A DNA stretch of 64,000 nt from positions 7,130,001-7,194,000 of the forward strand of contig OZ017797.1 of NCBI GenBank assembly GCA_963969395.1. The letters are read 5' to 3'. This document shows positions 1 to 64,000 of this stretch, one piece after another. The position numbers were made by a program, and so were the translations under genes. The notes under the pieces are model-generated. The model worked only from the letters and a program-made list of their open reading frames with translations. It did not search any database and was not told where the DNA came from. Position 1 is the first letter of the stretch, and the number at the start of each line of letters is the position of its first letter. The DNA is from Pseudoscleropodium purum. Taxonomy: Eukaryota > Streptophyta > Bryopsida > Hypnales > Brachytheciaceae.

Positions 1-1113
1 TATTTTCTATTTTTTCAATAATTGTGATGGAAAAATATATCAATTATATATTTGTGATCCTTTTTGTAAAATTTAAATCAATGTAGATTGAAATATGAAT
101 TATATTGTATCAATTTTGTAATATAATTTTTTTTAATTTATAATTATGTATAGAGAAGAAGGGTAGAATGAAGAACATAACTTTACAATTCATAATTATT
201 TAGAAAACATTTTTTGTTGCAAAAATAGGAATGAAATGTAACTTACAACACAACTTACTAGACTTTTATATTGAATCATTTGAATTGTAATACATGGTTA
301 GAAGCTTCATTTCAATTGCAAGACTTTCAATCTTGACATTTTTTGGATAATAAAAATGGAATTACAAAGAAATTGTCATTCAAGCTTTATTTTCTTAATT
401 GAAATCAAATTTTACGAAAATTTATTTCAAAAGTCACAATTGAATGAGTATTAAGTTTGACTAAGGTGCATTCACTTTGAAGAAGCCTAAACCTATAGAG
501 ACTATTTCCCCTTTACTTAAACCATTTACTATTTATGATTCTATATATTGCTTAGTAATTATTTTAATTAATTAATAAAGACTCCTTAATTTAATTATAA
601 CAAAAATTTATTAAATTTAGGGATTTAGGATCATGGGGTGTGATTTTGACAAACTTGATAAGATGTTTCAAGTCATTCATTATGAATTTCAATGTTCATG
701 ATTGGCAATTAATTATTTAATGCCCTTGTTTCAACTCAAAGCCATGAATTGCAATCTTCTAAAATAAAAAGTATGATTGTAAATAATTCATAAATATTAA
801 TACAATCTTATTATTATTTGGAAATAAGATTCACATACTCAAAGATATTTATGAAGAGAATTAACAATACAAATCAATCGAAAAAAATCTATAGAATATG
901 ATTCTGGTGAAATCCATAATTTTTTGAACAAAATTGTAGGCTTGGACATTTACCACGAATGCAAGGGTGTTTTTTTTTTTACTGTGCTTTACTTCAGTTG
1001 TGAACAATTCAATTAATGTATAAATTATCAATGAAGCTTGGTAAAATTTATAGCCATGATATAATAGGTGTTGTGTAGGTCAAAAAAATACCATTAATAT
1101 TACATTTTTGTAA
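1..1113. other. AT-rich intergenic DNA
   Basis: Visibly AT-rich sequence with short homopolymers and no open frame that looks coding. I see no RNA gene, transposon end or conserved motif before the MITE target site at 1114. Confidence 0.6.
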
Positions 1114-1121
1114 CTCAGTAC

Positions 1122-1347
1122 CAGGGTTGACGAATTTGAACGTCCGCCCCAAAATAGCGTCCGTTTTCCGGACGTCCGGACGCAGCGTCCCGACCGCCGT
1201 CGGAAAGCGGACGGGCGGGGCGGGGCGGACGGCCCGAGGCGGACGCCCAGATCGTGCGGACCAGATCAGTCCGCGCGTCAATCGGACAGCCGTAATCGGG
1301 CGGACGGGCGGATGCTGCGTCCGCGTCCGGACGTCCTGTCAACCCTA
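1122..1347. mobile_element. GC-rich hAT-like MITE with 8-bp target duplication
   Basis: A 226-bp GC-rich island in AT-rich DNA. It starts CAGGGTTGAC and ends GTCAACCCTA, so the termini match as inverted repeats at 9 of 10 positions. It is flanked by an exact 8-bp direct repeat, CTCAGTAC, at 1114-1121 and 1348-1355. An 8-bp duplication and a YAGGG-type terminus are the usual signature of hAT superfamily insertions. The interior is packed with CGTCC/GGACG motifs in both orientations, some forming GGACGTCC palindromes, which could be subterminal transposase-binding repeats (inference). No transposase is encoded, so it would be non-autonomous. The open frames across it are by-products of its GC content. 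Confidence 0.8.
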
Positions 1348-1355
1348 CTCAGTAC

Positions 1356-1715
1356 ATCTTTTGGATTTCCCTTGCATTGTTTTTTTAGCATTTTTGACCT
1401 AATAAACACAAACATGTAGTTCAATAGCAAACCTCCAGGCATTTTGTATAATCAAAATAATGGTTTAAGTAAACAGAGAAGGTGAAATATAGTGAATACA
1501 ATTTAAGTCTACGATTATCTTTAGGTTAGGTTGCTCTAGGTTTTGGATGTTTTTCAACTAAAAACCAACCCCCCAAAATATATTCTTCTTTTGTTAAATA
1601 ATTTATCTCCTGGTCTACTTATATAAATTAAAATGTTGTTTACCAAGGTTCACTTGGCTAGGTTCTATTTTAATTTTCGATATTTTAGCATAAATGGTTT
1701 AGTCCTTTTTCATAT
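1356..1715. other. AT-rich intergenic DNA
   Basis: Between the MITE and the first TTAA-end element. I see no gene or repeat structure in it. Confidence 0.5.
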
Positions 1716-2541
1716 TTAATCCCTAAAGTTCTTTAATAACTATTTTTTTGCCAAAAATGTTCCAAAACTGCAAATTCCACCATGTACATTGCAACTTTGC
1801 AAGATATTAGTATTTGAAGTGACAAAAATCATTTTTGGGCCCTACTAAAAACCGAACACTTCATAAAGTCACATTTATATGAAAAAATGTTCAAAATGGT
1901 GGTGCTTCTTTGGATTTATTCTTCAAGGCATATTGGCTACATGCTTGAAATTTTAGATCAATTGAAATTGTACAACATCTAGGAAAAAAATAGTAAGTAT
2001 AAAGATGTAGAGAATGATTCAAAATACTAATAAAATTGTTAACAATTTTTTTATGGAATTGAAAAATACCAATTTCAATGGTTCTAATATTGATATAAAA
2101 AATCTTTAGTGAATGATTTATTTTTGATATTAAAAATTTTCAGTAAAACAAAAGACTATAAAGTTTATTTTGGAATACAGAATCCAAAACTACTCACCAA
2201 CTAAAATACCCCATAACTTTTGACTCATTGATCAAAATGGAATGATTCAAAGCCTTTTATATACATATAAATTTGGAAAACTAATTTCAGATTTGGATTT
2301 CTCTTCTAAATGATTTTTTAAGATGTACTTGAACTGCCCAAGCTAAGAAACAAATTGCAAATTAGGCAATAGTTTTTTACTCCAATTTCCAAATGTTCTT
2401 AAATTTAGTGCATATGAAACATATTTGTTATTCACATCTTCTATTAAAATTTGGGCCCAAAACATGAATATCTCTAGTTATATGCACTTGTCTAAGATTT
2501 CTATGTTGCCAAAAAATGCAACTTGGTCCTTTAGGAGTTAA
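1716..2541 (+). mobile_element. TTAA-end terminal inverted repeat element, copy A (decayed)
   Basis: Begins TTAATCCCTAAAG and ends CCTTTAGGAGTTAA, a diverged version of the TTAACCCCTAAAG ends seen at 21941-22875. The interior aligns by eye with that copy, for example the stretch around 1855-1930 with 'ggtggtgctt' and the stretch around 1985-2060. No coding capacity is visible. The outer TTAA on both sides would fit a TTAA target duplication followed by CCC-starting inverted repeats, as in piggyBac-type elements, but the superfamily assignment is inference. Confidence 0.6.
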
Positions 2542-2567
2542 GGATGTATAGATTAAAAACTAAAGAA

Positions 2568-2601
2568 ATATATATATATATATATATATATATTTTTATT
2601 T

Positions 2602-2670
<69 letters not shown>

Positions 2671-2672
2671 TA
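2568..2672. repeat. Compound microsatellite (TA)n-(T5-6A)n-(TTA)n
   Basis: A TA run, then T-rich hexamer-like units, then about 14 TTA units. Open frames here are low-complexity artefacts. Confidence 0.95.
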
Positions 2673-2819
2673 TTTTTTTTAAATTTAAATTTAAATTTTT
2701 TTTTTTGCATATTATTTAATTATGTCACCTTTATTTGGGCTGTTAGTTCAAATTGATAATTTCTTACATTTCAAATGATTTTTAGTCTTAAGACTAGTAC
2801 TTACAAAGAAACATAGAAA

Positions 2820-3455
2820 AGAAGGAATTTATAACAAAAAATTAAAAATTAAAAAATATTCTTGAGTACATAACAATTGAATAATTGATATAAGAATTAG
2901 TCCTCAATTGTTAGAATAAATCTAATTAAATTTTTTTTAATGGAATTACTGGAATTACTGGAATTTAAACCTCACCAAAAAAATTTTGAAAAGAAGAAAT
3001 ATTAAATAAAACATAAAAAATTAAAAAATACCTTGAGAACCTAACAATCATATGAAGTAGGCCTTCATTGGTAGAAACAATCTAATGAAATCATTAAAAA
3101 AATAATGGAAATTATGGAATTTAAACTTCCAACAAGAAAATAATGTGGAAAAGAAGAAATGTTAAACAAAACATAAAAAATTAAAAAATACCTTGAGAAC
3201 CTAACAGTCATATGAAGTAGGCCTTCATTGGTAGAAACAATCTAATGAAATCATTAAAAAAAAATAATGAAAATCATGGAATAATTTAAACCTCAAAGAA
3301 GAAATGTTTAACCAAGAAATAAAAAGTAAAAAGTAAAAAGTACCTTGAGAATATAGCAATCATATGAATTATTTAGTCATGAATTGTTGGAAACAATCTA
3401 ATGAAATTAGATTTCAAAAAAATGATGGAAATAATGGAAACTAAATAAACTCTAT
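2820..3455. repeat. Tandem array of four diverged ~145-173 bp units
   Basis: The anchor 'gaagaaat' (gaaggaat in the first unit) recurs at 2820, 2993, 3153 and 3298. Each is followed by 'aaaaaattaaaaaatacct(tg)agaac', then 'cattggtagaaacaatctaatgaaat', in progressively diverged form. Units 2 and 3 are the most alike. It is non-coding. Confidence 0.85.
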
Positions 3456-5341
3456 GTTCAAATGTTTTCAATGGAAAATTTGCCAAATCATAAATCTAAT
3501 CTTACTAGCATGCATATTGCTAGTCACATACATATTCTTCTAGTTAATTCTATCCTAAACTAATTATTTTAAATATTTCCTTCAATCTCCTCACTCAGAA
3601 AATTTATTTCCTTCTACAATCTATTTGTTTTACTTTAATTTTAGCATTCCTTTCCTTAAGTTTCGTGATTGTATTACATTTTGACTTTCTTGATTTTCAA
3701 AGTAGGAAACAAACAATACAAGGCTAGCCTCCCGTGGTCTCTATTTTCTTAGTGAATCAATCATTATTTTTATGAATAAACAATTATGTATTTACTTAGG
3801 ATTCAAAAAAGAATTAATGGAGTAAATTATAGTCAAAGTAACCCTACGATGTCAAAAAAGAGTTGCAATTCCTTGAATCCCTATTTCACAAACTTCCCAC
3901 ATTTATCTACTTCTAGACTAATCGATAAATTCAAATCAACAAATTTTTAGATCTCAAGATAGTCATTTGTTAATGTTTGGAAAAACATCCCCATGTTTAT
4001 ATACATTTTCTGATGTTCTCCAATCTAGATGTATTGGTATTTTGCATACATTAGTCTTCAAATAAAACACTATTTTATTTGATTTTCTATAATTGCTAAT
4101 GTTGGACTCACTGAAGTTCAATTTGAATCAGTGAAATGGGGCACAAAATGGCCCACCTCAAGCTTTTTGAAAACTTAAACAAGCTCTATGATTGATATTA
4201 CCTTTCATCTTTCATGAATTATATAACATGTAACATACTGATTATAGTGTACATGTAAAGCTTTCAATTGTTTATTTCATAATTGTCATGATTCCATTAT
4301 ATGTTTTTTAAAATTTTGAATCTTAATATTTTTCTTTTATTGTAAAAAAACATTCATTTCTCTCAAGCATTATAATATAGATTTATATCTATTTCAAAAT
4401 GAATATTTGAACTAATTAATTTGAAATTTGAATGAAGTAAAAATAACTAAAATAATTAGTTAATATCTTGAGGAGTCAAATGACCATTGAAATTTTAAAC
4501 AATTATGTGAGATAAAAATAAAAAATTAATTTCATTAGCCAAAGAAAAATTTATATATTTTAAAAATCTACCATAGCATTGGTAAATTATAATTATGTGC
4601 TATATATGATTATTATATATAAAATATTGTGTTATATAATTCCTCTAATATAGTGTATAGTAGAAATTAAAGAATTGGATGCCAAAGTTACTTAAAAATT
4701 TTCAAAAGCTTTGTATACAGTAGATTCAATTGAATTTCTAACATTTAACATTCAAGGTTTGCAAAACAATTTTGAATGTACTTTTTGTCTATTTTTCAAT
4801 GTTTGAGGGAAATTTCCTTTATGTTTTTAGGTTGGTGATTGGAAGTGCTCTAGCATTTTCCACGGTATTAGAGTTTATTTTATTGTCAATAGTCCCCCTT
4901 CAATTTTTTAAATACTAGTTGTATTCATTTTTCAATGGCCCTTTCAATGGTGTATAATTTGTACTGCATTTCTTTGATCATCTCGATTTACGTTGTATAT
5001 TAACAAATTGTGGTTTTGAAGGTCATCCATTATAAAAAGACTTTCCTTTAAGTGGATATGTGGAAGTATGTTATGATGATTCATTGGGCAGGCTTGATTT
5101 GAAGTGATGGGTGCATGATCTTAGTGTTTGCAAATTCTTTGGCCTTGTGGTCCATGCAGGCTAAAAAAAAGGGTATTGTGTGCATCAAAGCAGGTATGAT
5201 TAAGAAAAGATGAAGATACATTCTCCTTTGGAATTTTATTGTTTGGTTGTTCTATGATTTATGGATTTACTGGGGCTTAACATTAATTGCTTGGTGTATT
5301 TCTTAGGATACATTATGGTAGGCGTACCACCTTGATTTGCA
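3456..5341. other. AT-rich intergenic DNA
   Basis: No coding frame, RNA gene or transposon boundary that I can support. Short A/T runs dominate. Confidence 0.5.
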
Positions 5342-5738
5342 TTAGTTTCTCCCCTTGTCTCTCAAAAAATTTATAGGTCATTGATTTAAGAAAATGCTTA
5401 CCCCCAAAATTGCCGTTGATTTCTCAAAAAATCACAAGCCGTTGATCTTGTGAGATTTAATTTGAGCCATCCAAATATGAAATATTGGATATGGATACAA
5501 TACTGTATACAAATATGTATTGAATATGGGTATTGAATATAGATACAATACCACATACAAATATGTACTGAATATTGAATACATATTGAACATTGAATAT
5601 AGATATTGGATACGAATATAATATTGGATGTAGATATAAATACATACTCAATATTGAACACAGATACTAGATACGGATACAAGATGAATTGTCCCATATC
5701 GATTGTCAAAGAAGTTAGTTTCTGAAATTACAAGAGTG
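5342..5738 (+). repeat. Dispersed repeat with internal GATAC-type minisatellite, copy 1
   Basis: This block has a clear inverted partner at 26478-26841. Shared landmarks are 'attagttkc..cccc', 'tctcaaaaaattta', 'gcttaccc.caaaattg' and 'aaatcacaagccgtt'. A run of degenerate 'gatacaaatat' / 'gatattgaatac' units follows (about 5478-5685), and the block closes at 'cccatat.gattgtca' and 'attacaagag'. It has no coding capacity beyond frames created by the minisatellite. Confidence 0.8.
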
Positions 5739-5966
5739 GGGAGGGGTGGTTAAAAATAAAAGTTTCAAAATTTTAAAACCTGAAATTTTGAAATTTCAAT
5801 GTATTGTGACACAAATTGAAAAGTAGCACTAATTATTAGACTTTTTCAATATACATGCCAAATGAATCTTTGGTTGTCTTTTGAGCTTACCTCATTTGCA
5901 AGAGCAATCAATTGAGTAGTAGAAAAAGAATTCTATCACCACAAATGGGGACTAAAGCTTTGTGTA

Positions 5967-6375
5967 AACCTCTAAAAGATTTTGACTATGTTTTCACCTA
6001 AACTGCTTCAAATTTGTTATTTCTAGTACAAGTACCAAATTTTTGGACACATATAACCATAGGATCTTGTAGAATGCTGGTTTGAAAAGATGTGCAAATT
6101 TTTTTTAGAAATGTCCATCATGTAGATAGAAAGGTAATAGCATTTGAAGTGACAAAAATCCTTCTTTGGGCCCTACAAAAAAACCAAGCAACTACACTTC
6201 ACAAGATTACATTTGTATTGAAAAAAGGGCCAAAATGGTAGTATTGTAAGAACAAATTCTTCAAATCAAGTTGGCTATATGTTCAAAAATATTTAGATCA
6301 TTTTGTATTGTACAACATATAGAAATAGAATGATGCAGAGAATGATTCAAAATTCAAAATTATTAACAATTTATT
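5967..6375 (+). mobile_element. TTAA-end element, copy B (truncated)
   Basis: The left-end region ('gactatgttttcacc' near 5983) and interior ('gtgacaaaaatc', 'gggccctac', then 'acaacatatag') match copies A, C and D. The right half and closing inverted repeat are not recognisable, so this copy appears truncated near 6375. The left terminus itself is degraded. Confidence 0.55.
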
Positions 6376-6931
6376 TACAAAAAACTCTTTTTGAAGTCTA
6401 GTTCTAGCATAAAAAATTCAATGTTGAAAATAAATGATTATGAATTTCCTATTCAAGATTTTGTGCAAGGGTGTTTATTGCAAATTTCCATTTTCTAGTG
6501 TTGAGGGCTCTTGGAAATGAACCTCAAATACAAAAAATTGTAGACAATAAATCTCATTAGAAATCCATTTAAAAAAATTATAGAGTAGATTTTGAAAAAC
6601 TAGTAATTAGTTGAAGTTATGCATGTTATGCCCTTTAACTTCATATTTTTTTGGCAACCAATTTTTTAGGATTGACATGTGAAGAAGACTCATTGATTTC
6701 AAATCACATTTACAATTTTAACACCCTCATGATCAATTGAAACATTATAACCTTTCAATTTATAAGCAATATTATTGTGTTTTCATTTCCCATTTGATCT
6801 CTTTCATGTCTAATTTGAATTTCTATTGTTATAAGTTTTTTTTAATTGATAAAACTTATAAAAATGTTAGCTTTCTGTTCAAGTTAAAGTAAATTCCAAG
6901 AAGCTCTAAAAAGACTTAGGGCATTTAAGGA
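6376..6931. other. AT-rich intergenic DNA
   Basis: No gene visible. It may contain further decayed repeat sequence, since it lies between two copies of the TTAA-end family. Confidence 0.4.
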
Positions 6932-7853
6932 TTAACCCCTAAAGTAGTAGCCTTGTGTTTTTGGCAACATAATTTCTTTGGGCAAGTGCATGTGAGTGGA
7001 GATTTGACTTACTTAGGCTGAAATTATTTTACAAGGTGTTAACAAAAAATATCTTCAATGAGTACTAAATTTCATTTCATTTGAGTACACAAGTGAAAAG
7101 TTATGATATAAAATGTTGTTTGTTTTCCAAATTTGGCAAGCCAAGCAAATAAATAAAAAAATCACTTTTTTCAAAAAAATATAAATTTGAAATTGGTTCT
7201 CTAGATTTATATGTATATGAAAAACTTTGAATCATTCCATTTTTATCAATGAGATGAAAGTTATAAGGAGTTTTAGTTTGAGGGCACTATAATGGATTTT
7301 CTACTCTAAAATAAACTTTGAAGTTGTTTATTTAACTAAATTTTCAATATTTTTGGAAAAAAATAAGATCATAGGATGTAGATTTTTTATTACGAAATTA
7401 TTACCATTGGGATTCACATTTTTCAATTCTATAATTAAATTATTAATAATTTAGTATTTTAATTCATTCTCTATTTATTTCTACTTACTTTTTTTTCCTA
7501 TATGTTGTACAGTTCCAAACGCACTAAAATTTTTCAAGCATCTAGCCAACTTGCCTTGAAGAATGAATCCAAAGAATTGCAATCAATTTGGAAATTCCTT
7601 CATACAAATGTGACCTTGTAAAGTGTAGCTTCCCAGTTATTTACAAGGCCAAAAAGAGTTTTTTTTGTCAATTCAGAAGCTAATATCTTGCAAACTACGC
7701 AATGAAAATTTTTGAAATTTTTCTCCAACTTCTCAATCTAGCATACTACAAGATATTATAGTTGGGTGTCTTAAAAAAAATTGAATTTGTTTTAGAAATA
7801 ACAGTTTTAAAGTGTTTTTGGTGAAAACATAGCCAAGGAACTATAGGGGTTAA
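6932..7853 (-). mobile_element. TTAA-end terminal inverted repeat element, copy C
   Basis: A 922-bp block bounded by TTAACCCCTAAAG at 6932 and TATAGGGGTTAA ending at 7853. The interior is the reverse complement of copies A and D, for example 'ggtgaaaacatag' near 7820, 'cttcatacaaatgtgacc' near 7600 and 'cctatatgttgtac' near 7498. The family order is preserved from end to end, so this is a near full-length copy. No transposase frame is present. Confidence 0.7.
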
Positions 7854-9590
7854 CTAATAAATAAATGGTTGGAACACTTGAAGGAATGGAGAAAATTTCA
7901 CTAAATTTATTTATTTTGACAAAACATAAAGAATCATATGTTGCACATGATGGAACAAATATATTGAGCCATAGAAAGATTGTTCTATCTATGCAAAACT
8001 AACTTAGTGACTATACAAAATTGAAAAAACAATGAGAGGTGGGGTGGCATCTATAAGGCTTGATTCCATCAATTTACAAGTCTTTTCTATATTTTCTTTT
8101 CAAAAAAGACTCTCTATACTATAATAGATTTTTTGAAAATTGAAATATAGAAATACCCAAAAAATTATATATTATTTAGGCATGTTGGGTCCTAAAACTA
8201 ACATGTTGACATTTTACAATGATCTTCATGTCAATTGAAATGAAAAATAAAAAAATTTGAATTTTACAAAAACATTTGCACAATTGTGTAATTGTAGGGG
8301 GTGAAATTAGTGTGTGGATTCTTCTAAACCTTTAGCCTCTATCTTTGTCTTAAATAGAAAAAATTACAATAAAAATAAGTGTTTAACTTTCCTTCCTAAT
8401 CAAGTTAAATTTCATACTAATCTGGTTTTTCTATTATTGAAAAAACAAACTAAATCATTTATTTACTATTTTGTTAATATTTTAAATGACTTAGTGTATA
8501 TATTTGTGTGTGATTGTGTGTGTGTTTTGTATGTGAGTGTCCTTTATTTTTTTTGAGTCTTCACGTAATTGAAAAGATGTGTCTTACATCTAAAAAACTT
8601 GATCTCCTTGAGATAGAAGATGCTAACAAACTTGTAGCACAATAGAAAGTAATAGGAAGTTAGAAGTATTCTCTACCTTTTGATTTGGTAAATTAGGAAT
8701 GATGCGCACTTCTACATATTTTCAATGTTGGTGTTTTCCTAATTAATCTATGCATTTTAGATAATGTGTATGAATCTAATCTTTGTTTTGAAATGAGGAA
8801 TTCTACAAAAAAATAAAAATTAGAAATAAATTTGGAGATAGATGGTAAGTTAATTCTTTAAATTGAAAACTCATTTTTTTCTATAAATATTGACCATTGA
8901 ACTTTTACCTTTTCTAAAATCCAACTTCCTATTCACTCTACATATGGATAAAAAGCATGGCTAACAAAGTGACAACTCAACTTACATGCCACGCATTTTG
9001 TACCTTTGTATAGGAAAACTTGTCAAAAGATATACTATGGGCACCCTTTGTTGTCTTCCACGCCTAGTGAGCACCATCATTCTTTTCAATTGTCGTCGCT
9101 TCCCCCCTACTTCCTTTCAAAACAAGCTAAAACATTCAATGAGAGTGTTAATCACCTTCACTTGCCTAGAGGATGAAGAAAAGAAAAAAAGAATGCAAGT
9201 TTGACTTGTATGAAGAACGCATGCATACTATCGCCCATTGCTGCCCACTACCAACCCTATTTGCAATTGGGATGCTTACTATTATTGCAAAATTCATTTT
9301 TATGTTGAACCCTATAGGTAGCTAGAAGGAGATTTCATATCACAGCTTTTAGCATGTATGATTTAGATGTACACTATATGAGTAAGTTCTTAAAGTATTT
9401 TCTTTAGATGTGGTTGAAACCAACACAAGATTCCCATATTTAATTCTCAAGTTTTTGTAAATTACAAAATTTGAAAGTTCCTTTTTATTTGGAATGTGAC
9501 AATAGAATAGGGAAGGCACCCTCATGAAATTTACAGTCCATGGACTAATCAAGGACTAATTGATGCAGAAATAAGGGTAACTACAGGTAG
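7854..9590. other. AT-rich intergenic DNA with a short TG repeat
   Basis: A TG-rich microsatellite lies at about 8504-8530. Short open frames at 8314-8556 and 8986-9204 have no recognisable motif, and I do not call them genes. Confidence 0.45.
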
Positions 9591-9639
9591 TAGGACGGAA
9601 GGATACACTTTCAATAGTGTTTGCTTCAGTTTTGTTTCA

Positions 9640-10094
9640 AGCATAACTTCTAGAACAATATTCGGAACAATGTGAGGAGATTCGATCCTACCCAACCATT
9701 TGCAATGAGCTTCAAGGACGACAATATAAAGTCAATACCAATTACTCAATCCTATTCCCAATCTGACCCTAACCTAATTACCAGGGAACGCTTTCTAAGA
9801 CCAAAAGCATGCTGCATGATTCCCAAAGCAAGTCAAGTGTACCCAGTAATAGCTGGATTGTAACTCGACCAACTTCTCTAAGTGAAGCTGATTGTTCTAG
9901 CGCGGCTATTATTGCTCTTGCTACTTTGTTTTGTCCAATCTAGGGACCATACTTCAGTTATCCTATTGCATCACAATCTTCGAGTGAAGAAAGAATAGCT
10001 CTGTTTTAGGGACTTTATTCATTATGGCCAACAAGGCACTTTCATCTATATATGGGCAATTCAACCAGGGATAAGAATTTATGCTAACTTGACT
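9640..10094 (+). pseudogene. Unrecognised gene relic, copy 1 (inverted partner at 28955)
   Basis: This segment aligns over nearly its whole length with the reverse complement of 28955-29455. At peptide level copy 1 reads EQCEEIRSYPT and copy 2 EQCVNCELQSYP. Further on, copy 1 switches frame and reads LITRERFLRPKA against LITRDRFLKPKA in copy 2. The protein-level agreement with a frame change in copy 1 suggests an ancestral coding 3' end, now broken here. Homology continues past the stop through 'atggccaac.aggcactttcatctata'. I do not recognise the family. A Ty1/copia element lies about 1 kb downstream. Confidence 0.55.
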
Positions 10095-11044
10095 GGATTT
10101 CGAGTTGACTGGATTTCGAGTGATAGGTTTGGCTTTTGATTTGGCTTTTGATTTGGCTTTTCTCATCCGTTGGTAGTCTAATCAATGAACCTAGTCACCC
10201 ACATCACCGCTAAAACACGCTAGCAATGTGCCACACGATCTATGGCCTTGCTTCGAGACTGACAAAGGCGGAGAGGCCTCTCCATTGCGGGTACGGAATA
10301 TCGTGAAAGAAAAAGGACTCCAGGATATACAAACTATAGGTCAACGATTGAAGTGTAGCCAATCTTTGTTATTCCGCTCTACCATAGTCTGGTAATTTGA
10401 AGGGATTCAAAACCCTCGATATAACCATAAATCTCTACTTTGGGGCAGTGAGAAGATCCGACAACACAGCTACTGCACTACAATTGAAGCACAAGTGGTT
10501 GCAGTAACAAGATACATATGCGTGGCAATGTGTGTCATCTTCCATGACCCACATTCGGAATTTAGATATCAAGAGCCCTAAATTATGCATCGCGGAGATA
10601 GAAATAAGTTGTGAATGGAAATTTGCATCAAAGTGAGACAAAAGCTAGGTTGAACAAAGGCATTGATCCAGACGCGCATCTAGAGTGTAATCTTCAAGTA
10701 ATACCGACAGACTTCCTTTGGTAAGTGATTTAAAAAGTCACAAGAGAGAGGCTGCATAACATCTAAGTTCAGCTTGCAAGTAAGTGCATTCAATTTGCAG
10801 CCCGCGTCACAGAAAAAACACAATGTCACATATGATTGAGGACTTCAATCAGAAACCCAAAGCTCAATGTATCCCTATGATTCTTCCTAAATCAACAGGC
10901 ATAATCTACATTTGATCCTAGCCAGAACAATTGCCAAGGTGTAACCCAATCACAATTTACGTTACAATAGGCTCTACATCCATACAAGATGGCCCTAGCT
11001 TAAAGACAACAACATTCATAAGCTAAGCCACAAGTTTAAGTCTT
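10095..11044. other. Flank of the copia insertion; three 12-bp tandem units
   Basis: Less AT-rich than the surrounding DNA. Three tandem 'gatttggctttt' units occur at about 10126-10161. The sequence could be intron or 3' untranslated DNA of a disrupted minus-strand gene continuing from 16788 onward, but I cannot show exons. Confidence 0.3.
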
Positions 11045-11049
11045 GAAAC

Positions 11050-11302
11050 TGTTGAAATAGCGTCATGAATTCACAATCAAGTGCACACCTTAGTCAACAT
11101 CTACCATCTGTAACTGAACCAATAGTGTTAAGCAGACTAGATTAGCTTGTAATTGATACTAGTACAATTGTTAGCTCACAACTATAACGCTAGAGAAGTT
11201 AGTGGAGATCATAACAATAAAGTTGTAAACTGTATGTATTCTGATGCTTTAATAACACATCGTATGCAACGTTAATGACATCACAGATTTGTAATTTTGT
11301 CA
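11050..11302 (+). repeat. 5' LTR of the copia element
   Basis: 253 bp, starting TGTTGAAATAG and ending TTTTGTCA. It matches 16574-16787 closely from 'gactagattagcttgtaa' to the end. It contains about 40 bp, centred near 11110, that are missing from the 3' LTR. Confidence 0.9.
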
Positions 11303-11314
11303 TGGTATTAGAGC
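11303..11314 (+). promoter_or_regulatory. Primer-binding site, initiator tRNA-Met type
   Basis: TGGTATTAGAGC follows the LTR end with no spacer. It differs by one base from the common plant copia site TGGTATCAGAGC. Confidence 0.8.
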
Positions 11315-11361
11315 GCATTTGAGATCTGGAGTAAGGTTCACAGTGATCAGGATGAGTTAAG

Positions 11362-11535
11362 CATTGAGAGAGATAGGACAACATCAATCAGAGATCATTG
11401 AGAGAGATAGGATAGCATCAATCAAAGAGCATCGAGAGAGATAGGACAACATCAATCAGAGAGCATCAAGAGAGATAGGATAACATCGATCATAGAGCAT
11501 CGAGAGAGATAGGACAACATTGATCAGAGAGCATC
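11362..11535 (+). repeat. 34-bp minisatellite in the copia leader
   Basis: The motif gagagagatagga starts at 11366, 11400, 11434, 11468 (one base changed) and 11502. This is an exact 34-bp period over five units, lying in the untranslated leader between the primer-binding site and gag. Confidence 0.9.
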
Positions 11536-11779
11536 GATTAAATAGCATTGATCAATGAGCATCGACCAAAGAGAAGCAATCAAAAGAAGGTATATAGTAA
11601 AAACTTGGTTAAGTTAAAGTGATCAAATTGAATTAAGAGAAGAGTATATAGTAAGACCTTAGTTGAGTTAGAGTGATCGAGAGTAAATCAATTAGAAGAA
11701 GATAAGAGCTCGGTTGAGCTAGGAAGCACAACATTCTCCTAAATTTGAGTTAGTTGAGTAGTAGAGAGTTGTAAGGAAG

Positions 11780-14700
11780 ATGACAGAAAATTCAACAGTG
11801 GCATTTAGAGAAGGGGACAAGCTAAAAGGTTTATCCAACTACTATGTCTGGGCACTTAAAATGAGGGTTGTGTTGCGAGTGGAAGGCCAGTGGGTGATAA
11901 CTAAAGCTGAACAGACACATACTGTTTTTCTGGTAACAATTGATGGAGATGCTTACACCAAAGCACAGTTGAAAATAAAGAAGATTCTGACTTGCAAGTT
12001 AGTGTTGCTGTCAGTCTCTGACGACATCATAGACTTGATCGTTGAGTACATTAATCCTGCTATTATGTGGAAGACCCTTAAGGAGTAAGGACGAATTCAA
12101 TTTAGATAATTAGCCGTAGATTCTCATGCTAATGGGACAATTCCAAACAATTAGAATGAACAAAGGGATCTCCATCAAAGACTACATCAAGAAAGCTTGA
12201 GAGTTGAGAAACCGATTGAGCAACATGGAGGAACGACTTTCAGATTGAAACTTTAATCAAATTGTGCTAAATGGTTTGCCGTGCTCCTTTGAAGGTACGA
12301 TCTAGACACTTGCACATCTAGATCCCAATATGACATTCAAAAAGTTGAGTGCTAGTCTCCTATTTAAATCGCATCGACGTCAATACCGAAATTAGCAACT
12401 GGGAGATGAAGAGGCCTTTGCAACAAGCTTCTAGAAAGAAGCAACAACTCACATCAAGGCTGAGGAGGATGCTCGCCACAAAGCGGAAGGGGACGTGGAT
12501 ACCCAGGCAGAGGATTCTATGGGATGCCACGACCTCCATCAACACCATATAGTATGCCAAGACCTCTACATGTGTGCTTTAATTGCCAGAAGCCAAGCCA
12601 AATTGCTAGAAACTACAAACAACCTCGTAATTCATATACTTATCTAAAGAATGATTCACCGAAAGTCACTAGATATGCCAACTCTAGGGAGTTTTTTGAT
12701 TCTCAATTAGAATATCAAGGATATGATCCTTACTATTTTGGAGGAAATGGTCCATGGTACTTAGATAGTGGAGCTAGTGGTCACGTCGTTGCTAATTACC
12801 AGAAACTGGATTGTTTTCCCAACTCCTTCGGAGTAGAAATCGGCGAAATCAAAACCGGAGGAGGGGAATCTCACTCAATGAGAGGATCTAGTTCAACTAC
12901 TGTAAAAACAGAGTCTGGTGAAATAAAATTGAAGCCTGTTAAATACGTACCTAGCATGAAAAAGAATTTAGTGTCAATAGGAGCTATTGCAGATGTTGGC
13001 CATAGTCTAATATTCTCAAGCCAATATTGTTGGATAGTAAATGCTCATGATCACATGATTGCATTTGGAAAAAGAGATGCCTAAAATGGATTATATTGTA
13101 AAACAAGTTAGTCAATGGCTCTTTCTACAAAGACTCCAAACCAATTGAAACTTTGACACCGAAGAATGGGTCATTTGAACTATGCTCATATGAATAATTT
13201 ATTATTGACTTCTAGTGTCCTTGGCTTGCCAAATATTGAACCACAAAAAGGAGCATACCATTACTGTCTTGCAGGAAACCATCGTAGAAAAAGCTTTCCG
13301 CAGAAGTTAGAAACTAGAGCCAATAGACTTGGAGAGAAAATACACTTTGACCTCATGGGACCCATGCAAGAACAATCACTTGGAGGATCTTCGTATATAT
13401 TGGTGTTTATTGATGATTTCTCAAAAAAAAAGTTGGATTTATTTTCTCAAAGACAAAAGTGAAACAATGGCCAAGTTCTGTGCATTTAAGAACAAAACCA
13501 AAGTAGAGACAGGAGTGAAAATATAAGTCTTGCAATTAGATAGAGGAAAGGAGTATACTTCAAAGGAGTTTATGAATTTTTGCATGGAGCAAGAATCCAT
13601 CGTGAATTAACACAAGCTCATACTCTACAACAGAATGGCATCTCCAAAAGAAAAAATCACACCCTGATGGAGCGAGCACGAAGCATTTCTAAAGACTACA
13701 ACTTGCCGATATCTTTGTAGACAGAAGCACTATCACATGCAAATTTCTTGGTCAACTAGAGCCCCACCAAGGCAAACTTTGGTGAGACTCTAGAAGGCAA
13801 GTATTCATGTACGAAACCAAATGTATCAAATCTGAAAATTTTTGGGTGTATTGCATACTTGCATGTACCAAAAGAACAACGTAAAAAACTCGACAACAAG
13901 ACACAAACTTGTCTTTTCCTAGGTTATGATAGCAACTCTAAAGTATATAGATTATTTGACAAAAATAGACAAAAAATAATAGTGAGTAGAGACGTTGTTT
14001 TTGACGAAGATAGAATAGGATATCAATTCCTAGCATTTCCCGAATTAGTCCAAAACTCATCTGGAAGCTCAGAGATCAGTTAGCTTGTGAATATTCTAGC
14101 CGAAATTGAACTTGGTGCTGATGTTGAAGAAGAGCCTACTAACACTATCATGTCTAGGTTGACAAAAACTGGCCCTACTTGGCCCATTGAATTTGCCCCA
14201 CTGAAAGCGAGATCAGGCCTACCGCAAGTGAAAGTGGGTACCCTGAATCATTAGAAAGCTTAGAGTTCCTAGAACCCAATGAAGACAATTTTAGAGAGCA
14301 AATAGATTTGCCCAGTGTAGACTTGTCAAGTCCAATGCGATCGAGAAAACCTCTTCTCGTAGATCGACGAGCAAGACCTCCGATTAGACGCTATCCTAGT
14401 TGAAACAGAAACCCATCAATAAAAATGCATGATTATTGGAGTCTCATATCAGAGTTGATAGATGAACCACTAGATTTCAAATTGGCAACTCAAAAGAAAG
14501 AATGGAGAGATGCTATCCGAAGTGAAATGGAATCCATATTAAAAAATCAAATATGAAGTATCATCGATCACCTTGCAAATGGAACACCGATTACAACAAA
14601 GTGGATTTTCAAAATCAAACAAAAATCAAATGGTGATATTAATAAGTTCAAAGCCCGTATTGTAGCAAGGAGATTCCAACAAAGAGAAGGAATGGATTAT

Positions 14701-16004
14701 CATAATATCTTTGGCCCTGTTGTCAGATGGTCCACTATTTGCTTGATTCTAGCACTGGCAGCAAAATACAATTGGCCACTTTCCCAGATGGATGTGATAA
14801 CCACCTTTCTAAATGGCAACATTGAGGAAGAAGTCTTGATGGAGATCCCTAATGGGTTTCTTGGAGCTGGAAACAAATCCAAATTTTGTAGGATTCACAA
14901 AGCCTTATACGGACTAAGACAATCATCTAAAGCCTGATACAACTACATAAGCTTGTGGCTCAACAACCAAGGACTAATCAAAAGCAATAGTGATCCAAAT
15001 CTATTTTACCTCAAAAGAGACAACAAATTGATACTTTTATCCTTATATGTAGATGATGTTTTGATCACTAGAGATGATCAAATAGAAATTTCTAGACTCA
15101 AGACCAAGTTACAAGAAAAATTCGAAATGATTGATCTAAGGGAGGTTGGCGAATATCTTGGAGTAGAAATCAATCGACAAAACAATGGAATATTTATATA
15201 CCAACGAGGATATACAATCAAGCTACTTGAGAAGTTCTAATTATCAAATTGTAATCCAACGAAGTTGCTGATTGACCCGAACACACAGCTTTAGAAAAAC
15301 ATTGGTACAGGGAAGGTCAATCCAGTACTATATCGCTCCTTAGTGGGAAGTCTCATCTACTTGACCAATATTCATCTTGACATATGCTATGCGGTGAGTT
15401 GTGTATCCAAATATATGCAGGAACTTAAGGAGGCAAATTTGCAAGCAGCCAAGAAAATCTTGAGATATTTAGGTGGTATGATTAATCATGGAATCCATAT
15501 GGCCTCAATAATGATACATTATACTACACCTATGCGGACCCAGATTGGGGGAGAGACATTGACACAAAAAGATCAGTATCTGGGACCCTACACAAAATCG
15601 GCAACTCAAACATTCACTGGATAAGTAAATTATAGCCGATAGTCTCTTTGTCAAGCACTGAAGCAGAGTATAAGGCACTTACTAATGTGGCCAAAGACAT
15701 AGTGTGCTTTTGAAGGTTGATATCAAAACTTGGGATAGACACAAGCAATTCCACACTATTGTTTAGTGACAATGAATCATACATAAAACTTGTGAAAAAT
15801 CCGGTCTTGCATGCGAGGACAAAACATATTGAAATCCAATATCATTTTATAAGAGAAACAACAAAAGCTAGAGATGTACAAGTTGACTATGTACCAACCA
15901 AAACTCAACTTGCGGACTTTGTCACCAAAACCCTACCACTCAAAAGCTTTATGGAGAATCAATACAGTGCAGGTATAATCTGCTCCCAAGCCATTCACTG
16001 CTGA
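11780..16004 (+). pseudogene. copia gag-pol polyprotein remnant
   Basis: Fragments in several frames appear in the order expected for Ty1/copia. Gag starts at the ATG at 11780. A degenerate zinc knuckle (CFNCQKP, with the His and last Cys lost) lies near 12575. The protease active-site motif WYLDSGASGH is near 12754. An integrase zinc-binding and core region runs from about 13166 (MGHLNYAH, then HFDLMGPM near 13345). The reverse transcriptase covers about 14570-15240, with LYVDDVLI near 15045. RNase H runs to about 15990, with FSDNESYIKL and HIEIQYHFI. Stops and frameshifts separate these blocks, for example after 12088, 13084, 13462 and 14938. No complete product could be made. Confidence 0.9.
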
Positions 16005-16244
16005 AACTTGGCCTGAGCCCAGTCAGGAGTCAATGAGTTGTCTATCCATAAGCCCCTTCTAGTGCACTTGTTCTTGAAGTCTGGTGCTTTGGGATGTTTG
16101 CGAGTCATTCAATTATCCCACCATTTGCTTGGATTGTCGGACAAGTGTCTCTAGTAAGTCTCTGAATTCTTTTGAGCATCACGGACAGCACTGGCGCTTC
16201 TCAGAACCTTGGTCGTGTCGCAACGAAGACCAATCAAGCATCGT

Positions 16245-16572
16245 TCAACAGCACTCCCTCGTAGTGGCTCTCTCTTCTGAAACAAAAAACCAGACATAAA
16301 CGAAGGCATCCTGAATATTGTTGTAGAGGTGCCAAACCCATGCTCCGAAGAGCCAAAGTAGCAATAGGCCCACCTGCACTAGTAGACATAGGTAGTTAAT
16401 AGTTATTCAATGTAAATAGCTATACTAGAAAATTATGAGATGTGATTAAGGTTCTCACCACAGACATCCGATCAACAAGCTCTTGAATTATCCGCAAACC
16501 ATCAAGTGGGAGACCCAAGAATCGAGACATGGTGTCGACAAACAAAGACTGTGGAATCCTAAGCGAGGGTGT
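16245..16572 (-). pseudogene. Antisense host-like two-exon fragment inside the retroelement
   Basis: Between pol and the 3' LTR, the minus strand has two open segments joined by a consistent intron. Exon a is 16572-16459 (38 codons, containing MSRFLGLPLDGLRI), then a donor GTGAGA. The intron is 85 bp and ends TGCAG. Exon b is 16373-16245 (42 codons plus TGA), strongly hydrophobic at first (VGLLLLWLFGAW) and like a membrane segment. Both junctions are phase 0. Copia elements normally have only a short non-coding stretch here. I infer a captured fragment of a host gene in antisense orientation, which would let its intron survive element transcription. I do not recognise the parent gene, and a chance open frame is possible. 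Confidence 0.4.
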
Positions 16573-16573
16573 G

Positions 16574-16787
16574 TGTTGAATAGCATCATGAATTCATAGT
16601 CAAGTATGCACCTTAAGTACACTAGATTAGCTTGTAACTGATACTAGTACAACTATTAGCTCACAACTGTAACACTAGAGAAGTTAGTGGAGATCGTAAC
16701 AGTAAAGTTGTAAACTGTATATATTCTGATGCTTTAATAACACATCGTATGCAACGTTAATGGCATCACAAATTTGTAATTTTGTCA
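16574..16787 (+). repeat. 3' LTR of the copia element
   Basis: 214 bp, beginning TGTTGAATAGC after the purine-rich tract 'aagcgagggtgtg' and ending TTTTGTCA before the GAAAC target duplicate. It is shorter than the 5' LTR by one internal deletion. Confidence 0.9.
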
Positions 16788-18376
16788 GAAACAGGGCACA
16801 GTTTTCTCCAGCATGAGCAGTGGTGCCACGTGTTGGCCCAGTCACAAGTGAATTTGGATATCCAACTGATGGAGTTACATTTAGATTCACGTTGTTAAGC
16901 TCCGGGCCGTCAAGCTTGCGAGCCGAAGCTGATCTGTGATGCAAACTTGTTCAGTAGTCAATGTTGAAATCATTAATGGCTAGAAAGTGGAGAGATAGAA
17001 TCATCATTCACTAAGAAGATCCAAGCCACTCAAGGCCTTGAGAGGTGATATGCTGGGTTTAAGGTTTTAAATTTGAAGGATCCGATTGAAGTTAAGTAGA
17101 GAATGCGGTGCTTGAGAGCCCGCCAGGCCCGGGACTTCAACTCCAACAGATGGACGTCGTCCTTTATTCCTAATGTCAGATACCAAAGAAAGAAACGTCA
17201 TTGAAGTTTCGGCTCAATTGCACAAAGGATGCCACCACCTGGCAAGCTTGCAGCACTAGCGAATGTAACCAGGTCTACACCTAAAATCATCCTCGCAATA
17301 AGTAGTTGAATGAGCTTTTCATGTTTTGGACATATGAATTGCAAAAAACTTGGAGGAGTAAACGGTACTCCCGCTGAAGTTTCAGCAAATGAATAAGTTC
17401 TTACTCAACTTCAACATCATCACATAGGCACAAAATAATTACTCTAGATAGGAAGACGCAATATCATTCTGAGGTGATCAGTTGGAAGAAATCAATCTTA
17501 TCCTTGCCCTGTTAAAGTTTGAAGGCGCTGATGGAAGGTAAAAGGTGAGACACACAAGGATATTTCACAATAAGTTTCCTCAGAAATGGTTGCTGTTGCA
17601 AAGTAAGCCCTCTTCCGCTGCAGAATCCAGAATCCAGTATCATCAGCTCTTGTTTTAGGCACCTTCATTGGCAAGAAGGGTTGGTATAAAAACTGGAGAG
17701 CATGTTTTGCAATCGCGCTGCACAAAGCACTGGCTACGCAATCGACTATACCCATATCAAACATCTGAAAATATTGAGCCCGTGACAACTAGAATGCTGC
17801 CATCTGAAGTTCACAATGTTGGCAAACCTTAGAAATTGACATTCTAACTTGCTCACATAACAAAAGACGGAAAAGAGGCAATAAGTCATTGACTCATGCT
17901 TCAAAGGAGACGAGCAATGTTCACTGAGTGAATGTGATCTCTCTCTCTGCCATTTGCCTACTGAAGTTGCTGCTGCGAGTGCCAGGCGCAACTTCGAAGT
18001 CAGTTGCTGGTGTTTTAGACAAGAACTGACGCAACAAACAGTCAAACATAAATAAATTTGGAGTGGAATTGATAAGAGTCAGCATGAGCTCTCACACTGA
18101 CCCGAGCACTCACTTCCTAAAGGACCTCCCAGCAACCAGCTTATCAATCGGACATCAATCCTAAAAACATCAGGGAGTGTACAGTAAAAAAGGGGAGTCA
18201 ACACATTTTCTGAGTTCCACGAATCCACCGCCATATTCCTCATCCTGAATATGTGAACATGAGAATAGAAATTGTTTGTTTGAACGGTGCAAACGACGTC
18301 AGAATTAAACAAAAATGGGGAAGAAAAGGTCCTCTTCCCGGTCTTCAGGACCGAGTTCGAAGTGTTCAACTCAGGT
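16788..18376 (-). other. Gene-like DNA with unassigned minus-strand coding fragments
   Basis: Composition is more balanced than the AT-rich intergenic DNA. On the minus strand, 16935-16788 is an open, coding-like stretch (for example SVGYPNSLVTGPTRG) preceded by a possible acceptor 'catcacag'. It is interrupted by the copia insertion at its GAAAC target. Another open stretch reading SVGVEVPGLAGSQAPHS lies near 17160-17070. These could be exons of a gene hit by the retroelement, but I cannot build a consistent model or name a family. Confidence 0.25.
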
Positions 18377-19720
18377 TCAAAGTGTGTGGTCCTGAACCAC
18401 ACTCGCCTCGGAAATTCTTCTCACCAGAAAATACGAATCTGCCATCAGTGAAAACTGAAGCTGCTGCCCTTCCTTTAAGTCATTGACGTGCACAAATCTG
18501 CTCCAATCAGGAGAAAGCGAAGTATACCTTGAAGAAATTTCTTGGCCTGCGACGAGAACTCACAACATAATTTCGAGAAATTTCATGTATACCTTGGAGT
18601 CTGACTGTCGTGAACGTGCTCGCCATGGGCCCTTATGAAGCGATCTGGAAATTCCTGCATGTGTAAACAGAAAGGCAGATTCAAATCAAGGTTTGAAATT
18701 TTCAAAGTGAATAGAAATTGTAAGAAGTCCTTCAGTTGCAGCCAAAATGATAAGAGGGTAATCTTCGTCAATGATTGATATATCACCACCTTTCAATCTG
18801 ATGATTTCGCAGAGTGTCGCGCATGAGAAGGCAATGTGCAAGATTCATTTGCAGTAATTTTGAAATGGAGGCTGCTAGCAATGAAACTCACAGATTGTCC
18901 TGCATTGAATTGCCCAGAAGATCCTCCGATGTCTGAGGCCTTGAATCGTTTGGAGAAGCGAGGCGGCACACGGGGATTTCCGGCCTGTTGGAATGGCGCA
19001 GGATTCTCCTCTCCACTGTCCCTGCGGAAGGCCTGATTGTGCTCATCCTGCTGGTGCACAGGAGAAGCGACACGGGATGGATTGTTGGTCTGTTCTTCTT
19101 TTTCTGAGCCAGAAGAACCATCTTCTTCTTCTTTAACTTCGTCAGGGCGTTCTCCCTGGTCTGGAAAATACGGAAACTTTCCGGGTCCTCGAAACACTTG
19201 AACTTCAAACTCTGATTTTGCATCCTCCCTGAGAACGAAAACCACGAAATCTCCCAGCTGGAGACGGTTGTCTACAGCAAAAGCAGGCCATCCACCAACG
19301 ATGGACACTTCCAATGTCGCAGCAACGCAGCAATGCGCAAGCCATGACCTTGAGGATCTTCCACTGGATGTCCGCACTCGAAGGGTAACCAATTCTCCAA
19401 CCTTGGCAGCGTGATCTTGCACAAACTTTTTGGGTACTGACTGCAAGAAACAAGAAAACGAGCACCCAAGGATTCGGTGATGAGCACCACAGAATCACAA
19501 ACGTAAAATAATATGGTTTGACGAGAGAAGTGCAACAGGGATTTCATGAACGTACCACTTTTGCATTTTGTTTGACTGTAGGACGATGAATTGCTGTCTT
19601 GCGGAGGACCTTCCAGAAGTGGATGCTTCCTGAGCTCTGCAGCTGTGCGAGAACATCAGGCATCTGGGCTACCTCCCCGGGATTTGGGGTCCTCAGCATC
19701 GGCTGCGTCTCTCGGTTCAT
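18377..19720 (-). CDS. B3-domain protein with two B3 DNA-binding domains
   Basis: The four-exon model on the minus strand is 19720-19556, 19440-18892, 18654-18593 and 18527-18377. All junctions are GT-AG and phases agree. Domain 1 starts HFWKVLRKTA at the end of exon 1 and continues SVPKKFVQDHA, then GGWPAFAVDNRLQLGD and FVVFVL, the usual B3 order of first strand, helix, 'W..F...N.L..GD' and final strands. An acidic, low-complexity linker follows. Domain 2 begins EFPDRFIRAHGEH and continues SPDWSRFVHVNDLKEG and LQFSL to a TGA at 18377-18379. B3 domains bind DNA in plant transcription factors (REM, ARF, ABI3 and related groups). Two domains with a linker resemble the REM type (inference). The ATG at 19720 is the first in-frame Met after a possible upstream acceptor, so a further 5' exon may exist. 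Expression is unknown. Confidence 0.75.
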
Positions 19721-19759
19721 CTTGTGCAGGAGGCAGTGTGTAAATCCACGAGAGCTCAC

Positions 19760-21291
19760 AAGTTTGGCTGCAAAGATGACTTAGAATAGTGAATTTTATT
19801 AATCCTCTGAAGTTCAAGTGAATCAAAGGAATCACATAAAAATGTGAGCGTAGAAGGAAATTGAACTACGAAATCAAGTAAAAAAAATGCATGTGAGTCA
19901 CACACAAGTTTTGGATGTAATGAACACCTTCTTCTACTCAACTCTTTAAGATAGCAAGGCATGGACAATACATGTATGGAGAGTGTAACATGTAAGTTGG
20001 GAACAAACTTACCAGATGTAAATTAGATGTTGCAATGGCCTAATCCAAGTTCTAAAAGAATTCTTCTCTTTAGATATTTACTATTAGTACAATTAGAATC
20101 TAGCATGTACTGTTTTTTTTTAAGCCCTTTGAAAATTAGAAATTGTTAAGTGCTCACCTCCTACCCTAGTAAACAAACCATGAAGAGGTGGATCAATATG
20201 ACTCCAATAGTTGTATTACACCTAATGAAGAGTCTACAACAACAAAGGATCCCAAGTAAAACCCTAAAGTAACAAACTCCCATCATCAAAGGACGGGAGT
20301 GGCTCCTTGATTGTTGGTGCTCCCCTATTCCTTGAAACAACTTAACCTTAGGGATTCCTTGTTTCATTTATAAAAAGGAGTTTTAGGAGCCTCACATTTT
20401 TAACAAATTCTTGCAATGTGCCTTTGAAACCCCAAGTGGCCATCAAGACAAGAAAAGCGGCAATGAGACAAACTTAAGGTGCATCACAAATGGACAAGGG
20501 GACAATAATGAAATTTTTTGAAACAATAGGTGAATAATCAACAACAAGAACGAACGATCAACAAAGTGTCTCACGTACCAAAGTTTGCGGTTTGTCTTTG
20601 TCAAAGCAAGCTTCTACTCTCACCTTTTGATTCCCTAAACGCCTCCCACTCCTCACTCTATTGCAAAGCCTAATAGCTTTGAAATCCTTACATCCCACTC
20701 TCACCTATTTCAAATTCCCACCTCTCACTTTTGCAGCACAGAACCCAAACCCACTATAGTAGATGAGTTCGTGATTCAACACTTGGAATAGCTCTCTCAA
20801 ACTCACTTCAATCCTCCTTGGCTCACTCCTCTTGGCTCCTTGTAGCAGATCTGTCACAACCGATGGACACGCAAATGGAGGCCGTTGACCACAACTCCCT
20901 CCTCCTACCTCTTTGCAATATCTCTTTTGTTCAATTTCCAAAATCTCGCTAAAATCCTGCCTCTTCTAAAATCAATAGTAGTGATAAATTTAGGCGACAT
21001 GAACAGCTACAAAAATTTTGAAAAGATTGACGGCATTTAAGGGGTCTATATTTCATCTAGTGACACTAATTGTATACCATTTGATTTTTTTTAAAGGTCA
21101 ATAACAACTAGCTTATTTATTTTGGAATTTCATCATTTTTTATTTCCATCCAATGACCAAGGATTTTTTAGAGAATGGGGGATAGAAGCAAGGTAGGGAG
21201 TTTGCATCACTTCATTACTTAGTGAACCATAAATTCAAAATTCAAAATTCCATCATTGAAAATTTTTGCATTCAAGTTATTATGAGTATCT
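19760..21291. other. Upstream flank of the B3 gene, then AT-rich DNA
   Basis: A possible splice acceptor ('tttgcag' on the minus strand) lies just above 19760. From 20160 to 20950 the composition is mixed, with a minus-strand open frame at 20705-20941 that has no recognised motif. From about 20950 the DNA is AT-rich and I see no gene. Confidence 0.4.
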
Positions 21292-21350
21292 TAATGGTAT
21301 ATTTGAGTGGATAGTGACTTGATACACCACTCATAGCAAATATACCATTA
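21292..21350. repeat. 59-bp imperfect palindrome
   Basis: TAATGGTATATTTG at the left pairs exactly with CAAATATACCATTA at the right. An inner AGTGG/CCACT pair and a short loop follow. It could form a hairpin and may be the remnant of a small foldback element. Confidence 0.7.
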
Positions 21351-21940
21351 GAGCAATATATTTTAGAAAATATTGTGTAAAGGCTACATGTCAAATTCAA
21401 ACTAGTGGTCTAAATTTTTTTGGCTCATTTCATTTCTATAATCTTACATATCTATAATTTTTTTAATTTCAATATACAAATCTTTGTAATCCTCACTTAA
21501 AAACAATATGGGATTATAAATTTTTTATTCATATTCGCACTTGTAATTGTATTTGTATTTATTTTCATATCCATATATGCAATTGTAATTATATTTACAC
21601 TAATTTATTTTGGAAGGGAAGGAGGTAATTTTTAACAAATTAAAGTAGTTGTTATTTTTATAAAGAAGGGTTGGATTGTTTTATGAGGTGATTGTCAATA
21701 TGTTGGAAAATGGTTTGCAAATACATGAAAAAATATTGAATCAAGAAATTTGATATTCATCTTTAAAGTCATTGTAAAATAGAATTTGATACTTGATGAA
21801 GAAAAATCTAAATCACTAATAATTTTGACAAAAAAATTTAGAATTGAAAACCCTAGTGGTCCAAATGTTCTAGTAAGCAACACATGTACTATGTTTTTGT
21901 TTTTGTTTTAAATTTTCAAAATTGAGTTCTAAAGGTCACT

Positions 21941-22875
21941 TTAACCCCTAAAGGTCGGAGACTATGTTTTCACCAAAAACACTCCCAAACTACCATTTCT
22001 AATACAAGCATCAAATTTCAGATGAAAAATATTTTAGAACACATGTAACCATAGAATCTTTTAGTAAACTAGTATCAAAATATGTGGAAAAAATTTCAAA
22101 ATTTTCCACTGAGTAGATTGCAAGATATTAACGTTTGAAGTGACCGTGTGAAAATATGAGCAATTGCACTTCACAAGGTCACATTTGTATGAAAAAATGT
22201 CCAAAATGGTGGTGCTTTTTTGGATTCATTCTTTAAGTCAAGTTGGCTACATGCTTGAAATTTTTTAAATCATTTGGAATTGCACAACATATAGGAAAAA
22301 AATAGTAAGTAGAAAGAAGTACAAAGTGATTCAAAACACTAAATTGTTAAGAATTTAATTATGGAATTGAAAAATTCCAATCCCAATGGTGTTAATGTAG
22401 TAATAAACAATCTACATCATATCTTTTTATTTTTTTTCAAAAAAATTAAAAATTGAATTAAATAAAGGACTCCAAAGTTTATTTTTGAATAGGGAATCCA
22501 TGACTACTCGCAAACTAGAACACCTCATAACTTTCATCTCATAAATCAAAATGGAATGATTCAAAGCTTTCTATATATAGAAAGAGAGAGAAAGATAGAG
22601 AAATCTAGATAATCAATTTCAAATTTTTATTTTTGAAAAAATAGTGATTTTTTAAGAATTTGTTTGGCTGCTCGCCAAGCATTGAAAATTACATATCATG
22701 CAATAAATTTTGAACCATGTAGTCAAAAGTTATGAAAATTGTTGGGCCTTGAAGATACTCCTTGGGCACATTTTGTGTGAAAATTTTAGCAAAAAAAACT
22801 AAAAACTCCACTTGTAGTGAGTTGCCCCAAATCACTATGTTGCCAAAAAACGCAATTTGGACCTTTAGGGGTTAA
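21941..22875 (+). mobile_element. TTAA-end terminal inverted repeat element, copy D (best preserved)
   Basis: A 935-bp block with a perfect 16-bp inverted terminus: TTAACCCCTAAAGGTC at 21941-21956 and GACCTTTAGGGGTTAA at 22860-22875. The interior matches copies A, B and C. If the outer TTAA is the target duplication, the element proper begins CCCCTAAAGG and ends CCTTTAGGGG, which fits the TTAA-plus-CC rule of piggyBac-type transposons (established for that superfamily). There is no coding frame, so it would be non-autonomous. The assignment to piggyBac is inference, and the ends alone cannot exclude another superfamily. Confidence 0.72.
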
Positions 22876-24123
22876 ATGTATTTATATTGATTTCATTGCC
22901 CACAAAATAAAACTCTATATACCTTTCATTTCAATAGTTGGCATTGAATGGTTCTAAAATTTTTGTGTTGATATTGGTTTGAACAATCAAATAAATAAAT
23001 AAACTTTTTATCTAGAATATAATTTTATTTACTCACTTTGACATTGAAATTTAAAAAATTGATAACTTTTATAATATTCATCAAAATGATGTGAAATAAA
23101 GGTACTCATGTAGATTAGGGCAATTAACATCCATTCTAAGAAAATTCATGGAAAAATTCCAAATAAAAAAGTCAGTAGAGCCTCTTCAAGTTCTTAAAAT
23201 ATCTAATTTGGACTCTTTAGTCCTTTAGGGGTTAAAACAAAATACAATTTTTTTAGCAAAATACTTAATTTTTACATTAGACTAAAGCTATTATGAATAT
23301 TAAGAATCATTGCAAATATAATAATACCACAAAAATTCAAAAGTGCATGCCTTGCATAGATAGAAGGATTAATATTACTACTATATTAGGGTTCTATTGC
23401 TCTCATTGTTGACAATTTTGATCAACTAATATATTATTATATTGAAGATTGAAAATCTATGAAATATTACATGTCAATGTTTAAAAAATATATCTTAAAT
23501 ATATAATTTATATAATTATAATTAATAATGTAGAAATTTAGAAAATTGAAGGCTGTACTTTAGATTTTTATTTGTTAGTTTTGAAAGGATTGAATTTAAG
23601 TAATAAAATATTATTAATCATCACTATATTTTTATATTTTTATTATACTTTTATTGAACTAAAATAAATTAGTCTTTTTAACACTAAGTTTCATTGTTTT
23701 TAAACTCAAGTGAAGAGATATAATTCTTAAAGAAATGGGTTGATTTGACTACTTAGTGCAAAAAAATGAAATACCCCTTCAAAGAACGATTTGTATAAAA
23801 ATCATACTTAAGATTAACTAGTGAATTAGTAAACTTCCTCATGTGAACTTTACATCTCAAGTACCTTAATATGTCCCTTCACTTTTTGTCTTTGTCCCCT
23901 TGTCTCTTTTTGTCTAAACTATCAACCTTCTCCTTTCCCGTTACAACCTTGTCCCTTTAAGTTATCTCAACCTTCTTTTTGTCCATTTGTATTGCATTAT
24001 TGCCCCCTTTCTCCTTTAAAGTTGCATATTTGTTCCTTTGTCATAATGTTTTTCAATTGCTATTTCCATTTGCTTCAAATCCTTTGCTTTCCTTCTAATC
24101 AAGCTTAGCTTTCTTTCCAATCC
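22876..24123. other. AT-rich intergenic DNA with a solo TTAA-family end
   Basis: At 23210-23235 the sequence '..agtcctttaggggttaa' repeats the right terminus of the TTAA-end family. No matching left end is obvious. Otherwise I see nothing but AT-rich DNA. Confidence 0.45.
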
Positions 24124-24580
24124 TTCACTTTGCTTTGAATTCTTTGCTTAGCTTTAAATCCTTTGGCTTCACTATTGTTGTCTTATTCTCCACTATGGGT
24201 ATCCTACTAGAATGGTGTAGCAGTATGATACAAGGTAAACCTTCTACAACTCTTTGTGCATTGCATCCTTGTCTTGGCCTAGTTTCAACCCTCTCTTTTC
24301 CATTCATGTTGTATTATTGATCTTTTGCTCAGTTGGATGTTAACTCTATTTGCGTCAGCTCCTTTACTTTCATTGCTTCGAATTCATCACTTTGCTTCAA
24401 ATCTCTTGCTTCACTATTGTTGTCTTAGTGTCCATTTGGGATTTACTTTCTATTGAAGTACTTAGTGTAGTAATGTGTTACAAGGTGAGGCTTCCACAAC
24501 TCCTTGGACTTCAAATCCTTGTCTTGGCTTGAATCTCAATTGTCTCCTTATCCATTCTTGTTGCATTATTTTGCCTTTGT
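24124..24580. repeat. Imperfect direct duplication, ~240-bp period
   Basis: 'ggcttcactattgttgtctta' near 24165 recurs near 24405, and 'ccttgtcttggc' and 'ccattc.tgtt' recur about 240-250 bp apart. The two units span about 24124-24325 and 24372-24580. Confidence 0.75.
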
Positions 24581-25803
24581 CCACTTGTGTTGCATTATTG
24601 TTACACAATTTGATTAATTATTTTTAAGTCTCATGTTTTGGAATTCAATGTGATTCCAATAGCTTTGCTTTCTTGTCAAATTGATTTAGGTACTGATTAA
24701 ATTTTCTTCATATGAGATTGAATTGGCTTTGATTTAGTTAGAGCTTGAAACTCATTCAATTCAAAGTCTATAGCAATACTAACACTGACCGCAAATATTG
24801 TAGTTAGAAGGGTTCAAGTCCTTTGGATTGAAAATGTAGTATAAAAATGTAGTATTTTTCCTTGATCATGATCTTTTTATTCATGTTTTTGCATTCTCAT
24901 ATGGTTTTCACTAGGATTATAGAATATCACCAAGATATTTTCATGTAAAAGTAACAACCCACGAAGAAAAATGTTTGTTTGACACTAAAAATGTAGCAAG
25001 ATCTACAACAAAATTTGGCAGCACTTCAATGCAAATTGATGTTGTTGCACTTGAAAGCAACAACTCAATTACCTAGGTCCTAAGAATGTAGCCACAAAAT
25101 TTGCATTGAAGCAAACTTCCAAAAAAATTCCTCCTTTAAAAAAATTTCAAGAAATAAAGTTGATCCCCAACTAAAAGAATTGGATGTCCGTGTCAATATC
25201 TCAATAGGTAGTGCTTAACATTTCTACAAAACTTCTAGGCAAAATGGATGAATTCATTGAAAAAAAGTACATTTTTGGACTTTGTTCTATTGAAAGAGGT
25301 GGTGCTCTCTTGAAATTGCACTTGCAAATGGTATGCCAGCTTCTTGCTTCTTTAGGAGCTATGGTTAGCAAGCACATTATGACTTATACAAATGAAATGA
25401 TTGTCATGATGTGTTCTAGTGGGCCACCATGTGCTTACAAAAACACTTCACAATATTGGATTACATACATTCATTGGAATGTTGGGCTACTATATGAAAG
25501 ACAAAAGTAACGAACATTTTCAATGTGTGAGCTAATCAATGAGGGCATTCGGGAGTAAGTCAAATATAAAACTACTTTTGCAAAGATTAGGATTTTTTTA
25601 ATTTACACTAATTTGATTGAAAAAGCTGCAGCATACATCACGTACAAAAGGAAGATGCACTTGTGAAGTGGACTTGTTGGTACTCTTTTGTCTATGTTAC
25701 AATGGAAACAACACATTACCTACAAATTTGGGTTCTGTTTATTTGTCAAGGTTGCATGAAATATACCAAAGCCTCATCTTTTTGGAAATATATACAATAG
25801 ATG
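24581..25803. other. AT-rich DNA with an unrecognised open frame
   Basis: A plus-strand frame at 25211-25510 (99 codons, containing LLASLGAMVSKHIMTYTNE) stands out slightly. Downstream, near 26190-26295, another open stretch ends QEGAQHDYDLVDNTIIFN-stop. They may be pieces of a decayed transposase-like gene, but no catalytic motif is visible and I do not assign a family. Confidence 0.25.
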
Positions 25804-26010
25804 TTTTTTGGGGGGTCAGGAGGGCCACTTGGGCTTGTCCCTGGCATTGTTCCCCTAGCAATCCAAGAACGACCATTGTCAGAAAAAAAATTTGAATTTT
25901 TTTTTGAAAATGCAAAAATGCAAAAAAAAATGAAATTTATTTTTTTTAAATTTAAATAAAAAATAAAAAAGTGATGTGGTAGTCGCTATGCCACATCGCG
26001 CAACTACTAC
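25804..26010 (+). repeat. GGGGGGTC-start dispersed repeat, copy 1
   Basis: Starts 'ttttttggggggtc' and continues 'gttcccct..gcaa', 'gaacgaccattgtc' and a poly-A tract. It finishes with 'gtggtagtcgctatgccacat'. The same order of landmarks, diverged, recurs at 28252-28442. Confidence 0.6.
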
Positions 26011-26113
26011 AGGGCAATGCATTGAGTTTGAGAACACAAATTTAGGCAGGAAAACTCACAGTCCTCCCGGAGGTTGAATCTCGTCTAATGATGACTCCAA
26101 GATGGATGATGTG

Positions 26114-26181
26114 ACTCAAATTTGTTTCAAGCACTCAAATTTGTTTCAAGCACTCAAATTTGTTTCAAACACTCAAATTTT
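26114..26181. repeat. 19-bp tandem repeat, 3.5 copies
   Basis: The unit actcaaatttgtttcaagc starts at 26114, 26133 and 26152, with a partial fourth at 26171. Confidence 0.95.
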
Positions 26182-26477
26182 AGTAGAGAGCTTGTTGATT
26201 TGGCTTACCAACAACTTGATGCAGATTTAAATGAGGTGCAAGAAGGTGCTCAACATGATTATGATCTTGTAGATAATACAATTATTTTCAATTAAACTTT
26301 GTTTTCAATGTTCCTTGTAATGAAAGTATAAATGAGACTTGTACTTGTTTTTGTTACTTCAAGCACTATTGCCTTCATTGTAGAAGCATCTTTTGAGTGG
26401 ATAGTGAAGAGAGGTATTCACTATCCACCCAAAAAGTGCTCATTTTTGGGTCTTAAAGATCTTAAAATTTTCATTTG

Positions 26478-26841
26478 CATCTCCCCTCTTGTAATTTTTA
26501 AAAACCAACAGAGTGACAATCAATATGGGATAATTCCTCCAGTATCTGTATCTGGTACTATATTTGTATCTAGTACCCGTATTCAATATTCATCTCATAT
26601 CTGTATTTGGTATTGTATTTGTATCTAGTACCCACATTTATTCATCTCATATCCATATCTGGTACTATATACGTATCCGATATTCATTTTGTATTTCAAA
26701 TTTGGACGGCTTAGATTAAATCTCACAAGATTAACGGCTTGTGATTTTTTGAGAAATCAATGACAATTTTGAGGGTAAGCATTTTTTCTCAAAAAAAGTC
26801 AATGGCCTGTAAATTTTTTGAGAAAGGGGGGGCAACTAATG
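26478..26841 (-). repeat. Dispersed repeat with internal GATAC-type minisatellite, copy 2
   Basis: Reverse complement of the 5342-5738 repeat, with the same flanking modules and the same type of degenerate internal 'tctagtacc' / 'atatctgtatctggtac' units. The minisatellite sequence differs from copy 1 more than the flanking modules do. Confidence 0.8.
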
Positions 26842-27389
26842 AAAACTAAGGGGGAGCCATCTTTTGAAAAGTTAGGTACTTCAAGCACTATTTTGGGAGA
26901 TACAATTCATGACTGCAATAATGTCATTATCATTGTCATTGATGGCACACAAGAGGCATTTGACTTCTATGCAAACTTACCTAAGAGCAATATTGACATA
27001 AGAAATTAGACTACAACTCGATCTATATACATTCTGGTCTTTTTTGGTGCCCATAATGTGGACAACAATTTCATGCTCTATTTTTAGGTACTCAAATGCT
27101 TGTGGATTTTTGTAAAGAAAATTAAAAAAAAAAAAAAAATTTATACTTCTTTCACATTACGTACATGAGTGTATTACTTTCAAACATTATGATTGTTCAA
27201 GTTTTACAACCAATAGAAAAAACTTTTGTACCCCTTTTAAACTTTTTAGAAAATTTTAACCATAAATGGTAGAGTGACATGTTAACCCCCATCATTTAAT
27301 TCATATATATTTTTTTTAAGAAATGTCACTTCTGTCACTATGAGTACAAGCCCCAAAAGATGTATTACAACTTTTAAAGCATTAATTAA

Positions 27390-27392
<3 letters not shown>
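26842..27392. other. AT-rich intergenic DNA
   Basis: The short frame 26818-27009 has no recognisable motif. A poly-A run lies near 27124-27140. Nothing else is seen. Confidence 0.4.
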
Positions 27393-27476
<84 letters not shown>

Positions 27477-27498
27477 GTGTGTGTGTGTGTGTGTGTGT
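27393..27498. repeat. Long (AT)n-(TG)n microsatellite
   Basis: About 40 AT units (27393-27474) followed by about 11 TG units. The open frames with YIYIYI translations are artefacts. Confidence 0.98.
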
Positions 27499-28251
27499 AT
27501 GTATGGTTTATAACAATGTGACACAACTTTGATTTTGATAGACATGCACATATTTTGAACATTGTATATTTCAAGCTAAATAACATGGCATGTATCATTT
27601 ATAAATATATTTTTGTAGACCATGTGAAAATATTATCTTATTAGTGTTTCAAATGTTGTTGAAGAAACTAAATGCCAAAGGATTAGGAATGTTTATGTAA
27701 CAAGATATTAAGTAGTTCACATTTTAATTTTTGCATCAAAACACCAAATATCTAAAGGATTTATTTGTATAATTTTATATCATAATATCTACAAGATCTT
27801 ATAGCTAATTATAATAATTTTCTTTTATGCTTAGAAAGAAATATCTCTAATTTTTGCAATTTTTGACGATTGTCTGGATCTATATCCGAGACAAAATAAA
27901 AAGATAAATAAGTGGAAAAAATTGTGCATATACACACATAAATGTCAATTTGATATTTAATGATTTTGTAGAAAATAAATAGACCAATGGTTTTTACAAT
28001 GCAATAGAAATTGGCATCTCAAAAATGGCCAAGGGAAAGCACTTAATGTGAAGTAAATATCCTAGTTGCCTTAAAAGAGTATTGAAAAGAATATTTGTTT
28101 ACGAGGTATGAAATAAGATGTATACACTAGGAATATTCCTAATTATTCTCTATACAAAAATTCACAACTTATTTTTATTAGGTGATGTATAATTTAGGAA
28201 TTTAGGGCTCTTAATATCTAAATCCTAAATGTGGTTCATGCATTAGAAGAG
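27499..28251. other. AT-rich intergenic DNA
   Basis: I see no gene, RNA or repeat boundary. Confidence 0.5.
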
Positions 28252-28442
28252 TTTTGGGGGGGTCTAGAAGCTTGTTTCAGGCATGTTCCCCCGCAGTTGT
28301 TCCCCACAGTGAGGGGAATGACCTGTTGTCTAAAAAAAATTCATAAAAAAAAAAATTAATCTCCAAATGCAAAAAATTAATTAATTAATTAAAATCAATG
28401 ACGTGGCAGGGGCTCGGCCATGTCAGATTGCTGCACCAAACT
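28252..28442 (+). repeat. GGGGGGTC-start dispersed repeat, copy 2
   Basis: Shares with 25804-26010 the start 'ttttgggggggtc', 'tgttccccc.gca', 'gaatgacc.gttgtc', the A-rich middle and the closing 'gacgtggca..ggctcggccatgtca'. Confidence 0.6.
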
Positions 28443-28613
28443 TGTTCCCTGCGTTCGCAAGCTGTGATAACTCGCAGGCATCTAGAGGCCCCAAAAATCT
28501 TCTAATGGATGACAACACACCCACTTGTGCTTCAGTTGTATAGTAGCCGACCCATTTTGACCATTTAAGCAATTCCACATATCTATAGCATAGGTTTCTT
28601 AAATGCAAGAATA

Positions 28614-28672
28614 TTCCCATGTATAGAAACAGGGTTAAGAATTTCCATGTATAGAAACAGGGTTTAAAAATT
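28614..28672. repeat. Two-unit 29-bp tandem duplication
   Basis: 'ccatgtatagaaacagggtt' occurs twice about 29 bp apart. Confidence 0.9.
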
Positions 28673-28954
28673 TTATTTCTCACATTTTAATTACTATAAA
28701 TTTTTCAGTTGAAGATTTTGTTTGATGAATTCTTATCATATAGGTCCTTCTTGTTTCCAACCACAGGTTGATTGCAAAATCAACCAAGACTGCAACCAAT
28801 CATCATACGCCATGATTGCATTGTAAATCATGCCATAATTAATCTCCTGCTTTTCTCCTGCTGATGGAAAGAGTGTACCCTAACTTACGTGATGGGAATG
28901 GGTTTTGGTCAGAAATGGGTCGGCCACCATAGCGCAGTAGCACAGTCAAGTTCT

Positions 28955-29455
28955 GCACAAGCATATGTGTTCTTTTTCCTGGTTGAGTTGCTCATGTATA
29001 GATGAAAGTGCCTCGTTGGCCATAACTAATGAAGGCCCCCCCCCAAAAAAAACAAAAAAAACAGAGCTATTCTTTTCTCACTCGATGCCTGGGATGCAAT
29101 GGAATCACTGAAGTATGGTTCAATTAATTCCCTGGATTGGACCAAACAAAGCAGCCAGAGCAATCATAGCTGTGATGAAACAATCACCTTCACTTAAAGA
29201 ACTTGGTCGTGTTACAAGCCAGCTATTAGTTGTGCTCTTGAATTGCTTTAGGAATCATACATCATGCTTTTGGTTTTAGAAAGCGATCCCTAGTGATTAG
29301 ATCATGCATTTGAAGATCAGATAGACTAACCTTATTCGGGTTAGATTGGGAATTGGTATTGATGTTGTATTGTTGTCCTTGAGGCTGATTGCAAATGTTT
29401 AGGCTTGGGTAGGATTGAAGCTCGCAATTCACACATTGTTCAATGTAATTGCTCT
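28955..29455 (-). pseudogene. Unrecognised gene relic, copy 2 (inverted partner at 9640)
   Basis: The minus strand reads an open segment from about 29453 (after a possible acceptor 'cttag') to a TGA at 29262-29264. It contains EQCVNCELQSYP, PQGQQYNINTNS and LITRDRFLKPKA. The aligned copy at 9640-10094 keeps these at peptide level but in shifted frames. Homology runs on into the 3' flank, which here is interrupted by a C9/A-rich tract near 29036-29060. Another minus-strand open frame upstream (29642-29454, containing MPPGTSPMSPDVSG) could be an earlier exon. I do not recognise the family. Confidence 0.5.
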
Positions 29456-29642
29456 AAGATTCTTCAAGGCCCATGACCTTGAGAGGACTAATCCAAAATT
29501 GGGTTAACCCTGAAACATCTGGACTCATAGGTGAAGTGCCAGGAGGCATGAAAGAAGAGCAAAAATTGTAGGAATGCTGTGGGGAAGTAGAGAATCTGTA
29601 ATTGGAAAGTAACCGTAGGATCTTGAGGTTTCGGAATAACAA

Positions 29643-30731
29643 CGCATGCCACTGAAATCAGTGAATTCTGTTCTCTGTAATTGACTTAGAGATCAAGAGG
29701 TTTGACGAGTTGAACAAAGGCGTTGACTCTTGTGGGCAGGTGTTTGTGGCTTCGCAAATCAAGGCACAACTTCCTCGAAAATGGTTGCAAAATTTAGGAA
29801 AAACCCGACGTGAGAGAAGAGCATCAACCTTACGAAGAGTGTGCTGAAGTCACAGAGATTGAAAAAGCATTAAGATAGAAATAGTGAGGCTTGCAATTGT
29901 CACACCTGTGCTGAAACAGGCAAAACAGAGTTTTTTTTCCTGCGAGACCCCATTCCGGACGTCCGTTGGCACTGGGCACGAACGTACGAGCACTTCATAG
30001 GCATGACCGCATTCATAACAACAATACAGAAAATGCAGTCATGAAAGGAGTGATTACTTTTTTGCATTAGAAACTGACAAACAAGTGGTCCATGGTGTCA
30101 GTATTGCCTCTTACACTTTTCTTTTATTCGACTTCTGTACATTTTATAATGCTGCAAGGAGACCACCTGAGATGCCCGATCCTTGCAGCCCGTCAGCAAT
30201 ATGTGGGCCTTGGAATTTCCTTTTGAGCACTGAAGTTGCTCTGGCACTCAGAAATTTCTTTGATATCCTGATATTGTAGCACTTCTTATTTTTGTAGCTT
30301 ATTCTCGCTCAAACTTATTGACATACCGTGAACACCACCGTAGACAGAACCCTCCACGACAGTCACAGAAAAATCAGTGGATGAAAAATGTCAATTCTCT
30401 GTCGTCTGGAGCAGATCCATTCTGTTCGTTGTCCAGAAATTGGACGTCGGAGTGCTCCAGGGTTAAGTATACTAGTGGTGAATTAATGTTCTTTTTTTTC
30501 CAGTAAGATTCCCAATTTATTGTGTTGTTGTAGAGGTAATTGTAGGAATGCAGGGTGGTAGGAACTGTTTTGGTCACTATGAGAGACCATGTTCCTGCCA
30601 ATTTTGACCTAATTAGTTATGTTTGACCATTATTAGGGTTTGCCAAGCTCCAGTGTAAACTCCAGCAACCTTTAGTTGTGCCTTGGCAAATTAATTATAT
30701 CTTGCCAAATGTGAATGAGCTCATTGTCACT
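29643..30731. other. Mixed-composition DNA without an assignable gene
   Basis: Less AT-rich than its surroundings. Plus-strand frames at 30085-30279 and 30318-30506 have no recognisable domain and I do not call them genes. The region may be the 5' part of the locus whose relic lies at 28955-29455. Confidence 0.3.
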
Positions 30732-30734
30732 TAA

Positions 30735-31089
30735 GGGCCGCTTCACAACATGGGCTGAAGGTCCAGAGTCCGTCGGCCTCCACCAATCAGATTTTAAAAA
30801 ACCCCAACTTTGACCTTTCGACCCTTCACACAAGGCGGCACAATCCAAAGTCTGTTTGCCCTCCAAATTGCCTACATGGTAGCCCAAGCTCCTACGTGGT
30901 GATGGCCTCGCGATGGACTCTCGACAAAGTTTGGGTTGTCACTTTGTGACGACCCAAACTCTAGTCGAGGGTCCATTGAATTTTACCATTTATTACCATT
31001 TATTGCCCATTTCTTTGGACTCTCACCCAAAGTTTGGCCATGAACTCCCACGGCCTCTCAACTTGGTCGGCCCATGTGTAAAGCACCCC
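30735..31089. mobile_element. Tourist-like (PIF/Harbinger) MITE with internal hairpin
   Basis: 355 bp. The left end GGGCCGCTTCACA..CATGGGCTGA and the reverse complement of the right end, GGGGTGCTTTACA.CATGGGCCGA, form an imperfect inverted repeat of about 23 bp. TAA flanks both sides (30732-30734, 31090-31092), matching the 3-bp TWA target duplication of PIF/Harbinger elements. Inside, 30915-30974 is a strong imperfect palindrome from ggactctcgac to gtcgagggtcc with a TTT loop. No coding frame is present. Confidence 0.75.
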
Positions 31090-31092
31090 TAA

Positions 31093-34000
31093 ATTCTTCT
31101 AGATTGTGAAGCATGTGTGAAAGTTTTGGTTGTTGAACTTAATTGTCATTTTGTTATGAGAGAAAGGTAAGAAACTAAGAAATTCAATTTCCGAGCCTTG
31201 ACCTCCTGGATCATGCATTCAATGTGGGGATTCCATTGTGGGGATTTACTTTGTTGCGGATCTTGGGTTTAGGGATTTTTCATGGTAAGAGATTGTTTGA
31301 TGAATCTAGGTTCATTGTTTAAAATGTGTTTGGTGTTACAAAATTGTTGTTGATTGATTCTGTAGGAAATTAGAAGAAATACTATCCTACAACAATGTTT
31401 GGGGAGTGCCGAGGTTTAGTTACAACCTGATTGAATTTTTTCAATGATTTCCTTATGGCATTGAGAATATTGAGATGAAGTACCCCCCCCCAAAAAAAAT
31501 AAAAAAATAAAATGACAAGTTAGGAAATCAATGGGTAGGATAAGAAAGTTCTACCATTTTGATTAACTATTGTAACATTACTTAGGATATTTACTATTTG
31601 AATTTTTGTTTTTCAGGCAATAACCAAGGGGGAAGATAGGGCGGAAATATTTGGCTAGTGTAGGACCTTGGTTGGTTGGTTGTGCAATTAGGGTTCAAGG
31701 TTGGCATTTGGTAATTGTCGTAGTCACTCTCTATAAGCTTCAAGTCACTTTGGTTGCTCACTTGCTCGTGTACTCAATTCACTTAGTTTCTTAATCACTT
31801 TGTATCACATTAGTGCATTAGAAGGGCCAATTGAGGAGTTTGATTACATGATTAATGATGCCACCCTTTCATGGAAGAATGAGAGTAAGCTAATCCCTCA
31901 AATTACTTGTGTTCTTTGATTCAATTGAGTCCAGTAGATGCTTCTTGTTTGCTTGGTGTACTTATTGTGAGAAAAGCCAATTGTCTTCATTTGCATGTTA
32001 AGCTGTATTAACCAATGTTTGAAAAATGCTTGGACTCTCTTTTGGATCCTTGTATCTTTCAAAGGCTACATCTTTAGGCCTTAAGAAGGTGGAGGCCCTT
32101 GATTCAATTCTTGCCAAGAAAATTGCATTTTACAATGTGCATGAACCCCTAAAAAGCATTACACAAAAAAACATGATTGATTATACATGCTAAAGCCTAT
32201 AAATATGCTTAAGTATTAATAAAAACCTAACAATTTGCCATTTGGCAAAATTAATTGTAGGATTGAAATTGATATAAAGGCATTTTGGACAAGCTTTTCA
32301 TGAAAAACATAAATTTTGAAACTTGTTTGAAAAGGTCGAAAATGCACCAATTTTCATATAAAACTTTCTAAACTATGTTCAGTAAGGATTAGTTGAAATT
32401 CTATTCATACTAATGCCTCTCACAAGTATTAAGTTAGACATGGCTTTTTAATTTACCATACCTTATTAGCACATTAAAAGAATTTTCAGGCCAAAAGAAG
32501 ATTGTGAGTTCCTAAAATGATGAGAACTTGGGGATAGCCTAGGATTGTTGGCATGTTAACAATCTAAGATAGCCGAGATCTTGCCACATCAAATAATATT
32601 AATTGACTGATTCTTTATTTATTTATTTAAATATTTTTTATAAAAAATTTATCTTCAAAAAATATTTTTGTAATGTTTAAATATTTAATAATATTATTAT
32701 TTTTATATTTTGAAATTATTTTATATTGTGGACGGTAATACTTTCATTCATAATATTGGGAATGATCTTGAAATAATCTTTTGGAGGTTTGCAAAAACAT
32801 CTAATGGCTTCACTACAAAACAATAATAATTCTTGCCTAATTCTTAAAAAATTATCACCTTGTCTTTCCTAATATTTGACAATCACAATTAATAAATTGA
32901 GGAAGAATTACAGTATTTTTTTCTAGAGACATTTATTGGCCATTTATAGTGATCTTGTCTCAATATTTTATGCATTTTAGGAATAGATAATTTTTTATCT
33001 TCTTTGAAACCATTAAATGAAGTATCAAAACCTAAATAGATGCCTACATCTAGTTCAATTTTGAATAATTATCTAAAGAATATAAATTAAATTTATTCTT
33101 GTTTAACCTTATTTTTGAACTTCAGTTAAATATTAGGCTATTGAGTGGCTAAGCTAATAGTAAAGTATAGTTATGGGAATCTATGTCTAGTATACTAGTC
33201 CCTTGCTTAACCCTAAAATACTACAATTCATGGCAATTGGATGCCAATCAAATGAGCTAAATGGAAATTGGAAGCATTTATATATTCAATTTTTTCTTGT
33301 TGATTTTTCAAGGTAAATTCTAAAGAGTATGCAATTGAATTTGCAATCTTGCCAATGTTTGTCTTTGCATACATGAAAAGTTAGTAAAAAAGTTGAATCA
33401 CAAAATATGCTATTCTAATATATTTTGGAAAGTAGTTGCTTCTTGCTCTAGATTTGAAACTTCTTTATATTAGTGAAATTTTCTAAATTTGAGCACACAA
33501 CTTATGAAATGACATGAATAATTTCTACAAGAATATAAATTTTGAAAAAAAAATCTAAAATGGAATGTTTTATTGCAATTTGAATTTTAAGTGTATTTCC
33601 AATTATAGAATGGCATGGAATTATATTTATTTTATGATGCTCTTTATATAATATACACATATGGTAAAAAATTTAGATATTTTGAGATAACATTTTAATT
33701 GCTATGATTTTTCTTCTCTTAATTTTGAAAAAATGTCAAAAGAAAATCATTTTTTCACAAAAAAAAATAAAGAAGACATGAATTTTTGACATTGAAAAAT
33801 ATTTTTTTTTTCTTCACATGCACTTGCATAATAGGAGCATATAAAATGATAGAGTTTGACCACTAACTTTGTAGTCATGAGCTAGGCGTTTTAAGGTTAA
33901 ACACTTTTGCGGTGATTCTTCCTTTTACACAATACAATACCCTCAAAATAGAAGACAATCCACTTAATTAAATCCCATATTTTCAATTTCATTAAATTGT

Positions 34001-36240
34001 AGTGATTTTCAGTGCCAAGAATTGTGGCATTGATGTATTCAAAGCTCTGAAAAACTAAAACTTGTAAATAAATGATTTATGCTTCAAACAATGCTCTCTA
34101 GAAAATTATAATTTCAACCAATTTCCTAAAATTCCCACTTCATGCCTATTTTCTCTACTAAGTGTTATACTTTATTTTGAATTCTTTTTTTTATCCTATC
34201 TATAGTGTCAAAAGAGTATTGTAAATTTCCATGCAAAAATACAAGATGATACTACATTCTTTATGCAATTGATTGTTGAATATTAGGTTGGACTTCTAAA
34301 CTCTTGAGTTGGTTTCCATTGATTGGGCCCAATACTACCCCTATTTAACCTCGAGCCTAATGTAACCAATACACATTCTCATACATGTCTACTGTTGATT
34401 CAATAGGCATGAGGAGAAATATCTATATCATGGAATACAACTTCCTTTAAAATCTAGCCTAAATTTATGAGATATTCATTATTGACATGTACTAAAAATT
34501 GTACTCTACAACACTATAAGGCAATACAACCTGTTCTTGTCTCTTTAAGAAATTCATATTTTTTTGTTATTAAGTCATAAAATAATGATTAGTTTATGTT
34601 GATTAGCCTTTAGGAGTAAACTCAATAGGAAAGAAAACATCTTTATGAAGATGAGCATAATAAAATTGGTATAATGTAACTTCCTCCAATATCTTAACAA
34701 GAGACTCCACCCTACTACCCCATACTACTACCTTATTTCTTCTACAATCTTCATTCTCTCAAATTGCCCCCTTATCTAAGCAAGCTTGCTAACTAATAAT
34801 ATAAAAAATACTAATAGGTGCTACCTAATATTCTATATTACACCAAGTACTCCATAGCACCACACATCAAAAAGTTCTCAATAATGCCATCTATTGTCTA
34901 GGATATTTTTTGAGTTTTCCTAGCTATTTTCCTTTAAGCTTCTATATAATATATAATAATTGAACCCTTTTTCAAGTATCAAGTTTGGTTTTATCTTCTA
35001 ATTCTTTTTACCTTAAAGAAGAATTTTCATAAATTTTTTCATTGGTTTTTTAATGATGTTATTTTTCAAATTGCAATTTTTTTTTCCCAATTACACTACC
35101 TAACAATAAACTAACTCACAGTTTTTTACCAAATGTTGCTATCCATCCAACTTTTAGAATTGCTCCCCAATACTATATGTGAATAGGGGCCATGATTTCT
35201 ATATTATCATGGCGTAAAATATATTATCATAGTATAAAAATAAAAAACTCAATACATTTCACAATTCACAAATTTGGAGGTCAATTTCCTAAAATGTAGG
35301 GGTAGATTTGTGGACCTTTGTATATTCCCATTGTCAATTAGATGAAGCCAACTTTCTTAGACAACATCCATGCATTCGTTGAAAATGCTTCTTTCTAAAC
35401 CTATAGCAAAAACAATGAATATTGTGTATTCAAGAATTCTAATATAAATTCTATAGGTAAAACTCCTTTAATATACAATTCTTTTGTCCCAATGATGACT
35501 CTAAATCACCCATCCATTAAGGCTAATTCACCACAAGCCCCATTTACTAGACAATGAGGCATACATATTCATAATATTCTTATCAAATACTAGAAAATAT
35601 ATTATAAAAATAAAATGAAAACCAAAGTAGGACAAAATCATGACCGGAAAACTAGGCCAATGGCACAGGGCTCCACTAATGACTTCTACATGCAAGACAT
35701 TATATCCTCCATCCATAGTGGGTCTGGTAGCTTAGACTTACACAAGGAAAAATATTGAAATTTTTTATTTTTCACATATTTTATTTTCTACAAACTTTGA
35801 ATTCCTATTTGCAATCAAAGACCCCAAACTAATAAGAAGAAAGTGGAACATATCCTTGACACGACTCAAAATAGGGGACTTCTTTTTACTTCTTACCCTA
35901 GAGAACCCAGAAAATTACCTTGCTGGACCCATTTCGAATGGCGGATATGACGTCCTCCCTTCAAAACTGTCTTGAAATAAAATATATTATAATAGACCAA
36001 GAATCAGAAACACAACACATTTCAATCACAATGAAGTCCACGCTTCCATTTCCATTCCATTCCGAATTAAACTAGTGTTCTGGTCGCCAATTTTGGAAGC
36101 CTGTGCCTTAAAGGAGACCTCCAGGCTCCAGCTTACCCGCCGTGCAAACATCGATAGACATTCCGTAGATTTCCCAACATCTACCAAACCCGTTCAATTC
36201 CTCGAAGCCCAGTTCTGGCACACACGAACAAAAGGAAGAC
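31093..36240. other. AT-rich intergenic DNA upstream of the kinesin gene
   Basis: About 5 kb with only low-complexity features, such as a C-then-A tract near 31482-31500. I found no coding frame, RNA gene or transposon termini. Confidence 0.5.
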
Positions 36241-36830
36241 TGTACGAATAGAGTAGATCTGGTGGCGCACGTCCCCCCTTCCAGAATTTGAATACGCGCG
36301 GAGCAGCTGCCGCGGAAACGGGGCGTTCAAATTTTGCAACGGCTACCGCTGACGCCAGCCTTCGCTATCGCCTTGCCTCGGCCTTGGTCGCGCTCGCGCG
36401 AGCTACGTTAGGTCTTCAAGAAGCCCCATTCCCCGACTGTGGGAGCAATCTTTCCCGTAGAGGCATCCGTAGTTCGGTAGGCAGTATTAGTGGTCGGATT
36501 CTTGGCAGCAGTGGCTGTGTCCTCGATCGAGGACCAGGCGGCGACGGCAGGAAGGAAGGAAAGGAAAGGGAGCGAAGCTGTCCGAAGGCGGGATCGCCAC
36601 TGAATTGAGCGAGGGGAGCGCTGGGCGGATCACGTGCAAGCCTTTGGAGTGGGAGAACAGGATTGACGATTTCGTTAGGTTGCGAGGGTTGGAGTGTTGT
36701 CGAAATCCGGCCGATGAAGACGACGAGGATTGGCAGAGACGGCTTGGTGGAGGTGAGGCTTTCGGAAGGTGAGTGACATTCGCCGTCGGGCGAGTGGTGA
36801 GGGCCGTAGTGTAGTGCGGGTGTCCGGGTC
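36241..36830 (+). promoter_or_regulatory. Putative promoter and 5' leader of the kinesin gene
   Basis: Composition changes sharply near 36240 from AT-rich to GC-rich, consistent with the start of a gene. A plus-strand frame of 106 codons at 36288-36608 lies ahead of the kinesin ATG and could be an upstream open reading frame if transcription starts before it. No TATA box or other element could be fixed, and the transcription start is unknown. Confidence 0.4.
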
Positions 36831-39800
36831 ATGGGCAGAGGGGCGTCGCCCCTGCGAAGCGCGGTGGTGCGGGGGTCTCCCAAGAAGCCTGGTCAAGAAA
36901 ACATGGATGCCAATTGCGTGAGCTCCGGGGACTTGACGCCGACGCGGAAGCCGCTGAGCTCGATCTCGGAGGCGTGTCGCAACTCCGACGAGAATGGCGC
37001 GGATGCGCTGACGCCGAAGGGCAAGGTGGATGGCGCGACGCCGAAGGGGAAGAAGAGGGGCGGGCAGTGCCTGTTTCCTCACGTGGAGAACGGGGAAGGG
37101 ACCCCCGAGAGGCAAGGGAATGGGAAGAGCAAGAAAGCTCACAGCCGTCACCAGTCTCCCGCGAGGAGTCAGCCTGCCTCCAGGCTGCAGGACGCGAGCG
37201 CGGCCGAGCCAGGGGCGGACGTGTCGTCGGGTGGCATGGCTTTTGCTGGTGCAGGTGTTGTGGGCAAGGGGCTCCCGGAGCAACAGGGCGTGAGCAAACA
37301 GGGTTCCGAGAATGCGAATTCTCACACTCCCCGTGGGCACAGGAACGAGCGCGCACTGAAACACGGCGCGGACTCTGAGCCTGTATCGTCCGTTCGTCCG
37401 AATTGTAGTCAGAACGTTTCCGCCACTCCTGCGAAGAGCGTGACGCGCACCCTGAAGTACGGAGCAGCTCAAGGAGCTGCAGCAGCTGTTTCGTCGACGT
37501 CCCGTGCGCTTGTACCCTTGCCTGGCGGCGGGCGACATGTTTCACAGGGAACGAGCGAGCAACAATTCAACCTGGAAGAGGATCCCACGTTCTGGCTCGA
37601 CCACAACGTCCAGGTGAGTGCGGCGTTGGAAGTCTTGTGGATTCGTTGAAACTTTTTTGCGGTTGCTCAAGTGCTCCATGTCCGTTTCGTTCCCCGTTGC
37701 TTTAGTTCTGTGAGTGGCAGTGGAAATTGAGTTGTCAGGAATGAGGATGAGTTCCGAAGCCTGGCATTTCTCTGCCATTCATTGGGGTATTACTCCGTGC
37801 ACCAGTGGTGGAACCATCTCCCGGAGTCGCGTACTGCTCTCTTCAATGCGCGCCAGAGCATTGTTCTCACGATCATCAATTTGACCTAGGTTCCGAATGA
37901 ATGGTTGTCTGGTCTGTGCGACTCTTCCCTGCGGTTGTGAGTGTCTCACTGGAAATTTGGTGTCTCCAGGTTTTGATTCGAACTCGTCCCATCAGCAGCA
38001 CAGAAATGGTCTCCCAAGGGTTTAGCAAATGCTTGAAGCAAGAGAGTCCTCACACCCTCACCTGGCTGGGACCTCCGGAAACTCGGTTCACCTTTGACCA
38101 TGTAGCTGGCGAAATCATCTCCCAGGTTCGCATACACGCGTAGCTCTTTGCAGTCCCTTGCAATCGAATGTCGTCGTTCGTGGTCTTTGAATGATTCGAG
38201 CGTGGAGGATTGGCGTTACGCAGGGATGAGGGCCCTTGGACTGCCCTGACGGATGTAGGTCTCTTGTTGGTTTTCATTTTTGCAGGAGAAGCTATTCCGC
38301 GTGGCTGGGTTGCCAATGGTGGAGAATTGTATGGCGGGCTACAACAGCTGCATGTTTGCATACGGCCAGGTTGATCTTGTTTCTATGTGCACCTTCGTCG
38401 ATTTTGCAATGGATTTTGCATCGGCTGTGGAGGCTTCTGGTCGCTGGCACGTATGCGGTGTGCACTGGTATTTTTCTGCAGTTTTGGATATTGACTGATA
38501 TCGGGGCCGGTTGCTGCAGACTGGAAGTGGTAAGACCCACACCATGCTTGGGGACATCGAGCATCTCGGTGACAGACCCAGTGACAATCGGGGCATGACT
38601 CCTCGCGTGTTCGAGTACCTTTTCTCGAGAATCCAACTGGTACGTATCTTAGTGGCTTCGTGGAACGACGAGCCTCTGGGCCACCGCATCCTTTTTACGA
38701 ATGTATGAGACGTCTAGTGGATGTGGTGATCACTACGCTCCGCTGCATTGGGAAGGAGCCAGGGATGAGACGGTGTTCGTCGGACTGTGCAGGAGGAGGA
38801 ACGACGCAAGGACGAGAACCTTAAATTTTTGACCAAGTGTTCCTTCTTGGAAATCTACAACGAGCAAATTACTGATTTGCTGGAGCCTACCTCTACCAAC
38901 TTACAGGTGCTGCACCTTGACCTTGTTTTTTTATGAGATTTGCAAGAGATTTTCTTCGTTCGCGCTACATGTTGTTGAATTCTTGTGATGATATCCTGCA
39001 GATGCGAGAGGATGTACGAAAAGGGGTGTACGTGGATAATTTGACCGAGGTGGAGGTGAACAGCGTTCAAGACGTGATTCAGTTGCTTAGCCAGGTCTCT
39101 CCCATCACCTCTTTTCCAGGAACTTCTGCCCGAAGGTAGCATCGGTTGAATCTATGATTGTTTATCCAGAAGTGCTCATGGGGATCCACCGTTATCTGTC
39201 TCAGGGATCTGCGAACAGGAAAGTGGCAGCCACGAACATGAACAGAGAGTCCAGCCGCTCTCATAGCGTATTCACATGCATCATCGAAAGCAGATGGGAG
39301 CGTGACTCGATGACTAATATCCGATTCGGAAGACTGAATCTCGTTGACCTTGCTGGTTCTGAGAGGTAAGCATCTTCCCCCAACTGAGACATGTCATGGA
39401 AGTTCGCGAAACGCTTGAAATTTGCGCAATTATGGCCTGCGCTTGAAGGCATTGAAGTTCTAACGGAAGGTTGCACGGTTTCAGGCAAAAGAGCTCTGGA
39501 GCCGAAGGCGAGCGGCTGAAAGAAGCTGCCAATATCAACAAATCTCTGTCTACGCTTGGGTAAGTTTGCGTGTTCGACAGTGTGAGGCGATTTTGTGACT
39601 TTGAGTCAGCAGTGGCAGCACTGTTTTGAGAGGAGGAGTGATCTGATTGCCACTGATTTTGTGCAGGTTGGTCATTATGATTCTGGTGGATGTCGCAAAC
39701 GGCAAACAACGCCATGTTCCTTATCGAGACTCCAAGCTGACCTTCCTTCTCCAGGTAAGTTACCAGTGGTCATGTGCCACACGCAGGTCCGTCGTTGCAT

Positions 39801-42800
39801 TCATGACTCAATTTCCCAGCATTTCATGCTGGGTCGTGAAGCTTACTGAATTGAAAGAACTGGCCTGTTGAAGCGGATGAGGAAGTTGAGTACCTATGAG
39901 CCTGTGCAGGATTCACTGGGAGGAAACTCGAAGACTACAATCATAGCTACTGTCAGCCCTTCTAGCTGGTTTGTCCTTCCTATCCCCGGTTCTGAGTTTA
40001 CCTCCTACACTGTTTGTTGATGACTTTGTTCGGACGTTTGTGTGCTTGTAGGGCTAGCCCTGTTTCTCCTCTGATCCTCGTTTCTGTGGTGTGGCAGCAA
40101 TGCTCTCGAAACCTTGAGTACTCTGAAATTTGCCCAGCGAGCTAAACTCATCCGCAACACGGTGCGCCTCTTTCCCTGTTCTGACTAGCACAGCTGCACC
40201 GTAGAAGCGTTCTTTGAGAGGTTGCACTTGAAGGGTTTACGCTTTGACTGACATTGCGATGTGAACAGGCCGTGATAAATGAGGATGCGTCCGGGGACGT
40301 GAAAGCTCTTCGCGCTCAGATTCAACAGATGAAGGTGCTCGATTTTTCTTTCCCAGTCGAGTGTTGCACGTCGTGGGGTTCTTTTGTTGAGGGTTTTCGC
40401 GTTCGATGAGTCGTATCGGTGTTTGAAATTCGATTCCTTGTGATACAGGAGGAACTGGACCGCCTCCGCCGCCAAAGCATTTCAAGAATCCCACTGTCGC
40501 AGGATGATTTTAACCCAGTCCGCGGGTCGTTTGACTCCTGGGGAGATGCCCACAAGTTTTTTGGGAGCCCCCAAGTTTCCAGCAGAAAGGTAGGGGATTT
40601 CAATCTCTGAGACTGCTGAGTTTGTCCTTGAAGTTGCCGCGGATCTCTATGGCCTTGTGAGTCATCAGGGCACGGGTGTGTGAGTGAGCTGAGCCTTTGT
40701 CGTTGTTTCCAGTTGCGACAAATGGAGGCCGTCGTGGCCGGGGCGTTGAGGCGTGAGCAGGCGGCTGATGTCACCACGAAGCGGCTGGCAGCGGAGATTG
40801 AGCAACTGAGCCGCCTGGTAGGGAGTCTGTCCTCTCATCCTGTGTTTTAGGGGACCTCTAGAAGGGGAAATTCATCGTGCTGAAGCCACGAGCACTGTGC
40901 AGGTTCATCAGCGGGAGGCAGACACGCAGAGCAGCAAGATGGTCCTGCGATTTCGAGAAGACAAAATTCGAAGATTGGAGACTCTGTCGAAGGGATTGCT
41001 GTCCGTCGATTCGTATCTTGCCGACGAGAAGAAGATGTTGACGGAGGAGCTTGAACTGATGCGGGAGAAAGCGGATCGCAATCCTGAGCTGACTAGGTTC
41101 GCCATGGAGAACATTCGTCTGCTCGACCAAATTCGTAGGTACGACCTGTTCGAGTGCCGGTCGTGTCTGGTCCACTTGTACTGCTGACGACGGTTCTATG
41201 CTTTTGGACTGTGCGTGCCCGCATTGATGGGAATTTAAGGATGTAGGACTGGGGTGCGTGCAGCCTGCAGGAATTTCGCGAAGGCGGAGAGAGAGATGTG
41301 ATGCTGGAGGAGATGTCGACTTTACGAGACCAGCTTCTGGAAGCACTGGATGGGAAGATTGCGGTGGATCAAGGCCTTGTCCCTCTGACAACTCCTCAGG
41401 TGTCTTTCTCGCTGACCTTGCGATATTGGACTGGAATCTCAAAGTAACCAGAGCGTTGTGAGAGGTTGGGGAAGGCCGACTAATTCTTTTCTGTTGCTTT
41501 TCAGAAAAAGGCCCTGGCACCAGAGCTCGCCGCGGCAGCCCGTGAGAATGAGCTTCTCCGACTGGAGGTAATAATTGCTATTCTTATTGTGCCGTGCAGA
41601 TCTTTATCAGCCGAGCAGGTGTGCGCGAGTGCAGGATTGGAATTTTTGATTCTGAGGTTTTGTGTTTGTGTTTGTGTTTTTGCAGGCTGATAACTATCGA
41701 TCGGAAGTGGAGGAGCTGCGGAGCAATTTAAGTTCTTCCCTCGAAAGTTATTCGAAAATGGGAAGGTGATTTATCTTGAATGGAGCTTGTAATTCCGCAA
41801 ACTGCGCAGTGAGTTGTGGATTGATATCTTGTGAGTTCTGGTATTTTCGTACCTGAGAATCGGTGTATGCATTGTCGCCTTCCAGGCAAGTGGACGAACT
41901 TCAAGAACTGGTTGAAAAGTTGAAGGTGGAACTGGCTGCGAAGGAAGATAGCACCGTGCCGTCCAGCGTGGAAGCGCTCGAGTTGGAGAATTTTAAACAC
42001 CTGGAGCTTATTGGCGAGCTCAAATTCCAGTTGGAACAGGTACACTTGCTGTGGTCGATTGTAGATTGTACACCGGGTAACTGCCAGGTCGGGAGTGGCA
42101 GACGGGTGCTAACAGATGGAGGCGCATCGTGTGGATCGTTTTGCAGAGTGCCGAGAAGTCGAAGTTGCAGGCGAGTGTCCGTGAGCAACTGGATCTGCAG
42201 TTGAAGGATTCGTTACTGGAGGCAGAAAACCTGCGGTCTGAGCTGGAGGTGCGCAAAGTTCAACCGTTGGCTTTGAAATGCGCATGTTGCGTTGGTGTGT
42301 GTTTGTCAATCCCGTCGGGTTCGCGCAACCAGTAGGTCGATCCTCACTGGATTGGATTGACTTTTTTTATTTTATTTCCTGGGTGCAGGCGACGAAAGAG
42401 GCGTTCGAATCAGCGCGGGCTCTGACGAAGAAACTTCAGAGCAAAGAGGCTGCTCTGGTTGGCGTCCAGGTACATTTTCCGCTCGACGTCGTTGATGTTT
42501 TGAGCAACAAGTGTGTGGTTTAATTTTGCGCTTGGAACTGACTGGCATTTACTGATATGGGATCGTGCCGTTTTGTTGCGTGCCCCAGTATGCAGCAGCC
42601 GTGAAGCAAATCCGACTGGAGACGGAGGAGATGGCAGTGCAACAGAGTCAGTCCTTGACAAACATCCAAGAAATGGCTGTTCTATTTCGCATGAAGGAGA
42701 CCGAGCTGAGAACTCAGCTTGATGACGCCCAGCATATGATTGAGAAGCTCTCGGCGAAGGAAGAGGAGCGGAAGTCATGCCAGTTGGTTAGTGCGCCAAA

Positions 42801-45800
42801 CAGTGTGCGAGCGGAAGACGGCTCGTTCGAACGACTCCAGAAAGCCCAAGAAATCGAGATGCGCCATGCAGAAGAAGTGATGCAACTCCAGTTGGAGCTG
42901 GAGTCGCTTGAGGCAGTCCTTGACGAGGAACGAGCCCAGAAGAAGGAGCTGGAGGAAAAGCTTGGTCAGTTTGAAACGTCGGGAGCACCCCGACCCGATT
43001 GCGCACGAGAGGAGGAACCCACATCCCAAGAGCTGGAGATGACGTCGGCCGTCCATGACGAGGAGAGGTCCCTCGGGCGGGAACTCGAGGCGAAGGTGGC
43101 GAGGCTAACAGATCAGTTGCAAGAGGCTGAAGAGATGATCTCGAATTTGAAGGCGGCTGGCGAGGTGAGAGAGACTACGTACTTCGATGCCGTGTCCAGG
43201 CTGCAGTTGTATTCTCCAGATCAGAAGTCGACACGTCTGAGCGAGCAGCTGGATCAAGACAAGGTTGTGATGGAAGCCTTGGAGAATCAACACCTGTATT
43301 CGATCCGGGAGTTCGATGCATTGCAAGGCGAGCACTCGAAGGCGTTGGAGAAGCTGAAGAGAAGGGAAGAGAGGGAGCGGATCTTGAGGAGAAGGATCGA
43401 TCGCCTGGAACGTGAATTAGTGAAGGAGCAGGAGGTCCGTGAGTTAGAACGAGAGTATGCTGATCTGGAGGATGGAGGCGCGGTGGACGAGGCGGAGAGG
43501 CTGGTTCTTGAGCAGAAGCTGGAGAACGCAAAGCGGGAGCTCGAAGTTACCCGCAGAGAAAATCTGAAACTGAAGGAAGAAGAGTCTGAGAAAGACCTCA
43601 CGCGGTGTCAGGCGGAATCCGAAACTGTCCTAGCTATCACCTCCATGCAGGCAGAGCTTGTGGACTTGAGAGCCGAAGCCGAAGTATCAGATAGAGAGCT
43701 TGCAGCTGCGAAGGGAGCTGTGTCTGAGCTTACAAGTGAGCTTGATAGTATGAGGATGATGCTGAGTGATGTGAAAGATGAGAACTTGCACGTGATTGAG
43801 AAGTACGAGTCCATGTTGGGAGTGAAGGACTCTGAGATCGAAGCTTTGCGAAGGGATCGGCAGAGTGCCACTGTGGAGCTGGTAGATTATCTTGCCGAGG
43901 GCGATCAAGCCCTCAACAAAGCCTGGTTGGAGATGGAGCAGATATCCTGCGGGTACATGCCTTTTTCAGCAAGGTCTAGCCGGGACAGTATGCAGCATTC
44001 CAGGACGAACGAGAAAAGGAAAGCTGTGGAACAACTGAAACAACAATTGCAGCATGCTCAGGAGCTGGCGAAGGACGCGGAGGGCAGAGTTCGAGTGTTG
44101 AGTGAGACAGCGTTTGCAATGTCTTCGGACCCAACCCCGGAGACCCCGCTAGAAGTCCACCGTCTGAGAACACAAGCTGCTGAGGCCCTGGATGTTCTTC
44201 AGGCCGAGGTGGACTCTTCCAGGCAGAAATTTATGGAGTTGGGGAGAAATTCCACGGTGATGTCAGCGGTGATAGCGTGGCTGTCAAAGTCAGTTGAAGC
44301 GAAGGAGATAGCAGAAAGCACTGCCCGCGCCGAGCTGAGGGAAGCAGAAGTTGTCATCAACGAGAAGGAGCGTCTGCTCTCAGGATTGCGGGACGCTCAG
44401 GTGTCTGACCAGTCTTTGCTGAGAGAGTGCGAAGAAGAAGTGAGGCAACTCTCCGAACATCTGGAGGAAACGAAGAGAATGGCCGGTGAAGAAGAAGCAG
44501 CTGTAGCACATCTGGGAAGTGAAGTGGCCAGACTTCAATCGGCACTGGAAGCTCTGGAAACTGAGAGGAAGCTGCTCGTTGAATCGAAGGAGAAGGTCGA
44601 AAGCGAGGCATCGGAAACTTGCTCCGCCATGAATGACCTGAAGGAGGAGCTTGCTATGAGTCGTTCTCTACTGAAGGAAGCTGAAGATAAAGCTGTTGAA
44701 GCCGCTGCGGCCCATCAAAGCCTGGCTATCGTGAAAGAAGAGTGGGAAGTAGAGAAGGCAGGTCTGGAAAGCGATTTGCGGCGCTTGGAAAAAGAAAAGT
44801 CCTCCCTGGAAGCGGAGATGGAGGCATTGAGAGTGGAGCTGGAGCAGGTGCAGGCCCGGTCTGATCAACTGAGCACTCTGGTAAGTGATTCGCCTTGGGA
44901 TAATTGCGAGATGTTGCGTGACTGAGCAGTGCAATTTGGGACTAAGCTCAGTGTGTTTTCACTTCTGTTTCCAGGTCCTCGAAAAGGAGGTCGAGGTTGC
45001 GGCACTTGCAGAGGAGAGCAAGCGTGTGTCGTGCATGAGTGTTGCGAAGGAGGAGGAGCAGCTGGCCGCCCATGAGACGGCACTTGAGCTGCTGAGGTCG
45101 GAGCTGCGACAGAAAGAGTCCCTCTTGAAGCAGGCAGAAAGCGATCATCTTGAATCTGTTGGAGCTTCAGAGGCACGCGAGAATGAGCGCGAGCGTGAAA
45201 TCGCTGAGTTGAAAGAGCGGAGCGAGACTCTCTCTGGCACGAGTGCGAAGAAGGAAGAAGAGCTGGATGAGAGCAGGAGGGAATTGGAGATTCTTCAAAC
45301 AGAATTGCAGAGGAAGCAAGTGCTTCTAGAAGAAGCAGAGACCAAGCTAATCCAGGCAGGGCAAGCTTCCGAGCAACTCATGAAGGAGAAGGACGAGCAC
45401 ATAGCGCTGCTGAAAGAGGAGAGCGAGCGGATGTCCTGCATGAGCGTTCAGAAAGAGGATGGTGAGTTAGCTGAGATGAGGAGAAAGCTTGAGTCGTTGC
45501 AAGGTGAGATTCGGGCGAAGGAGAGGACCTTGGAAGAAGTGGAGAAGCAGCTCTCTGAGTCGGTCCAAGCTTCTCAAGCGCTTGGTGAGGAAAAGGACGA
45601 AGCAATCTGTGAGCTGAATGCAGAGGTGAATAGGTTATCATCCATGTATGCTGAAAACAGCGGGGAGCTGTCTCGACTTCGCGAAGAGCTGCAGGCAATT
45701 CAAGCCGAATTGGAGAGCCGAGAAGTTCTTCTGCAGGAATCCCAGACCCGGGTCATTGAGGCTGATGCGGCCCTGGAGAAACTGGCAGGGGAGAAAGAGG

Positions 45801-48800
45801 CAATCCAATCGGAGTTGGAGAGCAGAGAGTCAGTTCTGGAGGATTTCCGGTCCCGTATGGTCGAGGCAGACGCGGCCTTGGAGGCAGTTGCTGGGGAGAA
45901 GGCTTTTCTTGAATCCCGGCTGGAGAGTGCCTCGATAGACTCCAGCGTGTCCGCTTCAAGGCTTTGTGAAGCCGAGGAGGCCCAATCCGTTCTGCAGGAG
46001 AAGGTCGCTGTGATGGAGGCCCGGATCGTGGAATATGAGGATAGGGAGCAGTCTTTGATGATGGAGTTGGAGGAGCTGTCCACTGCCCGGAATATGAGCG
46101 AGGAAGACGTGATTCACTTGCAGAACGAAGTGGTGGAGCTGAGGAGAGAGCGCGACAGTCTGAACTTGGAGGTCTCAACGATGGATGCGCAATCAGCAAT
46201 CAGCGAGAGACTGCAATTTATCCAGTCGATGTGTACGGACACTGACGACCGAATCTCCTCCATGCAGTCGGAGATAGAGGACTTGACGTCAGCGAAGGAA
46301 GCTTTGGAGACTGAAGTTCGGTCGATCGAAGCTAGGGCCGTCCAGCTATCTCTGGCGCTGGGCGAGAGAGAAGAGAGCCTGGCAGCTGCTCGTGAGGATC
46401 TGGAACGCGTGCAGATGGATCTGATGGATGTCACCGAACGCGCCTCCGCACCACGCGAAGAATTGACGGCTGCCAAATTTAAGCTCCAGGCCGCTGAGGA
46501 GAACATCGACAGCATGAGCAAGAGTATCGATGAGTTGAAGAAATCCAGAGCTGACAAGGAGGAAGAGCATGTTTTCCTCCAAGAGCGCTTGGAGAAAGCG
46601 AGAGTGAACCGGATGGAAGCCCAGGGGAAGCTGGATGCGCTGATTGTGGTGATGCACGAATTTTCAAGGTCGGAAGAGAGTTGGGGCCATGAAAGGGATA
46701 TTATCGTATCGGAGATCGAAGCGATGAGGTCCCAACTGACAGAAAAGGGAGGCGAGGTGGCGGCACTGCAAGAAGAAAAAAGTTCTCTTGAGAACCGGCT
46801 CCGGGGTGTAGTTGCCGAGAAGGATGCCGCATTGGCAAGTATTGCATCGTTGACGAATCGAAGCGATAATTTGGAAGCCGGCGGTAAATGTGCAGGCAAG
46901 GATGCTTCCTCCGTGAGTGACGAGGTGGAATTGGCCAAAGCTCGGGCCGCGTTAGCTGGCGCGGAGGAGAAGGTGAAGCTATTGGTGGACGCCAATGCTA
47001 CCATGACCGTGGAGTGGGAAGGGGAGAGATCGAGGTTGAATGCAGACAAAGAACTGCTGCAATTAGAGATTTCTCGACTGGAGAAACCTGTGGATAGCGT
47101 CTCGGACGAGAAGAGGTCCAGCTCAGAGGATGGTGAAAGCGGAAAGGACCATGTTATGGATGAGCTGAAGCAGGTAGTGAAGAGCACCAGCGCCGAGTGC
47201 GAAAAGTTGCGTTGTAAACTTCGAGAGCGGGACAACACAATTTTGTCCGTGAAGCTGCAATTGGAGGAAGCCATGGTGCACTACAAGGAGACGGAGATCG
47301 AAATGGAGAAGACGATCAGAGAGAAAGATGAAGCCATTTCCCGAATCGTGGAACTGGAAGCCGAGGTGACGGATGCCGAAGAGGAGATCATTAGGCGTCG
47401 GGAGCAAGTGGAGACGTTCGAGCTCGAGTTGGAGAATGTCGTGGTGAGGTTGACGGACTCTGAAGCTCAATGGAGGTCACAGAGAGAGCAGCTAGAGAAT
47501 GAGAGAGATGATGCCCGGGCGGAGGCCATCGAGGTAGAGTGCGAATTGAGGGAGCAGCTAAAGCGTGAAAGAGATGCCGCTCGGGCAGAGGCCGATGAGT
47601 ATGCTGCAGTGAGAAAGAGGATAGATGAAACTCGGAATGCATCTGCAAAGGACAAAGATTGTGGACAGGAGAGTTGTAGAGAAGCGGAGGAGTGCGTGAG
47701 CCTGTCTTTGGAAAGCATAGCCGCTTTTGCTTTGGCGCAGGAGGAAGTTGATCTCACGAAGAGCCACTGTGAGAAAGAGATGGAGACTTTGGCCGTGGAC
47801 ATGAAATCCCTGAGAGCGGATCTAAGCGGTAGCTTCTTTGAGTTTCCTGTAGTTGCAATTCAAGAAGACGTGAAGTCTATCATTGAAGCGCACAGATCTG
47901 AAATCTCTAGCTTCGCTCTGAAGGTGGAAGCCTTGGAAAGCGTTGTAGCGGAGAGCACGAGTAAAATCTCAACGCTAGAGGCCGCGCTAGAGAATGCACA
48001 GGAAATTCGGCATAAGTCTTTAGAAGAGGGGCAGTGTGTCGATTCGGTAAACTCTGAGCAGGCAGCTGATCTAGCATCTGCTTGTGCAGATCTTGAAAAC
48101 ACTAGGGTGGAGCTTGAGATGTCTGAAGCTGCCGTGTCTCAACTCCTAGCCGCGGTGAGTGAGAGAGATGCTACTTTGTCCGTTTTAGAGTCAGCAATGA
48201 AAGAAACGCAAGAACGTTTGGCCGAGATTGAGGCGGAACACGAGGCCAATCGACAGGAGGCCGATGCCGCGAAGCTGGTACTGATCGATGTGGATCAGTT
48301 GCGCAGTCAGGTACTCGGTCTTCAAAGGCAGGTGGCACAGAAGGAGGAACTCATCAAAGGCTTTGAATACGACATCAATCTCCTGGAAGAGACGGGAACC
48401 GTGGAGGCTGAGAGCGCGGCAAGGAGCATCGGTCAGCTTCAGAAGGAATTAGATGAGAAGAGTGAGGAGTTGAGAATGTTGCACGAGCGGACTGCCACTC
48501 TCGAGTCGGAACTGCGTGAAAAACTTGAAGACGGCATTGCCAGTGACGCTGTGAACGCGACAGAAGCTGCGGTGGAGAACGCAAATTTGCGTGCGAAAGT
48601 TGCTGGGCTGGAGGCTCGTTTGGAGTCGCTGGACGCACTGGCCAAGGAACGAGAATTTGTTGTGATGTCACTGAAGTCGGAGCTGGAAACAGCTCGATCA
48701 GAACGCGAGGCGGATGCTACCAAAGCCCGCCAGGTAACTACAGTGGTTCGCATGTGCGCTCTCTCCCTTCACCCTGCCCTTCCATTCATCTAATCTGATC

Positions 48801-51800
48801 AAATGTAATCAGGTACGTTTGAAGCGCATCCTTGTAGTCTCGGGAGAATGCTATGCGAGTGGTCCATGTTGAAGGAGCTAGGATCTGACGGTGTTTTGAC
48901 CGTGGAATGCAGTCTGCAGCGGTTTTCCAGACCAATGCTGAAAGCAGGGCGGAGGAGATGATGGCCAACGAGCAGCGATTGAAGACGAGGATTTCCGGCC
49001 TTGAGGATCAAGTGAGCCGTTCGTCTTTTCTGGAAACTTCCAGTCGTTTGTCGTGAAGCATCCTGTCAATTTCGAGGACCAGAATCTAACACGAAGTTTT
49101 TGACAGGTGACTGGGCTTGAGAAGAAAGTGGAGGAGCAGTATGAATTGCGAGAGCAAGTCGAGAAGGAACTCAGAAAATCGAGGCAGCTTGGGTCGACGT
49201 TCTCGGCATTGGAGTCCAGAGAAGCACAACCTGCGAAGCAGTCTTTGGAAAGGTATGGGTCTGCGCGTGTGTGTGCACCAGTGTTGCTGGCCGGGTTGGG
49301 CATTTGTTTGGTGTCGAAAGTGGAGTCGTGAAGCTCGACTGATCCTGATTTTTGTATTTGAATCATTTTAGGAAGCTAAGAGTGGTGGAAGCGGAGCTAT
49401 CAATGGCGCATCAAAGACTAGAGAATCTGCAATCGCAATGTGACGAGAAGGATAGACAGGTAAGAGCACTAGCGAAGTGACGCGGTTTTGTAGCAGCAGT
49501 TTTATTGCAGACGTTATAGGAGCCCTCTCGGTTTTGGGGCGATATTTAGTGGAGACCGTCACATGTGCTCCCCGCCTCCGAATCCGTGCTGACGATGCGA
49601 GAGTGATGGTAACTACTGTGCAGATCAAGTCTCTGAACGGCCATATCAACGAAGTGACATTAGCAGCTGGACGGCAGACGACCGAAAGTCAGCAGAAGGT
49701 GCGGTCCATTATCTCTCAATAGCTAGATGACCCGTGAAAGGGCGTCAAACGTGTCTGAGTACTTCGTTAGCATTGGTTCCCTTGAGAGTAGGGATGATGA
49801 CACTCGGTGTTGTTGTCCTAGTTTGGTCTGAAACAGCTGTGGTGTATCTCACGACTGACATTGTTTTACACAGGTGAAGGGACTGGAGGCTTTGCTAGAG
49901 AACGGCAGTGGCAAGTCTCTAGCCAGAACATCTAGTGTGGGACCATTCGTGGACTTCAGAAACGCAGACGCCGCCGCTAGGCGCCGAATCGAGGAGCTTG
50001 AAGCTCTTGCCGCAGGGCGCCTGAAGGAAGTGAGTGGCAGCCCTTGCGAGCCGTGCTTTGACTGCCCATGATTTCCGATTTCTTTGGTGGAGTGGGTTTT
50101 CTTGCGGGAGCTCACGTGGAACTTGGTGCGTGGGTGGATGCAGGTGTACGGTTTGAATGCGAAAGTTGCCGAGCTTGAGAGTGATTTGCACGACGTGGTT
50201 CGTGGATTGGTTCGCTGCAATCTGGATGTTCAGAATATGAAGGTGAATCTCTCGACAGTCTGTGTCAACTTTGCCGTGGACGATGATGTATGTTGAGTTG
50301 ACTGCAGGTGGGAATCTTCTAACGTTTGTGCGTCGGATGTGAGCAGTTGAACCATCCACAAGTGAAGGAGATTGTAGCCACTGTTCGGCGACAGAGCATC
50401 GAGAACCAGAGACCGGTTAGTTCCTGTCAAGTTTGTGCGTTTTAGCTCACGTGCGGTGACTTGTTCGTCGAGGCGGGACGTTTGCTTCATTTTCTTACCT
50501 TCACAGCATGGCACTTGGCAGGATACTGTCCAAGATGCTGAATTGGAAAGATTGCGGACGAAGCTGAACGAGTTTATCGGCGAGAGAGACAGGTACCATC
50601 ATTCAATTGTTGGGTTTTTAAGACTAGCGGCCGTATGAATCTGGCTTGAGAGGTAGCCTACCGTTGGGTGACCCAACACATGGGTCGAAGCCACTTATTT
50701 CCTAATCTGATTGACAGCTTCCCTTTTTCAACAGCTGGCTAGAGGAAATTACAAGACAGCAGGCCGAGATTGTTGCTGCTCGTGCCTCTGCGGAGAAGAT
50801 GCGTTTCCGCGACGATACCTTGACAGCGGAGAATGAGAAACTCAAGGTATTTACGTTTTCATGCGGATTTGTGTGTGCTGTAGATTTTCTTCGGGACACC
50901 GTATTGCCGTTTGGTTGTTGATGACCGCCAGCATTTTACTGAAATTCTTTTTCGATGGTGCAGACTCAAGGTGCAGGGCTTCAGAAACGGTTGGGAGAAT
51001 TGGAGCAAGAAATCAAGAAGCTATCTGGGCAGCAGAACCTTCAGCAACGGATTCATCACCATGCTAAGATCAAGGTATTGCGCACTATCGGGTTGGAGAG
51101 TTTGTCTTGCCGGGTTATGCATTTAAGTTATTGTGCGACTCGACTTGATCATCATTCCGGTTACTGACGGTCGCCCTGCTCGCAGGACGAGAACAATTCG
51201 CTGAGGCTGCAGGTGGAGGACCTGAGCACGAAGATGAGACGTGCGGAAATGATGTTTGGGCGAGTTAAAGGTGAGCTTGAGCGTTACAGGATAGCGGCAG
51301 GCAAAACTCCGTTCCCTAATATCGACGAAGAGCAGCGACTCCGAAGCAAATTGCAGGTACTGTGGTGTGGGAGAGGCAGAATTGGTTGTTTCGAGTTAAT
51401 TGTGAAGTCTGGCCGAGTGACGCACAAGGCCGAGGAATCACGCTCAGTGAGCAGAGGTGGAAAGTTAAAGATGAACTTAGCGGTTTCCGGAGGACCAAGG
51501 ACTGACTGTTATCGCTTGACTGTGTGAAACAGGAAGCTGAGGAAAGTAAGATCCAGCTCGCGCAGCAGTTTATCACGCTGAGTAATGCGATTCAGAAGGT
51601 ACCGGGTGGTCGCATCTCGTCGAAGTTTGTGTTTGGACATGGCGGTCGTTTTCATCGGTTGATACTAATTGAGTGCCTTGTATGTGAACAGGCAGCAGGC
51701 AGCGCGAACTCCGTGAGGCAAGTTGATGAGTCTGCTGCAATGGATGCAGTCCGGCAGTTGGAGTCACGGCTACGAACTGCAGAAGACGAAGTGTCTGAAT

Positions 51801-52044
51801 TTCGACTGAAGGTATTATATTTGTCGAATTTTTCTTGACGTGGCTGTTTCCTGTCATCTGGTGCTGTAACGGTCGCGTCCGTCGGTCGCTGTCAAACTCA
51901 CAAGGTGATAACTTGGTAACGCAGACGAGAATATCTGGGGAAAAGAGGCGTCTGAGTGAATTGCGAACGTTCCATACTCCGGTGAAGTCGAATCCAGCGG
52001 CAGCCTCTCAGCCATTTCTGAGCAGCCCTGCCATATATCGGTGA
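36831..52044 (+). CDS. POK: POK-type kinesin-12 motor protein, 37 exons
   Basis: A plus-end-type kinesin-12 of the plant phragmoplast-orienting group. Its relatives act at the preprophase band, cortical division zone and phragmoplast to guide the cell plate. Residues 1-261 (exon 1) form a basic, Pro/Ser-rich extension ending FWLDHNVQ. The motor spans about 262-600: VLIRTRP; P-loop [10 protein letters not shown] across exons 3-4; switch I NRESSRSH; switch [11 protein letters not shown]; then [18 protein letters not shown] and [22 protein letters not shown] just after the motor, and GLPMVENC in it, are POK-like. Nearly all the rest is coiled coil, with exon 22 (42589-44880) and exon 23 (44975-48733) very long and the others short. 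The last exon is 51925-52044. All junctions are GT-AG and phases agree, giving 10,530 nt and 3,509 residues, longer than the Arabidopsis homologues. No break is seen. Confidence 0.93.
45014..45826 (+). repeat. ~68-residue internal repeats in the kinesin coiled coil
   Basis: Within exon 23, units begin [15 protein letters not shown] (45014), [15 protein letters not shown] (45218), [15 protein letters not shown] (45419) and [15 protein letters not shown] (45623). Spacings are 68, 67 and 68 residues. Each continues with an ELE.L..EL..KE.LLEEAE-like heptad stretch. Similarity at DNA level is lower than at protein level, so these look like old internal duplications kept by selection on the coil. 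Confidence 0.75.
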
Positions 52045-52710
52045 TAGATTAAGCAGGATATAAACGTACAGTAGGAAGTGATCTCCTGTGGTGAAATGCT
52101 GGCACTGATCGGGAGGTTTCTGTACAGGATTATGTGTACATTATGCAATTTGATTCATTCCTGTGATTGCTGCCTTGGGAGGCCACGCACAGCAATTTGT
52201 CTCTATAAAATTCTAACTCTGAATTGTCACATACAACAGTCATCCTCGGGTCGCTTTGGACGTTTTATGTTTACTTGTATTTGAGCAACTTCAAAGATTG
52301 GGTACTCCCAAAGAGCATCATGAAAGTTATTGTGGTTCTTCACACTAAGATTGGGGAGCGTACTCATGGCGATACGTCATATGCCAAGCTCTTGAGGGAC
52401 AACGTTTTGTTTTATAATGCTCAATACATACCAAGATCAAATGCTTTGACTTTTGGGACAGTGAATCAGCTGAATTGCAAACTTTTGTAGAGAATTTCAA
52501 TGTTCCACTAACGCCTAAATGCCGAAGGCCTTTTTATAGCTTAGAAATTTGCCCTGAATTGAACAAAAAGTCAACATTTTGTTAAGCTGCATCAATTTTT
52601 TTTGAATTGTAACCGTACAAATTCAAACTAGATTGTTAGAGATCACATAGGAAAAGAAAACACAACAATATCACTTATGGATTGGAAGTGCAAAAGATTT
52701 AGATTTTTGA
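52045..52710 (+). other. 3' flank / probable 3' UTR of the kinesin gene, inner end of left arm
   Basis: Follows the TGA at 52042-52044 and is included in full in the palindrome arm. A plus-strand frame at 52224-52490 (88 codons) is unrecognised, and its identical mirror copy adds no independent support. The arm stops at 52710, where the mirrored sequences diverge. Confidence 0.6.
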
Positions 52711-52749
52711 ACCCATTAGGTAATGACTAAAAAATTTAAATCTTTTGCA
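52689..52749. repeat. Hairpin at the left arm/hinge boundary
   Basis: 52689-52708 pairs with 52730-52749 at 19 of 20 positions, with a 21-bp loop containing the arm end at 52710. The 52730-52749 sequence also recurs in the same orientation at 54927-54946 with one mismatch, just inside the right arm. The hinge is therefore flanked by 20-bp near-direct repeats. Confidence 0.85.
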
Positions 52750-52849
52750 GTTTTATATATTCATCTGTGATAATAATCCACAATATATACTACTCTACAT
52801 TTTGTAGAGAGATATCTAGTTGACCTAGCCACATTGTAAGCATCTCACA

Positions 52850-53844
52850 TGAGAAGTCTTATGCATTTGCCAATGAGCCTCTTGGACTTGTACCAAAGGG
52901 AAAGAGGTAAAGATGTAGCTTACTACTGCTACACGGATAGAAAGAGTCATCCTCGACAGGAGACAGATTGTACTAAAGATATCTGCCAATTCTATATATG
53001 GATCATATGGAACTCGTAACTCATCATATCTACAGTTTATAGAGGGTGCAGAGTCCACTACAGCAATAGATGGATCCATGTTGATGAAAGCATCAAGTAT
53101 CATATCATCTAGATATCCAGTTAGCATAGTGTATGGTGACACAGACTCGTGCATGTTTAGAGTTCATGTTCCTCAGGACTATAAATCATGCAAGTCTTTA
53201 GCTGTGCTCATATCAGGTGATGTTTCAAAGGAGTTTCCAGCACCGGTAAAACTTGAGTTCGAGAGTGTGTTTGAAACCTTGTTGATAACAGAGAAGAGAT
53301 ACATTGGAATGATAGCAAGAGAGCGCAAGATGATATACAAGGGAGTTGTTGTGTCCAGGAGAGACAGTTGTGCTTTCCTAAAGAGAACATACTCTATGTT
53401 AGTTGGAATGATTATAGACTCAGCATCACAAGATGATATAGTACAAGCTATCAGGAGCGATCTCCTATTGCTAGCAAGAGGTCAAGTCCCACTAGATGAA
53501 CTGGTGATCACAAAGACACTTGGAAAGGGAACTCGAGTGCTAGTACACCTCTGTTGGTGTGTAGTAATAGACTCAAAGATCTAGGTATAGAAGCTAAGCC
53601 CGGTGATGAACTTGACTTTGTATTCATTAGAACAAAAAAGATGTTCAAACTACAAGGACATTAGATGTGTCCACCACACTTGGTACTACCTCACAACCTA
53701 GAGATAGATTATTTGTACTATATAGAGAATCATATCTTCAATCCTATCGATCAAATTCTACAACTCTTGGGACAGAAACCACTTGTGAAGGAATTTGCTG
53801 ATGCAATTAAGGGACTAGCTATGGCAGGAATTACATCATTCTAA
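52850..53844 (+). pseudogene. Family B DNA polymerase fragment, virus-like (broken)
   Basis: Covers the palm and thumb region of a replicative family B DNA polymerase. Visible in order are LDRRQIVLKISANSIYG (the conserved K..xNS.YG motif), SIVYGDTDS (the catalytic DTD motif C), a KLEFE motif, KRYIGM and KGVVVSRRDS. In another frame come PGDELDFVFI and IDYLYYIENH near the C-terminus, ending at TAA 53842-53844. The exonuclease domain and most of the fingers are missing, so it is 5'-truncated. Breaks are a likely frameshift near 52940, a frame change near 53535 and an in-frame TAG near 53660. The DTD and KxxxNSxYG forms fit eukaryotic or large-virus polymerases rather than protein-primed types. 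Viral origin is inferred from the neighbouring nuclease and the lack of introns. Confidence 0.72.
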
Positions 53845-53907
53845 AAGAAAAGTTTTTAAAAGTACTTGTTAGAGCATGTTGATGAAACTGTCTAGCATGT
53901 CAAGCTC

Positions 53908-54813
53908 CTAATGAGCTTCAAGAGAGAACCACTTCATCTTCTCTTTCAAGTACGAACAATCATATATTTGTCTTAGCCTCTCTATGTTAAGTCCTTGATT
54001 ACTATAGAACATGGTGTTCTCTAGTTTCTCATGACTCCTTATCTCTGATAGTGCTATCTTAGGTCCCACTCTTGCAATCTTCTTATTGTAATCCGTACCC
54101 GTGAGGATAGATATGTCTATCATCTAGGAATGAGTTATGTTAAAGTGCTCATATATGTTTTTAAATGTTATAACATCTGCGTACTCTTCTACCATATTAA
54201 TGTCCTTTATGAGATAGGGACATCCAAACAACAGACTGTCATAGTCAACACTAAACACTGCAGCAACCTCTCTATTCTTGCACATATGTGCACATGTAAC
54301 ATCGGCTTTATATTCTCCTACTACACAAACATCAAGAGCCGAAGGGATCTCTGATATGTTCAATTCAACACATTCAAAGAGAGCATTATAGTATTGCTTT
54401 GCATTCTCTGTGTTTGATAGATCTCTCTTGAATATGCTTCCCATTGTTACTAGCCTCTCTTTCATTCCGAATTTCTTCTTTGCTCTCCTTTCTAGTTCCA
54501 ATTGCATCTCTGGAATTGTCTTTCCATCAAATACAAACACACAATAGAACCTGTCTTTCAAGACATCCATTGCCTTCTTGATTGTATCAATACAATGTGA
54601 AGCATAGTCTGCTCTTTCAAATCCCTCATGTCTCAGAACATCTCTAGCTTCTACCAGAGAGAACAGCTTCTCTACACGGCAGCGTATAGTGCATTTGAAC
54701 AAAATGAACATTAATGCATTAACATCAACTGCGATCCTCATCCGTTCTATTTTGTGCACTGGAACTTCTTGTATTAGAGGAGATAACAGTGTTGACATAC
54801 CAACTGGAGACAT
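53908..54813 (-). pseudogene. FEN1/XPG-family nuclease, virus-like, with one in-frame stop
   Basis: About 301 codons, the usual size of viral FEN1-like nucleases, on the minus strand with ATG at 54813. The N-terminal half shows GMSTLL, then RIAVDVNAL (first metal-binding Asp), VFVFDGKTIPE (second Asp) and a basic ERRAKKK stretch. GEYKADVTCAHM and VDYDSLLFG supply further acidic residues. A TAG at 54124-54126 interrupts the frame. Directly after it, in the same frame, comes IDISILTGTDYNKKI, then RVGPKIAL, which is the helix-hairpin-helix region with its conserved Asp. Such nucleases remove flaps during replication and repair. In FEN1 the middle acidic motif is EAE; here one position appears to be Lys. 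The stop makes it a pseudogene as read. A host FEN1 would normally have introns, so a viral source is more likely. Confidence 0.75.
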
Positions 54814-54924
54814 GACAGCTATATTGTTAGTTTATACAACTCAAACAATCTTATTGTTAATATGAATGTAATACCATTACTCTACGAGATAGTAGTAATA
54901 GTAATACAACATATTAGAAAGAAC

Positions 54925-57900
54925 TCAAAAATCTAAATCTTTTGCACTTCCAATCCATAAGTGATATTGTTGTGTTTTCTTTTCCTATGTGATCTCTAAC
55001 AATCTAGTTTGAATTTGTACGGTTACAATTCAAAAAAAATTGATGCAGCTTAACAAAATGTTGACTTTTTGTTCAATTCAGGGCAAATTTCTAAGCTATA
55101 AAAAGGCCTTCGGCATTTAGGCGTTAGTGGAACATTGAAATTCTCTACAAAAGTTTGCAATTCAGCTGATTCACTGTCCCAAAAGTCAAAGCATTTGATC
55201 TTGGTATGTATTGAGCATTATAAAACAAAACGTTGTCCCTCAAGAGCTTGGCATATGACGTATCGCCATGAGTACGCTCCCCAATCTTAGTGTGAAGAAC
55301 CACAATAACTTTCATGATGCTCTTTGGGAGTACCCAATCTTTGAAGTTGCTCAAATACAAGTAAACATAAAACGTCCAAAGCGACCCGAGGATGACTGTT
55401 GTATGTGACAATTCAGAGTTAGAATTTTATAGAGACAAATTGCTGTGCGTGGCCTCCCAAGGCAGCAATCACAGGAATGAATCAAATTGCATAATGTACA
55501 CATAATCCTGTACAGAAACCTCCCGATCAGTGCCAGCATTTCACCACAGGAGATCACTTCCTACTGTACGTTTATATCCTGCTTAATCTATCACCGATAT
55601 ATGGCAGGGCTGCTCAGAAATGGCTGAGAGGCTGCCGCTGGATTCGACTTCACCGGAGTATGGAACGTTCGCAATTCACTCAGACGCCTCTTTTCCCCAG
55701 ATATTCTCGTCTGCGTTACCAAGTTATCACCTTGTGAGTTTGACAGCGACCGACGGACGCGACCGTTACAGCACCAGATGACAGGAAACAGCCACGTCAA
55801 GAAAAATTCGACAAATATAATACCTTCAGTCGAAATTCAGACACTTCGTCTTCTGCAGTTCGTAGCCGTGACTCCAACTGCCGGACTGCATCCATTGCAG
55901 CAGACTCATCAACTTGCCTCACGGAGTTCGCGCTGCCTGCTGCCTGTTCACATACAAGGCACTCAATTAGTATCAACCGATGAAAACGACCGCCATGTCC
56001 AAACACAAACTTCGACGAGATGCGACCACCCGGTACCTTCTGAATCGCATTACTCAGCGTGATAAACTGCTGCGCGAGCTGGATCTTACTTTCCTCAGCT
56101 TCCTGTTTCACACAGTCAAGCGATAACAGTCAGTCCTTGGTCCTCCGGAAACCGCTAAGTTCATCTTTAACTTTCCACCTCTGCTCACTGAGCGTGATTC
56201 CTCGGCCTTGTGCGTCACTCGGCCAGACTTCACAATTAACTCGAAACAACCAATTCTGCCTCTCCCACACCACAGTACCTGCAATTTGCTTCGGAGTCGC
56301 TGCTCTTCGTCGATATTAGGGAACGGAGTTTTGCCTGCCGCTATCCTGTAACGCTCAAGCTCACCTTTAACTCGCCCAAACATCATTTCCGCACGTCTCA
56401 TCTTCGTGCTCAGGTCCTCCACCTGCAGCCTCAGCGAATTGTTCTCGTCCTGCGAGCAGGGCGACCGTCAGTAACCGGAATGATGATCAAGTCGAGTCGC
56501 ACAATAACTTAAATGCATAACCCGGCAAGACAAACTCTCCAACCCGATAGTGCGCAATACCTTGATCTTAGCATGGTGATGAATCCGTTGCTGAAGGTTC
56601 TGCTGCCCAGATAGCTTCTTGATTTCTTGCTCCAATTCTCCCAACCGTTTCTGAAGCCCTGCACCTTGAGTCTGCACCATCGAAAAAGAATTTCAGTAAA
56701 ATGCTGGCGGTCATCAACAACCAAACGGCAATACGGTGTCCCGAAGAAAATCTACAGCACACACAAATCCGCATGAAAACGTAAATACCTTGAGTTTCTC
56801 ATTCTCCGCTGTCAAGGTATCGTCGCGGAAACGCATCTTCTCCGCAGAGGCACGAGCAGCAACAATCTCGGCCTGCTGTCTTGTAATTTCCTCTAGCCAG
56901 CTGTTGAAAAAGGGAAGCTGTCAATCAGATTAGGAAATAAGTGGCTTCGACCCATGTGTTGGGTCACCCAACGGTAGGCTACCTCTCAAGCCAGATTCAT
57001 ACGGCCGCTAGTCTTAAAAACCCAACAATTGAATGATGGTACCTGTCTCTCTCGCCGATAAACTCGTTCAGCTTCGTCCGCAATCTTTCCAATTCAGCAT
57101 CTTGGACAGTATCCTGCCAAGTGCCATGCTGTGAAGGTAAGAAAATGAAGCAAACGTCCCGCCTCGACGAACAAGTCACCGCACGTGAGCTAAAACGCAC
57201 AAACTTGACAGGAACTAACCGGTCTCTGGTTCTCGATGCTCTGTCGCCGAACAGTGGCTACAATCTCCTTCACTTGTGGATGGTTCAACTGCTCACATCC
57301 GACGCACAAACGTTAGAAGATTCCCACCTGCAGTCAACTCAACATACATCATCGTCCACGGCAAAGTTGACACAGACTGTCGAGAGATTCACCTTCATAT
57401 TCTGAACATCCAGATTGCAGCGAACCAATCCACGAACCACGTCGTGCAAATCACTCTCAAGCTCGGCAACTTTCGCATTCAAACCGTACACCTGCATCCA
57501 CCCACGCACCAAGTTCCACGTGAGCTCCCGCAAGAAAACCCACTCCACCAAAGAAATCGGAAATCATGGGCAGTCAAAGCACGGCTCGCAAGGGCTGCCA
57601 CTCACTTCCTTCAGGCGCCCTGCGGCAAGAGCTTCAAGCTCCTCGATTCGGCGCCTAGCGGCGGCGTCTGCGTTTCTGAAGTCCACGAATGGTCCCACAC
57701 TAGATGTTCTGGCTAGAGACTTGCCACTGCCGTTCTCTAGCAAAGCCTCCAGTCCCTTCACCTGTGTAAAACAATGTCAGTCGTGAGATACACCACAGCT
57801 GTTTCAGACCAAACTAGGACAACAACACCGAGTGTCATCATCCCTACTCTCAAGGGAACCAATGCTAACGAAGTACTCAGACACGTTTGACGCCCTTTCA

Positions 57901-60900
57901 CGGGTCATCTAGCTATTGAGAGATAATGGACCGCACCTTCTGCTGACTTTCGGTCGTCTGCCGTCCAGCTGCTAATGTCACTTCGTTGATATGGCCGTTC
58001 AGAGACTTGATCTGCACAGTAGTTACCATCACTCTCGCATCGTCAGCACGGATTCGGAGGCGGGGAGCACATGTGACGGTCTCCACTAAATATCGCCCCA
58101 AAACCGAGAGGGCTCCTATAACGTCTGCAATAAAACTGCTGCTACAAAACCGCGTCACTTCGCTAGTGCTCTTACCTGTCTATCCTTCTCGTCACATTGC
58201 GATTGCAGATTCTCTAGTCTTTGATGCGCCATTGATAGCTCCGCTTCCACCACTCTTAGCTTCCTAAAATGATTCAAATACAAAAATCAGGATCAGTCGA
58301 GCTTCACGACTCCACTTTCGACACCAAACAAATGCCCAACCCGGCCAGCAACACTGGTGCACACACACGCGCAGACCCATACCTTTCCAAAGACTGCTTC
58401 GCAGGTTGTGCTTCTCTGGACTCCAATGCCGAGAACGTCGACCCAAGCTGCCTCGATTTTCTGAGTTCCTTCTCGACTTGCTCTCGCAATTCATACTGCT
58501 CCTCCACTTTCTTCTCAAGCCCAGTCACCTGTCAAAAACTTCGTGTTAGATTCTGGTCCTCGAAATTGACAGGATGCTTCACGACAAACGACTGGAAGTT
58601 TCCAGAAAAGACGAACGGCTCACTTGATCCTCAAGGCCGGAAATCCTCGTCTTCAATCGCTGCTCGTTGGCCATCATCTCCTCCGCCCTGCTTTCAGCAT
58701 TGGTCTGGAAAACCGCTGCAGACTGCATTCCACGGTCAAAACACCGTCAGATCCTAGCTCCTTCAACATGGACCACTCGCATAGCATTCTCCCGAGACTA
58801 CAAGGATGCGCTTCAAACGTACCTGATTACATTTGATCAGATTAGATGAATGGAAGGGCAGGGTGAAGGGAGAGAGCGCACATGCGAACCACTGTAGTTA
58901 CCTGGCGGGCTTTGGTAGCATCCGCCTCGCGTTCTGATCGAGCTGTTTCCAGCTCCGACTTCAGTGACATCACAACAAATTCTCGTTCCTTGGCCAGTGC
59001 GTCCAGCGACTCCAAACGAGCCTCCAGCCCAGCAACTTTCGCACGCAAATTTGCGTTCTCCACCGCAGCTTCTGTCGCGTTCACAGCGTCACTGGCAATG
59101 CCGTCTTCAAGTTTTTCACGCAGTTCCGACTCGAGAGTGGCAGTCCGCTCGTGCAACATTCTCAACTCCTCACTCTTCTCATCTAATTCCTTCTGAAGCT
59201 GACCGATGCTCCTTGCCGCGCTCTCAGCCTCCACGGTTCCCGTCTCTTCCAGGAGATTGATGTCGTATTCAAAGCCTTTGATGAGTTCCTCCTTCTGTGC
59301 CACCTGCCTTTGAAGACCGAGTACCTGACTGCGCAACTGATCCACATCGATCAGTACCAGCTTCGCGGCATCGGCCTCCTGTCGATTGGCCTCGTGTTCC
59401 GCCTCAATCTCGGCCAAACGTTCTTGCGTTTCTTTCATTGCTGACTCTAAAACGGACAAAGTAGCATCTCTCTCACTCACCGCGGCTAGGAGTTGAGACA
59501 CGGCAGCTTCAGACATCTCAAGCTCCACCCTAGTGTTTTCAAGATCTGCACAAGCAGATGCTAGATCAGCTGCCTGCTCAGAGTTTACCGAATCGACACA
59601 CTGCCCCTCTTCTAAAGACTTATGCCGAATTTCCTGTGCATTCTCTAGCGCGGCCTCTAGCGTTGAGATTTTACTCGTGCTCTCCGCTACAACGCTTTCC
59701 AAGGCTTCCACCTTCAGAGCGAAGCTAGAGATTTCAGATCTGTGCGCTTCAATGATAGACTTCACGTCTTCTTGAATTGCAACTACAGGAAACTCAAAGA
59801 AGCTACCGCTTAGATCCGCTCTCAGGGATTTCATGTCCACGGCCAAAGTCTCCATCTCTTTCTCACAGTGGCTCTTCGTGAGATCAACTTCCTCCTGCGC
59901 CAAAGCAAAAGCGGCTATGCTTTCCAAAGACAGGCTCACGCACTCCTCCGCTTCTCTACAACTCTCCTGTCCACAATCTTTGTCCTTTGCAGATGCATTC
60001 CGAGTTTCATCTATCCTCTTTCTCACTGCAGCATACTCATCGGCCTCTGCCCGAGCGGCATCTCTTTCACGCTTTAGCTGCTCCCTCAATTCGCACTCTA
60101 CCTCGATGGCCTCCGCCCGGGCATCATCTCTCTCATTCTCTAGCTGCTCTCTCTGTGACCTCCATTGAGCTTCAGAGTCCGTCAACCTCACCACGACATT
60201 CTCCAACTCGAGCTCGAACGTCTCCACTTGCTCCCGACGCCTAATGATCTCCTCTTCGGCATCCGTCACCTCGGCTTCCAGTTCCACGATTCGGGAAATG
60301 GCTTCATCTTTCTCTCTGATCGTCTTCTCCATTTCGATCTCCGTCTCCTTGTAGTGCACCATGGCTTCCTCCAATTGCAGCTTCACGGACAAAATTGTGT
60401 TGTCCCGCTCTCGAAGTTTACAACGCAACTTTTCGCACTCGGCGCTGGTGCTCTTCACTACCTGCTTCAGCTCATCCATAACATGGTCCTTTCCGCTTTC
60501 ACCATCCTCTGAGCTGGACCTCTTCTCGTCCGAGACGCTATCCACAGGTTTCTCCAGTCGAGAAATCTCTAATTGCAGCAGTTCTTTGTCTGCATTCAAC
60601 CTCGATCTCTCCCCTTCCCACTCCACGGTCATGGTAGCATTGGCGTCCACCAATAGCTTCACCTTCTCCTCCGCGCCAGCTAACGCGGCCCGAGCTTTGG
60701 CCAATTCCACCTCGTCACTCACGGAGGAAGCATCCTTGCCTGCACATTTACCGCCGGCTTCCAAATTATCGCTTCGATTCGTCAACGATGCAATACTTGC
60801 CAATGCGGCATCCTTCTCGGCAACTACACCCCGGAGCCGGTTCTCAAGAGAACTTTTTTCTTCTTGCAGTGCCGCCACCTCGCCTCCCTTTTCTGTCAGT

Positions 60901-63900
60901 TGGGACCTCATCGCTTCGATCTCCGATACGATAATATCCCTTTCATGGCCCCAACTCTCTTCCGACCTTGAAAATTCGTGCATCACCACAATCAGCGCAT
61001 CCAGCTTCCCCTGGGCTTCCATCCGGTTCACTCTCGCTTTCTCCAAGCGCTCTTGGAGGAAAACATGCTCTTCCTCCTTGTCAGCTCTGGATTTCTTCAA
61101 CTCATCGATACTCTTGCTCATGCTGTCGATGTTCTCCTCAGCGGCCTGGAGCTTAAATTTGGCAGCCGTCAATTCTTCGCGTGGTGCGGAGGCGCGTTCG
61201 GTGACATCCATCAGATCCATCTGCACGCGTTCCAGATCCTCACGAGCAGCTGCCAGGCTCTCTTCTCTCTCGCCCAGCGCCAGAGATAGCTGGACGGCCC
61301 TAGCTTCGATCGACCGAACTTCAGTCTCCAAAGCTTCCTTCGCTGACGTCAAGTCCTCTATCTCCGACTGCATGGAGGAGATTCGGTCGTCAGTGTCCGT
61401 ACACATCGACTGGATAAATTGCAGTCTCTCGCTGATTGCTGATTGCGCATCCATCGTTGAGACCTCCAAGTTCAGACTGTCGCGCTCTCTCCTCAGCTCC
61501 ACCACTTCGTTCTGCAAGTGAATCACGTCTTCCTCGCTCATATTCCGGGCAGTGGACAGCTCCTCCAACTCCATCATCAAAGACTGCTCCCTATCCTCAT
61601 ATTCCACGATCCGGGCCTCCATCACAGCGACCTTCTCCTGCAGAACGGATTGGGCCTCCTCGGCTTCACAAAGCCTTGAAGCGGACACGCTGGAGTCTAT
61701 CGAGGCACTCTCCAGCCGGGATTCAAGAAAAGCCTTCTCCCCAGCAACTGCCTCCAAGGCCGCGTCTGCCTCGACCATACGGGACCGGAAATCCTCCAGA
61801 ACTGACTCTCTGCTCTCCAACTCCGATTGGATTGCCTCTTTCTCCCCTGCCAGTTTCTCCAGGGCCGCATCAGCCTCAATGACCCGGGTCTGGGATTCCT
61901 GCAGAAGAACTTCTCGGCTCTCCAATTCGGCTTGAATTGCCTGCAGCTCTTCGCGAAGTCGAGACAGCTCCCCGCTGTTTTCAGCATACATGGATGATAA
62001 CCTATTCACCTCTGCATTCAGCTCACAGATTGCTTCGTCCTTTTCCTCACCAAGCGCTTGAGAAGCTTGGACCGACTCAGAGAGCTGCTTCTCCACTTCT
62101 TCCAAGGTCCTCTCCTTCGCCCGAATCTCACCTTGCAACGACTCAAGCTTTCTCCTCATCTCAGCTAACTCACCATCCTCTTTCTGAACGCTCATGCAGG
62201 ACATCCGCTCGCTCTCCTCTTTCAGCAGCGCTATGTGCTCGTCCTTCTCCTTCATGAGTTGCTCGGAAGCTTGCCCTGCCTGGATTAGCTTGGTCTCTGC
62301 TTCTTCTAGAAGCACTTGCTTCCTCTGCAATTCTGTTTGAAGAATCTCCAATTCCCTCCTGCTCTCATCCAGCTCTTCTTCCTTCTTCGCACTCGTGCCA
62401 GAGAGAGTCTCGCTCCGCTCTTTCAACTCAGCGATTTCACGCTCGCGCTCATTCTCGCGTGCCTCTGAAGCTCCAACAGATTCAAGATGATCGCTTTCTG
62501 CCTGCTTCAAGAGGGACTCTTTCTGTCGCAGCTCCGACCTCAGCAGCTCAAGTGCCGTCTCATGGGCGGCCAGCTGCTCCTCCTCCTTCGCAACACTCAT
62601 GCACGACACACGCTTGCTCTCCTCTGCAAGTGCCGCAACCTCGACCTCCTTTTCGAGGACCTGGAAACAGAAGTGAAAACACACTGAGCTTAGTCCCAAA
62701 TTGCACTGCTCAGTCACGCAACATCTCGCAATTATCCCAAGGCGAATCACTTACCAGAGTGCTCAGTTGATCAGACCGGGCCTGCACCTGCTCCAGCTCC
62801 ACTCTCAATGCCTCCATCTCCGCTTCCAGGGAGGACTTTTCTTTTTCCAAGCGCCGCAAATCGCTTTCCAGACCTGCCTTCTCTACTTCCCACTCTTCTT
62901 TCACGATAGCCAGGCTTTGATGGGCCGCAGCGGCTTCAACAGCTTTATCTTCAGCTTCCTTCAGTAGAGAACGACTCATAGCAAGCTCCTCCTTCAGGTC
63001 ATTCATGGCGGAGCAAGTTTCCGATGCCTCGCTTTCGACCTTCTCCTTCGATTCAACGAGCAGCTTCCTCTCAGTTTCCAGAGCTTCCAGTGCCGATTGA
63101 AGTCTGGCCACTTCACTTCCCAGATGTGCTACAGCTGCTTCTTCTTCACCGGCCATTCTCTTCGTTTCCTCCAGATGTTCGGAGAGTTGCCTCACTTCTT
63201 CTTCGCACTCTCTCAGCAAAGACTGGTCAGACACCTGAGCGTCCCGCAATCCTGAGAGCAGACGCTCCTTCTCGTTGATGACAACTTCTGCTTCCCTCAG
63301 CTCGGCGCGGGCAGTGCTTTCTGCTATCTCCTTCGCTTCAACTGACTTTGACAGCCACGCTATCACCGCTGACATCACCGTGGAATTTCTCCCCAACTCC
63401 ATAAATTTCTGCCTGGAAGAGTCCACCTCGGCCTGAAGAACATCCAGGGCCTCAGCAGCTTGTGTTCTCAGACGGTGGACTTCTAGCGGGGTCTCCGGGG
63501 TTGGGTCCGAAGACATTGCAAACGCTGTCTCACTCAACACTCGAACTCTGCCCTCCGCGTCCTTCGCCAGCTCCTGAGCATGCTGCAATTGTTGTTTCAG
63601 TTGTTCCACAGCTTTCCTTTTCTCGTTCGTCCTGGAATGCTGCATACTGTCCCGGCTAGACCTTGCTGAAAAAGGCATGTACCCGCAGGATATCTGCTCC
63701 ATCTCCAACCAGGCTTTGTTGAGGGCTTGATCGCCCTCGGCAAGATAATCTACCAGCTCCACAGTGGCACTCTGCCGATCCCTTCGCAAAGCTTCGATCT
63801 CAGAGTCCTTCACTCCCAACATGGACTCGTACTTCTCAATCACGTGCAAGTTCTCATCTTTCACATCACTCAGCATCATCCTCATACTATCAAGCTCACT

Positions 63901-64000
63901 TGTAAGCTCAGACACAGCTCCCTTCGCAGCTGCAAGCTCTCTATCTGATACTTCGGCTTCGGCTCTCAAGTCCACAAGCTCTGCCTGCATGGAGGTGATA
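54925..64000 (-). repeat. Right arm of the >9-kb inverted repeat
   Basis: Mirror of 43635-52710, running off the window end. Introns and 3' flank match as well as exons do. No difference was found at the places compared directly, namely the arm ends, two introns, the 3' flank and the outer edge. I have not checked every base. Confidence 0.97.
55591..64000 (-). CDS. POK: Second copy of the POK-type kinesin-12 gene, 3' part
   Basis: Minus-strand mirror of exons 37 back to 22: last exon 55710-55591, exon 23 at 62660-58902, and exon 22 from 62755 to the window edge. It encodes the coiled-coil half and the C-terminus ending [12 protein letters not shown], with splice sites and reading frame intact. 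The motor domain, if present, lies beyond 64000. Because the window cuts it, I cannot say whether this copy is complete or a 5'-truncated duplicate lacking the motor. It converges with the first copy across the viral hinge. Confidence 0.88.

Follow-up and report, generated by a model that had tools for sequence, protein, structure and literature searches.

The 64,000-nucleotide stretch of DNA analyzed here (the window) contains a long palindrome with perfectly matching arms, which carry two copies, in opposite orientation, of the 3′ part of a moss kinesin gene and are separated by a short hinge that holds two broken genes, one for a family-B DNA polymerase and one for a FEN1/XPG-like nuclease. 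The palindrome is a true and striking feature of the sequence. As to its origin, the reading put first here, tentatively and as something short of probable, is that a real inverted duplication took place in the moss nucleus when a broken chromosome was repaired by fold-back close to an old insert.

The visible part of the left arm lies at 43,635-52,710 on the plus strand, and the right arm, at 54,925-64,000 in minus orientation, is its reverse complement. By base-by-base comparison, 9,076 of 9,076 positions of 43,635-52,710 are complementary to 64,000-54,925, with a coordinate sum of 107,635, 0 mismatches and 0 gaps. An earlier, sequence-only reading of this DNA had proposed reverse-complement arms of this length and constant sum, without net indel between them, and the alignment bears it out on both counts. 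That reading had called the palindrome near-perfect, but within the window it is perfect; it had also taken 43,635 as a palindrome boundary, a position that merely mirrors the last base of the window. Since the right arm is cut off there, 9,076 bp is a minimum for the arm length. Arm symmetry by chance is a non-issue at this length, and the window contains no N. The inner edges of the arms are sharp, as the 20 bases past each edge are mutually dissimilar and the blocks wholly inside the hinge agree only at chance level (45-61 of 200 positions per block). The hinge itself (52,711-54,924; 2,214 bp, 37.3% GC) is single-copy as far as seen within the 64-kb window. A blastn search of the hinge against 1-52,710 returned two matches only, one to the arm tip (E = 0.008) and the other of 20 nt (E = 0.34), and tblastx against the same range returned nothing at E 0.01.

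Each arm holds the 3′ part of an intron-containing gene for a long coiled-coil kinesin, possibly a kinesin-12. The left copy, of about 3,300 a.a., extends from start to stop over 36,831-52,044 (plus strand; stop codon 52,042-52,044) and begins outside the visible arm. The Ceratodon protein P0052 aligns to it by tblastn in blocks covering residues 1-3317 of 3318 over 36,831-52,041, with the stop codon next, and the P. patens protein P0053 matches it as well. Two motor-domain pieces of the left copy match Pfam Kinesin, and the two longest blocks (771 and 1,145 residues) are free of stops. The right copy, of which only the 3′ part is present, lies at 55,591-64,000 on the minus strand, where it is matched by tblastn as the mirror of the left copy and is cut by the window end. 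The two copies are thus placed tail to tail, their stop codons ending at 52,044 and 55,591. In a protein search with the left-arm open frame, with scoring limited to the 7,976 candidates that had the most words in common with it, there were 5 matches: a 3,318-a.a. kinesin of Ceratodon purpureus (68% identity, covering 93% of the scored part), a kinesin of Physcomitrium patens with 3,449 a.a. (55% identity), and three Sphagnum proteins (34-36%). Judged by this gene, the window is nearer to Ceratodon than to Physcomitrium. Because a moss kinesin gene with introns lies in the arms, the window is moss nuclear sequence, and an organelle genome, a virus genome and viral terminal repeats were ruled out. 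An rRNA or tRNA palindrome was also ruled out, with 0 Rfam matches at gathering score and 0 ARAGORN predictions.

The remainder of the window has several features of its own. A Copia-type LTR retrotransposon occupies 11,128-16,787; its ends (11,128-11,302 and 16,613-16,787) are 93% alike over 175 bp, and between them are Pol_BBD and RVT_2 pieces, the coding pieces being spread over several short frames. Within this element is a tandem repeat of 34 bp in 5.2 copies (11,360-11,537). A B3 DNA-binding domain (Pfam E = 1.1e-11) is encoded in a frame on the minus strand at 18,796-19,494, which is probably part of a plant transcription-factor gene. In addition, a dispersed repeat of about 420 bp is present in three copies (1,857-2,263, 7,197-7,625, and 22,167-22,592), which are 80-82% alike, one of them inverted.

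The hinge was described by the sequence-only reading as a unique spacer of 2.2 kb. Its size stands at 2,214 bp, but it is not just unique DNA, as it contains two broken giant-virus-like genes and a 22/25 hairpin at its left edge. The first gene is a family-B DNA polymerase fragment (52,743-53,841, plus strand), which reaches from about motif A to the C-terminus and is interrupted by a frame change and stops. Its open piece at 52,919-53,581 matches Pfam DNA_pol_B (E = 9.6e-39). Among the 39 protein matches of the polymerase piece, the best two are from P. patens (60 and 42% identity) and the others are at 26-40%; by tblastn, the P. patens protein P0013 matches the fragment at 60 and 76% over two pieces. 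A tree of 26 rows was built from 16 of these 39 matches, the window sequence, and 9 viral rows that were left when 81 polymerases (from 86 loci) were thinned at 55% identity. In this tree, the hinge polymerase groups with the two P. patens rows in a clade (100/99) that falls outside a 14-row group containing the rows named Pol delta and the viral row L009. The fork that joins this clade with the viral rows L007 and L008 has no resolved order, and the other 6 of the 9 viral rows lie across a branch with 100/98 support. The closest solved structures by sequence are those of eukaryotic Pol delta. On these sequence grounds, the hinge polymerase is not an ordinary copy of Pol delta.

The second hinge gene, which faces the polymerase, is a FEN1/XPG-like nuclease gene with in-frame stops (53,872-54,813, minus strand), collinear with its relatives over 314 codons. 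Its open piece at 54,127-54,831 on the same strand matches Pfam XPG_I (E = 2e-11) and has 12 protein matches that are 58-70% identical to it (best 70%), 6 of the 12 being named P. patens; by tblastn, these proteins (P0001-P0012) match the hinge nuclease at 55-68%. Both hinge genes look dead, to judge from the frame change in the polymerase and the in-frame stops in the nuclease. No relative of the nuclease was confirmed in viral contigs, either among 2 or among 458 matched stretches, and none was found near viral polymerases in 86 loci (best E = 2.0). Five of the matching proteins (P0001-P0005; 314-332 a.a., 61-70% identical to the nuclease piece), one of which is on a contig of 28,401 bases, may represent either free viruses related to this one or insertions in other mosses.

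The nearest relatives of both hinge genes are therefore moss proteins of this kind, with P. patens leading for the polymerase and providing 6 of the 12 nuclease matches. These comparisons link the hinge with genes of P. patens but by themselves are no proof of a virus; the viral reading comes from the literature. Giant-virus inserts have been described in the P. patens genome, and a survey connected one P. patens sequence in its polymerase tree with the extended putative Pithoviridae (PMC5294986). Strong methylation has been reported for the viral fraction of that genome (PMC12344493). Because the hinge genes are nearest to P. patens proteins and P. patens carries giant-virus inserts, the hinge is likely of giant-virus origin, on the assumption that the matched P. 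patens proteins lie within the published inserts. The hinge resembles those inserts in that its PolB and FEN1/XPG-like genes have their closest relatives in P. patens. It differs from them in being just a 2.2-kb fragment with two broken genes at the centre of a palindrome, and in its host, which is another moss and nearer to Ceratodon by its kinesin.

The content of the hinge also bears on whether the locus is an artefact of sequencing or assembly. A chimeric fold-back molecule, or a wrong join in the assembly graph, could have put a second, inverted arm after the insert, and polishing with reads from the one true arm would then have equalised the arms; the true locus would consist of the kinesin gene, the insert and something else. 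This is a possibility to be taken seriously, although on the whole a doubtful one. Polishing of a duplicated stretch would be expected to yield identity as perfect as that seen over 9,076 bp, introns included, and a palindrome that extends to the window edge is compatible with a contig-end artefact. Amplified DNA is reported to yield many palindromic reads (PMC6218980), and fold-back artefact reads have been described, including one with about 2 kb between its halves (PMC12870357). The spacer had been offered earlier as an argument against a hairpin-read artefact, which in light of that published read is too strong. Like such reads, the moss locus is a mirror copy of one locus, and extra sequence is possible between the halves of a read (PMC12870357); the extra sequence in the moss locus, however, is a coherent coding sequence of two collinear genes related to moss proteins, which counts against an artefact, as does a window without N. 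Furthermore, the two junctions differ in their flanks, which means that each would have had to be supported separately during assembly.

At the left arm/hinge edge, the last 25 bases of the left arm (t; 52,686-52,710, plus strand) form one strand of an imperfect hairpin stem with an inverted copy just inside the hinge (t′; 52,728-52,752, plus strand), which begins 17 nt from the arm edge. The two are reverse complementary at 22 of 25 sites. Using a 25-mer query of arm bases only, 0 of 2,000 dinucleotide shuffles of the hinge reached 22 on either strand (maximum 20), and within the first 60 bases of shuffled hinges the best match to t was 17. As a single strand, t and t′ fold at -16.7 kcal/mol (z = -6.6), a value equalled by 0 of 200 shuffles. 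A direct repeat (52,726-52,752 and 54,923-54,949, 89%) is also present; since the right arm tip mirrors the left, it is one fact with the hairpin and not a second one, and its interpretation as a target-site duplication was ruled out for this reason. Within the spacer, the inverted repeat is located at the near end. Beyond the arm edges as they stand today, no run of bases is common to the two sides.

The left arm edge also lies within about 45 bp of the point where polymerase similarity starts, which three alignments place at 52,743 (L009), 52,755 (L007), and 52,707 (L008). By the two alignments that start at 52,743 and 52,755, t′ overlaps codons of the polymerase. Similarity that crosses into the left arm was not found beyond the one alignment of the three (L008) that starts at 52,707; a 19-a.a. 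piece at the edge was equalled by 927 of 1,000 shuffles and a 26-a.a. piece at the arm tip by 24 of 500. This closeness, together with arms that both stop at the same base, is what would be expected if two identical broken ends had been bridged by a decayed viral fragment from another site, which acted as filler. Equal ends could come from the sister chromatids of one broken chromosome or from the cut centre of a fresh palindrome, and the filler, by breaking the symmetry, would stabilise the palindrome. Capture of this kind is nonetheless unlikely. The arm tip t resembles t′ in the hinge at 22 of 25 sites, so it seems to have met such DNA earlier, and the divergence of t from t′ while the arms are identical is left without explanation. 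Capture explains the coincidence of arm edge and insert better than fold-back does, and it explains the contrast in age and the hairpin worse.

Fold-back repair, the origin tentatively preferred here, would involve three steps. First, at some remote time, a fragment of a giant virus would have become integrated about 0.7 kb downstream of the kinesin gene. When end joining involves snap-back synthesis, a short stretch of the insert is copied in inverted form where insert meets host, and the t/t′ hairpin at the left junction could be such a copy. Second, the inserted genes would have decayed. Third, after a long interval, the chromosome would have broken to the right of this fragment and the end would have been resected; the free strand would then have bent back on itself, started synthesis from the hairpin at the insert edge, and copied outward through the kinesin region. 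The loop of 2.2 kb would thereby stay single-copy as the hinge, leaving two kinesin copies tail to tail. Human inverted duplications provide a comparison: in the junctions sequenced in one report, 21 of 21 had a single-copy spacer, of 766-70,466 bp (median 3,428), and these spacers were explained by fold-back of a resected end (PMC3907307). In yeast, fold-back inversions are reported to arise via hairpins, with loops of up to many thousands of nt when MRE11 and SAE2 are intact (PMC7467729), and divergent, widely spaced inverted repeats are described as potent in long single-stranded DNA (PMC10164571).

Several observations argue for fold-back in the moss locus, among them the identical arms beside broken hinge genes and the two junctions with different flanks. 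Its spacer of 2,214 bp falls inside the range of the human junctions, with arms of at least 9,076 bp as inverted copies around a single-copy spacer of the roughly 0.8-70 kb class, and its hairpin at the arm/spacer edge is far beyond chance. It shares with human inv-dup chromosomes and yeast fold-back inversions the inverted copies, the single-copy spacer and the short inverted sequence at the boundary (PMC3907307, PMC7467729). In contrast to those duplications, it has decayed giant-virus-like genes in the spacer, shows no terminal deletion or dicentric within the window, and has its inverted sequence at the near end. The arm edge near the start of polymerase similarity stands against fold-back, for which it is a coincidence that is not predicted unless the hairpin directs it. 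In geometry, the window fits the class of fold-back inverted duplications; a fold-back origin of the moss locus is plausible and unproved.

The arms and the hinge also differ in apparent age. The arms show 0 differences while the hinge genes are broken and t and t′ differ at 3 of 25 sites; thus, the palindrome is younger than the insert or has been homogenised. Provided that the arms have been resolved correctly and have escaped homogenisation, the palindrome looks much younger than the insert. With no change observed across 9,076 aligned sites, the number of changes has a 95% upper limit of about 3. With a substitution rate near 1e-8 per site and year, the palindrome would be less than about 17,000 years old, again under these two conditions.

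Homogenisation would apply to an old palindrome whose arms have been kept identical by arm-to-arm gene conversion while the hinge was free to decay. Gene-conversion palindromes of sex chromosomes have long, near-identical, gene-bearing arms and a unique spacer, and the moss locus too has long gene-bearing arms around a unique spacer. Identical arms, broken hinge genes and a diverged t/t′ pair correspond to the pattern described for mammalian sex-chromosome palindromes (PMC6790999). The moss locus, seen in one window, differs from these in showing no sign of age, sex linkage or conversion, and gene conversion must leave 0 differences in 9 kb, introns included, which makes this a distinctly improbable explanation. 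A recent inverted duplication, gene conversion and an assembly join had all been listed in the sequence-only reading; the list was the right one.

Each ingredient of the locus is known, and the combination may be new: judged by titles and the starts of abstracts, no description of a viral spacer in a palindrome was found among the open-licence papers listed. If the locus is real, it links endogenous giant-virus-like DNA in land plants with the birth of long palindromes by break repair. The decayed spacer genes and the pristine arms would then give the order of events, and the edge hairpin would allow an origin by fold-back to be tested base by base in plants. Should the locus turn out to be an artefact, it would serve as a useful warning against trusting a palindrome because its spacer is unique. 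At its most speculative, and with little expectation that it holds, the finding could mean that pieces of giant-virus DNA lodged in moss genomes are prone to breakage or serve as filler, and in this way seed and then stabilise gene-bearing palindromes. A scrap of viral DNA would here have come to form the asymmetric middle of a newly made mirror duplication of a kinesin gene, whose tail-to-tail copies would be able to make double-stranded RNA.
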